Assembly (NCBI RefSeq): GCF_900104925.1
Contig: NZ_LT629735.1
Coordinates: 3,269,001-3,333,000 of the forward strand
DNA: 64,000 bases
Direction: 5' to 3'
DNA from: Opitutus sp. GAS368
Lineage (GTDB): Bacteria > Verrucomicrobiota > Verrucomicrobiia > Opitutales > Opitutaceae
Under the pieces are notes generated by a model. The model was not told the origin of the DNA and ran no database searches. It worked only from the letters and a program-made list of their open reading frames with translations. The translations under genes were made by a program, and so were the position numbers. Below are positions 1-64,000 of the stretch, piece after piece. Numbering within the stretch: position 1 is the stretch's first letter; each line of letters opens with the position of its first letter.

Positions 1-5795
<5,795 letters not shown>

Positions 5796-5796
5796 G

Positions 5797-8700
5797 TCAC
5801 GTCTGCGGGGCGGCCGCGGGCAGCGGCTTGCGGCGCACGGCGGCCCGCTGCTTTTGGGCGCGTTGGGTCGCCTGCTGGTGCAGTCCGTCCCCGACGGGCT
5901 TGGCCGCCTCCAGGCAGCGGGCCAGCGAGCGGATGGTCGGATACTGGAACAGCGCGAGCAGGGGCAGCTCGAGGCCGAGCTGCTCGTGCAGCCGCGCCTG
6001 CACCTGCGCCACGCGCAGCGAGTGGCCGCCCAGGTCGAAGAAATTGTCGTCCGCGCCGGGGTTCTTCACGTTGAGCACCTTCGACCAGACCTCGGCGATG
6101 GCCTGCTCGACCCCGGGGCGGGGCGCCGCGAACGTCGTCGCCAGGGCGGGCCGCGTGGCGTCGGGGGCGGGCAGCGCGCCGCGGTCGATCTTGCCGTTGG
6201 GCGTCAGCGGCAGGCGGTCCAGGACCACGTAGGTGGCCGGCACCATGTAGTCGGGGAGGTGCCCGCCGAGGAAGCGCCGCAGCTCCTCGATGGCCGGCGG
6301 GGCGGACGCCGTCAGGTAGGCGACGAGCTGCTGGTCGCCGGCGGCATCCGCCCGCGCCACCACCACGCCCTCGCGCACGCCGGGGAAATGCTGCAGCACG
6401 CTCTCGATCTCGCCGAGCTCGACGCGGTGGCCGCGCACCTTGGCCTGGTGGTCGAGCCGGCCGAGGAATTCCAGGTCGCCGTTGGCGCGGAAACGCACCA
6501 GGTCGCCGGTGCGATACATCCGCGCCCGGTGCTCGTGGCTGAAGGGATCGGGCAGAAATTTTTCCGCGGTCAGCTCGGGCCGGTGCAGGTAGCCGGTCGC
6601 GACGGACTCGCCGCCGATGAACAGTTCGCCGGGCACGCCAACCGGCACCGGCTGGAGCTGGCGGTCGAGCACGTAGAGGCGGGTGTTGGCGATCGGCCGG
6701 CCGAGCGGGACGGTGGCGCCGATTTTTTCGAGCCGGTGGACCGTGGACCACACCGTCGTCTCGGTGGGGCCATACATGTTGTAAACCCGGCCGGGCAGTT
6801 CGTGGTGCAATTGCCCGGCCAGGGACACCGGCAGCGGTTCGCCGCCGACGAGCAGCTGCCGCAGCCGGCGCAACGCGGCGAGCGCCGCCGGCTGGGCGAC
6901 CAGGGTTTTCGCCAGCGAGGGCGTGCACTGCAGGTGGGTGACGCCATGGTGCACGATCTGCTCGGCGAGGCTGCGCCGCGGGGCGGCGGCGCGGGCCCGC
7001 TCCGCGCACAGGTTTTTGAGCCGGTTGAGGTGCTCCAGGCCCGCCAGCACGGTGTCGGTGGCGACGCCAAAGTCGATCAGGCAGGCCAGCTCGTCGATCC
7101 CGATGGCCTGCAGGCGCGCGATTTTTTCCACGCAGGACTCGGGCGTGCCGAACAGGCCGTAGCCGGTGAAGTAGCGGTCGAAGGCGGCGTCGATGTGCGC
7201 CGCCAGCTCCGCGGGGTCCACCCGGGCGCCCGCGGTGGCGGGCAACTGGTCGGTGAGCGTGCGGACGAGGTCGGCCGACTGCTTGAGATAGGTGCAGAGC
7301 GGCTCCCGCACGGTTTCGCGGACCCGGGCGACATCCGGGCCGATGAAGGTGTGCAGCATCAGCGTGACGAGGCCGGTCTCCGGGGCGTGGCCGTGGGTGC
7401 GGCGGGCCTCGCGGTAGACGCGGATCTTTTCCTCCAACTCGGCGAAGCTCTGCCCGAGGAGATGGGTGATGACGTTGGCGCCGAGCTCACCCGCCTTGCG
7501 GAAGGTTTCCGCATGACCCGAGGCCGTGATCCAGACGGGCAGCTCGGGTTGCAGCGGCCGGGGATGGATGGCGACATCGGCCTCGCCATGGCGGCCGTCC
7601 GAGATCCGCACGGATCCGCCGCGCCACAGTTTGCGCACGACGGCGAGATTTTCCTCCAGGACCTCACGCCGGCGGGCGTACTGTTGCGGGGCCAGGGCAA
7701 AGTCGCGTTCATGCCAGCCCGAGGCGAAGGCGATGCCAACGCGGCCGTGCGAGAGATTGTCGACCACGGCCCATTCCTCGGCCACGCGGAGCGGGTGATG
7801 CAGCGGCAGGACGACGCTGCCCCCGCGCACGCCGACCTTGGTCGTCACGGCCGCGACCGCCGCCCCGGTCACCGCCGGGTTGGGAAAAAGACCGCCGAAG
7901 GAGTGGAAGTGGCGCTCCGGCGTCCATACCGCGGAAAAACCGTGGCGGTCGGCGAACTTCGCGCCCTCGATCAGCAGCCGGTATTTGTCGTCCCGGTCCT
8001 CGGGCTTGTCCGCCTCGCTGGCAAAGTAGAACAGGCTGAAATCGAATTTCTTCCCGGCGCCCGGCGCCGCTGGCGGCGCCGGGGGGACACCGCCTTCCGC
8101 ATGGATCACCACCTTGAAGCCGCGGGTCAGCGTCCAGAAAAGCTCCAGGACGGAGATGTCGAACGAGATCGTCGTCACCGCGAGCCAGCAGCCGGGCGGT
8201 TGCGCCGCGTCCGCCTCGGGCCCCAGCGCGCGGTTCATGCCGGTAAAGAAATTCACCACGTTCTGGTGCGCGACGACGACGCCCTTCGGCTGGCCGGTCG
8301 AACCCGAGGTATAGAGCACATAGGCGGGATCGGAGGGGCGGGCGTCGGGCCCGGCCTGGCCGGCGGGGGCGGCGGCCGGGAGCTCGAGCTCGTCGAGGCA
8401 GACGGGCCGGGTCTTTTCCGGCGGCAGCAGGCCGAGGAATTTTTTCTGGGTGAGCACCACGCCGGCGCCCGCATCGCCGATGATGTAGGCCAGCCGCGCC
8501 ACGGGGAATTTCGGATCGAGGGGCAGGTAGGCGGCGCCGGCCTTGAGGATGCCCAGCAGGCCGACCAGCATCATGACGGAGCGCTCGAGGCAGATGCCCA
8601 CCAGGGCGCCGGGGCCGATCCCGAGCGTGCGCAGGTGGGCGGCCAGCCGGGCGGCCCGTTCGTCCAGTTCGCGGTAGGTCAGGCAGAGGTCGTCGCCGGT

Positions 8701-10191
8701 CACGGCGGTGGCGTCCGGCGTGCGCCCCGCCTGCGCCGCAATGAGGCCGTGGACGGTCTGGTCCCGCGGGTAATCCGCGGCGGTGTGGTTCCACTCGGTG
8801 AGCAGCTGCCGGCGCTCCGCGTCGGTCAGCAGCGGCAGCCCGCCGATGCGCTGGTCGGGCTGCGCCGCGGCGGCCTGCAGCAGCACGGCCAGGTGCCCCA
8901 GCAGGCGCCGGATGGTGGCGGGTTCGAAGAGGTCGGAGTCGTATTCCGCGCGGGCGGTCAGGCCGTGCGCGCTTTCCCCGAGGTAGAGCGTGAGGTCGAA
9001 CTTCGACGTGCCCGAATCCAGCTCGAGCTGGGCGAGCCGCAGGCCGGGCCAGTTCACCGGCTCGAGCGGCGAGCGCTCGTGCACGAACATCACCTGGAAC
9101 AGCGGGGCGCGGCTCAGGCTGCGCTCGGGGGAGAGTTTCTCGACGATCTTTTCGAACGGCACCTCCTCGTGCGCCAGGGCGTCGAGCACGGTGGTGCGGA
9201 CGCGGCCGAGCAGCTCGCGGAAGGTGGGGTTGCCCGCCAGGTCGCCGCGGAGCACGAGCGTATTGATGAACAGGCCCAGCACCGGCTCGGTTTCCTTGCG
9301 GTTGCGGCCGGCCACCGGGGTGCCGATGAGCAGGTCGGTCTGCCCGGTGTGGCGGTGCAGCAGCACCTGGAAGGCGGCGAGCAGCGTCATGAACAGCGTG
9401 GCGCCCTCGCGGCGGCTGAGCGCCTCGAGGGGCTCGCGCAGCCCGGCGGGCAGGGCGAGGGTCTCGACGTGGCCATGGTAACCCTGCACCGCGGGCCGCG
9501 GCCGGTCGGCCGGCAGCTCCAGCGCGGCCGGGCTGCCGGCGAGCTTCTCCTTCCACCACGCGAGCCGGGAGGAAAGGGTCTTGAAGCGTTCGCGCTGCCA
9601 GACGGTGAAGTCGCCGTATTGCACGGTCAGCTCCGGCAGCGCCGGCGGTCGGCCGGTGCGCTGCGCGGTGTAGAGGGCGGCGAGCTCGCGGAAGAAGACG
9701 GTGAGCGACCAGCCGTCGAAGATGATATGGTGCACCGTCAGCAGGAAGATGTGCTCGTGGTCCGCGAGCTTGAGCAGCTGGATGGAGAAAAGCGGCGGAT
9801 GCCGCAGGTCGAACGGCCGCCGGGCCTCCGCCTGGGCGATCGCGCAGGCCTGGGCCTCGCGGGCCTCGGCCGGCAGGAGACGCAGATCGGTCACCGGCAG
9901 CCTGAAGGGCAGGGCCGGGGCGACGATCTGCACGGGCTGGTCCTGCTGCAGGACGAAGGAGGTCCGCAGCGCCTCGTGCCGGGCGATGAGTTCCTGGAGG
10001 GAATGCTCCAGCATCACGGCGTCGAGCGGCCCCGTCATCCGCACGGCGATGGGCACGTTGTAGAGCGCGCGGCCGGGCTGGAACTGCTCGAGAAACCACA
10101 GCCGGTGTTGGGCGGAGGAGGCGGGAAAGAAATACGCCCCGGTGGGGACATCGCCGTTGGCGGGAACGGTGGGCAGGGTGGCCATGCTCAT
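5797..10191 (-). CDS. NRPS module C-A-T with luciferase-like monooxygenase inside the A domain
   Basis: This 1,464-residue protein carries a condensation domain (about 20-450; HHIIFDGWS), the N-terminal part of an adenylation domain (about 480-705; YTSGSTGQPKG), an inserted FMN-dependent luciferase-like monooxygenase (about 710-1060; FDFSLFYFASEA, TPERHFHSFGG, GVAFASGW-type segment), the rest of the adenylation domain (YNMYGPTE near 1137, YRTGDL, NGKIDR) and a thiolation domain (DNFFDLGGHSLR). The insert resembles the MupA/Atu3671 class seen in natural-product enzymes and sits between A-domain motifs A3/A4 and A5. Specificity residues read as DILQLGMVWK, close to glycine codes. Myxothiazol MtaG is a known glycine-type A domain with an embedded monooxygenase, where alpha-hydroxylation leads to a terminal amide; that parallel is from memory. 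The gene starts with an ATGA overlap on the previous gene and ends one base before the PKS gene. No thioesterase follows. Confidence 0.93.
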   Translation of the reverse strand: MSMATLPTVPANGDVPTGAYFFPASSAQHRLWFLEQFQPGRALYNVPIAVRMTGPLDAVMLEHSLQELIARHEALRTSFVLQQDQPVQIVAPALPFRLPVTDLRLLPAEAREAQACAIAQAEARRPFDLRHPPLFSIQLLKLADHEHIFLLTVHHIIFDGWSLTVFFRELAALYTAQRTGRPPALPELTVQYGDFTVWQRERFKTLSSRLAWWKEKLAGSPAALELPADRPRPAVQGYHGHVETLALPAGLREPLEALSRREGATLFMTLLAAFQVLLHRHTGQTDLLIGTPVAGRNRKETEPVLGLFINTLVLRGDLAGNPTFRELLGRVRTTVLDALAHEEVPFEKIVEKLSPERSLSRAPLFQVMFVHERSPLEPVNWPGLRLAQLELDSGTSKFDLTLYLGESAHGLTARAEYDSDLFEPATIRRLLGHLAVLLQAAAAQPDQRIGGLPLLTDAERRQLLTEWNHTAADYPRDQTVHGLIAAQAGRTPDATAVTGDDLCLTYRELDERAARLAAHLRTLGIGPGALVGICLERSVMMLVGLLGILKAGAAYLPLDPKFPVARLAYIIGDAGAGVVLTQKKFLGLLPPEKTRPVCLDELELPAAAPAGQAGPDARPSDPAYVLYTSGSTGQPKGVVVAHQNVVNFFTGMNRALGPEADAAQPPGCWLAVTTISFDISVLELFWTLTRGFKVVIHAEGGVPPAPPAAPGAGKKFDFSLFYFASEADKPEDRDDKYRLLIEGAKFADRHGFSAVWTPERHFHSFGGLFPNPAVTGAAVAAVTTKVGVRGGSVVLPLHHPLRVAEEWAVVDNLSHGRVGIAFASGWHERDFALAPQQYARRREVLEENLAVVRKLWRGGSVRISDGRHGEADVAIHPRPLQPELPVWITASGHAETFRKAGELGANVITHLLGQSFAELEEKIRVYREARRTHGHAPETGLVTLMLHTFIGPDVARVRETVREPLCTYLKQSADLVRTLTDQLPATAGARVDPAELAAHIDAAFDRYFTGYGLFGTPESCVEKIARLQAIGIDELACLIDFGVATDTVLAGLEHLNRLKNLCAERARAAAPRRSLAEQIVHHGVTHLQCTPSLAKTLVAQPAALAALRRLRQLLVGGEPLPVSLAGQLHHELPGRVYNMYGPTETTVWSTVHRLEKIGATVPLGRPIANTRLYVLDRQLQPVPVGVPGELFIGGESVATGYLHRPELTAEKFLPDPFSHEHRARMYRTGDLVRFRANGDLEFLGRLDHQAKVRGHRVELGEIESVLQHFPGVREGVVVARADAAGDQQLVAYLTASAPPAIEELRRFLGGHLPDYMVPATYVVLDRLPLTPNGKIDRGALPAPDATRPALATTFAAPRPGVEQAIAEVWSKVLNVKNPGADDNFFDLGGHSLRVAQVQARLHEQLGLELPLLALFQYPTIRSLARCLEAAKPVGDGLHQQATQRAQKQRAAVRRKPLPAAAPQT

Positions 10192-13100
10192 TTCCTCGGG
10201 GTAAGCGTGGAGCGGGCGGGGCCGCCCGGGGTCGCGCGATAGGGTTGGCGGGGTGCGCGCACCAGGGGCGACGCGGGCCGGGCCACGGGGCCGCGCGCGA
10301 CGGCCTGCTCGATCGCCTCCGCCAGCGCCGTCACGGTCGGATGTTCAAAGAGGCTGCGCACGGACAGCGTGAGCTGGAAGGCGGCGTTGAGCCGCGAAAC
10401 GACCTGCGCGGCGCGCAGCGAATGCCCGCCAAGACAGAAGAAATCGTCCTGCGCGCCGATGCCGGCGCGACCGAGCACCTCCGTCCAGATGCGCGCGATG
10501 GTTTCCTCGATCTCGCCCTGGGGCGGCGCAAACGGCGGCGCGGAATCGTAGCCCAGGCGGTCGGGCGCGGGCAGGCGGGCCCGGTCAACCTTGCCGTTGG
10601 TGGTCAGCGGCCAGCCGGCCACGGCGACAAAGGCCGCCGGCAGCATGTAGGCCGGCAGGCGCGCGCGCAGGAGGGCGGCGAGTTCGCGCGGCGCCGGGGC
10701 CGTGTCCCCCGGCGGCGGCATGACGTAGGCGATGAGATGCGTCTGGCCCGCGCCATCCTCGCGCATCGTGACGAGGCTTTCGCGCACCCGCGCATGGGTG
10801 TTCAGCAGGCTCTCGATCTCCCCCGGCTCGATCCGGTGGCCGCGGATCTTGATCTGCTGGTCGAGCCGGCCGAGGAACTCGAGGTGGCCGCCCGGCAGCC
10901 AGCGGACGAGGTCGCCCGTGCGGTAGAGCCGCGCGCCGGGCTGGAACGGGTGCGGCACGAATTTCTCGCGGGTGAGGTCGGAGCGGCGGTGATAGCCGCG
11001 CGCCAGCCCGACGCCACCGACATAAAGCTCGCCGGGCACGCCGACCGGCAGCGGCTGGCGCTGCGGATCGAGCACATAGACCTGCGTGTTGGCGATGGGC
11101 GCACCGATGAGCGGAACCGGGGCCTGCGCCGCCTCGGGCGGCACGGGCATCCAGGTGGCGACGACGGTGTTCTCGGTCGGTCCGTAGTGGTTGACGAGCA
11201 TGCACGGGAGCCGCTCGCCGGGCCAGCGACGCAACCGGTCGCCACCCGTGAGAATGGCGCGCAGGGCGATGTCCGCGGGCCAAGACTCGTCCATGACCGC
11301 CTCGGCCATCGGGGTGGGCAGAAAACAGAGGGTGATCTGCCGGTTCGCCAGCCAGGTGACCAGCTGGCCCGGGTCGAGGCGGATCTCCTCCGGCGGGATG
11401 TGGATGCTGGCGCCGGACGCGAGGTAGGGCCACATCTCCCAGACGGAGGCGTCGAAGGACGGGCTGGCCAGCAGGGTGGTGCGGTCCGCCGGCGTGATCT
11501 GGTAGGTCCGCTGGTGCCAGGCGATCAGGTTGGCCACGCTGCGGTGCTGGATGGCCACGCCCTTGGGCGTGCCGGTGGAGCCGGACGTATAAATGACGTA
11601 GGCGAGGTGATCGGGCCCGGGAACCGCGGGGTCGGATCCGGCGCGCTCCGGCTGCGGCGCGGAGGCCAATCCGTCCATGAGTAACACCCGCGCGGCGCCG
11701 GCGGAGAAAAGCGGCGCGAGCTTGCGCTGCGTGATGAGCACCGGGGCCTGGGTGTCCTCCAGCATGCCGGCCAGCCGCTCCATCGGGGAATCCGGGTCGA
11801 GCGGCACGTAGGCGCCGCCGGCCTTGAGCACGGCGAGAGCCGCCACCACGAGGTCGACCGACCGCGGCAGGCAGAGGCCGACGCACACGTCCGGGCCCAC
11901 GCCGAGCGGCAGCAACTGGCGGGCGAGCGCGCCGGCCTCGGCGTCCAGATCGCGGTAGGTGAGGTGCCGGCGCTGGTCGACGACCGCCACCGCGGCCGGG
12001 GTGCGCGCCGCCTGCGCCTCGAACAAATGGTGCACGCAGAGATCGTCGGCGTAATCGGCCTGGGTGCGGTTCCAGCCGACCAGCACCTGGTGGCGCTCGG
12101 CGGTGGTGAGCAGCGGCAGCTGGCCGAGGGGCATCTGCGGGTGTTCGGCGATGCCGCGCAGGAGGGTCTCGAGGTGGCCGAGCATGCGGCCGACCACCTC
12201 GGTCTCGAAGCGCCGGGGGTCGTAGAGAATCTTCAGCGAGAGCGTGGCCCCGCCGGCGGCGTCGAGGGCGAGCGGGTAGTTGGGCTGGCTGCGGACGCCG
12301 AAGCGCCGCCGGCGCCACGCGCCGCCCAGCGCTTTCAGCGCCGCGTCCCAGCTCGGTTCCTGGTAGTTGACGATGCTTTCGAAGAGCGGCGTGCCGCGCG
12401 GCACCTCCGTCCAGCCCTGGATCTCGGCCAGCGGCGTGTTTTCATAGGGCCGGAGGGAGATCCAGTGTTCGCGCAGTTGTTGCAGCCAGGCGACCGCCGG
12501 CTGCTCCGGCGGCAGCGCCACCCGCAGCGGCACGGTGTTGATGAGCAGGCCGACGATGGACTCGGCATTCTCGATGGTGGTGTGCCGGCAGGCGCGCACG
12601 GCGCCGAACACCACGGTGTCCTCCCCGCTGTAGCGGCCGAGCAGCAGGGCCCACGCGCCTTGCACGAGGGTGTTGAGGGTGAGGCCGTGGTGCTGGGCGA
12701 GTTGCTTGAGTTCCGCGGTGCGCCCGGCCGACAGGACGACCTCCTGCGCGCGGTGCACGGCCGTGTCCGGATCGGCCAGGGGGAGGGCGCCGGGCAGGGC
12801 CGTGGGGGCGATCATGCCGCGGAGCACCCGGCGCCAGAACAGCTCGGCGTCGCGCCAGTCGTGAACCTGCAGCCAGTCGATATAGTCCCGATAGGCGACG
12901 GGTGGAGCCGCGGCCGGTTCGCCTTTCTCCCCATAGGCGGCGAACACCTCGGTGAGCAGCACCACCAAGCCGCGGCCGTCGAGCAGCAGGTGGTGGAAGG
13001 AGAAAAGCAGCCGGTGTTCCCGGGGGCCGGTCTGCACGACGGCGAGGCGCCACAGGGGCGGCGTGTCCAGGTTGAAGCCGCGGTGGCGGTCGGCCGCGAT

Positions 13101-13421
13101 CAGCTCCTCCCACTGGCGCTCGACGTCCGCCGCCGCCAGCGCGCGCCAGTCGCGCCAGACGATCTCGGGGGCGCAGTCGGCGTGCACGGCCTGGACCGGC
13201 TGGTCCGCGTTTTCCCAGCGGAAGGCGGTGCGCAGGATGGCGTGCCGCTGCGCGGCCCACCGCCACGCGCGCTCGAAGGGCCCCATCTTCAGCGCCTCGG
13301 GCAGCGTGATGAGCAGCTGCTCGACATCGACGCCGGGGCGGCGGGCGTAGAGGCTGTGGAACAGCATGCCCTGCTGCATCGGCGATAGCGGATAACTGTC
13401 GGTCGGCAGGGCCGTTGGCAT
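10188..13421 (-). CDS. NRPS module C-A-T (first gene of the operon)
   Basis: The protein is 1,077 residues from ATG at 13421. A condensation domain opens it (YPLSPMQQGMLFHSL at the N-terminus; HHLLLDGRG near residue 145), followed by an adenylation domain (YTSGSTGTPKG, NHYGPTE, YRTGDLV, NGKVDR) and a thiolation domain (DDFFCLGGHSLR). Specificity residues read by eye are DAWFLGHVVK, one change from the leucine code DAWFLGNVVK. A condensation domain at the very start means it either acylates the first amino acid or accepts a chain from an enzyme outside the window. An ATG at 13472 in the same frame is possible, but it lies inside the proposed promoter (-10 at 13450-13445) and upstream of conserved sequence, so 13421 is preferred. 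The stop overlaps the next start as ATGA. Confidence 0.92.
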   Translation of the reverse strand: MPTALPTDSYPLSPMQQGMLFHSLYARRPGVDVEQLLITLPEALKMGPFERAWRWAAQRHAILRTAFRWENADQPVQAVHADCAPEIVWRDWRALAAADVERQWEELIAADRHRGFNLDTPPLWRLAVVQTGPREHRLLFSFHHLLLDGRGLVVLLTEVFAAYGEKGEPAAAPPVAYRDYIDWLQVHDWRDAELFWRRVLRGMIAPTALPGALPLADPDTAVHRAQEVVLSAGRTAELKQLAQHHGLTLNTLVQGAWALLLGRYSGEDTVVFGAVRACRHTTIENAESIVGLLINTVPLRVALPPEQPAVAWLQQLREHWISLRPYENTPLAEIQGWTEVPRGTPLFESIVNYQEPSWDAALKALGGAWRRRRFGVRSQPNYPLALDAAGGATLSLKILYDPRRFETEVVGRMLGHLETLLRGIAEHPQMPLGQLPLLTTAERHQVLVGWNRTQADYADDLCVHHLFEAQAARTPAAVAVVDQRRHLTYRDLDAEAGALARQLLPLGVGPDVCVGLCLPRSVDLVVAALAVLKAGGAYVPLDPDSPMERLAGMLEDTQAPVLITQRKLAPLFSAGAARVLLMDGLASAPQPERAGSDPAVPGPDHLAYVIYTSGSTGTPKGVAIQHRSVANLIAWHQRTYQITPADRTTLLASPSFDASVWEMWPYLASGASIHIPPEEIRLDPGQLVTWLANRQITLCFLPTPMAEAVMDESWPADIALRAILTGGDRLRRWPGERLPCMLVNHYGPTENTVVATWMPVPPEAAQAPVPLIGAPIANTQVYVLDPQRQPLPVGVPGELYVGGVGLARGYHRRSDLTREKFVPHPFQPGARLYRTGDLVRWLPGGHLEFLGRLDQQIKIRGHRIEPGEIESLLNTHARVRESLVTMREDGAGQTHLIAYVMPPPGDTAPAPRELAALLRARLPAYMLPAAFVAVAGWPLTTNGKVDRARLPAPDRLGYDSAPPFAPPQGEIEETIARIWTEVLGRAGIGAQDDFFCLGGHSLRAAQVVSRLNAAFQLTLSVRSLFEHPTVTALAEAIEQAVARGPVARPASPLVRAPRQPYRATPGGPARSTLTPRK

Positions 13422-13444
13422 GGGTCGTTCGGAATCCACACGAC

Positions 13445-13487
13445 AGCGTAGCGCGGAAGCGGTCGCGGCCAAAGTGGGTGAAGACCT
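13445..13487 (-). promoter_or_regulatory. Putative regulated promoter of the NRPS/PKS operon (AGGT box plus -10)
   Basis: On the minus strand the box AGGTCTTCACCCACT spans 13487-13473. A TACGCT hexamer lies at 13450-13445, with 22 bases between them. The same box and spacing occur at 37137, 37849 and 42497. The -10 is about 24 bases upstream of the chosen start codon. Seen directly; the promoter role is inferred. Confidence 0.6.
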
Positions 13488-13551
13488 GCCGGTTTCGGAT
13501 TAATTACCCCAGCGCGGCCTGGTCCGCGGGGCGGATTCCGCCGGCCGGGAA

Positions 13552-13562
13552 GGGACAGTCCC
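13552..13562. repeat. Short hairpin GGGACAGTCCC in the divergent intergenic region
   Basis: A perfect palindrome with 5-base arms and a 1-base loop lies between the divergent NRPS operon and glycosyltransferase gene. It could be an operator or a copy of a dispersed REP-like unit. No second copy was noticed in this window. Confidence 0.3.
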
Positions 13563-13615
13563 CATTTTCCGCTGGGGCGTTGTCGCCTACCGTGGTGCGT
13601 TGCGACCGGGTGCGG

Positions 13616-14824
13616 ATGAACCGCGCCCCGTCTTTCCCGCCCATGATTTTTCCCGCTCCGACCTTTCACCGCCAAACCGCCGCGCAGCGCCGGCGATTCC
13701 GTCCCGCGGCACCCGCCCCGGCGCGCTGGCCGGTCGCCATCCTCGGGGTGCCGTTCGATTCCGTGACCATCGACAGCGCGATCGCGCGGATCGCGGACAT
13801 GATCGCGTCGCGCCGGCCGGCCTACGTGGTGACGCCCAACGTGGATTTCCTGGTGCAGGCGCGGCGCGACGCCGAGCTGCGCCGCATCCTGTTGGAGGCG
13901 CACCTGGTCCTGTGCGACGGCCAGCCGCTGGTCTGGGCCTCGCGCTGGCTGGGCAATCCGCTGCCGGAGCGCGTGGCCGGCGCCGACCTGGTGCCGCGCT
14001 TCATCGCCCTCGCGGCGCAGCGCGGCTTCCGGCTGTTCCTGCTCGGCGCGACGCCGGAGGCGAACAGCCGGGCGGTCGCGCGTCTGCAGGAGCGGCACCC
14101 GGGACTCGTGGTCGCGGGGCATTATTCCCCGCCGTTCCGGTCGCTCGAGGAGATGGACAACGCGGAGATTGTGCGGCGCATCCAGGCGGCCCGGCCCGAC
14201 GTGGTGCTGGTGTCCTTCGGCTGCCCGAAGCAGGAGAAGTGGATCGCCCGGAACTACGGGTCACTCGGCGTGCCGGTCTGCATCGGCGTCGGGGCGACGA
14301 TCGACTTTCTGGCGGGACAGGTGCGGCGCGCCCCGCGCTGGATGCAGCGGTCGGGGCTCGAATGGATTTACCGACTCGCCCAGGAGCCGCGGCGGCTGTT
14401 CCGCCGCTATGCCGTGGACCTGCGGATTTTCAGCGAGGCGATTTTCGCGCAGTGGTGGCGCATGCACCGCTGGGGAAAACCGGGGGCGTCCGCCGTCTCG
14501 GACGCCATCACCTGGTCCGGGCCGCGCTGGCAGGTCGCGCGGGTCACGGGACATCTCGACCGCCCGGCGATCGAACGCGCCGCCGACGCCTGGCGGGAAA
14601 TCGGCGACCGGCAGCATGACTGCCTGCTGGATCTCGCCGAGGTGGATTTCATCGACAGCACCGGCGCCGCCCTGCTGGTGGCACGGCAAAAGCAGCAACA
14701 CCAGGCCGGCCGCCGGCTGGTGCTGTTCCGGCCGAGCGAGCCGGTGCGGCGTTCGCTCGGCCGGATGAACCTGCTGTCATTCCTCGAGCTGGCGGAAAGC
14801 ACGCCGGTGCGAGACGCCGCATGA
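13616..14824 (+). CDS. WecG/TagA/CpsF glycosyltransferase fused to a C-terminal STAS domain
   Basis: The protein is 402 residues from ATG 13616 (13643 is an alternative). The first two-thirds match the WecG/TagA/CpsF family, which transfers N-acetylmannosamine-type sugars to undecaprenyl-linked acceptors: YVVTPNVDFLV, LVLCDGQPLVWASRWLG, RVAGADLVPR, VLVSFGCPKQEKW and GVGATIDFLAG are visible. The last 100 or so residues form a STAS (anti-sigma-factor-antagonist-like) domain with CLLDLAEVDFIDSTGAALLV, including a Ser in the position phosphorylated in SpoIIAA-type proteins. The gene overlaps the next glycosyltransferase by four bases (ATGA). A role in exopolysaccharide or surface glycan assembly is likely. 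The fused STAS domain may make the transferase responsive to a kinase/phosphatase switch; that is inference. An in-frame extension back to 13415 has no family similarity and crosses the divergent promoter, so it was rejected. Confidence 0.88.
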   Translation: MNRAPSFPPMIFPAPTFHRQTAAQRRRFRPAAPAPARWPVAILGVPFDSVTIDSAIARIADMIASRRPAYVVTPNVDFLVQARRDAELRRILLEAHLVLCDGQPLVWASRWLGNPLPERVAGADLVPRFIALAAQRGFRLFLLGATPEANSRAVARLQERHPGLVVAGHYSPPFRSLEEMDNAEIVRRIQAARPDVVLVSFGCPKQEKWIARNYGSLGVPVCIGVGATIDFLAGQVRRAPRWMQRSGLEWIYRLAQEPRRLFRRYAVDLRIFSEAIFAQWWRMHRWGKPGASAVSDAITWSGPRWQVARVTGHLDRPAIERAADAWREIGDRQHDCLLDLAEVDFIDSTGAALLVARQKQQHQAGRRLVLFRPSEPVRRSLGRMNLLSFLELAESTPVRDAA

Positions 14825-16062
14825 ACATCGGACTCTCCACCTCGGTTATGCAGCGCGGCCGGAGCGGGGTGGCCCGGTATGTCCTCGCCCTGGTGCGGGC
14901 GCTGCTGCCGTCGGCCGGCCGGCACCGGTTCACGCTCTTCATGCTGGAGGAGGACCGCCCGTTGCTCGCCTTTGCGGAGCCGGCGATGGAACTGGTGACC
15001 GTGTCCGAGCGGTTCCGTCCGCCGGGCTGCGACATCTTCTGGCACCAGACGGTGCTGCCGCGGCTGGCGGCGCGGCACGCGCTCGACGTGCTGCACGTGC
15101 CCAGCTACCGCCGGATGCTGTGGGCGGCGCCCTGCGCGCTGGTGGCGACCATCCACGACCTGGCGCCTTTCCATGTGACGGGCAAATACGACCGGGCGCG
15201 CATGTTCTACGGGCGCGTGGTGGCCCGCCGGCTGGCGCGGCGACAGGACCGCATCATCGCTGTGAGCCAGGCGACGGCCCGGGACATCCACCGCCATTTC
15301 CAGGTGCCGTGGGAAAAGATCGACGCGATCCCCAACGGGCTCGATCACGACCGGTTCCACCCCGGCAACGCCGCCGTCGCCAAGGCCTGGGCCATGCTGC
15401 GCCACGGCGTGGCCCGGCCCTTCTTTCTTTACGTGGCCCGGCTCGAACATCCCGCCAAGAACCATGTGCGGCTGATCGAGGCCTTCAACGGCTTCAAGCG
15501 GCAGACCGGCTCGGACTGGCAGCTGGTGCTCGGCGGCGGCGACTGGCACGGGGCGGAGGTCATTCACGCCGCGATCCGCCGTTCGCCGCACGCGGGCGAC
15601 ATCCACTGCCTCGGCTTCGTGCCGGAGGCGGAGCTGCCGCGATGGTATCACGCGGCCGAGGCCCTGGTCTTTCCCTCGCTGTTCGAGGGCTTCGGCCTGC
15701 CGCCCCTGGAAGCGATGGCCTGCGGCTGCCCCGTGCTCTGTTCGACGCGCGGTGCGTTGGGCGAGGTGGTGGGGGAGGCGGCCGCGCTGGTGGATCCCGA
15801 GGACACGGGGGAATTGCAGCGCCAGCTCACCCGGCTGGCGGTCGACGGGGCCTGGCGGGCCACGCTGCGCGCGGCGGGCCTGACGCAGGCGGGCGGGTTC
15901 GACTGGGCGAAGACCGCCGAAGCCACGCTGGAAATTTACGCCCGGGCGGCGTTTGGCGACAAGGCCGGCGGACTGGACCCGGCGAAAGGCGCCGGCGCGT
16001 TTGGGCTGTCGGGGCTGTATTCCAGGGTGCGGGCGGGTGGCATCCGGAGAATCCTGCACTGA
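14821..16062 (+). CDS. Glycosyltransferase family 4 (GT-B), exopolysaccharide type
   Basis: This 413-residue protein has the two-domain GT-B layout. The N-terminal part has GRSGVARYVLALVRAL and IHDLAPFH. The C-terminal donor-binding part has FLYVARLEHPAKNHVRLIEAF, then FPSLFEGFGLPPLEAMACGCPV with the usual EX7E pattern. It should transfer a nucleotide-activated sugar to a lipid-linked or growing glycan at the cytoplasmic face of the membrane; donor and acceptor cannot be read from sequence. The start codon overlaps the stop of the WecG-like gene, so the two are co-translated and probably act on the same glycan. The last 35 or so residues are low in similarity and may be a poorly conserved tail. 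Confidence 0.9.
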   Translation: MNIGLSTSVMQRGRSGVARYVLALVRALLPSAGRHRFTLFMLEEDRPLLAFAEPAMELVTVSERFRPPGCDIFWHQTVLPRLAARHALDVLHVPSYRRMLWAAPCALVATIHDLAPFHVTGKYDRARMFYGRVVARRLARRQDRIIAVSQATARDIHRHFQVPWEKIDAIPNGLDHDRFHPGNAAVAKAWAMLRHGVARPFFLYVARLEHPAKNHVRLIEAFNGFKRQTGSDWQLVLGGGDWHGAEVIHAAIRRSPHAGDIHCLGFVPEAELPRWYHAAEALVFPSLFEGFGLPPLEAMACGCPVLCSTRGALGEVVGEAAALVDPEDTGELQRQLTRLAVDGAWRATLRAAGLTQAGGFDWAKTAEATLEIYARAAFGDKAGGLDPAKGAGAFGLSGLYSRVRAGGIRRILH

Positions 16063-16263
16063 CCGGAAACGGCCGGCTGCCCGGGAACACGGCACGATGA
16101 TCTGGCGTCCAATTTCCGGCTTAACTGCATTCTTGGGACCGTCGGCACCGGCGCCGCCCGCGTTGGTGTCCGGTCACCGGGTGCAGCCACACCGTCCGCA
16201 GGGCCGGCCGCGTCGGCCGGGCCCCCCCTTGGGACGCAACGCAGACAAGAGAAAGGAGAAACC

Positions 16264-17451
16264 ATGAAGACAGAAACTGAGAATCCCGCCCGGGCCCGGC
16301 ATCCTGCCGTCGGCCGGGGCCCCATCCTGGCCCTCGCCTTCGCCCTGATGTTTGGCGGCGTCACGAGGACAGTCGGCAAGGAGATGGAGTCGGAGCAAGG
16401 CGACCGTGCCCGCGAAGGTTTCAACAAGAAGGGCAATGTCCTGATCGCCGACCAGTTCAACAACCGGGTGATCGAGGTCGGTCCCGACGGCGGGATCGTC
16501 TGGTCGTTCGGCCTCGGGCCCACGGATTTCACCGAGAAATCCGTCATCGGCTGCAACGATGCTGAACGCGCCGGACGATTCACCCTCATGGCCGGCACCG
16601 GCACGCCGGGGGGCGTCATCCCGCAGAGTCCCAAGGGCGCACCGGACAACCGCGTGCTCATCGTCGACGAAGCGGGCAAGGTGATCTGGCAATACGGGCA
16701 GTTCGGGCAGACGGGCAACGGGCCCAACCTCCTGAACACCCCGGTCCAATGCACCCTGGTCCCCCGGATGCACGTCCTGATCACGGATCAGGGCAACAAC
16801 CGGGTGATCGAGGTGAATCCCAGGAAGGAGATCGTGTGGCAGTATCCGGGAACCAACCAGAACGCGGCGGACCAGCTCAACAGCCCGAACTCCGCGGAAT
16901 TGCTGGAGAACGGACACATCCTGATTGCCGACGAGAACAACCACCGGGCGATCGAGGTTGATCGCCAGGACAAGATCGTGAGCACCTTCACGGCGGGTGG
17001 CACGGTGAGCACCGTGGCATTCGCCAGCCGGCTGCCCAACGGTCATACGCTCCTGACCGATTCAGGCAACGCCCGCATCGTCGAGGTCGACCAGAAGGAC
17101 GCCGTCGTCTGGACCTACTTCACGAACAAGGCTGCGCTCAGTATTCCCGCCCCGCAGCCCACCCGGGCCGTGCGGCTGAAGAACGGCGACACGCTGATCA
17201 GCGACCAGTTCAACAACCGGGTGATCCGGGTCGATGCCAAGGGCACCATCGTGGCCAGCTTCGGCCTGCCGCTCGCGGGCGGGACCGGTCCGATCGGGAC
17301 CAATTCCGGGTATGATCTCACGTCCGCCCAGAAGGGTCTCTATGCACCTTATGACGCCAAGGTGATCGGTGACTACACCGGCCTGACCCGCCCGCGGGAT
17401 ATGGACGAAGATGACGACGACGAGCACGACGACGAGCACGGGAACGACTGA
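16264..17451 (+). CDS. Secreted NHL-like beta-propeller protein
   Basis: The protein is 395 residues, preceded by a strong ribosome binding site (GAAAGGAGAAACC just before the ATG). An N-terminal signal peptide is likely (hydrophobic stretch near residues 20-33). The body consists of about six repeats of the type ILIADQFNNRVIEV..G.IVW, each with an Asp-x-x-Asn-Asn-Arg turn, the hallmark of NHL/PQQ-like propellers. The tail is an acidic low-complexity stretch rich in Asp, Glu and His that could bind cations. The gene stands alone between the glycosyltransferases and a good terminator. Such propellers often bind proteins or glycans at the cell surface; no catalytic residues are seen. Confidence 0.8.
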   Translation: MKTETENPARARHPAVGRGPILALAFALMFGGVTRTVGKEMESEQGDRAREGFNKKGNVLIADQFNNRVIEVGPDGGIVWSFGLGPTDFTEKSVIGCNDAERAGRFTLMAGTGTPGGVIPQSPKGAPDNRVLIVDEAGKVIWQYGQFGQTGNGPNLLNTPVQCTLVPRMHVLITDQGNNRVIEVNPRKEIVWQYPGTNQNAADQLNSPNSAELLENGHILIADENNHRAIEVDRQDKIVSTFTAGGTVSTVAFASRLPNGHTLLTDSGNARIVEVDQKDAVVWTYFTNKAALSIPAPQPTRAVRLKNGDTLISDQFNNRVIRVDAKGTIVASFGLPLAGGTGPIGTNSGYDLTSAQKGLYAPYDAKVIGDYTGLTRPRDMDEDDDDEHDDEHGND

Positions 17452-17498
17452 ATCCTGAGGCCGGCCTGGCTCCGGTCCGTTGTCTTCCCTATCAGATG

Positions 17499-17533
17499 CG
17501 CCCGGTGCCGCATGCACCGGGCGTATCTTTTTC
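17499..17533 (+). terminator. Rho-independent terminator after the propeller gene
   Basis: A 10-bp perfect stem (17499-17508 paired with 17514-17523) with a 5-base loop is followed by TATCTTTTTCC. It lies about 50 bases after the stop. Confidence 0.85.
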
Positions 17534-17579
17534 CAATACCTCCTATCGAGGATTACCTATCGAAGTGGCGGCGAGGTGT

Positions 17580-17818
17580 GTCGGAACCTGACGGAGTAGT
17601 GCCAGGGAGTGGCTTCAAACCTCCGAAAAGGACCGCTAATGAGATTTCACCAAAGGCGAAATCCACGCTCACCGCTCCGACTGATCGTCTCCGCTGGTCG
17701 CTTGGGGTCTGCTGATCGCAGACCTTTCAGCCCGCGATTAGCGGGCCCCCGAAACCCACCGCGCAGACGATCAGCCGGAGCTGCACTCCGTAAAGTTCGC
17801 CTTTGGCGAAATCCTATT
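17580..17818. repeat. Composite hairpin repeat R4, copy a, with a stray MITE end in front
   Basis: Bases 17580-17605 match the right terminal inverted repeat of the element at 46678-46869. The segment 17609-17818 is rich in small hairpins (GATTTCACC/GGCGAAATC; CCCGCGATTAGCGGG). It starts with TTCAAACCTCCGAAAAGGACC, as in the end of R4 copy c at 28061-28399. Its right end is replaced by the MITE at 17819. No gene is seen between 17534 and 18590. Confidence 0.6.
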
Positions 17819-17986
17819 AGGGAGTGTTTTCAAACCCGGTTTGTCATCCTGAGCGAAGCGAAGGATCCACGGCAACGAAGGCCATATCGCGAGCGAACGC
17901 ATGGATGAGGATGTCGCTGCGCTCGGAACTTCACTTCGTTCAGAATGACAGGAAACGGGTATTTGTTGGGTTTGAAAACACTCCCT
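17819..17986. mobile_element. 168-bp MITE R1, copy 1
   Basis: Its 19-base terminal inverted repeats are exact: AGGGAGTGTTTTCAAACCC at the left and its reverse complement at the right. A copy of the same length lies at 47666-47833 with about four differences, and a left-half fragment at 25139-25216. No transposase is encoded, so it would have to be moved in trans. Confidence 0.82.
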
Positions 17987-18146
17987 GGTGGTGATCTTGG
18001 GTGGCGGGTCAGTTCCAATCTGGCGAACAAAGATGAAGCCCGCACTCCGTGCGGGCTTGAACCTGCACGGAGTGCAGGTTCCACCAAGCTGACCCACTAC
18101 CTGACCCTGCCTTGGCTTGCTCTGGCTGGACTGCCCTCGGGTTCAA

Positions 18147-18290
18147 GGGCCCGCTAATCGCGGGCAGAAAGGGCGGCGATCAGCCGCCCCCTGAGCCTGA
18201 CGGCGGAGGCGATCAGCCGGAGCGGTGAAAGTAGATTCCGCCGTTGGCGGAATCCTTTTAGTGGTCCCCCCTTCCGAGCTTTGAAAACAC
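18147..18290. repeat. Composite hairpin repeat R4, copy b (inverted, 5' truncated)
   Basis: Read on the minus strand this matches the left part of R4 copy c (28061 onward). It has the GTGTTTTCAAAGCTCGGAAG end, the perfect hairpin GATTCCGCC/GGCGGAATC and the CCCGC-GATTA-GCGGG hairpin. The remaining bases up to 18590 hold no recognisable gene. Confidence 0.6.
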
Positions 18291-18590
18291 GCCCCAGCAG
18301 TCCCGGGGATCGGTCGAGCGCCTGCCTGAACGCGCCGCCGGACGGGGGGTGAAGCGGTCGAGCCTGCCATTTGGGGCGGCTGGGAAATCAGCCGGGGCAT
18401 CGATGGGTTTGTTCTGGGGTGAACGCTCCAGTCGTTTCCTTGCCCATCCGGCTCTGACGCGCGCGGGTTTCAACTGCCGGCGTTTCCTGAGCCAACCCGA
18501 TAATTTCCGCCGGCTTCCGGGACTAGAATGTGCGCAGTCGGTCGCAACCGTGGCCGGCGAAGTATCAACCCGAAAACAAAGGATAAGCGT

Positions 18591-19709
18591 ATGAATGCTA
18601 TATGTGGGCGTCCCGGACGCCTGATTCCCGCCGGTGTGATGACGGCCCTGCTGGGCTGTTGTCTGATCGGCGCACGGGTGGAGGCCGCGTCAACGGCCTC
18701 CACCACTTACCAGGGCCAGGCGAGCATCGTGGTGATAACGAACAGCAATTCGCTCCCCGGAGGCTCGCTCTTGCTCTGTGACACGGGACCGCTTCCGAGC
18801 ACGGGTGGTTCCCTCGAACAGACGGTCTCGAACGTAAATGTCGCCAACGGCGGCCTGGTCATCGCCATGGCCCGGGCTACGACGGTGGGCGATGGGCCCC
18901 AGACGTTGTCGGATACCGTCATGACCGGCTTCAGCGTCGAGCTCATGCCGCCGAATGGCGGCATGTCGCTCGTCACGGCCGACTTTGTCGGCAGCACGGC
19001 GACCGCCACCTGCGACAAGAACGGCAAGGCGTCGGTTTCCGCCAGCGTCAACATCCAGAACCTGGTCGTCAACGGCCAGGCGGTGACGGTGACCGGCGCC
19101 GCCAACCAGGTGGTGCCCTTCCCCGGCGGCCGGATCGTCATCAATGAGCAGGCCAGCGACGTAACCAGCGGCTCGGGCGTGATCACGGTGACGGCCCTGC
19201 ACGTCATCGAGGATGGCTGTCTGAACGGCCTCTTCGGTTTCGCGCAGGCCGGCATCACCTGCCCGAGCAGCGCGCCGCCCCCGCCCCCTAGCGCCTGCGG
19301 CAAGCTTACCGGCGGCGGCTGGATCACCGGCACGCCTTCGGGGGCCAAGGGCACGTTCGGCGTCAGCGGCGGCATCAAGGACGGGGCGTTCTGGGGTCAC
19401 CTCGAATACATCGACCATGACACCGGCATGAACGTCCACTCCACAGCCGTGACCGGCTTCACCATCGATCCTGCCACGCCGAACTGCGCCACGATCACCT
19501 ATAACGTGGACATCAACGGCGTCTCGGGCGGCACGGCGACCGTCGTCGCCTGCGACAACGACGACACCGGCCACGGCGAGCAGGGACCGAAGGACAGCTT
19601 CAGCATCAGCGTGTCCAACGGTTACTCGGCCGGTGGAAATCTGGGCGGTTCGGATCCGGGCGGCGGCACCATCCAGATGCACAAATGCCCGCCCGGCTGG
19701 ATGAATTAG
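18591..19709 (+). CDS. Secreted choice-of-anchor P protein with post-COAP-1 domain (paralogue 1)
   Basis: The protein is 372 residues from ATG 18591, preceded by AAAGGATAAGCG. A signal peptide (about residues 1-32) is followed by a beta-rich choice-of-anchor P domain (about 35-225) with VVITNSNSLPGGSLLLCDTG, NLVVNGQAVTVTG and RIVINEQ. A C-terminal post-COAP-1 type domain (about 240-365) has GGGWITGTPSGAKGTFGVSG, GHLEYIDHDTG and SISVSNGYSAGGNLGG. The same two-domain protein is encoded at 32798. These families are named from secreted bacterial proteins with varied C-terminal anchors, but here the chain ends shortly after the domain with no visible anchor or sorting tail. The function is unknown; a matrix or surface structural role is inferred. 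A start at 18528 would add a non-signal leader and was rejected. Confidence 0.82.
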   Translation: MNAICGRPGRLIPAGVMTALLGCCLIGARVEAASTASTTYQGQASIVVITNSNSLPGGSLLLCDTGPLPSTGGSLEQTVSNVNVANGGLVIAMARATTVGDGPQTLSDTVMTGFSVELMPPNGGMSLVTADFVGSTATATCDKNGKASVSASVNIQNLVVNGQAVTVTGAANQVVPFPGGRIVINEQASDVTSGSGVITVTALHVIEDGCLNGLFGFAQAGITCPSSAPPPPPSACGKLTGGGWITGTPSGAKGTFGVSGGIKDGAFWGHLEYIDHDTGMNVHSTAVTGFTIDPATPNCATITYNVDINGVSGGTATVVACDNDDTGHGEQGPKDSFSISVSNGYSAGGNLGGSDPGGGTIQMHKCPPGWMN

Positions 19710-19827
19710 CATCCTTGTTGCATCCGTGCGGCCTGGGCCGGGCCCGGAGGAAAGCTGTTTCCCTGCGGGCCCGGCTTCAGGTGCGCCCGGACCACTCTTG
19801 TCCTGCAACCCATCACCCCTTGCGATC

Positions 19828-21105
19828 ATGAATCCCCTGACTTTTCCGCTCCGGCTGGCGCTGACCGCCCTGGCCTTGGCTGCCGCCCTGGCCGCGCGCG
19901 CCGACCTTGTCACCGATTGGAACGCGCGGGCGCTCGGCGCCATCCGGGCCGGCCGCACGCCGCCGCCGATGGCCGCGCGCAACCTGGCCATCCTCCACGT
20001 GGCGATCTTCGACGCCTGCAACGGCATCGGCCAGAACTGCGAACCGTATTATGTGACGACGAAGCCCGCCGGCGTCGCCTCGAAGGAGGCGGCCATCACC
20101 ACCGCGGCGCGGCGCGTCCTCGTCAATCTCTTCCCCGCGCAACAGGCGGCCTTCGAGGCGGCCGCGGCGGCGGAGCTGTCCGCGCTCGCCGACGGCCCGG
20201 CGAAGAACACCGGCACCGCCTGGGGCGAGACGGTGGCCGCTGCCATTCTGCAATGGCGGGCCAACGACGGCGCGAATCTGACCGTGGCCGGTCCGCCGAT
20301 CACGGGTGCCCCGGGCAGCTGGGTGCCGACGCCGCCGGCGTTCGCCCCGGCGCTGCTGCCCAACTGGCCGCAGGTCCTGCCCTTCGCGATGACGGGCCCG
20401 GCGCAGTTCCGTCCGATGCCGCCGCCGGCGCTCGCCACGGCGCAGTGGGTCGCGGATTTCAACCGCACCAAGGACTACGGCCGCAGCGACAGCACCATCC
20501 GCACTGCCGACCAGACGGCCATCGCGCGCTTCTGGGCCGACGGCGGCGGCACCGCCACGCCGCCCGGCCACTGGAACATCATCGCCCGGGACGTCGCCCT
20601 CCAGCACGGCAACACGCTCGATGAAAACGCCCGGCTGTTCGCCCTGCTGAACATCGCGGAGGCCGACGCCGGCATCGTCGCTTGGGATTGCAAATACGCC
20701 TACGATTCCTGGCGCCCCATCACGGCGATCTGGAATGCGGACCAGGACGGCAACCCGGATACGATGCCGGATGCAAGCTGGACGCCGCTGCTGGTCACCC
20801 CGCCGTTCCCGGAATACATTTCGGGCCACAGCACGTTCAGCGGCGCGGCCGCGGCCGTGCTGGCGGCTTTCTATGGCTCCGACGACATCGCCTTCACCAC
20901 CGCGGCCGAGGATCCCCCGGGGCAGACCCGGTCGTTCGCCTCGTTCTCGCAGGCGGCGATGGAGGCCGGCATGAGCCGCATCTACGGCGGCATCCATTTC
21001 ATGTCGGCCAACCTGAGCGGCCTCGCCTGCGGTGCCGCGACCGGGGGCTATGTCATGGACAACTTCCTCCGGCCCCGGCCGGGCGAATCGCACCGCGGGC
21101 ATTGA
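19828..21105 (+). CDS. Secreted vanadium-dependent haloperoxidase / PAP2-like enzyme
   Basis: The protein is 425 residues with a clear signal peptide (about 1-24, ending near ARA). The C-terminal half carries the vanadate/phosphate-binding pattern of the haloperoxidase/acid phosphatase superfamily in order: KYAYDSWRP (K-x6-RP), ISGHST (SGH) and SRIYGGIHF (SR-x5-H). It would act in the periplasm or outside the cell, either oxidising halides with peroxide or hydrolysing phosphate esters; the motif set alone does not separate the two. The gene lies between the choice-of-anchor P gene and an S8 peptidase gene 14 bases downstream, probably in one transcript. The upstream in-frame extension to 19726 lacks a signal peptide at its start and was rejected. 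Confidence 0.82.
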   Translation: MNPLTFPLRLALTALALAAALAARADLVTDWNARALGAIRAGRTPPPMAARNLAILHVAIFDACNGIGQNCEPYYVTTKPAGVASKEAAITTAARRVLVNLFPAQQAAFEAAAAAELSALADGPAKNTGTAWGETVAAAILQWRANDGANLTVAGPPITGAPGSWVPTPPAFAPALLPNWPQVLPFAMTGPAQFRPMPPPALATAQWVADFNRTKDYGRSDSTIRTADQTAIARFWADGGGTATPPGHWNIIARDVALQHGNTLDENARLFALLNIAEADAGIVAWDCKYAYDSWRPITAIWNADQDGNPDTMPDASWTPLLVTPPFPEYISGHSTFSGAAAAVLAAFYGSDDIAFTTAAEDPPGQTRSFASFSQAAMEAGMSRIYGGIHFMSANLSGLACGAATGGYVMDNFLRPRPGESHRGH

Positions 21106-21119
21106 AGCTTCACCCGGCC

Positions 21120-22805
21120 ATGAATACGCCCCGCTTGCTTTTTCTGCGTCACGCCGGCCACGCCCGCCAGTTCGCGGCGCATCTCGGCGCCGGCCTCATC
21201 GCCCTCGTGCTCGTGCTCGGCGCCGCGCCGGCCCGAGGGCAGGGCGGCGGCAACCCGGCCGCGGCCGCCTCCTACTGCGGCGACCGGCTGCTGGTGAAGC
21301 CGGCGGTCGGGGCGGATCTCGCGCTCCTGCACGGACGGCTTGGGGCCGCGAAGCTGCGCGAGTTTCCGGAGATCGGCGGACTGCAGGTCGTGCAATTGCC
21401 GGCCCGCGCCGACGTCCCGGAGCTGGTTGCCGCCTACCAACGGAGCGGGCTGGTGGAATACGCCGAGCCCGACTTCATCGTCCACGCCCTCCTCACGCCG
21501 AACGATTTCCGCTACTGGGACGGCTCGCTCTGGAATCTGCACAACACCGGCATCTACGGCGGCACGCCGGGGGCCGACATCCATGCGCCGCAAGGCTGGG
21601 ATGTGCAGCACACCGCGCCGAACATCATCGTCGCCGATGTCGACACCGGCGTGCGCCTGACGCATGAGGACATTGCGCCCAACCTCTGGACCAACCCCGC
21701 GCCGACCATCGGCGATGTCCACGGCATCAACGCCATTACCGGCACCGGCGATCCCAGCGACGATTACGGCCACGGCACGCATGTCGCCGGCATCTTCGGG
21801 GCGGTGGGCAACAACGCCGTCGGCGTCGTCGGCGTGGCCTGGCAGGTGCAGATCATGGCGTGCAAGTTCATCGACGCCACGGGCAACGGTTCGATTTCCG
21901 ACGCCATCACGTGCCTCGATTACGCGCGCGCCCACGGGGCGAAGATCGTCAACGCCAGCTGGGGCGGCTACGGGTTCGCCTCGGCGGCCCTGTTTGACGC
22001 GATCGACAGCCTGCGCCACGCCGGAATCCTCCTGGTCGCGGCGTGCGGCAACGACAACAACGACAACGACACCAACCCGCTCTATCCCGCCAGCTACGCG
22101 CTCGACAACATCATCGCCGTGGCCGCCACGGACCGCACCGACAACCGGGCGTGGTTCTCCAACTACGGCGCGCGCACGGTGCAGCTCGGCGCACCCGGCT
22201 CGCCGGTCTTCTCCTGCTGGAACGGCTCCGATTCAGACTACCGCTACGACGACGGCACCTCGATGGCCGCGCCGCACGTGAGCGGCGCGTGCGCCCTCGT
22301 CTGGGCGCATTTCCCGGCCGAGACGTATCTCTCGATCCGCAACCGCGTGCTCGCCAACACCGATCCGCTGCCGTCGCTCGCGGGCAGGACCGTGAGCGGC
22401 GGCCGGCTCGATCTCTACCAGGCGCTGACGCATGCGCCGCCGGCCGTCAACCTGCCCACGGTCACCGTGACCGCTCCCGTGGCCGCCGCGTCGGAAAGCG
22501 GGCCGACGCCCGGGGTCTTCCGGATCTCGCGCTCTGGTGGCACGGCGAACCCGCTCACGGTTTATTACATGCTCACCGGCACCGCGCAGAACGGCGTCGA
22601 TTACCGGACACTCCCCGGCGCGGTCACGATTCCGAAAGGCTACGGTTCGGCGACCGTGACGGTGATGCCGGTCGACGCCCAGCCCAACGACGGCGCAAAG
22701 ACCGTCATCCTCACCCTCGCCGCCAACGCCGCCTACACCGTCGGCCGGGCCGACCGCGCCACCGTGACCATCGCGGACAACACCACCGCGCCGTCCCTGC
22801 CGTGA
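21120..22805 (+). CDS. Secreted subtilisin-like S8 peptidase with Calx-beta domain (paralogue 1)
   Basis: The protein is 561 residues. A signal peptide (about 1-40) leads into a fervidolysin-like N-terminal pro-region (RLLVKPAVGADL...YAEPDFIVHAL). The S8 domain follows, with catalytic Asp175 (DVDTG), His218 (HGTHVAG) and Ser381 (GTSMAAPH). A Calx-beta repeat ends the protein (about 450-558; FRISRSGG, GVDYRTLPGAVTIP). It is probably secreted and self-processing. Three paralogues lie at 28930, 30638 and 34432. A segment of about 330 bases (21640-21968) is almost identical to the paralogue at 30638 while flanking sequence diverges, suggesting gene conversion. The start 21120 gives a signal peptide; the longer in-frame extension to 20682 overlaps the haloperoxidase gene and was rejected. 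Confidence 0.88.
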   Translation: MNTPRLLFLRHAGHARQFAAHLGAGLIALVLVLGAAPARGQGGGNPAAAASYCGDRLLVKPAVGADLALLHGRLGAAKLREFPEIGGLQVVQLPARADVPELVAAYQRSGLVEYAEPDFIVHALLTPNDFRYWDGSLWNLHNTGIYGGTPGADIHAPQGWDVQHTAPNIIVADVDTGVRLTHEDIAPNLWTNPAPTIGDVHGINAITGTGDPSDDYGHGTHVAGIFGAVGNNAVGVVGVAWQVQIMACKFIDATGNGSISDAITCLDYARAHGAKIVNASWGGYGFASAALFDAIDSLRHAGILLVAACGNDNNDNDTNPLYPASYALDNIIAVAATDRTDNRAWFSNYGARTVQLGAPGSPVFSCWNGSDSDYRYDDGTSMAAPHVSGACALVWAHFPAETYLSIRNRVLANTDPLPSLAGRTVSGGRLDLYQALTHAPPAVNLPTVTVTAPVAAASESGPTPGVFRISRSGGTANPLTVYYMLTGTAQNGVDYRTLPGAVTIPKGYGSATVTVMPVDAQPNDGAKTVILTLAANAAYTVGRADRATVTIADNTTAPSLP

Positions 22806-22845
22806 ATTTTCGTTCCGCAGTCCAAACCACAAAAACAGAAATACC

Positions 22846-24255
22846 ATGAATCCGTCAAAATCCCGGCTCGCCCGCCTCACCCCATGGTGTGCGCTGGCCA
22901 GCCTGCTCGTCGGGGTCGCCGTCCTCGGCACCCGTGCGGTGGCCCAGACCACCGCCACCTCGTTCAGCGGTCAGGCGATCGCGGTCAACCTCAACGACAT
23001 TCACCAGCCCGTGCCCGGGCCCATCGTCGTCGCCGACACCGGCCCGCTGCCCGGCTCGGGCGGCTCGCTCTCGACCTCCGTCGGCGCGCAGAACTTCTAC
23101 AACGGCGACCTCACGTTGCAGAGCGCGAGCGCGTCCACCTCCGGCTCGGGCAACACCGCGACTTCCACGTCGTCGGTGCAGAGCCTGTCCATGATGTTCA
23201 TGGACGCGAATGGTGGCACCGATACGCTCTCCTTCGGTTCCATCAGCGCGAACGCTTCCGCCACGTGCGGGGCATCCGGCGCGACGACGAGCGGCGGTTC
23301 GCAGGTCAGCGGGCTCGTCCTCAACGGCCAGGCCGTCGCGGTCACGGGCGAGGTGAACCAGACGATCGCGTTCAGCGGCTTCACCCTGGTGCTCAACGAG
23401 CAGATCACCTCGGCCGGTTCCCTCACCGTCAACGCCATCCACATCATGGTGCCCGGCTGCATGGACGGCGTGATCTCCACCGCGCACGCCGACATCGCCT
23501 GCAGCAGCTGCCCGGTGTGTGTCGATCCCGCGCTCGGTCTCGGTTCCGCGGCCGGCTGCACGGTGTTGGAGCTGACCAACGCGCAGGTCTCCGTGACCGG
23601 CCCCGCCGGCGGCATCTTCGGCGACATGTGCATCGGCCCCAACGGCACGCTCTCGATGTCCGGCGACGAATTCGTGACCGGCACCATCCGGCTCAGCCCC
23701 GGCGCCAAGTTCAGCAACAGCAGCCACGGCACGGTGCACGTCCAGTATAACGCCGACCTGAGCGCCGAGATCCACGACGCCTACGCCGCCGCGGCCAACG
23801 CCTCCGCGCAGCCGTGCACGCAGACCTTCGCGAAGCTCGACGGCCAGAACGTGACGACCATCACCGGCAACGCCGGCCTCAACGTGATCTGCGTCCAGGA
23901 CGTCGTCATCGCCGGCAGGCAGATCCACGTCACCGGCCCGGCGGGGGCGAAGTTCATCTTCAACGTCTCCGGGAAATTCGTGCTCACCGGCGGCGGCGCG
24001 GGCCCGCAGATCCGTGCGAGCGGCGGCGTGCAGCCGAAGGACATCCTCTACAACATCATGGGCACCGGCCCGGATGTCGCCTTCTCCGGCGGCGGGGGCG
24101 GCGTGGACTGCTGCGCGGCCATTGTGGACGGCACCCTGCTGGCGCCCTACCGGAAGATCGCGCTGAGCCCCGGCCTGGTGAACGGCGAGGTGATCTCCGG
24201 GATGAACATCAGCATCGTCTCCGGCTCAAGCGTGACCTGCCCGTCATGCCAGTGA
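22846..24255 (+). CDS. Secreted choice-of-anchor P protein with ice-binding-like C-terminal domain (paralogue 2)
   Basis: The protein is 469 residues. A signal peptide (about 1-35) precedes a choice-of-anchor P domain (about 38-225; VVADTGPLPGSGGSL, GLVLNGQAVAVTGEVNQTI, LVLNEQIT) like those at 18591 and 32798. The C-terminal half is different: a repetitive beta region ending in IVDGTLLAPYRKIALSPGLV and NGEVISGMNI. This resembles the DUF3494 ice-binding or choice-of-anchor A beta-helix families, where this segment is a late strand of the helix. Two Cys pairs (CSSC, CPSC) suggest disulfides and an extracellular site. A role in surface adhesion or matrix is inferred; the exact family of the C-terminal half is uncertain. 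Confidence 0.75.
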   Translation: MNPSKSRLARLTPWCALASLLVGVAVLGTRAVAQTTATSFSGQAIAVNLNDIHQPVPGPIVVADTGPLPGSGGSLSTSVGAQNFYNGDLTLQSASASTSGSGNTATSTSSVQSLSMMFMDANGGTDTLSFGSISANASATCGASGATTSGGSQVSGLVLNGQAVAVTGEVNQTIAFSGFTLVLNEQITSAGSLTVNAIHIMVPGCMDGVISTAHADIACSSCPVCVDPALGLGSAAGCTVLELTNAQVSVTGPAGGIFGDMCIGPNGTLSMSGDEFVTGTIRLSPGAKFSNSSHGTVHVQYNADLSAEIHDAYAAAANASAQPCTQTFAKLDGQNVTTITGNAGLNVICVQDVVIAGRQIHVTGPAGAKFIFNVSGKFVLTGGGAGPQIRASGGVQPKDILYNIMGTGPDVAFSGGGGGVDCCAAIVDGTLLAPYRKIALSPGLVNGEVISGMNISIVSGSSVTCPSCQ

Positions 24256-24275
24256 AACCTGCGGCCTGAACCCAG

Positions 24276-24308
24276 GGCGCGCGGCGGACCACGCCGCGCG
24301 CCTTCTTT
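24276..24308 (+). terminator. Rho-independent terminator after the choice-of-anchor P gene
   Basis: A perfect 11-bp GC stem (24276-24286 with 24292-24302) and 5-base loop are followed by TTCTTT. It separates the secreted-protein transcript from the DUF1573 gene. Confidence 0.8.
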
Positions 24309-24324
24309 CCCGCCGGAATTCCCG

Positions 24325-25092
24325 ATGCACCGCGCCATCAGCCTGCTTTTGTTCGCGACCTTCGGGGCGGCTTGGCTCCCCGCGGCGGATACTTTGCCGC
24401 CCGACACCGTGCTCGCCTTCGATGCGGCGACGAAGGAGGTCACCGTCCCGGCCGGCGAGCCGGCGGCGCATTTCGCGTTTGCCGTCGCCAACATCTCCGA
24501 CGCCGCGGTCACGATCAACGCCGCGAGCGCCTCGTGCGGCTGCACGGTCGCGCGCCTGCCCGCGCAGCCGTGGGTGCTCGCGCCCGGCGCCCGCGGGGAA
24601 ATCGCGGTGACGATGAACGTGACCGGCAAGAGCGGCGAGATCACGAAGTTCGTCTATGTCAACACGACCGCCGGGATCAAGACCCTGGCCGTGAAGACCA
24701 GGATCATCCCGGCAACCGAGAGCATGCGCGAGGCCGGCCGGCTGATCGCCGCCGCCGACCGGCAGGCGGTTTTCCGGGGCGATTGCGCCCGCTGCCATGC
24801 CGAGCCGGCGAAGGGCAGGATGGCGCGCGAGCTCTACGCCGCGGCCTGCGCGATCTGCCACGACTCCGGGCATCGCGCCGACATGGTGCCCGATCTCCAC
24901 GGCCTGGCGCACGCCACCGGGGCGGAGTTCTGGCGCGAGGCGATCGCCCACGGCCGGCCCGGTTCGCTGATGCCCGCGTTCGCCGTGGCCGAGGGCGGGA
25001 TACTCACCGACCGGCAGATTGATTCGCTCACCGCCTACCTGACCGCGACGATCCCCCCGGCGGCGACCGCGCCGGTGGCGGCCGCCCATTGA
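24325..25092 (+). CDS. Periplasmic DUF1573 protein fused to a two-heme cytochrome c region
   Basis: The protein is 255 residues with a signal peptide (about 1-21). Residues 25-130 form an Ig-like DUF1573 domain, with the characteristic VTINAASASCGCTVARLP segment. Residues 150-250 carry two c-type heme motifs, CARCH and CAICH, followed by a stretch with Met (GSLMPAFA) that could supply an axial ligand, as in class I cytochromes. DUF1573 proteins are periplasmic and their Cys-Gly-Cys segment may bind metal; linked to a cytochrome it suggests an electron-transfer adaptor. It stands alone after a terminator, not in the large cytochrome cluster at 55.7-64 kb. The partner is unknown. Confidence 0.8.
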   Translation: MHRAISLLLFATFGAAWLPAADTLPPDTVLAFDAATKEVTVPAGEPAAHFAFAVANISDAAVTINAASASCGCTVARLPAQPWVLAPGARGEIAVTMNVTGKSGEITKFVYVNTTAGIKTLAVKTRIIPATESMREAGRLIAAADRQAVFRGDCARCHAEPAKGRMARELYAAACAICHDSGHRADMVPDLHGLAHATGAEFWREAIAHGRPGSLMPAFAVAEGGILTDRQIDSLTAYLTATIPPAATAPVAAAH

Positions 25093-25138
25093 TTGATCCC
25101 CGGCAAGGAGGTTCGGTGAGGTCTGGCCTGATATTACC

Positions 25139-25216
25139 AGGGAGTGTTCGCAAACCTGGCTTGTCATCCTGAACGCAGTGAAGAATCCAGGCAGCGAAGG
25201 CCATATTGCGGGCGAA
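25139..25216. mobile_element. MITE R1 fragment (left half only)
   Basis: The sequence starts AGGGAGTGTTCGCAAACC and follows R1 (17819) for about 78 bases with about ten differences, then similarity stops. The right terminal repeat is absent. The rest of 25093-25481 shows no gene. Confidence 0.6.
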
Positions 25217-25481
25217 ATAGAGCTTCGCGCATCAGCCTGAGGCGGTAGGGCGCACCGATCCGGTGTGCCGGGGGAGAGGGGGCGGTTACGCTCGCGCTGG
25301 AGCGGCCCTCTCCGCCCGGCCTCATGCCGCGATAGCGACAGTCTATCACGCGAGGCTCGATAAGTAGGGTTCTGCCCCATTCGTTCTGATGCGGCTATCC
25401 GCTTTAATCACATGACGGACCGGCGGAGCTGTCCACCCGTTCATGCGCAAAGGCACTCAACTTCACAGGAACGGCCGGTCG

Positions 25482-26618
25482 ATGACTTCCACGCCCCGAA
25501 TCCAGATCGATTTTCGTGACTTTCAAGGCGTTCGCTATTTTAGCGGACTGGACGGGTTGCGCGGCATCGCCATTCTTTTGGTGGTCCTCTATCATGCGCC
25601 CCGGCTCAAGCTGCCGTTGATCGATATACTGCAAGAGAATGGCCGCCATGGGGTGTCGTTATTTTTTGTCCTAAGCGGATTTCTGATCTCAACCCTGCTT
25701 CTCCGTGAAGCCAGGGGCAGTGGCGGGATTTCGCTGAGAAAATTCTATGCCCGTCGGGCGGTGCGGCTGCTGCCGCTTTACTATGCGGTGCTGATCTTCC
25801 AGGCGGTTCTGATCTATCTTTTCAACCAATATAGCCCGGAGAACCAGGCGTTGTTCAAAGCCAAGCTGCCTTCCTACATCTTCTATTTCAGCAATTGGCT
25901 GCCCACCGCCACGCAGGGTCCATTCTTCCATTCATGGTCCCTCGCAGTCGAAGAGCAGTTTTACCTGGGCTTCGGTTTTTTGCTGGTGTGGCTTGGCCCG
26001 AGACAGGCCGCCGGTGTGCTTTTTGCGGCGCTGCTGGTAAAATTCATGACCTACCGGGTGGCCGGGAATGTCGATGTGGATTCCGCCATTTGGCGGGTGG
26101 TCTTCAGCTATCAGGAGCCGGTCATCTGGGGGGTGCTGCTGGGCTTTGCCTTGGACTGCGAGAGGTCCTTCAATCTGCTGGCACGGCTCACTGATGCCCG
26201 CTGGAAAGTGGCCGGTCTCATGATCCTGGCATTCACCTGGATGGCCACTCACCCCATGGAGTCGCAAACCAGTTGGGATGCCGAACTGCTCTTTGCGTTG
26301 ATGGCGCTATCGGTCGGCGGGCTGGTCGTCCGAAAAAGATCGGCCGTTTTCGACTTCAAACTACTCGCGCACGTCGGTCGGGTCAGTTACGGGATCTATC
26401 TGTTTCATATCTATGTCGAAAGCCTTGTCCTGAGGCTTCCCTTTGTCACCACTGCCGCGGTCTGCCTGCTGCTCACCATTGTGCTCGTTGTTGCGCTGGC
26501 GTCTCTGAGCCACCGGTATTTCGAACAGCCACTCATCGCGGCCTGCCGGGCCAGGATTTCAGCGCAAAACACGAAGATCACAGCTGGGTCCGGCCACGCA
26601 GTTACGTCGAGTGCCTGA
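25482..26618 (+). CDS. Membrane acyltransferase, OafA/YrhL (acyltransferase 3) family
   Basis: The protein is 378 residues from ATG 25482, with about ten hydrophobic segments. Family motifs are visible: SGLDGLRGIAILLVVLYHA with the catalytic His, FFVLSGFLISTLLLRE, and YARRAVRLLPLYYAV with the conserved Arg residues. Such enzymes O-acylate glycans or lipids at the membrane, usually with acetyl groups. The gene is clearly less GC-rich than its neighbours. It lies between a MITE fragment upstream and gene remnants downstream, which suggests it came by transfer. The substrate is unknown; a surface polysaccharide is the usual target. An ATG at 25443 in frame is possible but adds an unconserved leader. 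Confidence 0.87.
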   Translation: MTSTPRIQIDFRDFQGVRYFSGLDGLRGIAILLVVLYHAPRLKLPLIDILQENGRHGVSLFFVLSGFLISTLLLREARGSGGISLRKFYARRAVRLLPLYYAVLIFQAVLIYLFNQYSPENQALFKAKLPSYIFYFSNWLPTATQGPFFHSWSLAVEEQFYLGFGFLLVWLGPRQAAGVLFAALLVKFMTYRVAGNVDVDSAIWRVVFSYQEPVIWGVLLGFALDCERSFNLLARLTDARWKVAGLMILAFTWMATHPMESQTSWDAELLFALMALSVGGLVVRKRSAVFDFKLLAHVGRVSYGIYLFHIYVESLVLRLPFVTTAAVCLLLTIVLVVALASLSHRYFEQPLIAACRARISAQNTKITAGSGHAVTSSA

Positions 26619-26677
26619 TGCAAGGGAACAGCCGCAGCTTTTGCCGGGAAGTCATGCCACCGCCCGCGGCAGGTTGC

Positions 26678-26983
26678 TCATGCGCGCTTCGTCCGCTCGT
26701 AATAGGCCACCCTTGTTCTTACCCAACGCTTCAATTCGGACTGCGCCTCAAGGGGGATTCGCTCGCCGGTATGAACGGTAAACCACGTCTCCCCCTGGAC
26801 CACGACGGCCACCACTTTTTGGTGGTCAACCGGTGGTTCGCGGAACGGGCCGAACAACACCGTGCCGTCCAATAGCGCCCCGTCGGGCGACCAATCGCCG
26901 GCCGCCTTTGTCCTCTTCCGAGACAGCCGGGCCGCGCCTTTGCGTTGGCTCGCCTTTCCCGCGCCGGAGGATTTGGGCTTCAT
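26678..26983 (-). CDS. Small hypothetical protein (101 aa)
   Basis: I do not recognise this protein. It has a basic, low-complexity N-terminus (about 1-30, rich in Lys, Arg, Ser), then a compact segment with LLDGTVLFGPFREPPVDHQK and ETWFTVHTGERIPLEAQSEL that looks like a folded domain. It reads on the minus strand against its neighbours and has no convincing ribosome binding site. It could be a genuine small gene brought in with the acyltransferase or a remnant. Confidence 0.4.
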   Translation of the reverse strand: MKPKSSGAGKASQRKGAARLSRKRTKAAGDWSPDGALLDGTVLFGPFREPPVDHQKVVAVVVQGETWFTVHTGERIPLEAQSELKRWVRTRVAYYERTKRA

Positions 26984-27151
26984 GGGCAGGTCCGGGATGT
27001 CTCCCGCGAAACGAGCCGGACGAACCGACTAATTCAGAAAGCCGGGCGAAGTCAAAACCCAACGGCAATGGGCCGCTGCCAGGGTTTCGCCCGTTTTACA
27101 TCTCGTTGGGTCGGATACGCATCATGATCGGATGCCGGGCCGGGTGGAGGC

Positions 27152-27541
27152 GTGCGCGCCCATATCATCGGGCTCGGCGACACGGATCCGTGGGCGAAGG
27201 CCGGCGTGATGATCCGCGCCACGCTCGATCCCGGCGCGCCGAATGTGTTCGCGATGCTTACCGCCGGCAACGCCGCCGGGATGCAATCGCGCCTCACGGC
27301 CGGGGGTCCGACGAACCTGATCGCAGGTCCGTGGGTGAATGCGCCGTATTGGACGCGCCTCGTGCGTAGCGGCAGCACGTTCACCGCCTACGTCTCGCCC
27401 GACGGCAGCAACTGGACACCGGTCGGAACGCAGACCGTGAACATGGACACAACCGTGTTGGCGGGCGTCGCTGTGACCTCGCACAATCTCCCGACCGCCA
27501 CGCAGGCGACGATCACATCGCTGACGTTCACACCGAATTGA
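27152..27541 (+). pseudogene. 5'-truncated remnant of a secreted lectin-like (LamG/DUF1349-type) domain
   Basis: The frame encodes 129 residues with DPWAKAGVMIRATLDPGAPN, then WTRLVRSGSTFTAYVSPDGS and AGVAVTSHN. This is the C-terminal half of a concanavalin-like domain that normally closes much larger secreted proteins. There is no signal peptide or upstream domain; the sequence before it is unrelated. It is best read as the surviving 3' end of a larger gene whose front was lost, in a zone full of mobile repeats. Confidence 0.65.
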
Positions 27542-27579
27542 GCACGGGGCACTGCCCCGGCGACCGGCGGCGCGCACGG

Positions 27580-27751
27580 CTTTCGTGGAATACGCCACGA
27601 AAGGAGATTTGCCCGCGCAGATCGCGCCGCCGCGTTTCACTACGACGAGAACCTCGCCAATATGGGTGGCAGCCCGCGGTTCCAGCCGTCGAAGTGGGTG
27701 GAACTGGCCTCGGCGTCCGATCGTACCATTTACGCCACGCAACTCCCCTGA
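27580..27751 (+). pseudogene. Degenerate coding remnant
   Basis: Two frames carry protein-like sequence in succession: AFVEYATKGDLPAQIAPPRF, then (shifted by one base) FHYDENLANMGGSPRFQPS and WVELASASDRTIYATQLP ending at TGA 27749-27751. The switch of frame near 27630 suggests a frameshifted 3' gene end. The family was not recognised. Confidence 0.35.
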
Positions 27752-27816
27752 CTGAGCGAGCCGCCAGGCCCTCACTGGTCAATCGCCCCGGTTGTCCTAT
27801 GCCCGGCGCACGGGCT

Positions 27817-27877
27817 GCCTTCGCTCTGCCTTCGCTCTGCTTTCGCTCTCGTTCGCTCTCGTTCGCTCTCCGTTCGA
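27817..27877. repeat. Tandem repeat, about 10-11 bp unit
   Basis: Five to six units of the type TTCGCTCT(G/C) follow one another with slight length change between the first and later units. It lies in a gene-free region and could be a slippage site. Confidence 0.6.
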
Positions 27878-27958
27878 TCATCCTCCTGAGCGCTTCTGGG
27901 ACCTGGGGTGAAGCCCCGGGGCGCATCGGGAGGTGTTGGTTCATGGTTTCCTCGCACA

Positions 27959-28003
27959 TTGGTTCTACTCTGGTTCCACTCTGGTTCTACATTGGTTCCA
28001 ACC
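27959..28003. repeat. Tandem repeat, about 12-bp unit
   Basis: Units of the type TGGTTCTACTC / TGGTTCCACTC / TGGTTCTACAT repeat about four times. No gene is associated. Confidence 0.55.
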
Positions 28004-28060
28004 TAGGGGGTGTAACCCTGCTTGAGACCGGGAGTGCAGCTCCCGCCTCTGCCTTCAATC

Positions 28061-28399
28061 GGGAGTGTTTTCAAAGCTCGGAAGGGGGGACCACTAAAAG
28101 GATTCCGCCAACGGCGGAATCTACTTTCACTGCTCCGGCTGATCGCCGCCCTCTCTGCCCGCGATTAGCGGGCCCCCGAAACCCACCGCGCAGGCGATCA
28201 GCCGGAGCGGTTTCTGTGGATTTCATCCTTGGTGAAATCTCATTATACCAATCGCCTCAAGCGACTACACTCTACACCAAGGTCGCCAAGACCGCGAAGC
28301 AGATCCTGCGAAGGGAAATATCTCTGCGTTCTTTGCGGCCTTCGTGTAAAAGCTTTGGGTGTTTGGTATTAGTGGTCCTTTTCGGAGGTTTGAAGACAC
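28061..28399. repeat. Composite hairpin repeat R4, copy c, interrupted by MITE R5
   Basis: The left end GTGTTTTCAAA..CTCGGAA..GGACCACTAA and right end TTAGTGGTCCTTTTCGG..TTTGAAGACAC are imperfect inverted repeats of about 32 bases. Internal hairpins include GATTCCGCC/GGCGGAATC and CCCGC/GCGGG. Without the 123-bp insert and its duplicated 3 bases the element is about 213 bp. Confidence 0.65.
28246..28368. mobile_element. MITE R5, copy 1, inserted in R4 with a TTA target duplication
   Basis: The ends are TACCAA and TTGGTA. The flanks are TTA (28243-28245) and TTA (28369-28371). Removing the element and one TTA restores the uninterrupted R4 sequence seen in copy a. Internal sequence resembles copy 2 (CACCAAG..CGC..AAG; CCTT..GTG). 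Confidence 0.75.
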
Positions 28400-28574
28400 A
28401 TCTAGAGCTTCACTGGGCCTCACTGGGGCCTGCTTTTCCTCACGCGAAGCCGCGTAGTTCGCGAGGAAAGGCAGAATACCGCTACGCAAGAAGGGTTCTG
28501 GATTGGAAGTCTCCCCGGCAATACTTCGCGTGAGACTCTCTTCTGCTTTCAGTTCGTCCTCCCGCAGGGTGTGA

Positions 28575-28710
28575 TACCAATTACGATTTGAGGTGAGATT
28601 TTACACCAAGATCGCAAAGAACGCAGAGCAGATTCATGCCCAAACGATTGGGTGCTTTGTGTCCTTGGCGATCTTCGGGTGAAAAATCCGATACCGATTG
28701 GTGATTGGTA
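28575..28710. mobile_element. MITE R5, copy 2, with a TGA target duplication
   Basis: The ends are TACCAAT and ATTGGTA. The flanking triplets are TGA (28572-28574) and TGA (28711-28713). The body is AT-richer than the surroundings and carries no gene. Confidence 0.72.
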
Positions 28711-28895
28711 TGACTCCTCGCCATGACCCTTTGCCGATGTTCCCTGGCCAGAGGGGACCCTCCGGTTTGGCGGGTGGCAGGACCCGGCCGGGTGCCGGCG
28801 GCTTGCCCCGCGGGTGTTGAGCGGCCCACCCGACGCCGGGGTCTCGAGCCCCCGCCGGAGCAGGCCTTCACCCCCCGGCGGCCCGGGCGGGAAAG

Positions 28896-28904
28896 TGCTA
28901 TAAA
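28896..28904 (+). promoter_or_regulatory. Putative extended -10 element TGCTATAAA
   Basis: It lies 26 bases before the start of the S8 peptidase gene at 28930. The same nine bases occur upstream of the S8 gene at 30638. No good -35 is seen. Confidence 0.4.
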
Positions 28905-28929
28905 TGGAGCCAACAAAACAACTGTCCCC

Positions 28930-30393
28930 ATGAACTTTCCGGCCATCCTCCTCCTGCGCCGCGCGGATCCCAACACCCCGCTCGCGGCGCATCTTGCCGC
29001 GGGGCTGCTCGCCCTGCTGCTGCTGCTCGCCCCGCCGGCCCGCGGTCAGGTCAGCCTTGATCCCGGAGCCCCCGCCGCTTTCCAGCCCGACCGCATCCTC
29101 GTCAAGCCCGCGGCCGGGGCCGATCTGTCCGGCCTGCACGCCTCGCTGGGCACCACGGTGCTGCGCGAGTTTCCCGGCATCGGCGGCCTGCAGGTGGTGC
29201 AGGTGCCGGCCGGGGCCGGCGTCCCCGCCCTGATTGCCGCCTACCAACTCAGCGCGCTGGTGCAATACGCCGAGCCCGACTTCATCGTGCATGCGCTGGA
29301 TACCACGCCGAACGATTTCCGGTATTGGGACGGCTCGCTCTGGGGTCTGCACAACACCGGCATCTACGGCGGCACGCCCGGCGCCGACATCAGGGCGCCC
29401 CAAGGCTGGGACGTGCAGAACTCGGCGGCCAACATCATCGTCGCGGTCACCGACACCGGTGCCTGGCTGAGTCACGAGGACCTGGCCGCCAACCTCTGGA
29501 CCAATCCCGGTGAGAGCGGCAAGGACGCCCTCGGCCTCGACAAAAGCACGAATGGCATCGACGACGACCACGACGGCTACATCGACGACGTGCACGGCAT
29601 CAACGCCATCCTCGGCACCGGGCTGCCGCTCGACGACTACGGCCATGGCTCGCACGTGAGCGGCACGATCGGCGGGGTGGGGAACAACTCGGTGGGGATC
29701 ACGGGCGTGGCCTGGCGCGTCCAGCTGATGGAATGCAAGTTCATCGACGCGCAGGGCAACGGCAGCATTTCCAACGCCATCACCTGCCTCGACTACGCGC
29801 GCCAGAAGGGCGCGAAGATCGTCAACGCCAGCTGGGGCGGCTACAACTTCAACTCGTCCGCGCTCTACGACGCCATCAACAGCCTGCGGTCGGCCGGCAT
29901 CCTGTTCGTCGCCGCCTGCGGCAACGACAACAACGACAACGACGCCCGGCCGCTTTACCCGGCGAGCTTCAATCTCGACAACATCATCGCGGTCGCCGCG
30001 ACCAACCGCACCGACGCCAAGGCGTGGTTCTCCAACTACGGCGCACACACCGTGCACCTCGGCGCGCCCGGCGAGGACATCTTCTCCTGCTGGAACGGCA
30101 GCGACAGCGCCTACCAATACGACAACGGCACCTCCATGGCGGCGCCGCACGTGGCCGGGGCCTGCGCGCTCATCTGGGCGCACAATCCGGGGGCCACCTA
30201 CCAGCAGGTCAGGAACAGCATCCTCAGCAGCACCGACCCGTTGCCCACCCTGGCGAGCCACACCGTGACCGGGGGCCGGCTCGATCTCTACAAGGCCCTC
30301 ATGGTTTCGATTCCGTCCGGCACCACCACCGGCACGCCGTCCCCCGCGCCATCGCCGGTTCCGTCCCCCGTGCCCGTGCCGGTGCCTTTGTGA
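28930..30393 (+). CDS. Secreted subtilisin-like S8 peptidase (paralogue 2)
   Basis: The protein is 487 residues. A signal peptide (about 1-37, ending near ARG) precedes the fervidolysin-like pro-region (DRILVKPAAGADL...YAEPDFIVHAL). The S8 domain has Asp175 (TDTG), His239 (HGSHVSG) and Ser402 (GTSMAAPH). It has an extra loop near residues 195-215 rich in Asp (GIDDDHDGYIDDVHG), a likely Ca-binding insertion absent from paralogues 1, 3 and 4. The C-terminus is a short Pro-Ser-Val tail with no further domain. About 62 bases around the catalytic Ser (from 30061) are identical to paralogue 4 at 35536. Confidence 0.88.
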   Translation: MNFPAILLLRRADPNTPLAAHLAAGLLALLLLLAPPARGQVSLDPGAPAAFQPDRILVKPAAGADLSGLHASLGTTVLREFPGIGGLQVVQVPAGAGVPALIAAYQLSALVQYAEPDFIVHALDTTPNDFRYWDGSLWGLHNTGIYGGTPGADIRAPQGWDVQNSAANIIVAVTDTGAWLSHEDLAANLWTNPGESGKDALGLDKSTNGIDDDHDGYIDDVHGINAILGTGLPLDDYGHGSHVSGTIGGVGNNSVGITGVAWRVQLMECKFIDAQGNGSISNAITCLDYARQKGAKIVNASWGGYNFNSSALYDAINSLRSAGILFVAACGNDNNDNDARPLYPASFNLDNIIAVAATNRTDAKAWFSNYGAHTVHLGAPGEDIFSCWNGSDSAYQYDNGTSMAAPHVAGACALIWAHNPGATYQQVRNSILSSTDPLPTLASHTVTGGRLDLYKALMVSIPSGTTTGTPSPAPSPVPSPVPVPVPL

Positions 30394-30558
30394 GAAATCC
30401 CCGGGGACGGGTTTCCGGCGGCTGCCGGGCGGCGGGCCCGGCAATGTTGGTGCTGCGATCGTGATCCCTTCAGCCGGCGCCCCGCCGCCGGCGGGAATGT
30501 AGGGTATCGAACCCGGGAATTTGCAGGCATTGACCCACCCGAACCGGGTGGGCGGTTC

Positions 30559-30567
30559 TGCTATAAA
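30559..30567 (+). promoter_or_regulatory. Putative extended -10 element TGCTATAAA
   Basis: It lies 71 bases before the S8 gene at 30638, just after a hairpin (CCCACCC/GGGTGGG, 30535-30553). It matches the element at 28896. Confidence 0.4.
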
Positions 30568-30637
30568 CAGCGGCCCCCGGGTCGCGCGCGGTGTGCGTTC
30601 CAGGTGGCAAGCACACTCAAACCAAAGGGACAGAGCC

Positions 30638-32479
30638 ATGAAAGTCACCCTACGCGCGATCGCCACCGGCATGGGACGGATCGCTGATGGATCCGGCATC
30701 CGCCTGGTGTTGCTGGGCCTGTTGATCATTGCCGCCGGCGGAACGGTGGCGGCCACTGATGCGACCGCCTTGCCGCCACCGGTGAAATTCCGGACCGATC
30801 GCATCCTCGTGAAGCCGAAGATGCAGACGGACCTCACCGGGCTGCACCAGTCGCTCGGCACCAAGGTGCGGCGCGCCTTCGCCAAGATCGGCGGCCTGCA
30901 GGTGGTCGACCTGCCCACGGGCGCCGATCCGGACAGCACTTTGCGCGCCCTGCGGCAGAGCGGCCTCGTCGAATATGCGGAGCCGGACTTCATCGTGCGG
31001 GCGCTGGACACGATCCCGAACGATTTCCGTTACTGGGACGGCTCGCTGTGGGGCCTGCACAACACCGGCATTTATGGGGGCACGCCGGGCTGCGACATCC
31101 ACGCCCCGCAGGCCTGGGACATCCAGGATACGGCCGCCAACGTGATCGTCGCCGACGTCGACACCGGCGTGCGCCTGACGCACGAGGACCTCGCACCCAA
31201 CCTCTGGACCAACCTCGCGCCGACCATCGGCGATGTCCACGGCATCAACGCCATCACCGGCACCGGCGATCCCAGCGACGATTACGGCCACGGCACGCAT
31301 GTCGCCGGCATCTTCGGGGCGGTGGGCAACAACGCCGTCGGCGTCGTCGGCGTGGCCTGGCAGGTGCAGATCATGGCGTGCAAGTTCATCGACGCCACGG
31401 GCAACGGTTCGATTTCCGACGCCATCACGTGCCTCGATTACGCGCGCGCTCACGGGGCGAAGATCGTCAACGCCAGCTGGGGCGGCTACAGCTTCACCTC
31501 GTCGGCGTTGCGCGATGCCATCAACAGCCTGCGCGATGCGGACATCATCCTGGTCGCGGCCTGCGGCAACGACAACAACGACAACGATGCCAACTCGCTC
31601 TTCCCCGCCAGTTACGAGTTTGACAACATCATCGCCGTGGCCGCCACGGATCGCACCGACGCGAGGGCTTCTTTTTCCAACTTCGGCAGCACCACGGTCC
31701 ACCTCGGCGCGCCGGGCTCGCCGATCTTCTCCACCTGGAACGGCTCGGACAGCGACTACCGCTACCTCGACGGCACGTCCATGGCCGCCCCGTTCGTGAC
31801 GGGCGCCTGCGCCCTGATCTGGGCGCGATATCCCACCCTGACGCACCACGAGGTGATCTCCCGGATACTTTCGACCGTCGATCCTTGCCCCGGTCTGGCC
31901 GGGGTCACCGTGACGGGCGGCCGGCTGAACCTGGCCGCGGCGCTCGCCCCACAAACGCCTCCGAGTCCGCCGCTCGAGATCACCTGGGTCGATGACGCGC
32001 TACCAGATGGCGCGCAACCGGCCACCGAGGGAGGGGATGCCTGGACCTGGACCGCCAATCCCACACCGTATTCCGGTTCCCTGGTGCACCTGTCCGCCTT
32101 GGCCGCGGGACAGCACGGGCACTCCTTCACCAAAGCCACGGCCACGCTGCCGGTCTATGACGGCGACACGCTGTTTGCCTACGTTTACCTCGATCCCACC
32201 ACCCCGCCGCGGGAGATCATGATCTCGTGGAACGATGGTTGCTGGGAGCACCGGGCCTTCTGGGGCGAGGATCTTATTCCCTATGGCGAGTATGGCACCA
32301 GCAGCCGGCAGAACATGGGCGCGTTGCCGGCTGCCGGGCAGTGGATCCGGCTGCAGGTGCCGGCCCATATGCTCGGGCTTGAGGGTGCGCAGCTGAAGGG
32401 CATGAGTTTCACGCTGGTGGACGGCCAGGCTGCGTGGGACGTCGCCGGCCGCCGGACGGGCCCGCCGATCGGACCTTGA
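30638..32479 (+). CDS. Secreted subtilisin-like S8 peptidase with C-terminal beta-sandwich domain (paralogue 3)
   Basis: The protein is 613 residues from ATG 30638, preceded by AAAGGGACAGAGCC. A signal peptide or anchor (about 20-42) leads into the pro-region (DRILVKPKMQTDL...YAEPDFIVRAL). The S8 domain has Asp175 (DVDTG), His218 (HGTHVAG) and Ser381 (GTSMAAPF). The C-terminal 170 residues form a distinct domain beginning ITWVDDALPDGAQP and including GDTLFAYVYLDP and ISWNDGCWEHRAFWG. This type recurs at the ends of secreted enzymes and may bind ligand, but I cannot name it. The catalytic-domain segment 31160-31486 is nearly identical to paralogue 1. Confidence 0.88.
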   Translation: MKVTLRAIATGMGRIADGSGIRLVLLGLLIIAAGGTVAATDATALPPPVKFRTDRILVKPKMQTDLTGLHQSLGTKVRRAFAKIGGLQVVDLPTGADPDSTLRALRQSGLVEYAEPDFIVRALDTIPNDFRYWDGSLWGLHNTGIYGGTPGCDIHAPQAWDIQDTAANVIVADVDTGVRLTHEDLAPNLWTNLAPTIGDVHGINAITGTGDPSDDYGHGTHVAGIFGAVGNNAVGVVGVAWQVQIMACKFIDATGNGSISDAITCLDYARAHGAKIVNASWGGYSFTSSALRDAINSLRDADIILVAACGNDNNDNDANSLFPASYEFDNIIAVAATDRTDARASFSNFGSTTVHLGAPGSPIFSTWNGSDSDYRYLDGTSMAAPFVTGACALIWARYPTLTHHEVISRILSTVDPCPGLAGVTVTGGRLNLAAALAPQTPPSPPLEITWVDDALPDGAQPATEGGDAWTWTANPTPYSGSLVHLSALAAGQHGHSFTKATATLPVYDGDTLFAYVYLDPTTPPREIMISWNDGCWEHRAFWGEDLIPYGEYGTSSRQNMGALPAAGQWIRLQVPAHMLGLEGAQLKGMSFTLVDGQAAWDVAGRRTGPPIGP

Positions 32480-32797
32480 TCCAGCCCGGGAGACTGCGCC
32501 GACCACGTCCCGCCAGCGCCGGCTCCTTCCCCCGTGCCCGTGTGCCGCTGTCGTGGTGAGGCGGTTCGGGTGGGGCGATCCGAGCCAACAGCTTACGGGG
32601 CATGCCGGGACGAGCGCTCCGGGGCCGAGCCGAGGCTTTACGCGGGCGGAGGAGCAACCCAGGCGAGGGTAGGTCCGCCCCGGCGCGATTTCAGCATTGC
32701 ACCCCATGGCATTCCCACCGGCCGGGTGCCAAGGTGCCGTCTTCGTCTCTGGCTGCAGGCCGGTCGCATGGCTTGCACCGGACAAAAGGAGAATCCC
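32480..32797. other. Intergenic region without a recognisable gene
   Basis: No repeat, RNA or coding signal was recognised apart from the ribosome binding site (AAAAGGAGAA) just before 32798. It probably holds the promoter of the choice-of-anchor P gene. Confidence 0.4.
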
Positions 32798-33850
32798 ATG
32801 AAAAATCCAGAATCCAAAATCCAAGGCGCGGCCCTGAGCCTGATGCTGCGCTGTATTACCGGGCTGATGCTCGTCACGGCATCCGCCCACGCCCAAGGCA
32901 TGATGACGACGGCGCAAAGCTACAGTGGTCGCGCCACCGTTGTCTCCGCCACGCTCGCCGGGCAGCCGCCGGTGGTGGTGGCCGACACCGGCCCGTTGCC
33001 CGGCTCGGGCGGCGCGTTGCAGGCGTCGTTATTGCAGGAAAGCGTGCCCGGCCTCGGCAGCGTCGAGGTCTGCCACGCGGTCACCTACGGGCTCGGTGAC
33101 ACGAGTTACGCCGAGGCGACGGTTGGTCGCACCAACCTCACCGCCGGCGGCACGGTCGTCACCGCCGACGCGCTCTCGGCGTGGGCGATGGCGAACTGCT
33201 GCACGGGCGCATCGATCAGCGGCGCGTCGCAGATCGCCAACCTGAACATCAACGGCCAGCCCGTGACCGTCACGGGCCAGCCCAACCAGACGATCCCGCT
33301 GCCCGTCGGTCGCATCGTCATCAACGAGCAAATCACCGCGCTCGGCGCCGACTCCGGTGGCATCACCGTCAACGCGCTGCACATCGTGATCGACGGGGTG
33401 GCCGACATCGTGGTCAGTTCGGCGCACGCCGACATCTCGTGCGGCGCCGCCACGCCACCGCCGCCGGGCTCGCCGTGCGACTTCATCACCGGTGGCGGCT
33501 GGATCACCGGCACGCCCTCGGGCGCGAAAGGCAACTTCGGCGTCGCCGGCGGCACGACCGACAGCGGCGCGTTCTGGGGTCACCTCAACTACATCGACCA
33601 TGGCAGCGGCATGCACGTGAAAGACACCGCCGTGACCGGCTATCAGATCGATCCCACGGATCCCGACTGCCGGCTCATCGATTATGCGGTCACCATCGAC
33701 GGCGCTCCCGGCACCGCCCGCGTGCGCGCCTGTGACAAGGGCGAGCCGGGCGTCAACGATGTCTTCGAGATCACCCTGTCCAACGGCTACCACGCCGCGG
33801 GCAATCTCGGCGGCGGCAATATCCAGCTGCACAAATGCGACGGCGGCTGA
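32798..33850 (+). CDS. Secreted choice-of-anchor P protein with post-COAP-1 domain (paralogue 3)
   Basis: The protein is 350 residues from ATG 32798, with a clear ribosome binding site (AAAAGGAGAATCCC). The signal peptide (about 1-33) ends near AHA. A choice-of-anchor P domain (VVVADTGPLPGSGGALQAS, NLNINGQPVTVTGQPNQTI, RIVINEQITA) is followed by a post-COAP-1 domain (GGGWITGTPSGAKGNFGVAG, GHLNYIDHGSG, ITLSNGYHAAGNLGG). It is the same architecture as the protein at 18591 and also ends without a visible anchor. It lies between two S8 peptidase genes, so the two families alternate along the chromosome. A strong terminator follows. Confidence 0.82.
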   Translation: MKNPESKIQGAALSLMLRCITGLMLVTASAHAQGMMTTAQSYSGRATVVSATLAGQPPVVVADTGPLPGSGGALQASLLQESVPGLGSVEVCHAVTYGLGDTSYAEATVGRTNLTAGGTVVTADALSAWAMANCCTGASISGASQIANLNINGQPVTVTGQPNQTIPLPVGRIVINEQITALGADSGGITVNALHIVIDGVADIVVSSAHADISCGAATPPPPGSPCDFITGGGWITGTPSGAKGNFGVAGGTTDSGAFWGHLNYIDHGSGMHVKDTAVTGYQIDPTDPDCRLIDYAVTIDGAPGTARVRACDKGEPGVNDVFEITLSNGYHAAGNLGGGNIQLHKCDGG

Positions 33851-33875
33851 ACGGCCGATGTTTTCCGGCCACCAC

Positions 33876-33908
33876 ATCCCGGGACCCTGCGTCCCGGGAT
33901 TTTTATTT
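33876..33908 (+). terminator. Rho-independent terminator after choice-of-anchor P paralogue 3
   Basis: A perfect 10-bp stem (33876-33885 with 33891-33900) and 5-base loop are followed by TTTTATTT. Confidence 0.88.
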
Positions 33909-33952
33909 CCTGTGGGTGCAATCCCCCGGAGCTTGCCCCAGCTTGATGGGGA

Positions 33953-34030
33953 TGTAGGAGCCTGCTTGCAGGCGATTTGGAACGTTCGCCAACGGACCAC
34001 GCGATGAATCGCCTGCAAGCAGGCTCCTAC
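33953..34030. repeat. REP-like palindromic pair, copy 1
   Basis: GTAGGAGCCTGCTTGCAGGC (from 33954) is followed about 30 bases later by its inverse (to 34030). Each arm is also an internal hairpin (GCCTGC/GCAGGC). The same pair lies at 51919-51995. The unit looks like the GTAGGAG-type REPs described in Pseudomonas. Confidence 0.78.
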
Positions 34031-34081
34031 AAATAAGAGAAGAAAGGTCGGGTATGATGCATTGGCATTGGTTTGATCAAA

Positions 34082-34113
34082 ATCCCCGGAGCTGGCTCCC
34101 GGGATTTTTATTG
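34082..34113 (+). terminator. Terminator-like hairpin
   Basis: ATCCCCGGAGC and GCTCCCGGGAT form a stem with one mismatch, followed by TTTTTATT. Its sequence resembles the terminator at 33876, so the REP pair may have been inserted between duplicated terminator sequence. The rest of 34114-34431 shows no gene. Confidence 0.5.
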
Positions 34114-34431
34114 GATCCATCGAGTCTCGCGTAACAGACCATCGTTGTTGCGCATGAGGCAGGGCGGAGCGGCCTGCTCCGCCGCGACGTAATCGCCCCT
34201 CCCGGGCGCACCGGGCCGGTGTGGCCTTAAGTAAGTGGTCGTTCCTACAACGCCTCGTGCCGGGCTCGGGTCCGGATGAAAAGGGGGTTGGGGCGCACAC
34301 CCCGGCGATTTCGGGTCATCACCCAGTAACGCCCGTCGGCCGGGTCATTATCATCTGGCCATCGTCAATCACCGATTGGCCCGCTCAACCGCGGGCCCGT
34401 CGCAACCCGCCGAAAGCCTGATTACTCAGCC

Positions 34432-37017
34432 ATGAAGACGCCATCCTCCGTCATCCGCCTTGTCCGCCGGCCGGCTGGCCGGCTCGCCCTCCTGTTTGCC
34501 CTGCCGCTCATGCTGGCTGCGGCGTCACTGTGGCCGCTAACGCCAAGCTTCCGGCTGATCAGCGACCCCGCTCCGAGCGGCCAGCTCACCACCGCCAGCG
34601 TTTCGGCCCCGGCGCGCAGTGACCGCATCCTGGTGAAACCTCTGCCGGGCGTCGACTTGACGGCGCTGAACCTGCAGCTCGGCGTCACCGTGCTGCGCAC
34701 CTTTCCCGGCATCGGCGGCCTGCAGGTGCTGCAGATCCCGGCCGGCTCGCTGGCCGCCGCCGTGATTGCCGCCTACCAGACGAGCGGCCTGGTCGAATAC
34801 GCGGAGCCCGACTACCTCGTGCACCTCCTGGTCGACCCGAACGATTTCCGCTACTGGGACGGTTCGCTCTGGGCGATGAAGAACACCGGCCAGCTCGGCG
34901 GCACGCCGGGCGCCGACATCAAGGCGCCGCAGGGCTGGGATATCCAGCATGACGCCACCAATGTCATCGTCGCGGTGGTCGACACGGGCATCCGTCTCAC
35001 GCACGAGGATCTCGCCGGGAACCTGTGGACGAACCCGAGCCCAAGCTCGATCAACGACGTGCACGGCATCAACGCCATCACGGGCACCGGCGACCCGACG
35101 GATGACAATGGCCACGGCTCGCACGTGTCTGGCACCATCGGCGCCGTCGGCAACAATTCCGTCGGCGTCGTCGGCGTGGCGTGGCGCGTGCAGCTGATGG
35201 CCCTCAAGTTCATCGATGCGCAGGGCAACGGTGCGATCTCCGACGCCGTCACCTGCATCGACTACGCGCGCAGCCACCACGCCAACATCATCAACGCCAG
35301 CTGGGGCGGAACCGGCTTCCAGTCCTCGGCGCTCCACGACTCGATCGCGGCCGCCCGGGACGCCGGGATCCTCTTCGTCGCCGCGGCGGGAAACTCGCAA
35401 AGCGACAACGATGCGACTCCGCTCTATCCCGCGAGTTACAACCAGCAATTGGATAACGTCATCGTCGTCGCCTCGACCAACCGTAACGACGGTCTCTCCT
35501 CCTTTTCGGACTACGGGGCCAGGACCGTCGACCTGGGCGCGCCCGGCGAGGACATCTTCTCCTGCTGGAACGGCAGCGACAGCGCCTACCAATACGAAAA
35601 CGGCACGTCCATGGCGGCGGCCCACGTCTCGGGCGTGGCCGCGGTGGTGCTGGCCCACAATCCGTCCGCGCACTACACCGCCGTCGCGCAGAGCATTTTC
35701 TCCGGCACCGACCCGCTGCCCAGCCTGCAGGGCAAGTGCGTCACCGGCGGCCGGCTCAACCTTTACCGGGCGCTCGGCGTGGTGACGCCGCCGCCCACCG
35801 TGCCGGCGGCGCCGAGCAATCTGAGTGCGACGGCCACGTCGTCGAGCGCGATCAATCTCACCTGGACGAACAACGCCACCAACGCGCAGGGCAACACGGT
35901 CGAGCGTTCGACGGACAATGCGACCTTCACGCAGATCGCTTCGCTGGCGGCGGGCACGACGAGTTACTCCGACACCGGGTTGACCGCGAGCACGACCTAC
36001 TACTACCGGGTGCGGGCCTTCAACAGCGCGGGCAACTCCGCCTACTCGAACACCGCCAGCGCCGCGACGCAGTCACCGCCGCCGACCATCCCGGCCGCTC
36101 CCAGCAATCTCAGTGCGACGGCGACCTCTTCGAGCGCGATCAACCTGACGTGGACGGACAACACCAACAACGAGGACGGCTTCCGCGTCGAACGCTCGAC
36201 GGACAACACGACCTTTACGCAGGTCGCGTCACTCGCGGCAAACTCCACAAGCTACTCCGATACCGGCCTGGCCGCGAGCACGACCTACTACTATCGCGTG
36301 CGGGCCTTCAATAGCGCGGGCAACTCTGGCTACTCGAACACGGCCAGTGCGACCACCCAGGCGCCGCCGCCGACCGTGCCGGCCGCGCCGAGCAACCTCA
36401 GTGCGAGCGCGACCTCATCGAGCGCGATCAATCTCACCTGGACGAACAACGCCACCAACGCGCAGGGCAACACGGTCGAGCGCTCGACGGACAATGCGAC
36501 CTTCACGCAGATCGCTTCGCTGGCGGCGGGCACGACGAGCTATTCCGACACGGGGTTGACCGCCAGCACGACCTACTACTACCGGGTGCGGGCCTTCAAC
36601 AGCGCGGGCAACTCCGCCTACTCGAACACGGCGAGCGCGACCACACAACCGCCGCCCGCACTGGCGACGGTGACCGTGATGGCCTCGGTGCCGCTGGCAA
36701 ACGAGGCGGGCACGCCGGGACAGTTCACCATCACCCGGTCGGGCGACACCACGCTGGCGCTGACCGTGTGCTTCACGGCCGGAGGGACCGCCACGCCAGG
36801 CACCGATTATCAGTCAATGGGAACCTCGGTCGTCATCCCCGCCGGTGCCTCCTCGGTGGCCGTGCCGGTCGTGCCGATCGACAACCAGGTGGTTGAGGTC
36901 GTGCCGCTGACCGTGACGCTGACCATCAACCCCAATCCAAATTACAGCGTCGGCCTGCTCGGATCGGCCACCGTCGCGATTCTGGACAGCGACCTGGTCG
37001 CGCTGCCGCATCTCTGA
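34432..37017 (+). CDS. Secreted S8 peptidase with three FN3 repeats and a Calx-beta domain (paralogue 4)
   Basis: The protein is 861 residues. An N-terminal signal/anchor (about 17-38) precedes the pro-region (DRILVKPLPGVDL...YAEPDYLVHLL). The S8 domain has Asp184 (VDTG), His228 (HGSHVSG) and Ser393 (GTSMAAAH). Three fibronectin type III repeats follow (each about 95 residues, about 453-740, with INLTWT and TTYYYRVRAFNSAGNS). A Calx-beta domain ends the chain (about 745-855). At DNA level FN3 repeats 1 (35790-36069) and 3 (36363-36650) are much more alike than either is to repeat 2, so they arose by recent duplication or conversion. FN3 and Calx-beta domains suggest an extended, Ca-stabilised stalk outside the cell. 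It is the largest of the four paralogues. Confidence 0.9.
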   Translation: MKTPSSVIRLVRRPAGRLALLFALPLMLAAASLWPLTPSFRLISDPAPSGQLTTASVSAPARSDRILVKPLPGVDLTALNLQLGVTVLRTFPGIGGLQVLQIPAGSLAAAVIAAYQTSGLVEYAEPDYLVHLLVDPNDFRYWDGSLWAMKNTGQLGGTPGADIKAPQGWDIQHDATNVIVAVVDTGIRLTHEDLAGNLWTNPSPSSINDVHGINAITGTGDPTDDNGHGSHVSGTIGAVGNNSVGVVGVAWRVQLMALKFIDAQGNGAISDAVTCIDYARSHHANIINASWGGTGFQSSALHDSIAAARDAGILFVAAAGNSQSDNDATPLYPASYNQQLDNVIVVASTNRNDGLSSFSDYGARTVDLGAPGEDIFSCWNGSDSAYQYENGTSMAAAHVSGVAAVVLAHNPSAHYTAVAQSIFSGTDPLPSLQGKCVTGGRLNLYRALGVVTPPPTVPAAPSNLSATATSSSAINLTWTNNATNAQGNTVERSTDNATFTQIASLAAGTTSYSDTGLTASTTYYYRVRAFNSAGNSAYSNTASAATQSPPPTIPAAPSNLSATATSSSAINLTWTDNTNNEDGFRVERSTDNTTFTQVASLAANSTSYSDTGLAASTTYYYRVRAFNSAGNSGYSNTASATTQAPPPTVPAAPSNLSASATSSSAINLTWTNNATNAQGNTVERSTDNATFTQIASLAAGTTSYSDTGLTASTTYYYRVRAFNSAGNSAYSNTASATTQPPPALATVTVMASVPLANEAGTPGQFTITRSGDTTLALTVCFTAGGTATPGTDYQSMGTSVVIPAGASSVAVPVVPIDNQVVEVVPLTVTLTINPNPNYSVGLLGSATVAILDSDLVALPHL

Positions 37018-37033
37018 TCACCCTTTGCCATTT

Positions 37034-37099
37034 GCGCGCTGGCCCGATTTGCGGAACCAACCAGAACACTGCCTCGTCCGGTCAAGCGGGCCAGCGCGC
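37034..37099. repeat. Long inverted repeat, 13-bp perfect arms
   Basis: Arms 37034-37046 and 37087-37099 are perfect reverse complements (GCGCGCTGGCCCG) separated by 40 bases. It lies after the S8 gene and before the regulated promoter at 37137. There is no T-run, so it is not a typical terminator. Confidence 0.55.
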
Positions 37100-37136
37100 T
37101 CCGGGGCGAGGCGCCAAGGGGCGGGTTATGGACCGT

Positions 37137-37179
37137 AGGTATACACCTACTGTGAGACCGGAGGAAGGTGGGATAGGCT
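37137..37179 (+). promoter_or_regulatory. Putative regulated promoter of the lone response regulator (AGGT box plus -10)
   Basis: The box AGGTATACACCTACT (37137-37151) is part of a perfect palindrome GTAGGT-ATAC-ACCTAC. TAGGCT at 37174-37179 is the -10-like hexamer, 22 bases after the box. Confidence 0.6.
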
Positions 37180-37191
37180 GGGTTCCATCAT

Positions 37192-37812
37192 ATGGATCCA
37201 TCCCGACACATTCTCGTGGTTGAAGACATCGTGGAGGACTTCGAGCTGATCAGCCGTGAACTCGACCAGGACGGTCAGCGGTTCACCATCCGGCGTATCG
37301 AGTCACCCGAAAGACTGGCCGTGGAGCTCGACCGGCAACCGCCTGACGTGGTGCTGTGCGACCATGGTGGCGCCCAGTGGGACAGTTTCGCCGTGCTGAC
37401 GCAGGTGCGGGCGCGCAGTGCCGATCTGCCCTTTATCATCGTGACCGGCGACATGCAGCCCGCGGCGGTGAACCGGGCGCTGGCCGGCGGGGCGGACGAT
37501 CTCGTGCTGAAGCACCAGTTGGGCAAACTGGGACCCGCCATCCGCCGCGCCCTGCGGCTGACCCGGGAAATCCAGCTGCGGCGCAAAGCGGAGGCCGAGC
37601 GCGACCGCCTCCGGCGGGAGCTGACCGCGCGATGGACCCGGTCGCAGGCCCCGCGGGTGGTCGTGCGCATCTGCGCCGGCTGCAAGAAAATCCCCGACGA
37701 GAGCGGCGAATGGATCCAGCTGGAAGAGTATTTCCACAAGCAGCTGGCGATCGAATTCACGCACGGGCTCTGTCCGGTGTGCGTGCAGCAATACACCGCG
37801 GACATGCGCTAG
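37192..37812 (+). CDS. Response regulator (REC) with C-terminal CxxC/CPxC metal-binding-like tail
   Basis: The protein is 206 residues. The REC domain (about 5-125) has the phosphoacceptor candidate Asp57 (VVLCDHGG), VEDIVED acidic residues at the N-terminus and VLKHQ near the conserved Lys. A coiled linker (about 125-155) leads to a tail with CAGCKKIPDESGEWIQLEEY and HGLCPVC. This Cys-rich tail recurs at the C-terminus of PAS and REC proteins and looks like a metal-binding knuckle; its role is not established to my knowledge. The gene has its own AGGT-box promoter and lies just before the kinase operon, which suggests shared control and pathway. Confidence 0.83.
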   Translation: MDPSRHILVVEDIVEDFELISRELDQDGQRFTIRRIESPERLAVELDRQPPDVVLCDHGGAQWDSFAVLTQVRARSADLPFIIVTGDMQPAAVNRALAGGADDLVLKHQLGKLGPAIRRALRLTREIQLRRKAEAERDRLRRELTARWTRSQAPRVVVRICAGCKKIPDESGEWIQLEEYFHKQLAIEFTHGLCPVCVQQYTADMR

Positions 37813-37848
37813 GCGGCCGGTTCTGGGGCCGGGGTGGAGGGCGGTTTC

Positions 37849-37891
37849 AGGTGTTCACCTACTTAACGTGGGCGGGTCGGAGCCCTATCTT
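37849..37891 (+). promoter_or_regulatory. Putative regulated promoter of the kinase operon (AGGT box plus -10)
   Basis: The box AGGTGTTCACCTACT (37849-37863) and -10-like TATCTT (37886-37891) have 22 bases between them. TTAACG at 37863-37868, 17 bases before the -10, could serve as a -35. Confidence 0.62.
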
Positions 37892-37943
37892 GCCATAGCC
37901 CCTGCTGTCATGGTCGCGAGTGCGGCCAGGCCGGCAGCCCCGC

Positions 37944-40241
37944 ATGAAGAAGGAAATCAACGTCCTGATAATCGAAGATGTGCCCGCCGACGTGGTGATC
38001 ATCAACCACGAGCTGCGGCGGGGCGGGCTTTCCTTCCGTTCCAAGCGCGTGGGCACGAAGGAGGAATTCCTCGAGGAGCTGCGCAGCGGACCGCCCGACC
38101 TCATCCTCTCCGACCACGGGCTGCCGCAGTTCGACGGTTTTTCGGCCCTCGCCATCGCCCAAAACCAGTGCCCGGAGGTGCCCTTCCTTTTTGTCACCGG
38201 CTCGATGGGCGAGGAAGTCGCCATCGAAAGCCTCAAGAGCGGGGCCACGGATTACGTCCTGAAGAACCGGCTGACCGGCCTGGTGCCCGCCGTGACCCGC
38301 GCCCTGCGCCTGGCGGAGGAACGGCGCAAGCGGGTGGAGGCGGAGCATGCGCTCGGCCTGAGTGAGGAGCACTTCCGGAACCTGGTCGAGGGCGTCAGGG
38401 ATTATGCCATCTTCATGCTGGACACGGCGGGCAACATCACGACCTGGAACACCGGCGCGGAGTGGATCATGGGCTACCCGGCCGCGGAGATCGTCGGGCG
38501 TTCGCACGAGTGCATGTTCCTCGCCTCCGACGTGGCCGCCGGTCAGCCGGGCAAGCTGCTGCGCCTGGCGGAAAACAAGGGCCGCAGCGAGCGCGAGGGC
38601 TGGCGCCTGCGCAAGGGCGGGGCGCGTTTCTGGGCCAACACGGTGGTGAGCACCCTGCGGAACCCCGAGGGCGGGTTGCGCGGCTTCGCGGTCATCACCC
38701 GCGACATCACCACGCACAAGGAAGTCGAGGCGGTGCTGGCCCGGCTGGCGGCCATCGTCCAGGGCTCGGACGACGCCATCATCAGCAAGACCCTCGAGGG
38801 CATCATCACCAGCTGGAATCACGGGGCGGAGAAGATTTTCGGCTACACGGCGGAGGAGGCCGTCGGCCGGTCCATCGTGATGCTGCTGCCGCCCGAGCGG
38901 AGCGAGGAGGAGCTCTCCACCCTGTCGAAGCTCGCGCGCGGGGAGAAGGTCGAGCATTTCGAGACGGTGCGGGTGACCAAGGACGGGCGGCGGATCGACG
39001 TGTCGGAGGGCATATCCCCGATCAAGGACGACACCGGCCGGGTCATCGGCGCCGCCAAGATCGCCCGCGACATCACCCAGCAGAAACTGGCGCAGGAGCA
39101 ATTGCGGCGGGCCGAGGCCCGGAACACGGCGATCCTGCAGGCGGCCCTGGATGCGGTCATCACCATCGACCGGGAAAGCATCGTGCACGACTGGAACACC
39201 GCGGCGGAGCGCATGTTCGGCTACCCGCGGGCGGAGGCCATCGGCCGGAACGTCGATGCGCTCATCATCCCGTCCACGCTGCTGCAGGTTTATCGCGACG
39301 GGCTCGCGCAATACCTGATCCTCGGGGCCGGCAGTCTCATCGGCCGGCCGATCGAGCTGACCGCCCGCCGCGCCAACGGGGCGGAACTCGCCATCGAGCT
39401 CGGTATCACGCCGATCGCCGCCTCCGAGCCGCCGCTCTACACGGCCATCATCCGGGACATCAGCGCCCGCAAGGAAACCGAGGCCGAGATCCGCCGGTTG
39501 AACGTCGAGCTCGAGCAGCGCGTGCGCGCCCGCACCGCCGAGCTCGAGGCCGCGAACCAGGAACTCGAATCGTTCAGCTACTCCGTGTCGCACGACCTGC
39601 GGGCCCCGTTGCGCCACATCACCGGCTTCATCGAGATGCTCCAGGCCCGCGCGGCCCCGGCCCTGGACGAGGAGAGCCAGCGCCTGGCCCGGAGCATCGC
39701 CGATTCGGCGGCCCGCATGACGCGCCTGATCGACGCCCTGCTCGGGTTCTCCCGGCTGGGCCGCGCCGACCTGCGCAAGATCCGCGTCTCGCTCGCCGCC
39801 CTGGTCCGGGGCGCGCAGCGGGAGCTGCGCAGCGAGATGCACGACCGGAAGATCGAGTGGATCAGCGGCCCCCTGCCGGACGTGGACGGGGATCCGGCGC
39901 TGCTGCAACAGGTGCTGATCAACCTGCTCGCCAACGCCCTGAAATACACCCGGCCGCGGGAGGTGGCACGCATCGAGGTCGGGGCCAAGGCCGACGCGCG
40001 GGAGGTGGTCTGCTTCGTGCGCGACAACGGGGTCGGCTTCGACATGCGGTATGCGGACAAGCTTTTCGGCGTGTTCCAGCGGCTGCACCATCCTTCGGAA
40101 TTCGAGGGCACGGGCATCGGCCTGGCCAACGTGCGCCTCATCGTCCACCGGCATGGCGGCCGCAGCTGGGCCGAGGGCACGGTGAACGAGGGAGCCACGT
40201 TCTTTTTCTCGCTGCCGGTCGCGGCGGCCCCCGTCCCATGA
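37944..40241 (+). CDS. Hybrid sensor histidine kinase REC-PAS-PAS-PAS-HisKA-HATPase
   Basis: The protein is 765 residues from ATG 37944 (an ATG at 37920 is also in frame). The N-terminal REC domain has Asp57 (LILSDHGLPQ). Three PAS domains follow (about 145-265, 270-390, 395-520), each with the ITxWNxGAExxxGYxAEE-type core. A coiled coil leads into the HisKA domain with His550 (SVSHDLRAPLRHI) and an HATPase domain (LINLLANALKYT, DNGVGFDM, GTGIGLANV). There are no membrane segments, so the kinase is cytoplasmic. An N-terminal REC suggests it takes phosphate or a signal from another kinase. The stop overlaps the start of the next regulator (ATGA), so the two are likely partners. Confidence 0.9.
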   Translation: MKKEINVLIIEDVPADVVIINHELRRGGLSFRSKRVGTKEEFLEELRSGPPDLILSDHGLPQFDGFSALAIAQNQCPEVPFLFVTGSMGEEVAIESLKSGATDYVLKNRLTGLVPAVTRALRLAEERRKRVEAEHALGLSEEHFRNLVEGVRDYAIFMLDTAGNITTWNTGAEWIMGYPAAEIVGRSHECMFLASDVAAGQPGKLLRLAENKGRSEREGWRLRKGGARFWANTVVSTLRNPEGGLRGFAVITRDITTHKEVEAVLARLAAIVQGSDDAIISKTLEGIITSWNHGAEKIFGYTAEEAVGRSIVMLLPPERSEEELSTLSKLARGEKVEHFETVRVTKDGRRIDVSEGISPIKDDTGRVIGAAKIARDITQQKLAQEQLRRAEARNTAILQAALDAVITIDRESIVHDWNTAAERMFGYPRAEAIGRNVDALIIPSTLLQVYRDGLAQYLILGAGSLIGRPIELTARRANGAELAIELGITPIAASEPPLYTAIIRDISARKETEAEIRRLNVELEQRVRARTAELEAANQELESFSYSVSHDLRAPLRHITGFIEMLQARAAPALDEESQRLARSIADSAARMTRLIDALLGFSRLGRADLRKIRVSLAALVRGAQRELRSEMHDRKIEWISGPLPDVDGDPALLQQVLINLLANALKYTRPREVARIEVGAKADAREVVCFVRDNGVGFDMRYADKLFGVFQRLHHPSEFEGTGIGLANVRLIVHRHGGRSWAEGTVNEGATFFFSLPVAAAPVP

Positions 40242-40732
40242 GCCGGCGCAACCTGATCCTGGTCGCCGACGACGACGAAAACGACCTCCGGATGACCCTG
40301 GAGGCCCTGGCCCATCGCGGCACCGACCTGGAGGTGCGCACGGTCCACGACGGCGCGGAGGCGCTCGACTACCTTTACGGCCGCGAGGCGTTCAAGGACC
40401 GCCCGACCGGCAACCCCGGGATGCTGTTGCTCGACCTGAACATGCCGCGGATCGACGGCTGGGAGGTGCTGCGCCGGATCAAGACCGACGCCGCGCTCCG
40501 CACCATCCCCGTGATCGTGTTCACCTCCTCGTCCCGGGACCACGACGTGGACCAGTGCTATGAGCTGGGGGCCAACGCCTACGTGGTGAAGCCGATCGAT
40601 TTCCGCCAATTCACCGAGGTGGTGCGCGACATCCAGCATTTCTGGACCGAGTGCAACCGTCCGCCGGGTCCGCTTCACGCCGTGGAGACGGCCCCCGGGC
40701 CGGTCGGGGCCAGGGCGGGCAACAACGCGTGA
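40238..40732 (+). CDS. Single-domain response regulator (Rcp1-like)
   Basis: The protein is 164 residues, essentially one REC domain with Asp66 (LLLDLNMPRIDGWEVL), the DDDE acidic pocket, VFTSSS and VVKPIDF near the conserved Thr and Lys. This long-loop form is typical of Rcp1-type regulators paired with phytochrome-like or PAS-rich kinases. It has no output domain, so it probably relays phosphate or binds a partner. It overlaps the kinase before it (ATGA) and the kinase after it (GTGA). The last 30 residues are not conserved. Confidence 0.9.
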   Translation: MSRRNLILVADDDENDLRMTLEALAHRGTDLEVRTVHDGAEALDYLYGREAFKDRPTGNPGMLLLDLNMPRIDGWEVLRRIKTDAALRTIPVIVFTSSSRDHDVDQCYELGANAYVVKPIDFRQFTEVVRDIQHFWTECNRPPGPLHAVETAPGPVGARAGNNA

Positions 40733-41895
40733 GCAAGGAGACGCACATTCTGCTGCTGGAGGACGACATCTCGGATGCCGAGCTGGTGAAATATGCCCTG
40801 GGCCAGAGCGGCCTGGCCTACACCATGGAGCGCGTCGAGACCCGGGAGGAGTTCGCGCACCGGCTGACGGGCCTCGCGCCCGACCTGATCCTGTCCGACT
40901 ACCATCTCCCGTCCTTCGACGGGTTGCTGGCGCTGCAAATGGCGCGCGAAAAACTGCCCGACGTGCCCTTCATCTTCGTCACCGGCACGCTGGGCGAGGA
41001 GCGCGCGATCGAGACCCTGAAGCGCGGCGCTTCCGACTATGTGCTCAAGACCCGGCTCTCCCAGCTCGTGCCCGCCGTGCACCGCGCCCTGCGCGAGGCC
41101 GGCGAGCGCTCCGAGCGGAAACGCGCGGAGGAAAAGCTGCGCGAGTCGCACGAGCAGCTCCGCGCCCTGTCGGTCTACCTGCAGTATGTCCGCGAGGAGG
41201 AGCGCACCCGCATCGCCCGCGAGGTGCATGACGAGCTGGGGCAGGCCCTCACCAGCCTGAAGCTCGACCTCTCCTGGCTGCTCGGCCGCCAGCCCGCCGG
41301 CCAACGGCCGCTGCACGACAAGATCAAGGCCATGTCCCGGCACATCGACACGACCATCCACGCCGTGCGCCGGATCGCCACGGAGCTGCGCCCCGGCATC
41401 CTCGACGACCTCGGGCTCGTGGCCGCGCTGGAGTGGCAGGCCAACGATTTCCAGGGCCGCACCGGCATCGAATGCGACGTGGCCAGCACGCTGCGCGATG
41501 ACGAGCCGCTCGACGCCGACCTCAACACCGCATTCTTCCGCATTTTCCAGGAGACGCTCACCAACATCATGCGGCATGCCAACGCGACGAAGGTGGTCGT
41601 CCGTTCCAGCGAGGAGCAGGGGAGCGTGCTCCTCACGGTCCAGGACAACGGCCGCGGCATCACCGCCGCGGAGATCCACGACACGCGGTCCATCGGGCTC
41701 GTGGGCATGGGTGAGCGCGCCGCGCTGCTCGGCGGCGAGGTCACCTTCCAGGGCGGGCCCGGCAAGGGCACCACGGTCACCGTCAAGATTCCGCGGTCGC
41801 ATCCGCCACCGCGGAGCATTGTTTCCCATGAAAATCCTGATCGCGGACGACCACGCCGTGGTGCGCCAAGGCTTGAAGCAAATCTTGGCCGATGA
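40729..41895 (+). CDS. REC-HisKA_3 histidine kinase (NarX/DegS-like), GTG start
   Basis: The protein is 388 residues starting with GTG 40729, which overlaps the previous stop as GTGA. Its N-terminal REC domain has Asp57 (LILSDYHLPSFDG). A HisKA_3 dimerisation domain has His167 (RIAREVHDELGQAL), and an HATPase domain has IFQETLTNIMRHANA, DNGRGI and GLVGMGERAALLGG. HisKA_3 kinases normally pair with NarL/FixJ regulators; one is encoded next. The reading frame continues 68 bases into that regulator gene, an unusually long overlap; the last 23 or so residues are unconserved. Confidence 0.9.
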   Translation: MSKETHILLLEDDISDAELVKYALGQSGLAYTMERVETREEFAHRLTGLAPDLILSDYHLPSFDGLLALQMAREKLPDVPFIFVTGTLGEERAIETLKRGASDYVLKTRLSQLVPAVHRALREAGERSERKRAEEKLRESHEQLRALSVYLQYVREEERTRIAREVHDELGQALTSLKLDLSWLLGRQPAGQRPLHDKIKAMSRHIDTTIHAVRRIATELRPGILDDLGLVAALEWQANDFQGRTGIECDVASTLRDDEPLDADLNTAFFRIFQETLTNIMRHANATKVVVRSSEEQGSVLLTVQDNGRGITAAEIHDTRSIGLVGMGERAALLGGEVTFQGGPGKGTTVTVKIPRSHPPPRSIVSHENPDRGRPRRGAPRLEANLGR

Positions 41896-42457
41896 GTTCA
41901 GCCGCGCGGCGTTTGGCGAAGCCGGCACCGCGCAGGAGGCCATTGCCAAGGTCTGGGAGCAGGAGTGGGATGTCGTGGTGCTCGACATCACGATGCCCGG
42001 CCGCAGCGGCCTCGAGGTGCTCGGGGAGATCCGCAAGTCGCGCCCGCGCCTGCCGGTGCTCGTGCTCAGCATGCACCCGGAGGACCAGTTTGCCCTGCGC
42101 ATGCTCAAGAGCGGCGCCGCCGGCTACATGACCAAGGAGAGCGCGCCCGAAGCGCTGGTGGGCGCGATCAAAAAGGTGCTGGCCGGCGGCCGCTACGTGA
42201 GCCCGGCCCTCGCCGAGCAGATGGCCGCCTACCTCGGCACCGACGTGCAGAAGCCCCCGCACGAGCGGCTGTCCGACCGGGAATTCCTGGTCCTGCGCCT
42301 CATCGCCTCGGGCAAGACGGTGAGCCAGATCGCGGACCAGCTGGCGCTGAGCGTGAAGACCATCAGCACCTACCGGGCGCGCATCCTGGAGAAGATGCTC
42401 ATGCAGTCGAACGCCGAACTCACCCATTACGCCATCCAGAACCGGCTGGTGGAATAA
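41828..42457 (+). CDS. NarL/FixJ-family response regulator (LuxR-type HTH)
   Basis: The protein is 209 residues. The REC domain has Asp53 (VVVLDITMPGRSG) and the C-terminal LuxR-type helix-turn-helix (about 145-205) has LSDREFLVLRLIASGKT and LSVKTISTYRARILEKM. It binds DNA as a dimer after phosphorylation, most likely by the HisKA_3 kinase whose gene overlaps it. Regulators of this class use short inverted repeats as sites. The AGGTN4ACC palindromes at 13473, 37137, 37849 and 42497 are candidate targets, including its own operon promoter; that link is inference from co-location. Confidence 0.92.
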   Translation: MKILIADDHAVVRQGLKQILADEFSRAAFGEAGTAQEAIAKVWEQEWDVVVLDITMPGRSGLEVLGEIRKSRPRLPVLVLSMHPEDQFALRMLKSGAAGYMTKESAPEALVGAIKKVLAGGRYVSPALAEQMAAYLGTDVQKPPHERLSDREFLVLRLIASGKTVSQIADQLALSVKTISTYRARILEKMLMQSNAELTHYAIQNRLVE

Positions 42458-42496
42458 GGGCCTGAGAATGGATGGGGTCGCGCCGGCTTGGATTGG

Positions 42497-42539
42497 AGGT
42501 TTTCACCCACTGACCCGGCCGGTGCGGGCAGGCTACCGT
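42497..42539 (+). promoter_or_regulatory. Putative regulated promoter of the polysaccharide export genes (AGGT box plus -10)
   Basis: The box AGGTTTTCACCCACT (42497-42511) and -10-like TACCGT (42534-42539) are 22 bases apart. The start codon is 33 bases after the -10. Confidence 0.6.
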
Positions 42540-42571
42540 GGGACTGGTCGGGTTGATGCCCGCCGCTTTTT

Positions 42572-45472
42572 ATGTCAATGAATGCCAGCGTCGATCCCGA
42601 CCCAGCCCGTCCGAACTTTCCCCCGCCGCCCGCCCGATGGAACGGCCGGGCGGCCCCGCTGCCCGCGCCCGCCAAGTCCTCCGTCCAGGATTTCTGGCCG
42701 CTGATGGTGGCGGTGGCGCAGCACTGGTCCTGGCTGGCCGCCGCCGCGGTGGCCGGGTTGTTGCTCGGGGCGCAGGGCGGCCGGATGCTCTGGTCCACCG
42801 GTTACACGGCCGTCGCGCAGATCATCCGTTACGAGACCCCCGACCCGCAGCTTTTCCAGCCCCGCCAGATCGCGACCCCCACGCTCGCCAGCATGATCGA
42901 TTCGGTCGAGGTGCACGCGCGCGTGGGCGCCCAGTCCAAGCCCCCTCTCTCCGCCGGGGCGGTGGCCGCCGTGTTGCGCATCACGCCGGAACGCAACAGC
43001 GACATTCTCAACGTGGCCATCTCCGGCCAGGACCTGCCCGCGGCGGTCGCGCTGGCCAACCGCTACGCGGCGGAGGCGGTGCACTTCACCCAGCAGCTGC
43101 AGTCGCAAGAGGCGGGCGATGCCAGCCATTATCTCGAGCAGCAGCTCACCAAGGTGGAAAGCGAGATCACCGCGCTCAACGCCAAGTTCCGCACGTTGCC
43201 CCCGGCGGCGCTCAAGGCCGCGGCCCTGCCCCGCCCGACGCTGTTGCTGACCAGGCTCGACGAGGCGCGGGAGCAGCTGGCGGACCTGCTGGCCCGCTAT
43301 ACCGAGGCCCATCCGCTCGTGCAGGAGCAAAAGGCCCGCCTCGCCGCGCTGGAGCAGCAGGTCGCCCAGCTGGCCAACCGGCCGGCGGTCGCGCCCGGCG
43401 GCGGCGGCGCGCCGGACCCGACCGCCGCCTCCGGGGCGGCGATGGACGCCGCCATGGCGGGCGGGGACGTCGAGATCATGCGCGAGGTCAGCAAGGCCCT
43501 CGAGGGTCAGCGTCTGGTGCTGGCCGGCCGGCTCCGGCTCACGAAAATGCTGCAGGACAATCCGCCGGGTTATTACCGGATCTTCGCCCCGGCCACGCCC
43601 GAACATGCGGTGGTCAATCATCCCGCGGCCAAGATCGGCTTCCTTGCCGTCCTGGGCGGTCTGTTCGGCGTGGTGCTCACCGTCGGCGTGGTGCTGGGCA
43701 TCGAGCTCTTCGACCGCCGGTTGAAAACCGCGGCCGACGTGCGCCGCGTCACCCGCCTGCCTGTGCTGGCCAGCCTCGGACACCTGGGACGCATGCCGGT
43801 GGCGGCGCAGATCCAGTGGGGCTTCCGCACTTGGACGGCGCTGCAGAACCGGCTCAGCGAGTCGCCCAACCAGGGCCTCGTCTGCGGTATCACTTCCTCG
43901 AGCGCCGGCGAGGGCCGCTCGGTCTGGGTGCGCCTGCTCGCGGAGGCGGCGACGCAGTGCGGCTTCCGGGTGCTCACCATTTCCACGCGTCCGTCGCCCG
44001 ACGGCAACCTCAAGCAGGCCGAGGCCGCGCCCTCATCCCCGTCCGCGCCGCCCGCGGCCTGGCCGGCGCCGACCGCCCTGGCCGCAAATGTGCTGAGTTC
44101 CCCCGCGGAGATCGCCCAGCAGCTGGTCAATCCCGACGGCCCGCCGCATGTGCACATCCCGCTGCCGGGCTGGGTATGGAATCTCGAGCGGCGCAAGGAA
44201 TGGCTGGCCGCCCTCGGGCACTGGCGGACGCTGGACAACGTCGTCATCCTCGTCGAACTGCCGCCCGCCTCGGCTCCCGAATCGGTGCTGCTGGCGCAGA
44301 ACCTGCCCAACCTCGTCTGGCTGGTGGACGGCACCATTGCCGGGGCGCCCGAGACCTGTGCGCAGCTCGAGACCCTGCGTCATGCCCGTTGCAACGTCGT
44401 CGGGGCCGTCATCAACCGCGAGGCCACGCCCGTGTCCACCGACCGCCTTGCCCGCTGGCTGCCCAACCTGGCGGCGCTGCTGCTGGTGGCGGTCCTGGTC
44501 GCACCCACCGGGGCGCGGGCTCAGCCGGCGGCCGAGGCGCCGCCCGCACCACCGGCGGCCCCCGAGTCCCTTTCGGTGGTATCCCCGCGGCAACGGGCTG
44601 ACTGGCAGAAGCAGCTCACGCTCGGCCCGGGTGACGTGCTGCGCCTCGCCCTCTACAACGAGCCGACCCTGACCCAGCCGGCGGTCACGATCCAGCCGGA
44701 CGGGCGCATCAGCTTTCTGGAGGCGCGCGATGTGACCGTCGCCGGGCTCACCGTGGACGAGGCCCGCGCCAGGCTCGATACCGAGCTGGCCAACTACCGC
44801 CGGGCGCCGCGGACGATGGTCGCGCCGATGGAGTTGCACAGCAAAAAATATTTCATGCTCGGCAAGGTCGCGCAAAAGGGCGTGTTCACGCTCGACCGGC
44901 CGATGACCGTCGTCGAGGCGGTGGCGCGGGCCAAGGGCTTCGAGACCGGGCTGGCCGGGCGCAATGTCGTGGATCTGGCCGACCTCTCGCGCAGTTTCCT
45001 GGTCCGCGGCGGGCACCGGGCGCCGGTGAACTTCGAGCGACTCTTCACGGCGGGCGATCTGGCGCAGAACATCGCGGTCGAGCCCGGCGATTATTTCTAT
45101 TTTCCGCCGGCGGATCTGCCGGAGGTCTACCTGCTCGGCGAGTTGCAGTCGCCGGGCCCCGTCACCTACACGGCAAACCTCACGGCGGCCCGCGCCATCG
45201 CGGGGCGCGGCGGCCTCACGCCCAAGGCGTGGTGGCGGCAGGTGCTCGTGGTGCGCGGCTCGCTGGACCATCCGCAGACCTTCGTCGTCAACCTGACCGA
45301 CGTGCTCGCGGCCAAGGCGCCGGACCTGGCGCTGCAGCCGCGCGACATCGTGTTCGTGAGCGCGCGGCCGTGGTTCAAGGCCGAGGAATTGCTCGACGAC
45401 GTGGCGACCGCCTTCGCCCAGTCCGTGGTGGTCTTCTGGACCACCGACAAGGTCGTGCCCGTGGTGCGATGA
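42572..45472 (+). CDS. Polysaccharide co-polymerase (Wzc/GumC-like, degenerate kinase) fused to an OPX export domain
   Basis: The protein is 966 residues. A Wzz-type chain-length region (about 45-380) is bounded by membrane segments near 55-75 and 350-378, with a periplasmic coiled coil between. A cytoplasmic BY-kinase-like region follows (about 390-625). Its nucleotide site is degenerate: SSSAGEGRS lacks the Walker A lysine and ILVELPP lacks the usual aspartate, so it is probably inactive. A third hydrophobic segment (about 628-650, ending in a signal-peptidase-like ARA-QP site) leads to a Poly_export/SLBB region (about 680-966; LTLGPGDVLRLALYNEP, VYLLGELQSPGPV). The third segment would place the OPX part in the periplasm, so the topology is consistent. 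Alternatively the OPX part is cleaved off or made from an internal GTG near 44440. A second OPX gene follows 18 bases later. Confidence 0.87.
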   Translation: MSMNASVDPDPARPNFPPPPARWNGRAAPLPAPAKSSVQDFWPLMVAVAQHWSWLAAAAVAGLLLGAQGGRMLWSTGYTAVAQIIRYETPDPQLFQPRQIATPTLASMIDSVEVHARVGAQSKPPLSAGAVAAVLRITPERNSDILNVAISGQDLPAAVALANRYAAEAVHFTQQLQSQEAGDASHYLEQQLTKVESEITALNAKFRTLPPAALKAAALPRPTLLLTRLDEAREQLADLLARYTEAHPLVQEQKARLAALEQQVAQLANRPAVAPGGGGAPDPTAASGAAMDAAMAGGDVEIMREVSKALEGQRLVLAGRLRLTKMLQDNPPGYYRIFAPATPEHAVVNHPAAKIGFLAVLGGLFGVVLTVGVVLGIELFDRRLKTAADVRRVTRLPVLASLGHLGRMPVAAQIQWGFRTWTALQNRLSESPNQGLVCGITSSSAGEGRSVWVRLLAEAATQCGFRVLTISTRPSPDGNLKQAEAAPSSPSAPPAAWPAPTALAANVLSSPAEIAQQLVNPDGPPHVHIPLPGWVWNLERRKEWLAALGHWRTLDNVVILVELPPASAPESVLLAQNLPNLVWLVDGTIAGAPETCAQLETLRHARCNVVGAVINREATPVSTDRLARWLPNLAALLLVAVLVAPTGARAQPAAEAPPAPPAAPESLSVVSPRQRADWQKQLTLGPGDVLRLALYNEPTLTQPAVTIQPDGRISFLEARDVTVAGLTVDEARARLDTELANYRRAPRTMVAPMELHSKKYFMLGKVAQKGVFTLDRPMTVVEAVARAKGFETGLAGRNVVDLADLSRSFLVRGGHRAPVNFERLFTAGDLAQNIAVEPGDYFYFPPADLPEVYLLGELQSPGPVTYTANLTAARAIAGRGGLTPKAWWRQVLVVRGSLDHPQTFVVNLTDVLAAKAPDLALQPRDIVFVSARPWFKAEELLDDVATAFAQSVVVFWTTDKVVPVVR

Positions 45473-45490
45473 CAACCGGCCTTCACTCTT

Positions 45491-46579
45491 ATGAAAAAGT
45501 GCTTTCAACTGCCTCTCGCCAGCCTGATCGTCCTGCTGTCGGGCGGTTGTGCGGGCCTCGGCCCGTCCGGTGAACGGCCGGCGGCGCTGGCCCCCGGCAA
45601 TCCGGCCGGTGAAGCCCGGACTCCCGGCGCCGAATTGCTGCGGCCCTCCGAGAAAGTCTTCACGCTCGGGCCGGGCGACCGGCTGGAGATTGAGATCGCC
45701 GGCGATCCCGCCTCGCGCACGGCCACGCTGGTCGGCCCCGACGGCAAGATCTATTACCAGGTGCTGCCCGGCATCGATGTGTGGGGCCTGAGCCTCGCCC
45801 AGGCCCGGGAGGCGCTGGAGCATGCGCTGGCGGACCTTTACCGCGAGGTGCCGCGGGTGACGATCACGTTGCGTGAGGTGGGCAGCAAGCAGGTGTGGCT
45901 GCTCGGCCGGTTGACCGCACCGGGACTATACCCGTTGACGGGGCCCACCACGCTGCTGGAGGCGATTGCGCGCGCCGGCGGGCCGGCGCCCACGCCGGTG
46001 TTTGCCACGCTGACCTTGGGCGGCACGGCGACCTTCGCCGGCGGCAGCGATGAGGCGGCGGACCTGCGCAATGCCTTTGTCGTGCGTGGCGGACGGCTTT
46101 TGCCGGTGGATTTCTCCCGGCTGCTCCGCCAGGGCGACATGGCGCAGAACATCTATCTCGAGCCCGATGACCTGGTCTACCTGCCGTCGGCGGTTTCGCA
46201 GGAGGTGTATGTGCTCGGGGCGGTCAGCCAGCCCAAGGCCGTCAGCTGCACGGAGCGCACGACGCTGCTCGGGGCGATCGCCGGCGCGGGTGGGACGATC
46301 AAGGACGCCTACCTTTCACACGTCGCGGTCGTGCGCGGCGGGGTGGGGGCGCCGCAGATCACCGTGCTGGACTACCAGGACATTGTGCACGGCCGGGTGC
46401 CGGACGTGCGGCTGGAACCAAATGACATTGTCTACGTGCCGCTCGCACCCTACCGCACCATCACCCGCTACCTCGACCTGATCCTCACGACCTTCGCCCG
46501 CACCGTCGGCGTCAACGCCGGGGCCCGCGCCGTGTCGCGCGGCCAGGCCGTGGGCATCAGCGTGCCCGTCGGGCCGTGA
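45491..46579 (+). CDS. Outer-membrane polysaccharide export lipoprotein (Wza-like OPX)
   Basis: The protein is 362 residues. A lipoprotein signal peptide ends in LLSGGC (lipidated Cys20). A Poly_export domain (about 55-140; FTLGPGDRLEIEIAGDP) and two SLBB-type repeats (KQVWLLGRLTAPGLYPLTG; EVYVLGAVSQPKAVSCTE) follow. It would form or line the outer-membrane channel for polysaccharide. It lies 18 bases after the co-polymerase/OPX fusion gene, so two different OPX modules are made from one transcript. The C-terminal TM-like helix (about 320-345) is only moderately hydrophobic. Confidence 0.9.
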   Translation: MKKCFQLPLASLIVLLSGGCAGLGPSGERPAALAPGNPAGEARTPGAELLRPSEKVFTLGPGDRLEIEIAGDPASRTATLVGPDGKIYYQVLPGIDVWGLSLAQAREALEHALADLYREVPRVTITLREVGSKQVWLLGRLTAPGLYPLTGPTTLLEAIARAGGPAPTPVFATLTLGGTATFAGGSDEAADLRNAFVVRGGRLLPVDFSRLLRQGDMAQNIYLEPDDLVYLPSAVSQEVYVLGAVSQPKAVSCTERTTLLGAIAGAGGTIKDAYLSHVAVVRGGVGAPQITVLDYQDIVHGRVPDVRLEPNDIVYVPLAPYRTITRYLDLILTTFARTVGVNAGARAVSRGQAVGISVPVGP

Positions 46580-46677
46580 GCCGGCGGCGGCGTATCCGCC
46601 GCGGCACTGATGTTTGTCCAGCGGAGCATCAAAACCGCCATGGGCAATCCTGGAAGGGATCTGATCCTTCCCGGGCC

Positions 46678-46869
46678 CTAGCACTCCTCCGTCAGGTATA
46701 TGATGCCCCGGGCGACACACCCCGCCCTGCCGGGCACCCCTCTCCAGAGGGGACCCAAACCAACGCCGGCGATAATCCCCTCTGGAGCGGGGCCTGTCGG
46801 CCATAGGCCCGGCGACGGCTGATGGCGCGGAGCGACGGGGTGGGTCGGAACCTGACGGAGCAGTGCTAG
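46678..46869. mobile_element. 192-bp MITE R2 with 20-base terminal inverted repeats
   Basis: The left end CTAGCACTCCTCCGTCAGGT (46678-46697) and right end (46850-46869) are reverse complements at 19 of 20 positions. An internal inverted pair (CCCCTCTCCAGAGGGG region and CCCCTCTGGAG) adds secondary structure. A stray right end lies at 17580-17605. No gene is inside. Confidence 0.72.
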
Positions 46870-46940
46870 ACCGCCCTTGATCAATATGAGACCAGTGCAT
46901 TCCCTTGATTCAGTGCTCGGCCTACCCCTATAATTCCGCG

Positions 46941-47372
46941 ATGACCCTAAAAAACGCATGTCGGTTGACCCTTTTATTGTCGGCGACGGTTTGCGCATCT
47001 GTGGCGCTGGCGGCGGACGAAACAGAAAGGAGCGAAGCAGGTGTCCGGGCCGTTGAGGCCAAGTGGGTGCAGGCGTTTCTGAACGGCGATGAAGCCTACT
47101 TGGGCAAACTCCTCGACGACGGCTACGTGTCCGTCAATTTGAATGGCGTGGCCCGTCCGAAGGCCGCGATCATTGCGCTGGCCCAAAAGATTGCGGCAAT
47201 GCCGAGCCGCCCTGCAGCGACCGCGCCGCATTCGAAAATCACGGTCTTGGGCGACGCGGCCATCGTGGTGGACATGCAACCGGATCAGGTGGCCGTTGAT
47301 GTGTTCCACTACACCGACGGTGTGTGGCACGCGTGGTATTCGCAGCACACGGCAGTGGCCAAGAAGCCGTAG
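46941..47372 (+). CDS. Secreted NTF2-like protein (DUF4440-type)
   Basis: The protein is 143 residues from ATG 46941. A signal peptide (about 1-24, ending ALA) precedes a small alpha+beta domain typical of NTF2-like folds (VRAVEAKWVQAFLNGDEAYL, LLDDGYVSVNLNG, WHAWYSQHTAV). Members of this family bind small ligands or act as simple enzymes; no catalytic residues can be assigned. It stands alone between two MITEs. The next 290 bases (47373-47665) show no convincing gene. Confidence 0.7.
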   Translation: MTLKNACRLTLLLSATVCASVALAADETERSEAGVRAVEAKWVQAFLNGDEAYLGKLLDDGYVSVNLNGVARPKAAIIALAQKIAAMPSRPAATAPHSKITVLGDAAIVVDMQPDQVAVDVFHYTDGVWHAWYSQHTAVAKKP

Positions 47373-47665
47373 CGCTTGCGGCTCCCAGACCAACTCTTCG
47401 GCTGACTCGATAGGTTTTGAGGCCGGACAGGAAGGAACCGGCCAGGCGATCATGCCGCGACCGATTGCGAGCCTCTTGCCCTTGTCGTCGGCCGGGGGGC
47501 TTTGCGTCATACGGAGCTTTTGCATCTTGGGGCCAATTCAGCCAGCTCGGGAATCCGCCGAAGCCATGGCGAGCACGACTATTTCGCGCCCTGGCTCCGA
47601 CCCGGCCAACCGGGCCATGATTTCATTGCGGTGCGAAAGTTCAGGAAGTGTCGAACAGCCCGACT

Positions 47666-47833
47666 AAGGAGTGTTTTCAAACCCGGTTTGTCATCCTGAG
47701 CGAAGCGAAGGATCCACGGCAGCGAAGGCCATATCGCGAGCGAACGCATGGATGAGGATGTCGCTGCGCTCGGAACTTCACTTCGTTCAGAATGACAGGA
47801 AACGAGTATTGGTTGGGTTTGAAAACACTCCCT
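47666..47833. mobile_element. 168-bp MITE R1, copy 2, abutting the end of pabC
   Basis: The same length and terminal inverted repeats as copy 1 at 17819, with about four differences. CTAA occurs at both flanks (47664-47667 and 47832-47835), a possible target duplication. The right flank includes the TAG stop of pabC on the minus strand. Confidence 0.82.
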
Positions 47834-48647
47834 AACCCAACCGCTCTTGCAACGAACGGGTGACTGGATTGCCGCCGAGATCAAAAGCGGTTTGATCAAC
47901 CTGACCCACCGGCATGATGCCGAGCAGGGCGTTCGTGACGAAAACCTCGTCCGCTTCGAGCAGGGCGGCCGGGCTGATATCGCACTCGCTGAAGCCCGCC
48001 GGCTCCAATATCCGGATCACTCGGGCGCGCATCACTCCCGGCAGGATTCCGCGCGACAAGGGAGGCGTCCAGACCACCCGGTCCCGGACGACAAACACGT
48101 TCGTGGTCGCCCCCTCAAGGACGTGCCCCTGGGCATCGACGAACACCGCCTCGTTGTAACCGGCGGCAAGGGCGGCCCGCCTCGCGCGAATGTTACCCAG
48201 ATAGTTGAGTGACTTCAGCGCCGGTAGCGGTGCGTTTCGCGGTCCGCTCGTGACGGTCATGAGCCGGAAGCCCCTTTCATAGAGTTCCGGCCCGTAGCTG
48301 CCCGCCCGGGCCAGAATCAGCTCGGACCAGCCGGAAATGTCACGGAAAACGGCGATCTTCAGGTTGCCGTCCGTCAGCGAATTCGCCGCGATCATCTGGA
48401 GGCACTTGGCCTGCAGTCCGTCATGCGCTGAGGGCGGCGGAGCGCCGAGGATAGCGAGGGAAGCGGAGAGACGGGCATGATGATCGGCCAAGAACACCGG
48501 GCGGGCGTCCCGCACCCGCACGGTCTCGAAGAGCCCTTCGCCGAACATGAATCCCGGGGCCAGCGGGCTCACCGTGAGCGTCGCGGCTTCCGCGATGCGA
48601 CCGTCGAACATCGCCCAGCGCAGGTAACCGGCTTCGGGCGTGGTCAT
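47832..48647 (-). CDS. pabC: Aminodeoxychorismate lyase (class IV aminotransferase fold)
   Basis: The protein is 271 residues. The class IV PLP fold is clear: GEGLFETVRV, LKSLNYLGNI with the PLP-binding Lys, EGATTNVFVV and ILPGVMRARVI. It would convert 4-amino-4-deoxychorismate to 4-aminobenzoate and pyruvate in folate synthesis. A D-amino-acid or branched-chain aminotransferase is the main alternative, but the four-base overlap (ATGA) with the pabB-like gene upstream favours PabC. The stop codon lies at the edge of a MITE. Confidence 0.85.
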   Translation of the reverse strand: MTTPEAGYLRWAMFDGRIAEAATLTVSPLAPGFMFGEGLFETVRVRDARPVFLADHHARLSASLAILGAPPPSAHDGLQAKCLQMIAANSLTDGNLKIAVFRDISGWSELILARAGSYGPELYERGFRLMTVTSGPRNAPLPALKSLNYLGNIRARRAALAAGYNEAVFVDAQGHVLEGATTNVFVVRDRVVWTPPLSRGILPGVMRARVIRILEPAGFSECDISPAALLEADEVFVTNALLGIMPVGQVDQTAFDLGGNPVTRSLQERLG

Positions 48648-50032
48648 GCGTGTCCTCCGCGCAGAGCTGCGCGCATGGCCCGGCCCTTGTCGAGGGTTTC
48701 CTGGTATTCGCCGGCCGGATCGGAATCAGAGACGATGGCCCCGCCGACGTGGTAAACCGCGCGGTTCCCGCGGCATTGGATCGTGCGGATGGCAATGTTC
48801 AGGTCGCAGGTCCCGTCGAAGCCGAGGTAGCCCAGCGACCCCGTGTAGACGTGCCGGGGGCCCGTCTCGAGTTCGCCGATGATCTGCATCGCACGGATCT
48901 TGGGCGCCCCGGTGATGGAACCGCCCGGAAACATGGAACGGACGCAGTCGAAGACGTCGCAATCCCGGCGCAGCCGGCCCGAGATGGTCGCCACCAGATG
49001 AAAGACGGTGGGATGCGCCTCCAGGCGGTGCCGTTCCTCGACGCGGATCGAGCCATATTCGCAGACCCGGCCGAGGTCGTTGCGCTCCAGGTCCACGATC
49101 ATCAGCAGCTCGGCGTGATCCTTCTCGCTGGCCAGCAGTTCGGCCCTCAGGCTCTCATCCTCCGCTGCGGTGCCGCCGCGCGGGCGGGTGCCCTTGATCG
49201 GACGGGTCACGGCCCGGCCGTTCCGATCGAGCCGCAGCAACAGCTCCGGCGAACTGCTCAGAATCTGGCCGTCGCCGGTGTTGAGGTAGGCGCCAAACGG
49301 AGCGGGGCTGAGCCGCCGCAGGCGTTCGTAGATCGAGTAGGGGTGCTCCGTGATCTGGCACTCGAACCGCTGCGAGAGATTGACCTGATAGATGTCGCCG
49401 GCGGCAATATACTCCTTCGCCCGGGCGACGAGCCTGAGGTAGGCCTCGGACTTCAGATCCGGGACCGGTTCGCAACCGGACGGGGCGCGGTTCTCCGGTT
49501 CGGGCGCAGGCCGGCCCGGCCTGGTCGCACGGCGCACGGCTTCATGCAGCCGGGCCAGAATCGAATCGGTTCCCGTGGAGTCGACCGGATTGGCGATGGC
49601 GAAGGTTTTCCCGGCGACCAGGTCGCAGGCGATGACACCATCGTAGAAGCCCAATTGCGAATCGGGAATTCCGCCGTCATTGTCCGAGGGGCGGCGGACG
49701 CCCTCGAGGCCGGCTCCGAACTCATAGCCGAAGAACCCGACGGCTCCGCCGGTGAACGGGATCGCGACATTGCCCGCGGAACGGTAGCGGGCCATGAGGT
49801 CGCGCAGATGCGTCAGCGGCTCCGCGTTCACCTCCACCGTGGCGCCTTGCGTTTCGACGGTGACGCGATTTCCCAGGACCCGCCAGGTGAGGAAAGGATC
49901 GAACCCGAGGAACGAAAAGGCGCGGTCCGCCGGGGGCCGGGCGCTGTCGAGGAAGAAGAATCCCGGCCGCTCGCAGAGGGCGCGGGCGAGGGTCTCGGGT
50001 GGGGGGGCGTTTAGGATTTCCTCTACGATCAT
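48644..50032 (-). CDS. pabB: Aminodeoxychorismate synthase component I
   Basis: The protein is 462 residues from ATG 50032. The chorismate-binding domain has PIKGTRPRG, the usual PabB-type signature, SEKDHAELLMIVDLERNDLG, and FPGGSITGAPKIRAMQII. It aminates chorismate to aminodeoxychorismate using ammonia from a PabA glutaminase encoded elsewhere. It is coupled to pabC by an ATGA overlap. The start was set at the Met just before the conserved N-terminal domain; an in-frame ATG at 50158 would add 42 unconserved residues. TrpE is less likely given the partner gene. Confidence 0.88.
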   Translation of the reverse strand: MIVEEILNAPPPETLARALCERPGFFFLDSARPPADRAFSFLGFDPFLTWRVLGNRVTVETQGATVEVNAEPLTHLRDLMARYRSAGNVAIPFTGGAVGFFGYEFGAGLEGVRRPSDNDGGIPDSQLGFYDGVIACDLVAGKTFAIANPVDSTGTDSILARLHEAVRRATRPGRPAPEPENRAPSGCEPVPDLKSEAYLRLVARAKEYIAAGDIYQVNLSQRFECQITEHPYSIYERLRRLSPAPFGAYLNTGDGQILSSSPELLLRLDRNGRAVTRPIKGTRPRGGTAAEDESLRAELLASEKDHAELLMIVDLERNDLGRVCEYGSIRVEERHRLEAHPTVFHLVATISGRLRRDCDVFDCVRSMFPGGSITGAPKIRAMQIIGELETGPRHVYTGSLGYLGFDGTCDLNIAIRTIQCRGNRAVYHVGGAIVSDSDPAGEYQETLDKGRAMRAALRGGHA

Positions 50033-50522
50033 CGGAATTGCGGCAACGGGAACCGGCGAGCTTGGGTGCGTCCGGGCAGGGTGAAAGCCAGGGCCGCGCG
50101 ACCATACCCATCGGTCCCGGTTCGTAAACAGAAGAGTCGCATGGTTTGAAGCCGGCATTTCACGGCAAATTCGGCGACCGGCGTCAGACAGCGCACAACG
50201 AAAACCACGGCTGGGCGCAAACTGGTGCGGGCACGCCCAGAACCAATTGTGCGAACGGGAGGGCTGGGAGAACCGACGCTTCTTTCCGGACTCTATAAAA
50301 CGCTCGCTCAGAATGATTGCCTGGGGCGTTTCTATTCCACTGTGCCACTATGATTTGGGAGGTTCGGCTGTTGCGTCCACATCATCGTCTGGGCTGGGGG
50401 GACATGATTTCGCCGGCTCTAGCATCCATCCACAATATCTGCGTAGGGGATGGCAACACCTGCGCAGACGGATTTCGTGATTCTGGCATACTGGCGCCAA
50501 TCAGACCCAGCCATCTGCAACC
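50033..50522. other. Divergent intergenic region between pabB and hemA
   Basis: No gene or repeat was recognised. CTATAAAACGCTCGC near 50295 could hold a -10 element for hemA, but a matching -35 is not clear. Confidence 0.35.
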
Positions 50523-51638
50523 ATGAATGCCGGAGAATTGTTCCTGATCGGAGCCACCCACCGCACCGCCCCCCTCGGACTGCGGGAACGGCTGTCACTT
50601 TCCCTCGAAAACGAGGCGGAACTGGCGGCGGAATTGACGGCCTTGGCGGGGCTCTCGGAATTCGTGATCCTCAACACCTGCAACCGGGTGGAAATCTATG
50701 CGGTGGGGGAAAGCGAGTGGCAGGCCCGGAAGGTGGCGGCGGCGTTTTGTGCCCGGCGGGGCTTTGCCCTCGCGGAATTCGAGCGGATCAAGCTGATGCT
50801 CACCGGCCGTCCGGTTATCCAGCATTTGCTGGAGGTCGCCAGCGGGCTCGACTCTCAGATGATCGGTGAAAACGAGATTTTTGGGCAGGTGAAAAAAGCC
50901 TTCCTGACCGCGCAAGTCCGGGGATCGGCGGGACCGGTCCTCAACCGTATTTTCCAAAAAACCTTTCAGGCCGCCAAGCACGTCCGGACACATACGGGAA
51001 TCACCGCCGGACTGGTCAGTGTTTCCAACGTCGCGGTCGAGCTCGCGCTGCGAATTTTCGGAAAGTTGGGCGAGGCTCGTGTGCTGTTGCTGGGTGCGGG
51101 TGAAATCGGCCTCAAGGCCGGCCGCGCCTTTCGAAGCCGCGGACCGGCTTCGCTGGTAATTGCCAGCCGTCGTCTCGAGCGGGCCCGCGAGGCCGCCGAA
51201 GAGCTGGGCGCCTCCGCCGTGTCGCTGGATGAGGCCATGGCCGGTCTCGGGAATTTCGATGTGATCGTGTGTTCCACTTCGGCGCCGGGCGTGATCATTT
51301 CCCCGGAGCAGGCGGCCGCCGCGGTGGCAAGTCGCCAGGGCCGGCCGCTGTTCTTCATCGATGTCGCCCTGCCGCGCGACGTTGATGCCGGCGTCGCCGC
51401 GCTCAAGAACGTCTTTGTGTATAATCTCGATGACCTCGCAAAGATCGCGGCGGAAAACCGCAGCGCCCGCGAGTCGGAGATTGTCCGGTGCCGGCAGATC
51501 CTGGACCAGAAGGCGGCCTCCCTTTGGGCGCAGCTTGATCGCACGCCGGGGATTACGCCTGGCCTGGATCCGGCGGGAGTCAAAGCGACCGGACCGGCGG
51601 GATTCCTTCCCGGCGAAGCGATGGCTTGCGTGGCGTGA
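50523..51638 (+). CDS. hemA: Glutamyl-tRNA reductase (short C-terminus)
   Basis: The protein is 371 residues. It reduces glutamyl-tRNA to glutamate-1-semialdehyde, the first step of C5 heme synthesis. The catalytic domain has GATHRTAPLGLRERL and the active Cys in NTCNRVE; EVASGLDSQMIGENEIFGQV and the NADPH-binding domain (LLLGAGEIGLKAGRAF) follow. The C-terminal dimerisation domain, usually about 90-100 residues, is largely missing: the protein ends about 60 residues after FYIDVALPRD-type sequence. The gene is complete with a normal stop, so this looks like a short lineage form rather than a break. It converges with the hemH-hemY-hemC operon. Confidence 0.93.
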   Translation: MNAGELFLIGATHRTAPLGLRERLSLSLENEAELAAELTALAGLSEFVILNTCNRVEIYAVGESEWQARKVAAAFCARRGFALAEFERIKLMLTGRPVIQHLLEVASGLDSQMIGENEIFGQVKKAFLTAQVRGSAGPVLNRIFQKTFQAAKHVRTHTGITAGLVSVSNVAVELALRIFGKLGEARVLLLGAGEIGLKAGRAFRSRGPASLVIASRRLERAREAAEELGASAVSLDEAMAGLGNFDVIVCSTSAPGVIISPEQAAAAVASRQGRPLFFIDVALPRDVDAGVAALKNVFVYNLDDLAKIAAENRSARESEIVRCRQILDQKAASLWAQLDRTPGITPGLDPAGVKATGPAGFLPGEAMACVA

Positions 51639-51918
51639 GGGCTGGTGCGCCAGCGCAGGAGGCTGGCCGGAACCAGGCGGTTAAAGGGCACGTTTATTCC
51701 CTTAGAACGAATAACTGGAGAGCGGGCGACCCCGCCCGCGGGTGGTTCGTGAATGCCCCGGGGATCTTTCTCGTAAGCGTGCAGGAAAGGGGAGCGCGCT
51801 GGCCTCGACCCGCGTCACCATGGGTCGCACACAAACCAGCGGGTTGGGGTCAACCCATTCCACCCGCCAATTGTCTGGTCCCGGCCTGGGGTGGTGTCAG
51901 ACTGGTTCGGTTCATATT

Positions 51919-51995
51919 GTAGGAGCCTGCTGGCAGGCGATTTTGACCTGCAGAGCCAATCCCCACGCCCGAATCGCCTGCAAGCAGGCTCCTAC
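51919..51995. repeat. REP-like palindromic pair, copy 2
   Basis: GTAGGAGCCTGCTGGCAGGC and its inverse are separated by about 30 bases, as at 33953-34030. It lies between the convergent ends of hemA and hemC, where it could act as a bidirectional barrier to transcription or to 3' exonucleases. The rest of 51639-52031 shows no gene. Confidence 0.78.
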
Positions 51996-52031
51996 ATCCG
52001 GGAATTGGTCTCTTGCGATTAGGCCGCGAAC

Positions 52032-52898
52032 TTATCTGACGGGACCCGGGATGAGTTGCAACCGGCCCAGCACAGTGCGGGCCGTCTCGCGCGGATTGGT
52101 CAATCCCGCGGCCGTAATCTCGATGCGGTGGGACCCCGTGAGTTCGTGATAGAGATGCAGTGTTTCGGCTTCGACGAGCGCCCCGAACGCGGTGTGGCAT
52201 CCGGCCCCCAGCGCGGCTTGCAGCGCCCGTTCGAGATTGATTTGCCGGGCAGTTGCCTGGTCCAGCGCGGGGGTGAATTTCCCCACGTCGGCGGCGCGGC
52301 ATTGCACCGCAATCGCGCCCTGACCGACGGCCGGGGTCATCTCGTTCATTGCCAATGGGCGGAAAACCAGGCCCGGCCAGGTTGCGATCCCCAGACGGGC
52401 CAAGCCGGCCGCCGCCAGCACGGTGGCGTCGGCGACGCCGGCGGCTACCTTGCGAAGCCGGGTGTCGACGTTGCCGCGCAGCTCGGTGAAAGTGGCGGCG
52501 GGAAAAAGTTCCTGCAGCTGCAGCCGGCGTCGCGGGCTTCCCGTGGCGATCGTGCGGGGATAAGCCACGCCCTCGCGGAGCACAAGAACGTCGCGTGGAT
52601 CGGCGCGCGGGAGGTAGCCGGCAATGGCCAAGCCGGCCGGCATGTCGCCGGGCAGGTCCTTCGTGCTGTGCACCGCAATGTCGGCGTTTCCAGCCAGCAG
52701 GCTCTGTTCGAGTTCCCCGGTGAACAATCCCTTGCCGCCCTTTTTCTCGAGGCTCCATTCCGCCTGCCGGTCGCCGATGGTCACGAATTTTTGCAAGACG
52801 CACTCGAGGGCCAGCCGTTCCAGAAAACATCCGGCGACGAGGTGCGCCTGGGCGAGGGCGAGCGGGCTCTGGCGGGTGGCCAGGATACAAGGTTTCAT
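52032..52898 (-). CDS. hemC: Hydroxymethylbilane synthase
   Basis: The protein is 288 residues. It polymerises four porphobilinogens into hydroxymethylbilane. Visible motifs: ATRQSPLALAQ at the N-terminus, DIAVHSTKDLP, ATGSPRRRLQLQ, ELRGNVDTRLRK, and GAGCHTAFGA with the Cys that carries the dipyrromethane cofactor. It is slightly shorter than the usual 305-315 residues. Its start overlaps the hemY stop (ATGA). It is the last gene of hemH-hemY-hemC. Confidence 0.94.
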   Translation of the reverse strand: MKPCILATRQSPLALAQAHLVAGCFLERLALECVLQKFVTIGDRQAEWSLEKKGGKGLFTGELEQSLLAGNADIAVHSTKDLPGDMPAGLAIAGYLPRADPRDVLVLREGVAYPRTIATGSPRRRLQLQELFPAATFTELRGNVDTRLRKVAAGVADATVLAAAGLARLGIATWPGLVFRPLAMNEMTPAVGQGAIAVQCRAADVGKFTPALDQATARQINLERALQAALGAGCHTAFGALVEAETLHLYHELTGSHRIEITAAGLTNPRETARTVLGRLQLIPGPVR

Positions 52899-54319
52899 GG
52901 CGGGGAAATGTGCCGGTGCGCAGCTCCCGCCAGGCGGTTTCCCGCCGTGATGCAGTTGGCCAGTGAGACGCCATCCCGGCAGGTGCCGCCGATGAAGAGA
53001 CCCGGGGCGCCCGCCTCGGTGGCGGCACAGGCGTCCTTGAACTGCTGGAAGCCGACGGTGTATTGCGCGATGGCGTGCGGCCAGCGCTGCACCCGGGTGA
53101 ACACGGGCAGGCCGCGCACGCCCAACAAGGCGGCGAGTTCGGCCTGCACGGTGGCCAGCAGTTCGCGGTCGGTGGTCCGGGTGAGTTCCGGCTGACGGGT
53201 GCCGCCCACAAAGGTAGTGAGGGCGACGTGACCGGCTGGCGCGCGTCCGGGAAAGAGCGTGCTGGAGAAGAGCGTGCCGAGGATGCGGCGTTGTTCCACG
53301 GCCGGCGTGAGCAGGCCGAAGCCGTCGAGCGGGTGGGTCACGTCCGCGCGACGGTAGCCGAGGAAGACCGAGGCCACGGGCGGCTGGCGGATGGTGCGCA
53401 GCGCGGCCAGACTGGCGGCGGGCATGTGCTCGAACCTGAGCCCGGCGAGGATCTGGGGCGGCAGGGCGCAGACCACGGCGGAGAAGGTTTCCTCGCGGAG
53501 GAGACCGTCGGCGACAAATCCGACGCGCCAGACGGGACCCGTGCGACCCACGTGGGTGACGGTGCGGTGCAGGCGAAGATCGGCGCCGAGGGCGCGCGCG
53601 AGGGCGCGCGGGACTTCCGCCATGCCCTCGGGGAACGAGATCATGCGGCCGCGCGGACCGCCGCTGGCGTTGCGGCGCGCCAGGGCCCCGCGGGCGAGCG
53701 AGCCATGTTTCTGTTCGAGGGCATGGAGCTTGGGGAAGGCCTGTCGCACCGAGAGCGCGGCCGGATCACCGGCAAAGACGCCGGCAACGAAGGGATTCAC
53801 GATATAGTCGAGGAATTCCCGGCCGAGGCGGCGGGTGACGAACTCCGCCACGGATTCCTCCCGGCCGGCCGGGGCGCGGCCGCGGAAGGGTTCGCCGAGG
53901 AGGTTGAGCTTCGCGGACCAGGACAGCAGCGGGCTGGTGGCGAAACTGAAGGGCGAGTCGGGCAGCGCCACCGGCCGCCCGGCGCGGACCACGTAGCGTT
54001 TTTGGGCCGCGGGCGAGGCCTCGATTTTCCGCGCCCCCAGGCCGAGGTCGTCGAGGAACGCGGTGATCGCCGGCGTGTTCTCGAAGAGCGTGTTGGGGCC
54101 GGTCTCGAGCAGCCAGTCACCGTCGCGCACGGAGGCCATGACGCCCCCAGGCGCGGCGCCGGCCTCGAACACGACCACCGGGATGCCGCGGCGCCGGAGA
54201 TGCCACGCGGCGCTCAGCCCGGTGATGCCGCCGCCGAGGACCGCCACCGGCAGCGGCGCGCGGCCCGGGTGGTTCTGGCGGGAAGATGGCGCAACCGGGG
54301 AGGGCTCAAGCGAGGGCAT
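52895..54319 (-). CDS. hemY: Protoporphyrinogen/coproporphyrinogen oxidase (HemY/HemG type)
   Basis: The protein is 474 residues from ATG 54319. It is an FAD-dependent oxidase with the dinucleotide motif VAVLGGGITGLSAAWHL, VFEAGAAPGG, then NTLFENTPAI and the C-terminal LFIGGTCRDGVSLANCI flavin contact. It makes protoporphyrin IX (or coproporphyrin III) from the reduced form. The reading frame opens further upstream at a TTG (54334); the ATG is preferred. It follows hemH by about 50 bases and overlaps hemC by four. Confidence 0.92.
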   Translation of the reverse strand: MPSLEPSPVAPSSRQNHPGRAPLPVAVLGGGITGLSAAWHLRRRGIPVVVFEAGAAPGGVMASVRDGDWLLETGPNTLFENTPAITAFLDDLGLGARKIEASPAAQKRYVVRAGRPVALPDSPFSFATSPLLSWSAKLNLLGEPFRGRAPAGREESVAEFVTRRLGREFLDYIVNPFVAGVFAGDPAALSVRQAFPKLHALEQKHGSLARGALARRNASGGPRGRMISFPEGMAEVPRALARALGADLRLHRTVTHVGRTGPVWRVGFVADGLLREETFSAVVCALPPQILAGLRFEHMPAASLAALRTIRQPPVASVFLGYRRADVTHPLDGFGLLTPAVEQRRILGTLFSSTLFPGRAPAGHVALTTFVGGTRQPELTRTTDRELLATVQAELAALLGVRGLPVFTRVQRWPHAIAQYTVGFQQFKDACAATEAGAPGLFIGGTCRDGVSLANCITAGNRLAGAAHRHISPP

Positions 54320-54371
54320 GACACAGCTTAGCAAGGCGCGCGGCGGGGTGCGCCGCGCCCCTTGGCGGGAA

Positions 54372-55478
54372 TCATGCAGAAATTGCGTCGGCGAACCGGG
54401 GGCGGGCCACGGCCGGCTCGCTCACGCCCTGCCAGCGGGCCACGCGGCCGGCGAGGAATTCGATATACGGCGACTGGTCGTTCAGGCAGGGAATCAGCTG
54501 GAAGCTCTCGCCGCCGGCCGCGAGGAAGGTGGCACGGCCCTCGACGGCGATCTCCTCGAGCGTTTCCAGGCAGTCGGCGACAAAGGCCGGGCAGAGCACG
54601 AGCAGGCGTTTCACGCCCGCCGCCGGCAGCCGCCGGAGCTCGTGGTCGGTGAAGGGTTCGCACCAGGGTTCGCCGGCGAGCCGGGACTGGAAGGAGACGG
54701 AGTAGCTGCCCGCCACGAGGCCGGCGCGGGCGGCAAAAGCCCGGGTGGTGGCCATCACCTGGGCGCGGTAGCAGGTCGCGTGGGCGGGCGAGGGCACCGT
54801 GCAGCAGTGGGCCGTGCACTGGCAGTGGGCGTGCGAGCTGTCGGCCTTGCGCAGGTGCCGCAGGGGGATGCCATGGTAGCTGAAGAGCACGTGGTCGTGC
54901 GGCTCCACGAGCCAGGGCCGGCTGGCCGCGTGCAGGGCCTCGATATAGTCGGAATCCGCATAGAACGGCGCCACGCAGTCGATGACCATGCCGGGATCGC
55001 GGCGCGCGGCTTCCTCGCGGACGCGCACCACCACGGTTTCCCACGAGGACATCGCATAGTGCGGGTATTGCGGGATGAGCAGCACTTCCTCGATGCCCTC
55101 CGTCGCCATCCGGTCGACCACCGAGGCGATCGAAGGCAGGCCATAGCGCATCGCGAGATAGACCGGCAGGTCGGGATCGACCACGGCGGCCAGCTTGCGC
55201 TGCACGCTGAGGGAGGTGCGGATGAGCGGGGAGCCTTCGGGCGTCCAGATGGACGCGTAGGCGTGGGCCGATTTTTTCGGTCGGGTCGGCAGGATCACGC
55301 CCTCGAGCAGCAGCCAGCGCAACGGGGCCGGCAGGTCGAGCACGCGTTCGTCGCCCAGGAATTCCCGGAGATAACGGCGCACCTCCGGGACCGAGGGCGT
55401 TTCCGGCGAGCCCAGGTTGACGAGCAGGACGGCCCGGGCACGGCGGGGGAAATCCAAGCTTGAATCGGACGTTTTCAT
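54372..55478 (-). CDS. hemH: Ferrochelatase
   Basis: The protein is 368 residues from ATG 55478. It inserts Fe(II) into the porphyrin. It has LLVNLGSPETPSVPEVRRYL at the N-terminus, the metal-site His in FSYHGIPLRHL, and CPAFVADCLETLEEI with the conserved Glu. An internal Cys-rich segment (HCQCTAHCCT...TCYRAQ) could bind an iron-sulfur cluster or a structural metal. The in-frame extension to 55646 is not conserved and overlaps the divergent cytochrome promoter region. It is the first gene of a three-gene heme operon. Confidence 0.94.
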   Translation of the reverse strand: MKTSDSSLDFPRRARAVLLVNLGSPETPSVPEVRRYLREFLGDERVLDLPAPLRWLLLEGVILPTRPKKSAHAYASIWTPEGSPLIRTSLSVQRKLAAVVDPDLPVYLAMRYGLPSIASVVDRMATEGIEEVLLIPQYPHYAMSSWETVVVRVREEAARRDPGMVIDCVAPFYADSDYIEALHAASRPWLVEPHDHVLFSYHGIPLRHLRKADSSHAHCQCTAHCCTVPSPAHATCYRAQVMATTRAFAARAGLVAGSYSVSFQSRLAGEPWCEPFTDHELRRLPAAGVKRLLVLCPAFVADCLETLEEIAVEGRATFLAAGGESFQLIPCLNDQSPYIEFLAGRVARWQGVSEPAVARPRFADAISA

Positions 55479-55693
55479 CCCACCCAGCCTAGCAGAAACA
55501 GGAGCGGTGCACGCGGCACCGGTTGCCAGGCACTGTGCAGATCTTGCCCGGCGCGCTCCGCGGATCGGCGGTCGCCGGGCGGGGTGGTCAAGATATGCGC
55601 CATGGCGGACAAGATGTGGCGAGCGGCCGCGGCTGCTCTCGCGCATACTGGCCCCGCGGTTTCAAGCAACGTCCGACCCAAATCTCTCAGCCC

Positions 55694-56023
55694 ATGACCA
55701 CCCACCAACGACTGCTTCTCCTGACCTTCGCCGGCGCGGCCCTCACCGCCTACGGCGCCGATGCCGGCACCAACTGGACGGAATCCTGCGCCAAGTGCCA
55801 CGGAGCCGACGGCAAGGGCGACACCAAGATGGGCAGGAAGCTCAGCATTGCCGACCTCACGGACCCGAAGACCCAGGCCAAGTTCACCAACGAGGAGGCG
55901 TTCAAGTCCATCAAGTCCGGCCGCACGGACGAGAACGGCAAGACTACCATGAAAGCGGTGGAAGGGCTGACCGACGAGGACATCAACTCGCTCGTCGCCC
56001 ATGTCCGCACGCTGAAGAAGTAA
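55694..56023 (+). CDS. Small periplasmic monoheme cytochrome c
   Basis: The protein is 109 residues from ATG 55694, with a signal peptide (about 1-22). One c-type heme site (CAKCHGADGKGD) and a later Met in TTMKAVEGL fit a class I cytochrome; the chain ends in the usual C-terminal helix (INSLVAHVRTLKK). It starts the redox operon and would shuttle electrons in the periplasm. The next gene begins 19 bases later. Confidence 0.9.
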   Translation: MTTHQRLLLLTFAGAALTAYGADAGTNWTESCAKCHGADGKGDTKMGRKLSIADLTDPKTQAKFTNEEAFKSIKSGRTDENGKTTMKAVEGLTDEDINSLVAHVRTLKK

Positions 56024-56042
56024 GCCGCGCCCCCGCCCGCGC

Positions 56043-56717
56043 ATGAACCCCCTGGACCAGCGGCCCGACGACGGCGGGAATGGGGTCCGCACCCGCTATT
56101 GGCTCGCCGGCCTCACCGCCGGCTTCCTCGGGCTCGCGGCTTTCTTCCTGGCCACGGCCAAGAGCCAGCCCGTGGCACGCGTGGCCATCCCGCTGGTCGA
56201 CGTGAAATTCCTCGCCACCACCCCTTGGCGCCAGACCTATGCCGACCTGGTCAGGGCCAAGGAGGATCTCTCGGACTATGACTGCTACGCCTGCCACGAA
56301 CAGAAGAAGCCGCCGGTGATCCGCTTTGACGCGGCCGGCAAGGTCCTCGTCCCGAAGGAGCACGCGAACATTGTGATGGGCCACGGCTTGCACGACCGGA
56401 ACAACCTTTGCTACAACTGCCACAACGAGCAGAACCTGACGACATTGCAGGTCCGCGACGGCAACGTGGTGAAGTTCGACAACATCCCGACGCTGTGCGG
56501 CAGCTGCCACGGCCCGACGCTGCGCGACTGGGAAGCCGGCGCCCACGGCCGCACCAGCGGCTACTGGGACCGCGAGCTCGGCGAGCCGACTCGCCTCGTC
56601 TGCGCCAACTGCCACAACCCCCACGCGCCACGCATCCCCACGCGCGAGCCCGCGCCGCCCCCGCACCTTCTGCACGGCAATCCCGCCACCCCCGAAACGG
56701 CCGAGCCCGCCCACTGA
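56043..56717 (+). CDS. Membrane-anchored tetraheme cytochrome c
   Basis: The protein is 224 residues. A single N-terminal membrane segment (about 18-40) anchors a periplasmic domain with four CxxCH sites: CYACH, CYNCH, CGSCH and CANCH. Additional His residues (VMGHGLHDR, GAHGRT) may be distal ligands. It lies directly before the iron-sulfur and NrfD genes, so it probably receives electrons from the NrfCD-type quinol module or passes them to it. It resembles NrfB/c7-like carriers in role but could not be assigned to a named family. Confidence 0.85.
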   Translation: MNPLDQRPDDGGNGVRTRYWLAGLTAGFLGLAAFFLATAKSQPVARVAIPLVDVKFLATTPWRQTYADLVRAKEDLSDYDCYACHEQKKPPVIRFDAAGKVLVPKEHANIVMGHGLHDRNNLCYNCHNEQNLTTLQVRDGNVVKFDNIPTLCGSCHGPTLRDWEAGAHGRTSGYWDRELGEPTRLVCANCHNPHAPRIPTREPAPPPHLLHGNPATPETAEPAH

Positions 56718-56718
56718 C

Positions 56719-57660
56719 ATGTCCGCCCCCACGCCCACCCCCGACCGGACTTCCGACGCCGCGATGTCGCGCCGCAGTTTCCTGCGCGGCTGCGCCGCCT
56801 TTGGCGGCCTCACCGCCCTGGCCGCGAGCCTGGCGCCACTGCGCGAACTGGGTGAGCTTACCAGCGAGCAATTCCTGCAGAAATACTACAAGGAGATGAC
56901 GCCGGAGGACATGAAGAAGGCTCTGGCGCGCATCGAGCGCGAGGTGCAACACCAATACGGCATCCGTCCCCACGTGCGCGATCTCAAGCCCATGGACGGC
57001 GTCGAGTTCGTCTACTGCCTGAACCTCACGCGCTGCATCGGCTGCCGCAAGTGCGTCCATGCCTGCGTCGCTGAGAACAACCAGTCGCGCAACCCCGAGA
57101 TCCAATACATCCGCGTCCTCAAGATGCCGCACGGCTCGATGGACGTCGAGAAGGGCGACCACAATTACACCGACGCCTCCGTGCCCGCGAAAGGCTTCTT
57201 CTACATGCCAGTGCAGTGCCAGCAGTGCAAGAACCCGCCCTGCGTCAAGGTCTGCCCGGTCAACGCCACGTGGCAGGAGAAGGACGGCATCACCGTCATC
57301 GACTACGACTGGTGCATCGGTTGCCGCTACTGCGAGGCCGCCTGCCCGTATTTCGCCCGCCGGTTCAATTTTACCAAGCCCGAGATCCCGCCGGAGCGGC
57401 TCAACCCCAACATGGCCTACCTCGGCAACCGCCCGCGCAAGCAGGGCGTGATGGAGAAGTGCCACTTCTGCATCCAGCGCACCCGCGCCGGCAAATATCC
57501 CGCCTGCCTCGAGGTCTGCCCGGTCGGCGCGCGCAAGTTCGGCAACATCCTCGATCCGAACAGCGAGGTTTCCTACATCCTCCGCGAGAAGCGCGTGTTC
57601 ATCCAGCTCAAGGAGGAAATGGGTACCTCGCCGCGGTTCTTCTACTACTTCGACAAATGA
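56719..57660 (+). CDS. Tat-exported ferredoxin subunit with four [4Fe-4S] sites (NrfC/DsrO-like)
   Basis: The protein is 313 residues. A Tat signal (SRRSFLRG) is followed by a hydrophobic stretch. Four cluster-binding Cys groups are visible: CIGCRKCVHAC, CQQCKNPPCVKVC, CIGCRYCEAAC and CHFC...CLEVC. It would transfer electrons in the periplasm between the NrfD membrane subunit and cytochromes. The stop overlaps the NrfD start (ATGA). Confidence 0.92.
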   Translation: MSAPTPTPDRTSDAAMSRRSFLRGCAAFGGLTALAASLAPLRELGELTSEQFLQKYYKEMTPEDMKKALARIEREVQHQYGIRPHVRDLKPMDGVEFVYCLNLTRCIGCRKCVHACVAENNQSRNPEIQYIRVLKMPHGSMDVEKGDHNYTDASVPAKGFFYMPVQCQQCKNPPCVKVCPVNATWQEKDGITVIDYDWCIGCRYCEAACPYFARRFNFTKPEIPPERLNPNMAYLGNRPRKQGVMEKCHFCIQRTRAGKYPACLEVCPVGARKFGNILDPNSEVSYILREKRVFIQLKEEMGTSPRFFYYFDK

Positions 57661-58937
57661 TCACCGCGGCCCGCAACTACCTCGTGTTCCTCCGGCGCAG
57701 CGCCCGCATCGCCTTCGTCGGCGACTGGCGGTATTACGCCTGGATGGGCGCCCTGACCGGCGTCACCCTCCTCGGGGTCAACGCCTACGCCAAGCAGCTG
57801 GTCCACGGCCTGGTGGTCACCGGCATGAGCGATGAGGTGTCGTGGGGCGTCTACATCGCCAACTTCACCTTCCTCGTCGGCGTCGCCGCCGCGGCGGTGA
57901 TGATGGTCATCCCGGTCTACATCTACGACAACGAGGAGCTGCACGACCTGGTCATCTTCGGCGAGCTGCTCGCCGTGGCCGCCATCATCATGTGCCTGCT
58001 GTTCGTCACGGTGGACCTGGGCCGGCCCGACCGCTTCTGGCACCTCATTCCCGGCATCGGGCAGATGAACTTCCCGAAGTCCATGCTCAGCTGGGACGTC
58101 ATCGTGCTCAACGGCTACCTGCTGCTCAACGTCCACATCTGCGGCTACCTGCTCTACTGCCGCTACCAGGACCGGAAGCCGGCGAAGTGGTTCTACATAC
58201 CCTTTGTGTTCACCGCCATCGTCTGGGCGGTCTCGATCCACACGGTCACGGCCTTCCTCTACGTCGGGCTGGGCGGGCGACCGTTTTGGAACGCCTCGAT
58301 CGTCGGCCCGCGGTTTCTCGCCTCCGCCTTCACCGCCGGCCCGGCCATCATCATCCTCGCCCTGCAGGTCATCCGCCATGTCACGCACTACCGGATCACC
58401 GACAAGGCGCTGCTGACTTTGCGGAGCATCGTGCAGGTATCGATGATCATCAACGTCTTCCTGCTCGTGTGCGAGGTGTTCAAGGAGTTCTACTCCGGCA
58501 CGACGCACGGTGCCTCGGCGCAATACCTCTTCTTCGGCCTGCACGGCCATCACGCGCTGGTGCCGTGGATCTGGACCGCCATCGCCTTCAACCTCATCGC
58601 GATGGTCATTCTCCTGCTGCCGGTCAGCCGCGGCCTGAAATACCTCAACGTCGCCTGCGGGCTCAGCATCGTCGGCATCTGGATCGAGAAGGGCATGGGT
58701 CTCGTCATCCCCGGCTTCATCCCCACGCCGCTCGGCGCCATCGTGGATTACAGCCCGTCCGTCAATGAAACCCTCGTCTGCCTCGGGATCTGGGCGTTCG
58801 GACTGCTGTGCTACACCATCTTCCTGCGCATGTCGGTGCCGATCCTGCAGGGCCGGCTGTCCAAGGCCAACGAGGGCCTGCCGGAAATCCAGGGCGACGA
58901 GCCCGAGGCGCCGCTGCCCGAGCCCGCCACCCGCTGA
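57657..58937 (+). CDS. NrfD/PsrC-family quinone-reactive membrane subunit
   Basis: The protein is 426 residues with about ten membrane segments. It shows family features such as VSWGVYIANFTFLVGVAAAA and DLGRPDRFWHLIP. It oxidises menaquinol (or reduces menaquinone) in the membrane and exchanges electrons with the ferredoxin subunit. It overlaps genes on both sides. No catalytic molybdenum or NrfA subunit is encoded nearby, so the module feeds a partner elsewhere, or the multiheme cytochromes themselves. Confidence 0.9.
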   Translation: MITAARNYLVFLRRSARIAFVGDWRYYAWMGALTGVTLLGVNAYAKQLVHGLVVTGMSDEVSWGVYIANFTFLVGVAAAAVMMVIPVYIYDNEELHDLVIFGELLAVAAIIMCLLFVTVDLGRPDRFWHLIPGIGQMNFPKSMLSWDVIVLNGYLLLNVHICGYLLYCRYQDRKPAKWFYIPFVFTAIVWAVSIHTVTAFLYVGLGGRPFWNASIVGPRFLASAFTAGPAIIILALQVIRHVTHYRITDKALLTLRSIVQVSMIINVFLLVCEVFKEFYSGTTHGASAQYLFFGLHGHHALVPWIWTAIAFNLIAMVILLLPVSRGLKYLNVACGLSIVGIWIEKGMGLVIPGFIPTPLGAIVDYSPSVNETLVCLGIWAFGLLCYTIFLRMSVPILQGRLSKANEGLPEIQGDEPEAPLPEPATR

Positions 58938-59404
58938 TGTCCATGGCCCAGACGCTCACCGCCGACGACGCCAGGCAGTCCCTCTCCGCCCACGTGGAGG
59001 CGAAGGGCATCGAGGTCTTCACCCTCTACGGTCCGCAGATCGGCTGGTCCGCCCTGCAGCGCCTGCTGCAGGACCGCACGCAGGTCCGCTATCCGTGTGA
59101 GATCGTTTTCGATGCCGCCGGCCTCCAGCCGGGCGAGTTCGCGCACCCGGAGCCAAAGGGGGCGAACCCCGAGGACGGCTTCACGATGTTCGTGCATCCG
59201 CTGTTCATGACTCAGCTCGACCAGGTGCCGGCCCTCGTGCTTTACCAGCTGGTCGCGCTCAACTACGGCGTGTTCGCCTCGTCCGACGACGCCGAGACCT
59301 TCGGCGCCGCCGCGCTCGGCCTGACCCGCGACGAATATTACGACCAGCTCTGCGACCTGTCCGACCAGCTGGGCGGCGGCGGGTGCAGCTGTGGCGGCCA
59401 TTGA
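58937..59404 (+). CDS. Hypothetical protein of the redox operon (155 aa)
   Basis: I do not recognise the family. It is soluble, alpha/beta, without a signal peptide, and ends in GGGGCSCGGH, a possible metal site. The start overlaps the NrfD stop by one base (TGATG), so it is translated with the complex. A cytoplasmic assembly or maturation factor is possible; this is inference. Confidence 0.8.
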   Translation: MSMAQTLTADDARQSLSAHVEAKGIEVFTLYGPQIGWSALQRLLQDRTQVRYPCEIVFDAAGLQPGEFAHPEPKGANPEDGFTMFVHPLFMTQLDQVPALVLYQLVALNYGVFASSDDAETFGAAALGLTRDEYYDQLCDLSDQLGGGGCSCGGH

Positions 59405-59413
59405 GCCGGGCGG

Positions 59414-61042
59414 CTACGGCCGCGGCGGTTTGCGCATCCGGGTGAAGACGAGGGAGACGAGCACCATCACCGTGCCGAGCGCCAAGAAGGACAGAACACG
59501 GTAGACCGGCTCGAAGCGGCTGGTGCCGGCGATCACCATGAACAGCGTGGTCAGCAGCAGCGTGGCGTGGCCCATCCAGCGGAACTTCTGGTTCCGCACG
59601 ACCAGGTTCATCGCGTAATAAAAGAGGGCGAGCCCGACCCAGGCCAGGCCGGCGTAGCGCACCGGCGCGAGGTGATAGAGCGCGTAGGGAAACACCACGA
59701 AGGCCCCGAGCAGATAGGCGTTGCGCATGAGCTCCGTCTTCAGTTCGAGCCGGGCCTTCTGCCAGTTGAGGATCCGGGCGCTCACCAGCGCCACGATGCC
59801 GAAGCCGAGACTGATGCCGGTCTCGTGCTCCGTCACGCCGACGTAGCCGAGCACGATCGCCGTGCCGATGAGGAAGTTCGCCACCACGATGAAGCGCGAG
59901 CGGAACCAGACGGCCGTCGCCACCACGACCACGCTTTGCAGTGAGAGCCAGACGAAGACCCCGGGCGTTGCGGCCGCCTTGATGATGGCGACACTGAGCG
60001 CCAGGTAGCCGGTCATGGCGTAGAGAAAAGTGGCGACCTGGCTCCGCGCCCGCACCCAGAAGAGCACCGCCAGCCCGAGAAACACGGCCGAGGCGGCCAC
60101 GTGGGCCGCGAGGAAGCCGGCCCCGGACACCGCCAGGGTATGCAGCAGGAACACGCCATAGCCCAGGGCGCAGTTGAGCAGGGCGCAGGATTTCGCGAGG
60201 CCGTCCTCCTCGGTGCCGTCGCGCCGCAGGAGCGGGCCGAGCCCGAGCACCAGCATGCACGCGAGCAGGCCGGCCGGGGCGAGCGCCGGCGTCGCGACGA
60301 ACTGGAATGGCCGGCCGAGCAGGGGATTATTGGCCGCCCAGAGGGCATAGGTGGTGGTGGTGAGCAGCAGCCCGGCAAGCACCAACCCCGGCCAGCGGCC
60401 GCGATGGCTGCCGGCGACCGCCAGTCCCGCGAGCAGCACCAATCCGGGCAGGAAAAAGCCGGCGGCGTCCACCGCGAGGCAGGTTGCGTAGCCCGTAGCC
60501 AGCGCCAGCCCGGCCAGCCCGGGGGAGCGCCGGTGCCAGGCGAAGACCAGGTTGCCGGCCACGACCAGCGCGAGCACGGCGCGTCCCGCCCCAGAGTCGG
60601 TGGTCAGCAGAGGGGCCGCGCCGAAGAAATACAACCGGAGGGTGGCGAAGTAGAGCAGGGCCACCGCGACACCGCGGAGATAGCCGGCCATCCGCGCGAA
60701 TGACTGCCGCCAGTAGCGGGCCAGCACCAGGAGGCCCGCGGCTCCGGTGGCGCCGATCAGGAACGGCACGCCGGCCGTCAAGCCCGCGTAGGGCAGCGAG
60801 ACAGTGAAACCGACCGCCAGGGTCAACACCCCGATCCCGACGTTGGCGAACCACTTTTGTCCGACCTCAAACTCGAGCGCATCCTCATTCAAGGCCGGTG
60901 CGGCCAGCGGGGCGGCAGCGGGAGTGACCGGTGCGGGGGCGGCCGCCCGGGGCCGGGTGAGCCGGGCCTCGAGTGCGGCGAGCCGGGCCTCGAGTAGCTC
61001 AAGGCGCCGGTCCACGGGCAAACTCTGCGGGGGCTCGTTCAC
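59414..61042 (-). CDS. DUF2339 multispanning membrane protein
   Basis: The protein is 542 residues. An N-terminal coiled coil (about 10-30; LELLEARLAALEARL) and Ala/Pro linker lead to FEVGQKWFANVGIGVLTLAVG, the usual DUF2339 opening, then about 14 hydrophobic segments. The family's function is unknown; its members are inner-membrane proteins. It converges with the redox operon (9-base gap). Confidence 0.85.
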   Translation of the reverse strand: MNEPPQSLPVDRRLELLEARLAALEARLTRPRAAAPAPVTPAAAPLAAPALNEDALEFEVGQKWFANVGIGVLTLAVGFTVSLPYAGLTAGVPFLIGATGAAGLLVLARYWRQSFARMAGYLRGVAVALLYFATLRLYFFGAAPLLTTDSGAGRAVLALVVAGNLVFAWHRRSPGLAGLALATGYATCLAVDAAGFFLPGLVLLAGLAVAGSHRGRWPGLVLAGLLLTTTTYALWAANNPLLGRPFQFVATPALAPAGLLACMLVLGLGPLLRRDGTEEDGLAKSCALLNCALGYGVFLLHTLAVSGAGFLAAHVAASAVFLGLAVLFWVRARSQVATFLYAMTGYLALSVAIIKAAATPGVFVWLSLQSVVVVATAVWFRSRFIVVANFLIGTAIVLGYVGVTEHETGISLGFGIVALVSARILNWQKARLELKTELMRNAYLLGAFVVFPYALYHLAPVRYAGLAWVGLALFYYAMNLVVRNQKFRWMGHATLLLTTLFMVIAGTSRFEPVYRVLSFLALGTVMVLVSLVFTRMRKPPRP

Positions 61043-61174
61043 GGGGTGGAAGGCGCGCAGCGGGCGCCTTCTCGGCGGGCAGTATCACGCATCGTCGCGC
61101 GGGTGACTACCGTCGGTTTGGTGTTAGCGCCGCATATCTTGCTGTCGGCAAAACACGGAGCGGGGAACGCGGCC

Positions 61175-61209
61175 ATAAAACGGCCGCGGGTCGGGGCACC
61201 CGCGGCCGG
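61175..61209 (-). terminator. Rho-independent terminator after the porin gene
   Basis: On the minus strand a perfect 10-bp stem (61207-61198 with 61191-61182) and 6-base loop are followed by GTTTTATG. Confidence 0.75.
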
Positions 61210-61227
61210 AAGGGAATCGCGCCAGGC

Positions 61228-63444
61228 TCAGAACGAGCGGTCGAAAGCCACGTAGGCGACCGGTCCGTGATAGTTGGTGAAACCGCCCGTGGTGTCGTTC
61301 TGGCTGTCGAAGTAGCCGAGCTTCGCGTTGAGGAGCAGCTTGTCCGTGAGCTTGTGCTTCACGCCGACCGTGTAGGACACGTCGCGCACGGCCACCCCGT
61401 AGGGGGTCGTCATGGCCGCCAGGTAGGCGTTGCCGTTGTCGGCGCGATAATAGTTCAGCTGAATCTGCACGTCGGTGTTCTTGTTGAGCACGAAGCCCGT
61501 GAGGAAGCTGCCCGTCACGTAGTTGTTGTCGGAGTTGTGCAGCACGCCGTTTGTGTCGAAGGCGTTGACCGTGGGGGTGGCGGGGGTGACGCCGGCACGG
61601 GGATAGATCGTGCTGATCACCTGGTAGGTCGCGGTGCCGTTCACCTGGACGTAGACCTGCGCGTTCGGGTTCCAGTCGATGGTCTCGGCGATCATGTAGT
61701 TCTTCGCGTCGAGGGAGTCATAGGCCGGGTAGGTGGGCAGGAAGCCCGTGACCTGCATCCTGCCCTTCTGGGAGATGAAGCGGGTCGTGAAAGCGAGCTG
61801 GTCGGTCAGCTTGGCCAGCGCCGTGAGTTTGAAGCCCGTGTATTGGGAATCGAGCAGGTAGTAGTCGCCGACGATGGCCGGGAGGGTGCCGTAGCCGACG
61901 GTGCTGTCCTTGTGGTCCTTGTGGAACACCTCGCCGCGCAGGGTGAGCCGGGCCGACTGCCGCCAGTTGGCGCCGAGGGTGTAGTTGCCATGGTCCTCGG
62001 AGACGGAGTTGACTGCCGGCGTGCCGACCGTCGCGGTCAGGGGATTGTAGGACGAGGTGTTGTTCTCGTCGCCACTCAGGCTGCGCTTGCTGCCGGTGAA
62101 GTAGAGGGCGAGGTCCTTGATGCCGGTGTAGCGGAACTCGAGCACGGGCGTGCGGACATTCTGGTGGATCTTGGCCCAGCCGGTGCGCGGGGTGCTGGTG
62201 AGCGTGACGGCCGGCGTGCCCGAGGCGGCGACGACATTGTAGCTGGAGACGCCGTGGATGAACTCATCCTGGGCCCGGAAGGCGAGCTTCACGAACAGGG
62301 CGGGGATGGGCTTCAGGTCGAGGGCGATGTTGCCCACGTAGTTCTTCACCCGGGTGCCGCCGCTGAGGCCCTGATAGTTGTCGGTAGCGACAGGCACGAT
62401 GCCGGTGGCGGTCGCGGTCTGGGTGATGAGCGGGCGGCCGCCGCCGATCTCGGTGTGCACGAGCTCGTAGTTGCCGTTGACCTTCAGGGTGACCTTGTCC
62501 GTCAGCTCGGTGCTGGTGGCCAGGTTGAAGCCGGTGGTCTTGGTCTTCATCGCGTCATTCTCGGCAATGGCGACCTGGTTGTTCCAGTTGTTTGGTGTCA
62601 GCAGGGCCTTGGCGGCGGGCTGGGCGGCGGAAGCGAGGCTCACGATGGAGAAGGGGATGACCTCGCCCGGGAAGCGCGTGACATAGCGGATGTCGTCGTT
62701 GTCGGTGCGGTCGGCGAGCAGGGTGAGCTCGATCTCCGTCTTCTTGATCTTGTAGCTGGACGACAGCTCGAGCAGCTCGTGGCGTTCGCTGACCTGCAGG
62801 TAGCTCGGGACGATCTTGCGGACCTGGGTGATGGGGTTCGGGGCCACGGTGAAGGGCAGGCCGGTGAAGTCGGTGTCGCCCCAGATGGTGGAATCCTTGC
62901 GGCCGTCGCGCAGTTCGTTCGTGTAGCGGAGCTTGAAGGTCGGCGCGTTGGGCAGTGCGAGGTTGGCCTCCACCCAAAACTTGGCGCGGTCGATGTGCAG
63001 ATCCTCGTTCGGGAGGGTCATGAACTCCTTGTTGGTCGGGAAGAATCCGCCGGCACCGTCATAGAACGTGCGGAAGCGCTTGTAGCCGAAGTCGACGGAG
63101 CCGACGTCGGTCTTGGTCAGGTTCACCCGTCCGAGGTAGTCCTCGGCGCCGGTGAGGGCGCGGCCATCGAGGGTGAGGGTGGTCGTCTTAGTGACGTCCT
63201 TGGCGAAGTGCAGATCCTCGATGCCGGCGCCGCCGTTGGCGTCCTGCTTCGTGCGGGTCTGGAAGGCGGCCTCGTTGCCGGTGATGGAGGCCGCCTGCCC
63301 GCTGATCTTGATGTAGCTCTCAAAATCGGGGAAGGCGTCGGAGGGCAGCTTGTCGGCCGCGCGGACCGTTCCTCCCGCGAGGGCGAGCAGGGCCCCGGCC
63401 AGGAGGCCGGCGGGGCGGATGAAGTCGGCAAGGGTGACTTTCAT
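61228..63444 (-). CDS. MtrB/PioB-like outer-membrane beta-barrel of a porin-cytochrome conduit
   Basis: The protein is 738 residues from ATG 63444, with a signal peptide (about 1-30). The body is a long series of alternating amphipathic strands separated by short turns and ends in a C-terminal Phe (AFDRSF), as in outer-membrane barrels. The length, strand pattern and the preceding multiheme cytochrome gene match MtrB/PioB/DmsF, barrels that sheath a decaheme cytochrome across the outer membrane. The N-terminal CxxC seen in Shewanella MtrB is absent. Its role would be to pass electrons between the periplasm and the exterior. Confidence 0.82.
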   Translation of the reverse strand: MKVTLADFIRPAGLLAGALLALAGGTVRAADKLPSDAFPDFESYIKISGQAASITGNEAAFQTRTKQDANGGAGIEDLHFAKDVTKTTTLTLDGRALTGAEDYLGRVNLTKTDVGSVDFGYKRFRTFYDGAGGFFPTNKEFMTLPNEDLHIDRAKFWVEANLALPNAPTFKLRYTNELRDGRKDSTIWGDTDFTGLPFTVAPNPITQVRKIVPSYLQVSERHELLELSSSYKIKKTEIELTLLADRTDNDDIRYVTRFPGEVIPFSIVSLASAAQPAAKALLTPNNWNNQVAIAENDAMKTKTTGFNLATSTELTDKVTLKVNGNYELVHTEIGGGRPLITQTATATGIVPVATDNYQGLSGGTRVKNYVGNIALDLKPIPALFVKLAFRAQDEFIHGVSSYNVVAASGTPAVTLTSTPRTGWAKIHQNVRTPVLEFRYTGIKDLALYFTGSKRSLSGDENNTSSYNPLTATVGTPAVNSVSEDHGNYTLGANWRQSARLTLRGEVFHKDHKDSTVGYGTLPAIVGDYYLLDSQYTGFKLTALAKLTDQLAFTTRFISQKGRMQVTGFLPTYPAYDSLDAKNYMIAETIDWNPNAQVYVQVNGTATYQVISTIYPRAGVTPATPTVNAFDTNGVLHNSDNNYVTGSFLTGFVLNKNTDVQIQLNYYRADNGNAYLAAMTTPYGVAVRDVSYTVGVKHKLTDKLLLNAKLGYFDSQNDTTGGFTNYHGPVAYVAFDRSF

Positions 63445-63467
63445 GGCTGGGAATGGGTTGGGTGTGG

Positions 63468-64000
63468 TCAGTTGCGGAAGTGGAAGCTGGCGTTGGAACC
63501 GTGCGGCTGCTCGTGGCAGCCGGCGCTCCAGCAGGTGCCCTGCATGAGGCGCGTATTGTGGTTCTCCGCCGTGTGCCGGATCGCGTTGGCGTTGATCTGG
63601 CCGGAGGAGCCGGGGTCGCCCACCTCGAGGTGGCAGCGCAGGCAGAGGTTGGCGTCGCGGGCGACGAGCATCTTGGCGTTGATCGTGCCGTGCGGGTTGT
63701 GGCAGGCGACGCAGCCCTCGCGCATGGCGCCGTGCTCGTAGACGAACGGGCCCTTCTGCTCGGTGTGGCACTTGGTGCAGGTGGCGTTCTGGCCCTCCAG
63801 GTCGGCGCCGGTGCCGGCGATGGCGTTGCCCTTGTGGACCTCATGGCAGTCGGCGCAGCTCATCTTGCCGTTCAGCACCTGGTGGCTGTTCGGGAGGCTG
63901 AACTGGGCGCGCTTGTCGAGGTGGCAGGCGAAGCAGGTCTCCGGCGACCGGCGCGGGTTGATGATGGTGCCCTTGGCGCCGCCGGACTTGTTGTGGATCG
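63468..64000 (-). CDS. DmsE/MtrA-like multiheme cytochrome c (5' end outside window)
   Basis: The visible C-terminal 177 or so residues hold five CxxCH sites (CFACH, CADCH, CTKCH, CVACH, CLRCH) and a final CWSAGCHEQPHGSNASFHF, a spaced Cys site typical of the last heme of DmsE-type decaheme cytochromes. The frame is open to the edge, so the gene starts beyond 64000. A GTG at 63878 is internal, not the start. It lies 23 bases before the barrel gene, forming the cytochrome-porin pair. Confidence 0.88.
   Translation of the reverse strand, partial: IHNKSGGAKGTIINPRRSPETCFACHLDKRAQFSLPNSHQVLNGKMSCADCHEVHKGNAIAGTGADLEGQNATCTKCHTEQKGPFVYEHGAMREGCVACHNPHGTINAKMLVARDANLCLRCHLEVGDPGSSGQINANAIRHTAENHNTRLMQGTCWSAGCHEQPHGSNASFHFRN

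Follow-up and report, generated by a model that had tools for sequence, protein, structure and literature searches.

The closest described relatives of the locus reported here are Wzc and Wza of Escherichia coli. Wzc is a tyrosine autokinase and a polysaccharide co-polymerase (PCP) of the PCP-2a type. It has two transmembrane segments (TM1 and TM2), a periplasmic helical domain and a C-terminal BY-kinase fold in one chain, with a Walker A lysine, aspartates in the Walker A' and B motifs and a tyrosine tail. Wza is an OPX export protein, a lipoprotein with Poly_export and SLBB domains in that order. In the Wza-Wzc system, tyrosine phosphorylation is thought to make and break the contact between the co-polymerase and the translocon. 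FbcH of Bradyrhizobium is a cytochrome b/c1 polyprotein in which two subunits of an envelope complex are joined via an internal cleavable signal peptide; its proteins and pathway are unrelated to those described here. EcpK of Myxococcus xanthus, described with EpsV, is a stand-alone protein that has a BY-kinase fold, no catalytic motifs and no tyrosine tail, and it serves a separate PCP-2 (PMC12004946). PCP-2a proteins, OPX proteins and BY pseudokinases are already known. No fusion of a PCP with an OPX protein was found in the literature searched, which lay largely outside subscription papers, so an earlier mention is possible. Two OPX surveys (PMC9603273 and PMC9601211) do not mention such a fusion in the passages searched.

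The window, that is, the whole stretch of DNA analysed, comprises 64,000 nucleotides of the genome of Opitutus sp. GAS368. It contains an open reading frame (42572-45472) that begins with ATG, has no internal stops and encodes, in order, a PCP resembling Wzc, a BY-kinase domain with degenerate catalytic motifs and an OPX part resembling Wza (OPX1). The initial annotation had proposed that a Wzc-like protein is joined here in frame to a Wza/OPX domain, and Pfam and structure matches bear this out (Table 1). Poly_export (residues 680-750, E 8e-15) and SLBB_2 (residues 852-929) were both above the Pfam cut-offs. Matches of the PCP part to named Pfam families were all below threshold; the family profile matched Wzc and PslE in the PDB with E values of 1e-12 to 1e-14. 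The AlphaFold2 model of the protein has a mean pLDDT of 72.5 and a pTM of 0.35 and can be trusted for single domains only. When compared with solved structures, residues 39-620 of the model resemble Wzc (Z 14) and residues 681-936 resemble Wza (Z 12.5). The model places an alpha/beta kinase-like domain after TM2, and its OPX part spans residues 677-935.

Like Wzc, the fusion protein has a periplasmic domain between two transmembrane segments and a C-terminal BY-kinase fold. Unlike Wzc, it lacks the Walker A lysine, the A' and B aspartates and the tyrosine tail, and its chain goes on with an OPX part behind a third hydrophobic segment. A Poly_export domain followed by SLBB, as in Wza, is found both in OPX1 and in the second OPX protein, OPX2, which is encoded next. 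OPX1 differs from Wza in that it is fused behind a PCP, is not a lipoprotein and is followed by this second, Wza-like lipoprotein.

Table 1. Features of the fusion gene and its neighbors; positions are those of the window.
Feature	Position	Strand	Evidence or remark
Receiver-HisKA_3-HATPase hybrid kinase	40651..41895	+	conserved neighbor
LuxR-type response regulator, directly upstream of fusion	41834..42457	+	conserved neighbor
pcp-pk-opx1 fusion gene, 966 aa	42572..45472	+	single open frame; fused orthologues in at least 28 sampled loci
TM1 of PCP (residues 52-73)	42725..42790	+	AlphaFold2 helix, hydrophobicity
PCP periplasmic domain, long helices 155-207 and 290-329	42791..43621	+	model, Wzc match
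TM2 of PCP (residues 351-379)	43622..43708	+	AlphaFold2 model, hydrophobicity
BY-kinase-fold pseudokinase (residues 381-619)	43712..44428	+	resembles CapAB, BceF and Wzc kinase domains, Z about 13
Degenerate Walker A, GEGRS, Lys to Arg (residue 449)	43907..43921	+	R in 27/28, C in 1/28
Degenerate Walker B, VELPP, Asp to Glu	44252..44266	+	E in 26/27
Possible internal GTG start, codon 621	44432..44434	+	GAGG at 44420-44423, 8 bases upstream; not conserved
Internal signal-peptide-like segment (residues 621-650)	44432..44521	+	n-region RLARW, hydrophobic core 633-647, c-region ARA
Predicted signal peptidase I site ARA/Q, between residues 650 and 651	44519..44524	+	motif type in 17/27 fused loci
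Low-complexity Ala/Pro linker (residues 651-676)	44522..44599	+	disordered in model; orthologue lengths vary
OPX1 Poly_export (D1) domain	44609..44821	+	PF02563, E 8e-15
OPX1 SLBB_2 domain, better-scoring of two stretches	45125..45358	+	PF22461
OPX1 C-terminal helix (residues 937-960)	45380..45451	+	AlphaFold2 model
OPX2, predicted lipoprotein, amphipathic C-terminal helix (residues 324-348)	45491..46579	+	Wza-like domains

The kinase domain has kept its fold and lost its catalytic motifs. The Walker A lysine and the Walker aspartate had been reported missing, and this was confirmed: arginine stands for the lysine and glutamate for the aspartate. The Walker A' DxD was absent among 28 homologous sequences, the strand reading VLTIATRP with no aspartate. 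Residues 560-650 of the window protein contain no tyrosine, as is true of 25 of 28 homologues (one tyrosine in each of the rest), and in place of a tyrosine-rich tail the chain runs on into the hydrophobic segment. Nevertheless, the domain is well conserved. Leaving aside the nearest orthologue, identity to the window protein is 44-59% in the pseudokinase versus 26-43% in the PCP, and the stretch VHIPLPGWVWNLERRK (residues 527-542, window 44150-44197) is nearly invariant across the family despite the loss of the catalytic motifs. Judged from these patterns, the domain appears to be a BY pseudokinase under constraint. It resembles EcpK in having a BY-kinase fold without catalytic motifs and differs from it in being placed inside the PCP chain and leading into an OPX domain. 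Activity through a non-canonical site seems very unlikely. It is true that conservation is tight in the P-loop-like GEGRS and in the VELPP strand, and that GEGK is kept in two fused relatives (L144 and L147), but the window's clade lacks the lysine, both aspartate motifs and the tyrosine tail. Walker A is also missing or degenerate in relatives whose PCP and OPX1 are separate genes. Together with the GEGK of the two fused relatives, this indicates that kinase loss is a trait of the wider family and not of the fusion.

Most of the sampled close orthologues keep the fusion, and some relatives are split. At least 28 sampled Verrucomicrobiota loci have the PCP, pseudokinase and OPX1 in a single open frame; orthologues are thus not always two genes, and the fusion is not an accident of assembly. 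Orthologues were found in Opitutaceae and in Verrucomicrobia labelled subdivision 3, Pedosphaera and Limisphaerales; a title of Acidobacteria in one record and of Methanomassiliicoccaceae in another may reflect mis-binning. The pseudokinase is present in 19 of 384 sampled genomes of the class and in 48 of 196 genomes of one order; in this order, open frames of at least 970 residues, counted by length alone, are present in about 26. A long open frame alone was not accepted in the fusion counts. L095-L099, considered as further fusions for their long OPX open frames, were rejected, as the PCP, where found (L096 and L099), lies in another frame. Two more loci were left out as evidence, L008 with an in-frame TAG near the contig start and L047 without the N-terminal part of the PCP. 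L047 carries a 610-aa open reading frame (L047:9986-11818) that starts at TM2, with no N-terminal PCP part in the 10 kb upstream, and is either a truncated natural form or an assembly fault.

PCP and OPX1 are two genes in 15 related sampled loci. The ATG of OPX1 overlaps the PCP stop (ATGA type) in 10 of these, and in two loci a single stop separates PCP and OPX1 in the same frame (L139:7773 and L143:8110). Each split OPX1 has its own short, ordinary signal peptide just after the PCP stop, mostly with an end of the signal peptidase I (SPI) type. The split PCP-pseudokinase of L137 (L137:7310-7349) ends in NFARW, the n-region of fused forms, and then a stop; it may be a fusion that was broken again.

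Against the nearest orthologue, dN/dS was 0.28 for the PCP, 0.18 for the pseudokinase, about 0.11 for the join (with dS saturated) and 0.20 for OPX1. Values below 0.3 point to purifying selection acting on every part of the fused frame. For practical purposes, these results refute the idea that the fused frame arose through a sequencing or annotation error or belongs to a gene in decay. A few homologues (L139 and L008) do have an in-frame stop, close to the join or within the pseudokinase, but the source genome is closed, as one contig of 4.15 Mb, the fused loci come from independent assemblies, and dN/dS is well below 1 throughout.

In a tree of PCP and OPX1 (43 rows) the split forms are basal, and well supported branches force at least five changes between the fused and split states. 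A single origin of the fusion, seen in a first tree of OPX1 only with fewer rows, was dropped for this reason. Such repeated switching fits a join that is of little consequence for the mature proteins, and it suggests that the proteins can do without a covalent link.

The join was expected to hold a third hydrophobic segment resembling a signal peptide, and it does. Fused joins follow one pattern: GAVLNRE as the last pseudokinase strand, a near-fixed spacing, a basic RFxRW, a hydrophobic core and a small-x-small end, after which comes a linker of variable length rich in Ala, Pro and Thr. The mean hydrophobic core is 14.4 residues at the join, 19.8 in TM1, 21.8 in TM2 and 13.0 in the signal peptides of split OPX1. 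The n-, h- and c-regions of a Sec/SPI precursor are all present; cleavage itself is predicted. The end is of the same type in fused L135, L136, L144, L146, L142 and L093, and the site motif is weak in L003 and L147. The motif [small]x[AGSC]Q is found at the join in 17 of 27 fused loci versus 6.5 expected from shuffles, a comparison in which the glutamine was put into the motif only after the alignment had been inspected and in which the relatedness of the sampled loci makes the shuffle values overstate independence. Plain AxA was not enriched over shuffled Ala-rich composition (14 of 27, with 12.9 expected).

The initial annotation had left three fates open for this protein. The one we favor, with moderate confidence, is that the gene encodes a precursor that is cut by signal peptidase I into a PCP-pseudokinase and a periplasmic OPX1 of a Wzc/Wza-type exporter. 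In split relatives an ordinary SPI-type signal peptide begins OPX1 just past the PCP stop, and in fused forms the n-, h- and c-regions persist in that position, with a short core and the small-x-[AGSC]-Q end. The repeated fused/split changes on the tree also argue for cleavage. The weight of the site motif is lessened by its post hoc glutamine, by plain AxA being no higher than composition, by the weak sites of L003 and L147 and by the relatedness of the loci.

It is improbable that translation of OPX1, signal peptide included, starts anew at GTG 44432, whether besides or instead of read-through. The GAGG stands 8 bases before this codon, which lies 13 codons ahead of the hydrophobic core. However, it is not conserved. 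ATG, GTG or TTG can be found in nearly every locus within this Val/Leu-rich stretch, but the places differ, and a start codon with a Shine-Dalgarno-like site of any kind occurs at the join in only 4 of 27 loci, at other positions. Split relatives mostly begin OPX1 at an ATG within the PCP stop, and the purifying selection on the fused frame also speaks against an internal start.

The third fate, an uncut protein, is possible but the less probable of the two main readings. The third segment would then be a signal anchor, and a protein with three transmembrane segments would covalently tether the OPX ring to the inner-membrane PCP. The Ala/Pro linker would climb outside the PCP crown, and only OPX2 would enter the outer membrane. 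The strongest argument for a tether is the long linkers of the main fused clade, with a median of 38 residues versus 18 for the mature N-termini of split OPX1 (p 4e-4, from rows that are not independent). Longer linkers are what a tether requires, and they count against cleavage. The spacing from the pseudokinase to the third segment is nearly constant, and residues 622-643 are modelled as a helix, at low confidence. On the other side, the short core resembles that of a signal peptide, and its small-x-small-Gln end is conserved. The distance that a tether would have to cover can also be considered. The periplasmic part of Wzc reaches about 60 Å above the membrane (PMC9601211), and D1 of Wza contacts the arms of Wzc (PMC12881504). 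In the fused protein of L093 (G269), only 3 residues lie between the site and D1, and 8 or fewer between the core and D1, so that this protein, if uncut, could not reach the PCP tip. In the fused clade to which the window protein belongs, core and D1 are at least 33 residues apart, and there an uncut tether can reach.

If the precursor is cut, the following sequence of events can be proposed. TM1 and TM2 would insert the PCP, and the pseudokinase would fold in the cytoplasm. The segment 621-650, probably derived from the signal peptide that a once-separate OPX gene encoded, would start a second Sec export step and carry the OPX domain into the periplasm, and signal peptidase I would then cut after residue 650. 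OPX1 would thereby be set free in the periplasm, and the PCP-pseudokinase would keep a third, short membrane segment; the two would be present in an exact 1:1 ratio. D1 of OPX1 could then sit on the PCP tip; this is consistent with Wza and Wzc, which are both octamers and in which D1 of Wza meets the Wzc arms (PMC12881504). Finally, the pseudokinase may act as a scaffold that governs assembly without tyrosine phosphorylation, for which EcpK is a precedent (PMC12004946).

The last stage of the path, through the outer membrane, would be provided by the lipoprotein OPX2. A lipoprotein OPX directly after the fusion had been noted earlier, and it is indeed there, starting 18 bases past the fusion stop and carrying a lipobox-like SGGC. 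The lipobox pattern is matched by 30 of 31 OPX2 homologues, and the OPX2 model is Wza-like. A C-terminal helix is present in both OPX proteins and is strongly amphipathic only in OPX2 (last-helix moment of 0.61 versus 0.29-0.34 for OPX1); Wza_C was not among the Pfam matches. OPX2 is nearly always the next gene after the fused gene where the contig continues, and pairs of OPX1 and OPX2 are widespread in the phylum. From this we infer a place in the outer membrane for OPX2, with OPX1 forming an intermediate ring or one that docks on the PCP.

A kinase-less family with fused partners offers a natural test of whether phosphorylation cycling is needed and of a 1:1 ring arrangement. If the join is cut, the gene encodes an unusual bacterial polyprotein whose two parts are possibly made in equal number. 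If it is not, the product would be a covalent trans-envelope conduit whose assembly, unlike that of Wza-Wzc, could not be switched by dissociation. The repeated change between one gene and two makes close relatives available for comparison.

WecG/STAS and GT4 glycosyltransferase genes lie upstream of the fusion, as do NRPS genes on the other strand. No Wzx or Wzy gene was found near the locus within the window; Wzy_C and PGT genes are present elsewhere in the genome. The WecG-type glycosyltransferase (window 13415-14824) has a C-terminal STAS domain, as does its counterpart in L050. Beside the WecG/STAS and GT4 genes are two NRPS modules on the minus strand (window 5797-10191 and 10188-13472), one of which has a luciferase-like monooxygenase inserted in its adenylation region. 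NRPS homologues occupy the same place, next to the same glycosyltransferases, in L033, L037 and L050. The polysaccharide locus is possibly linked to a peptide product. Between the glycosyltransferase genes and the regulator genes lie four genes for subtilases (window 20682-22805, 28723-30393, 30521-32479 and 34432-37017), of which some have FN3 or Calx-beta domains.
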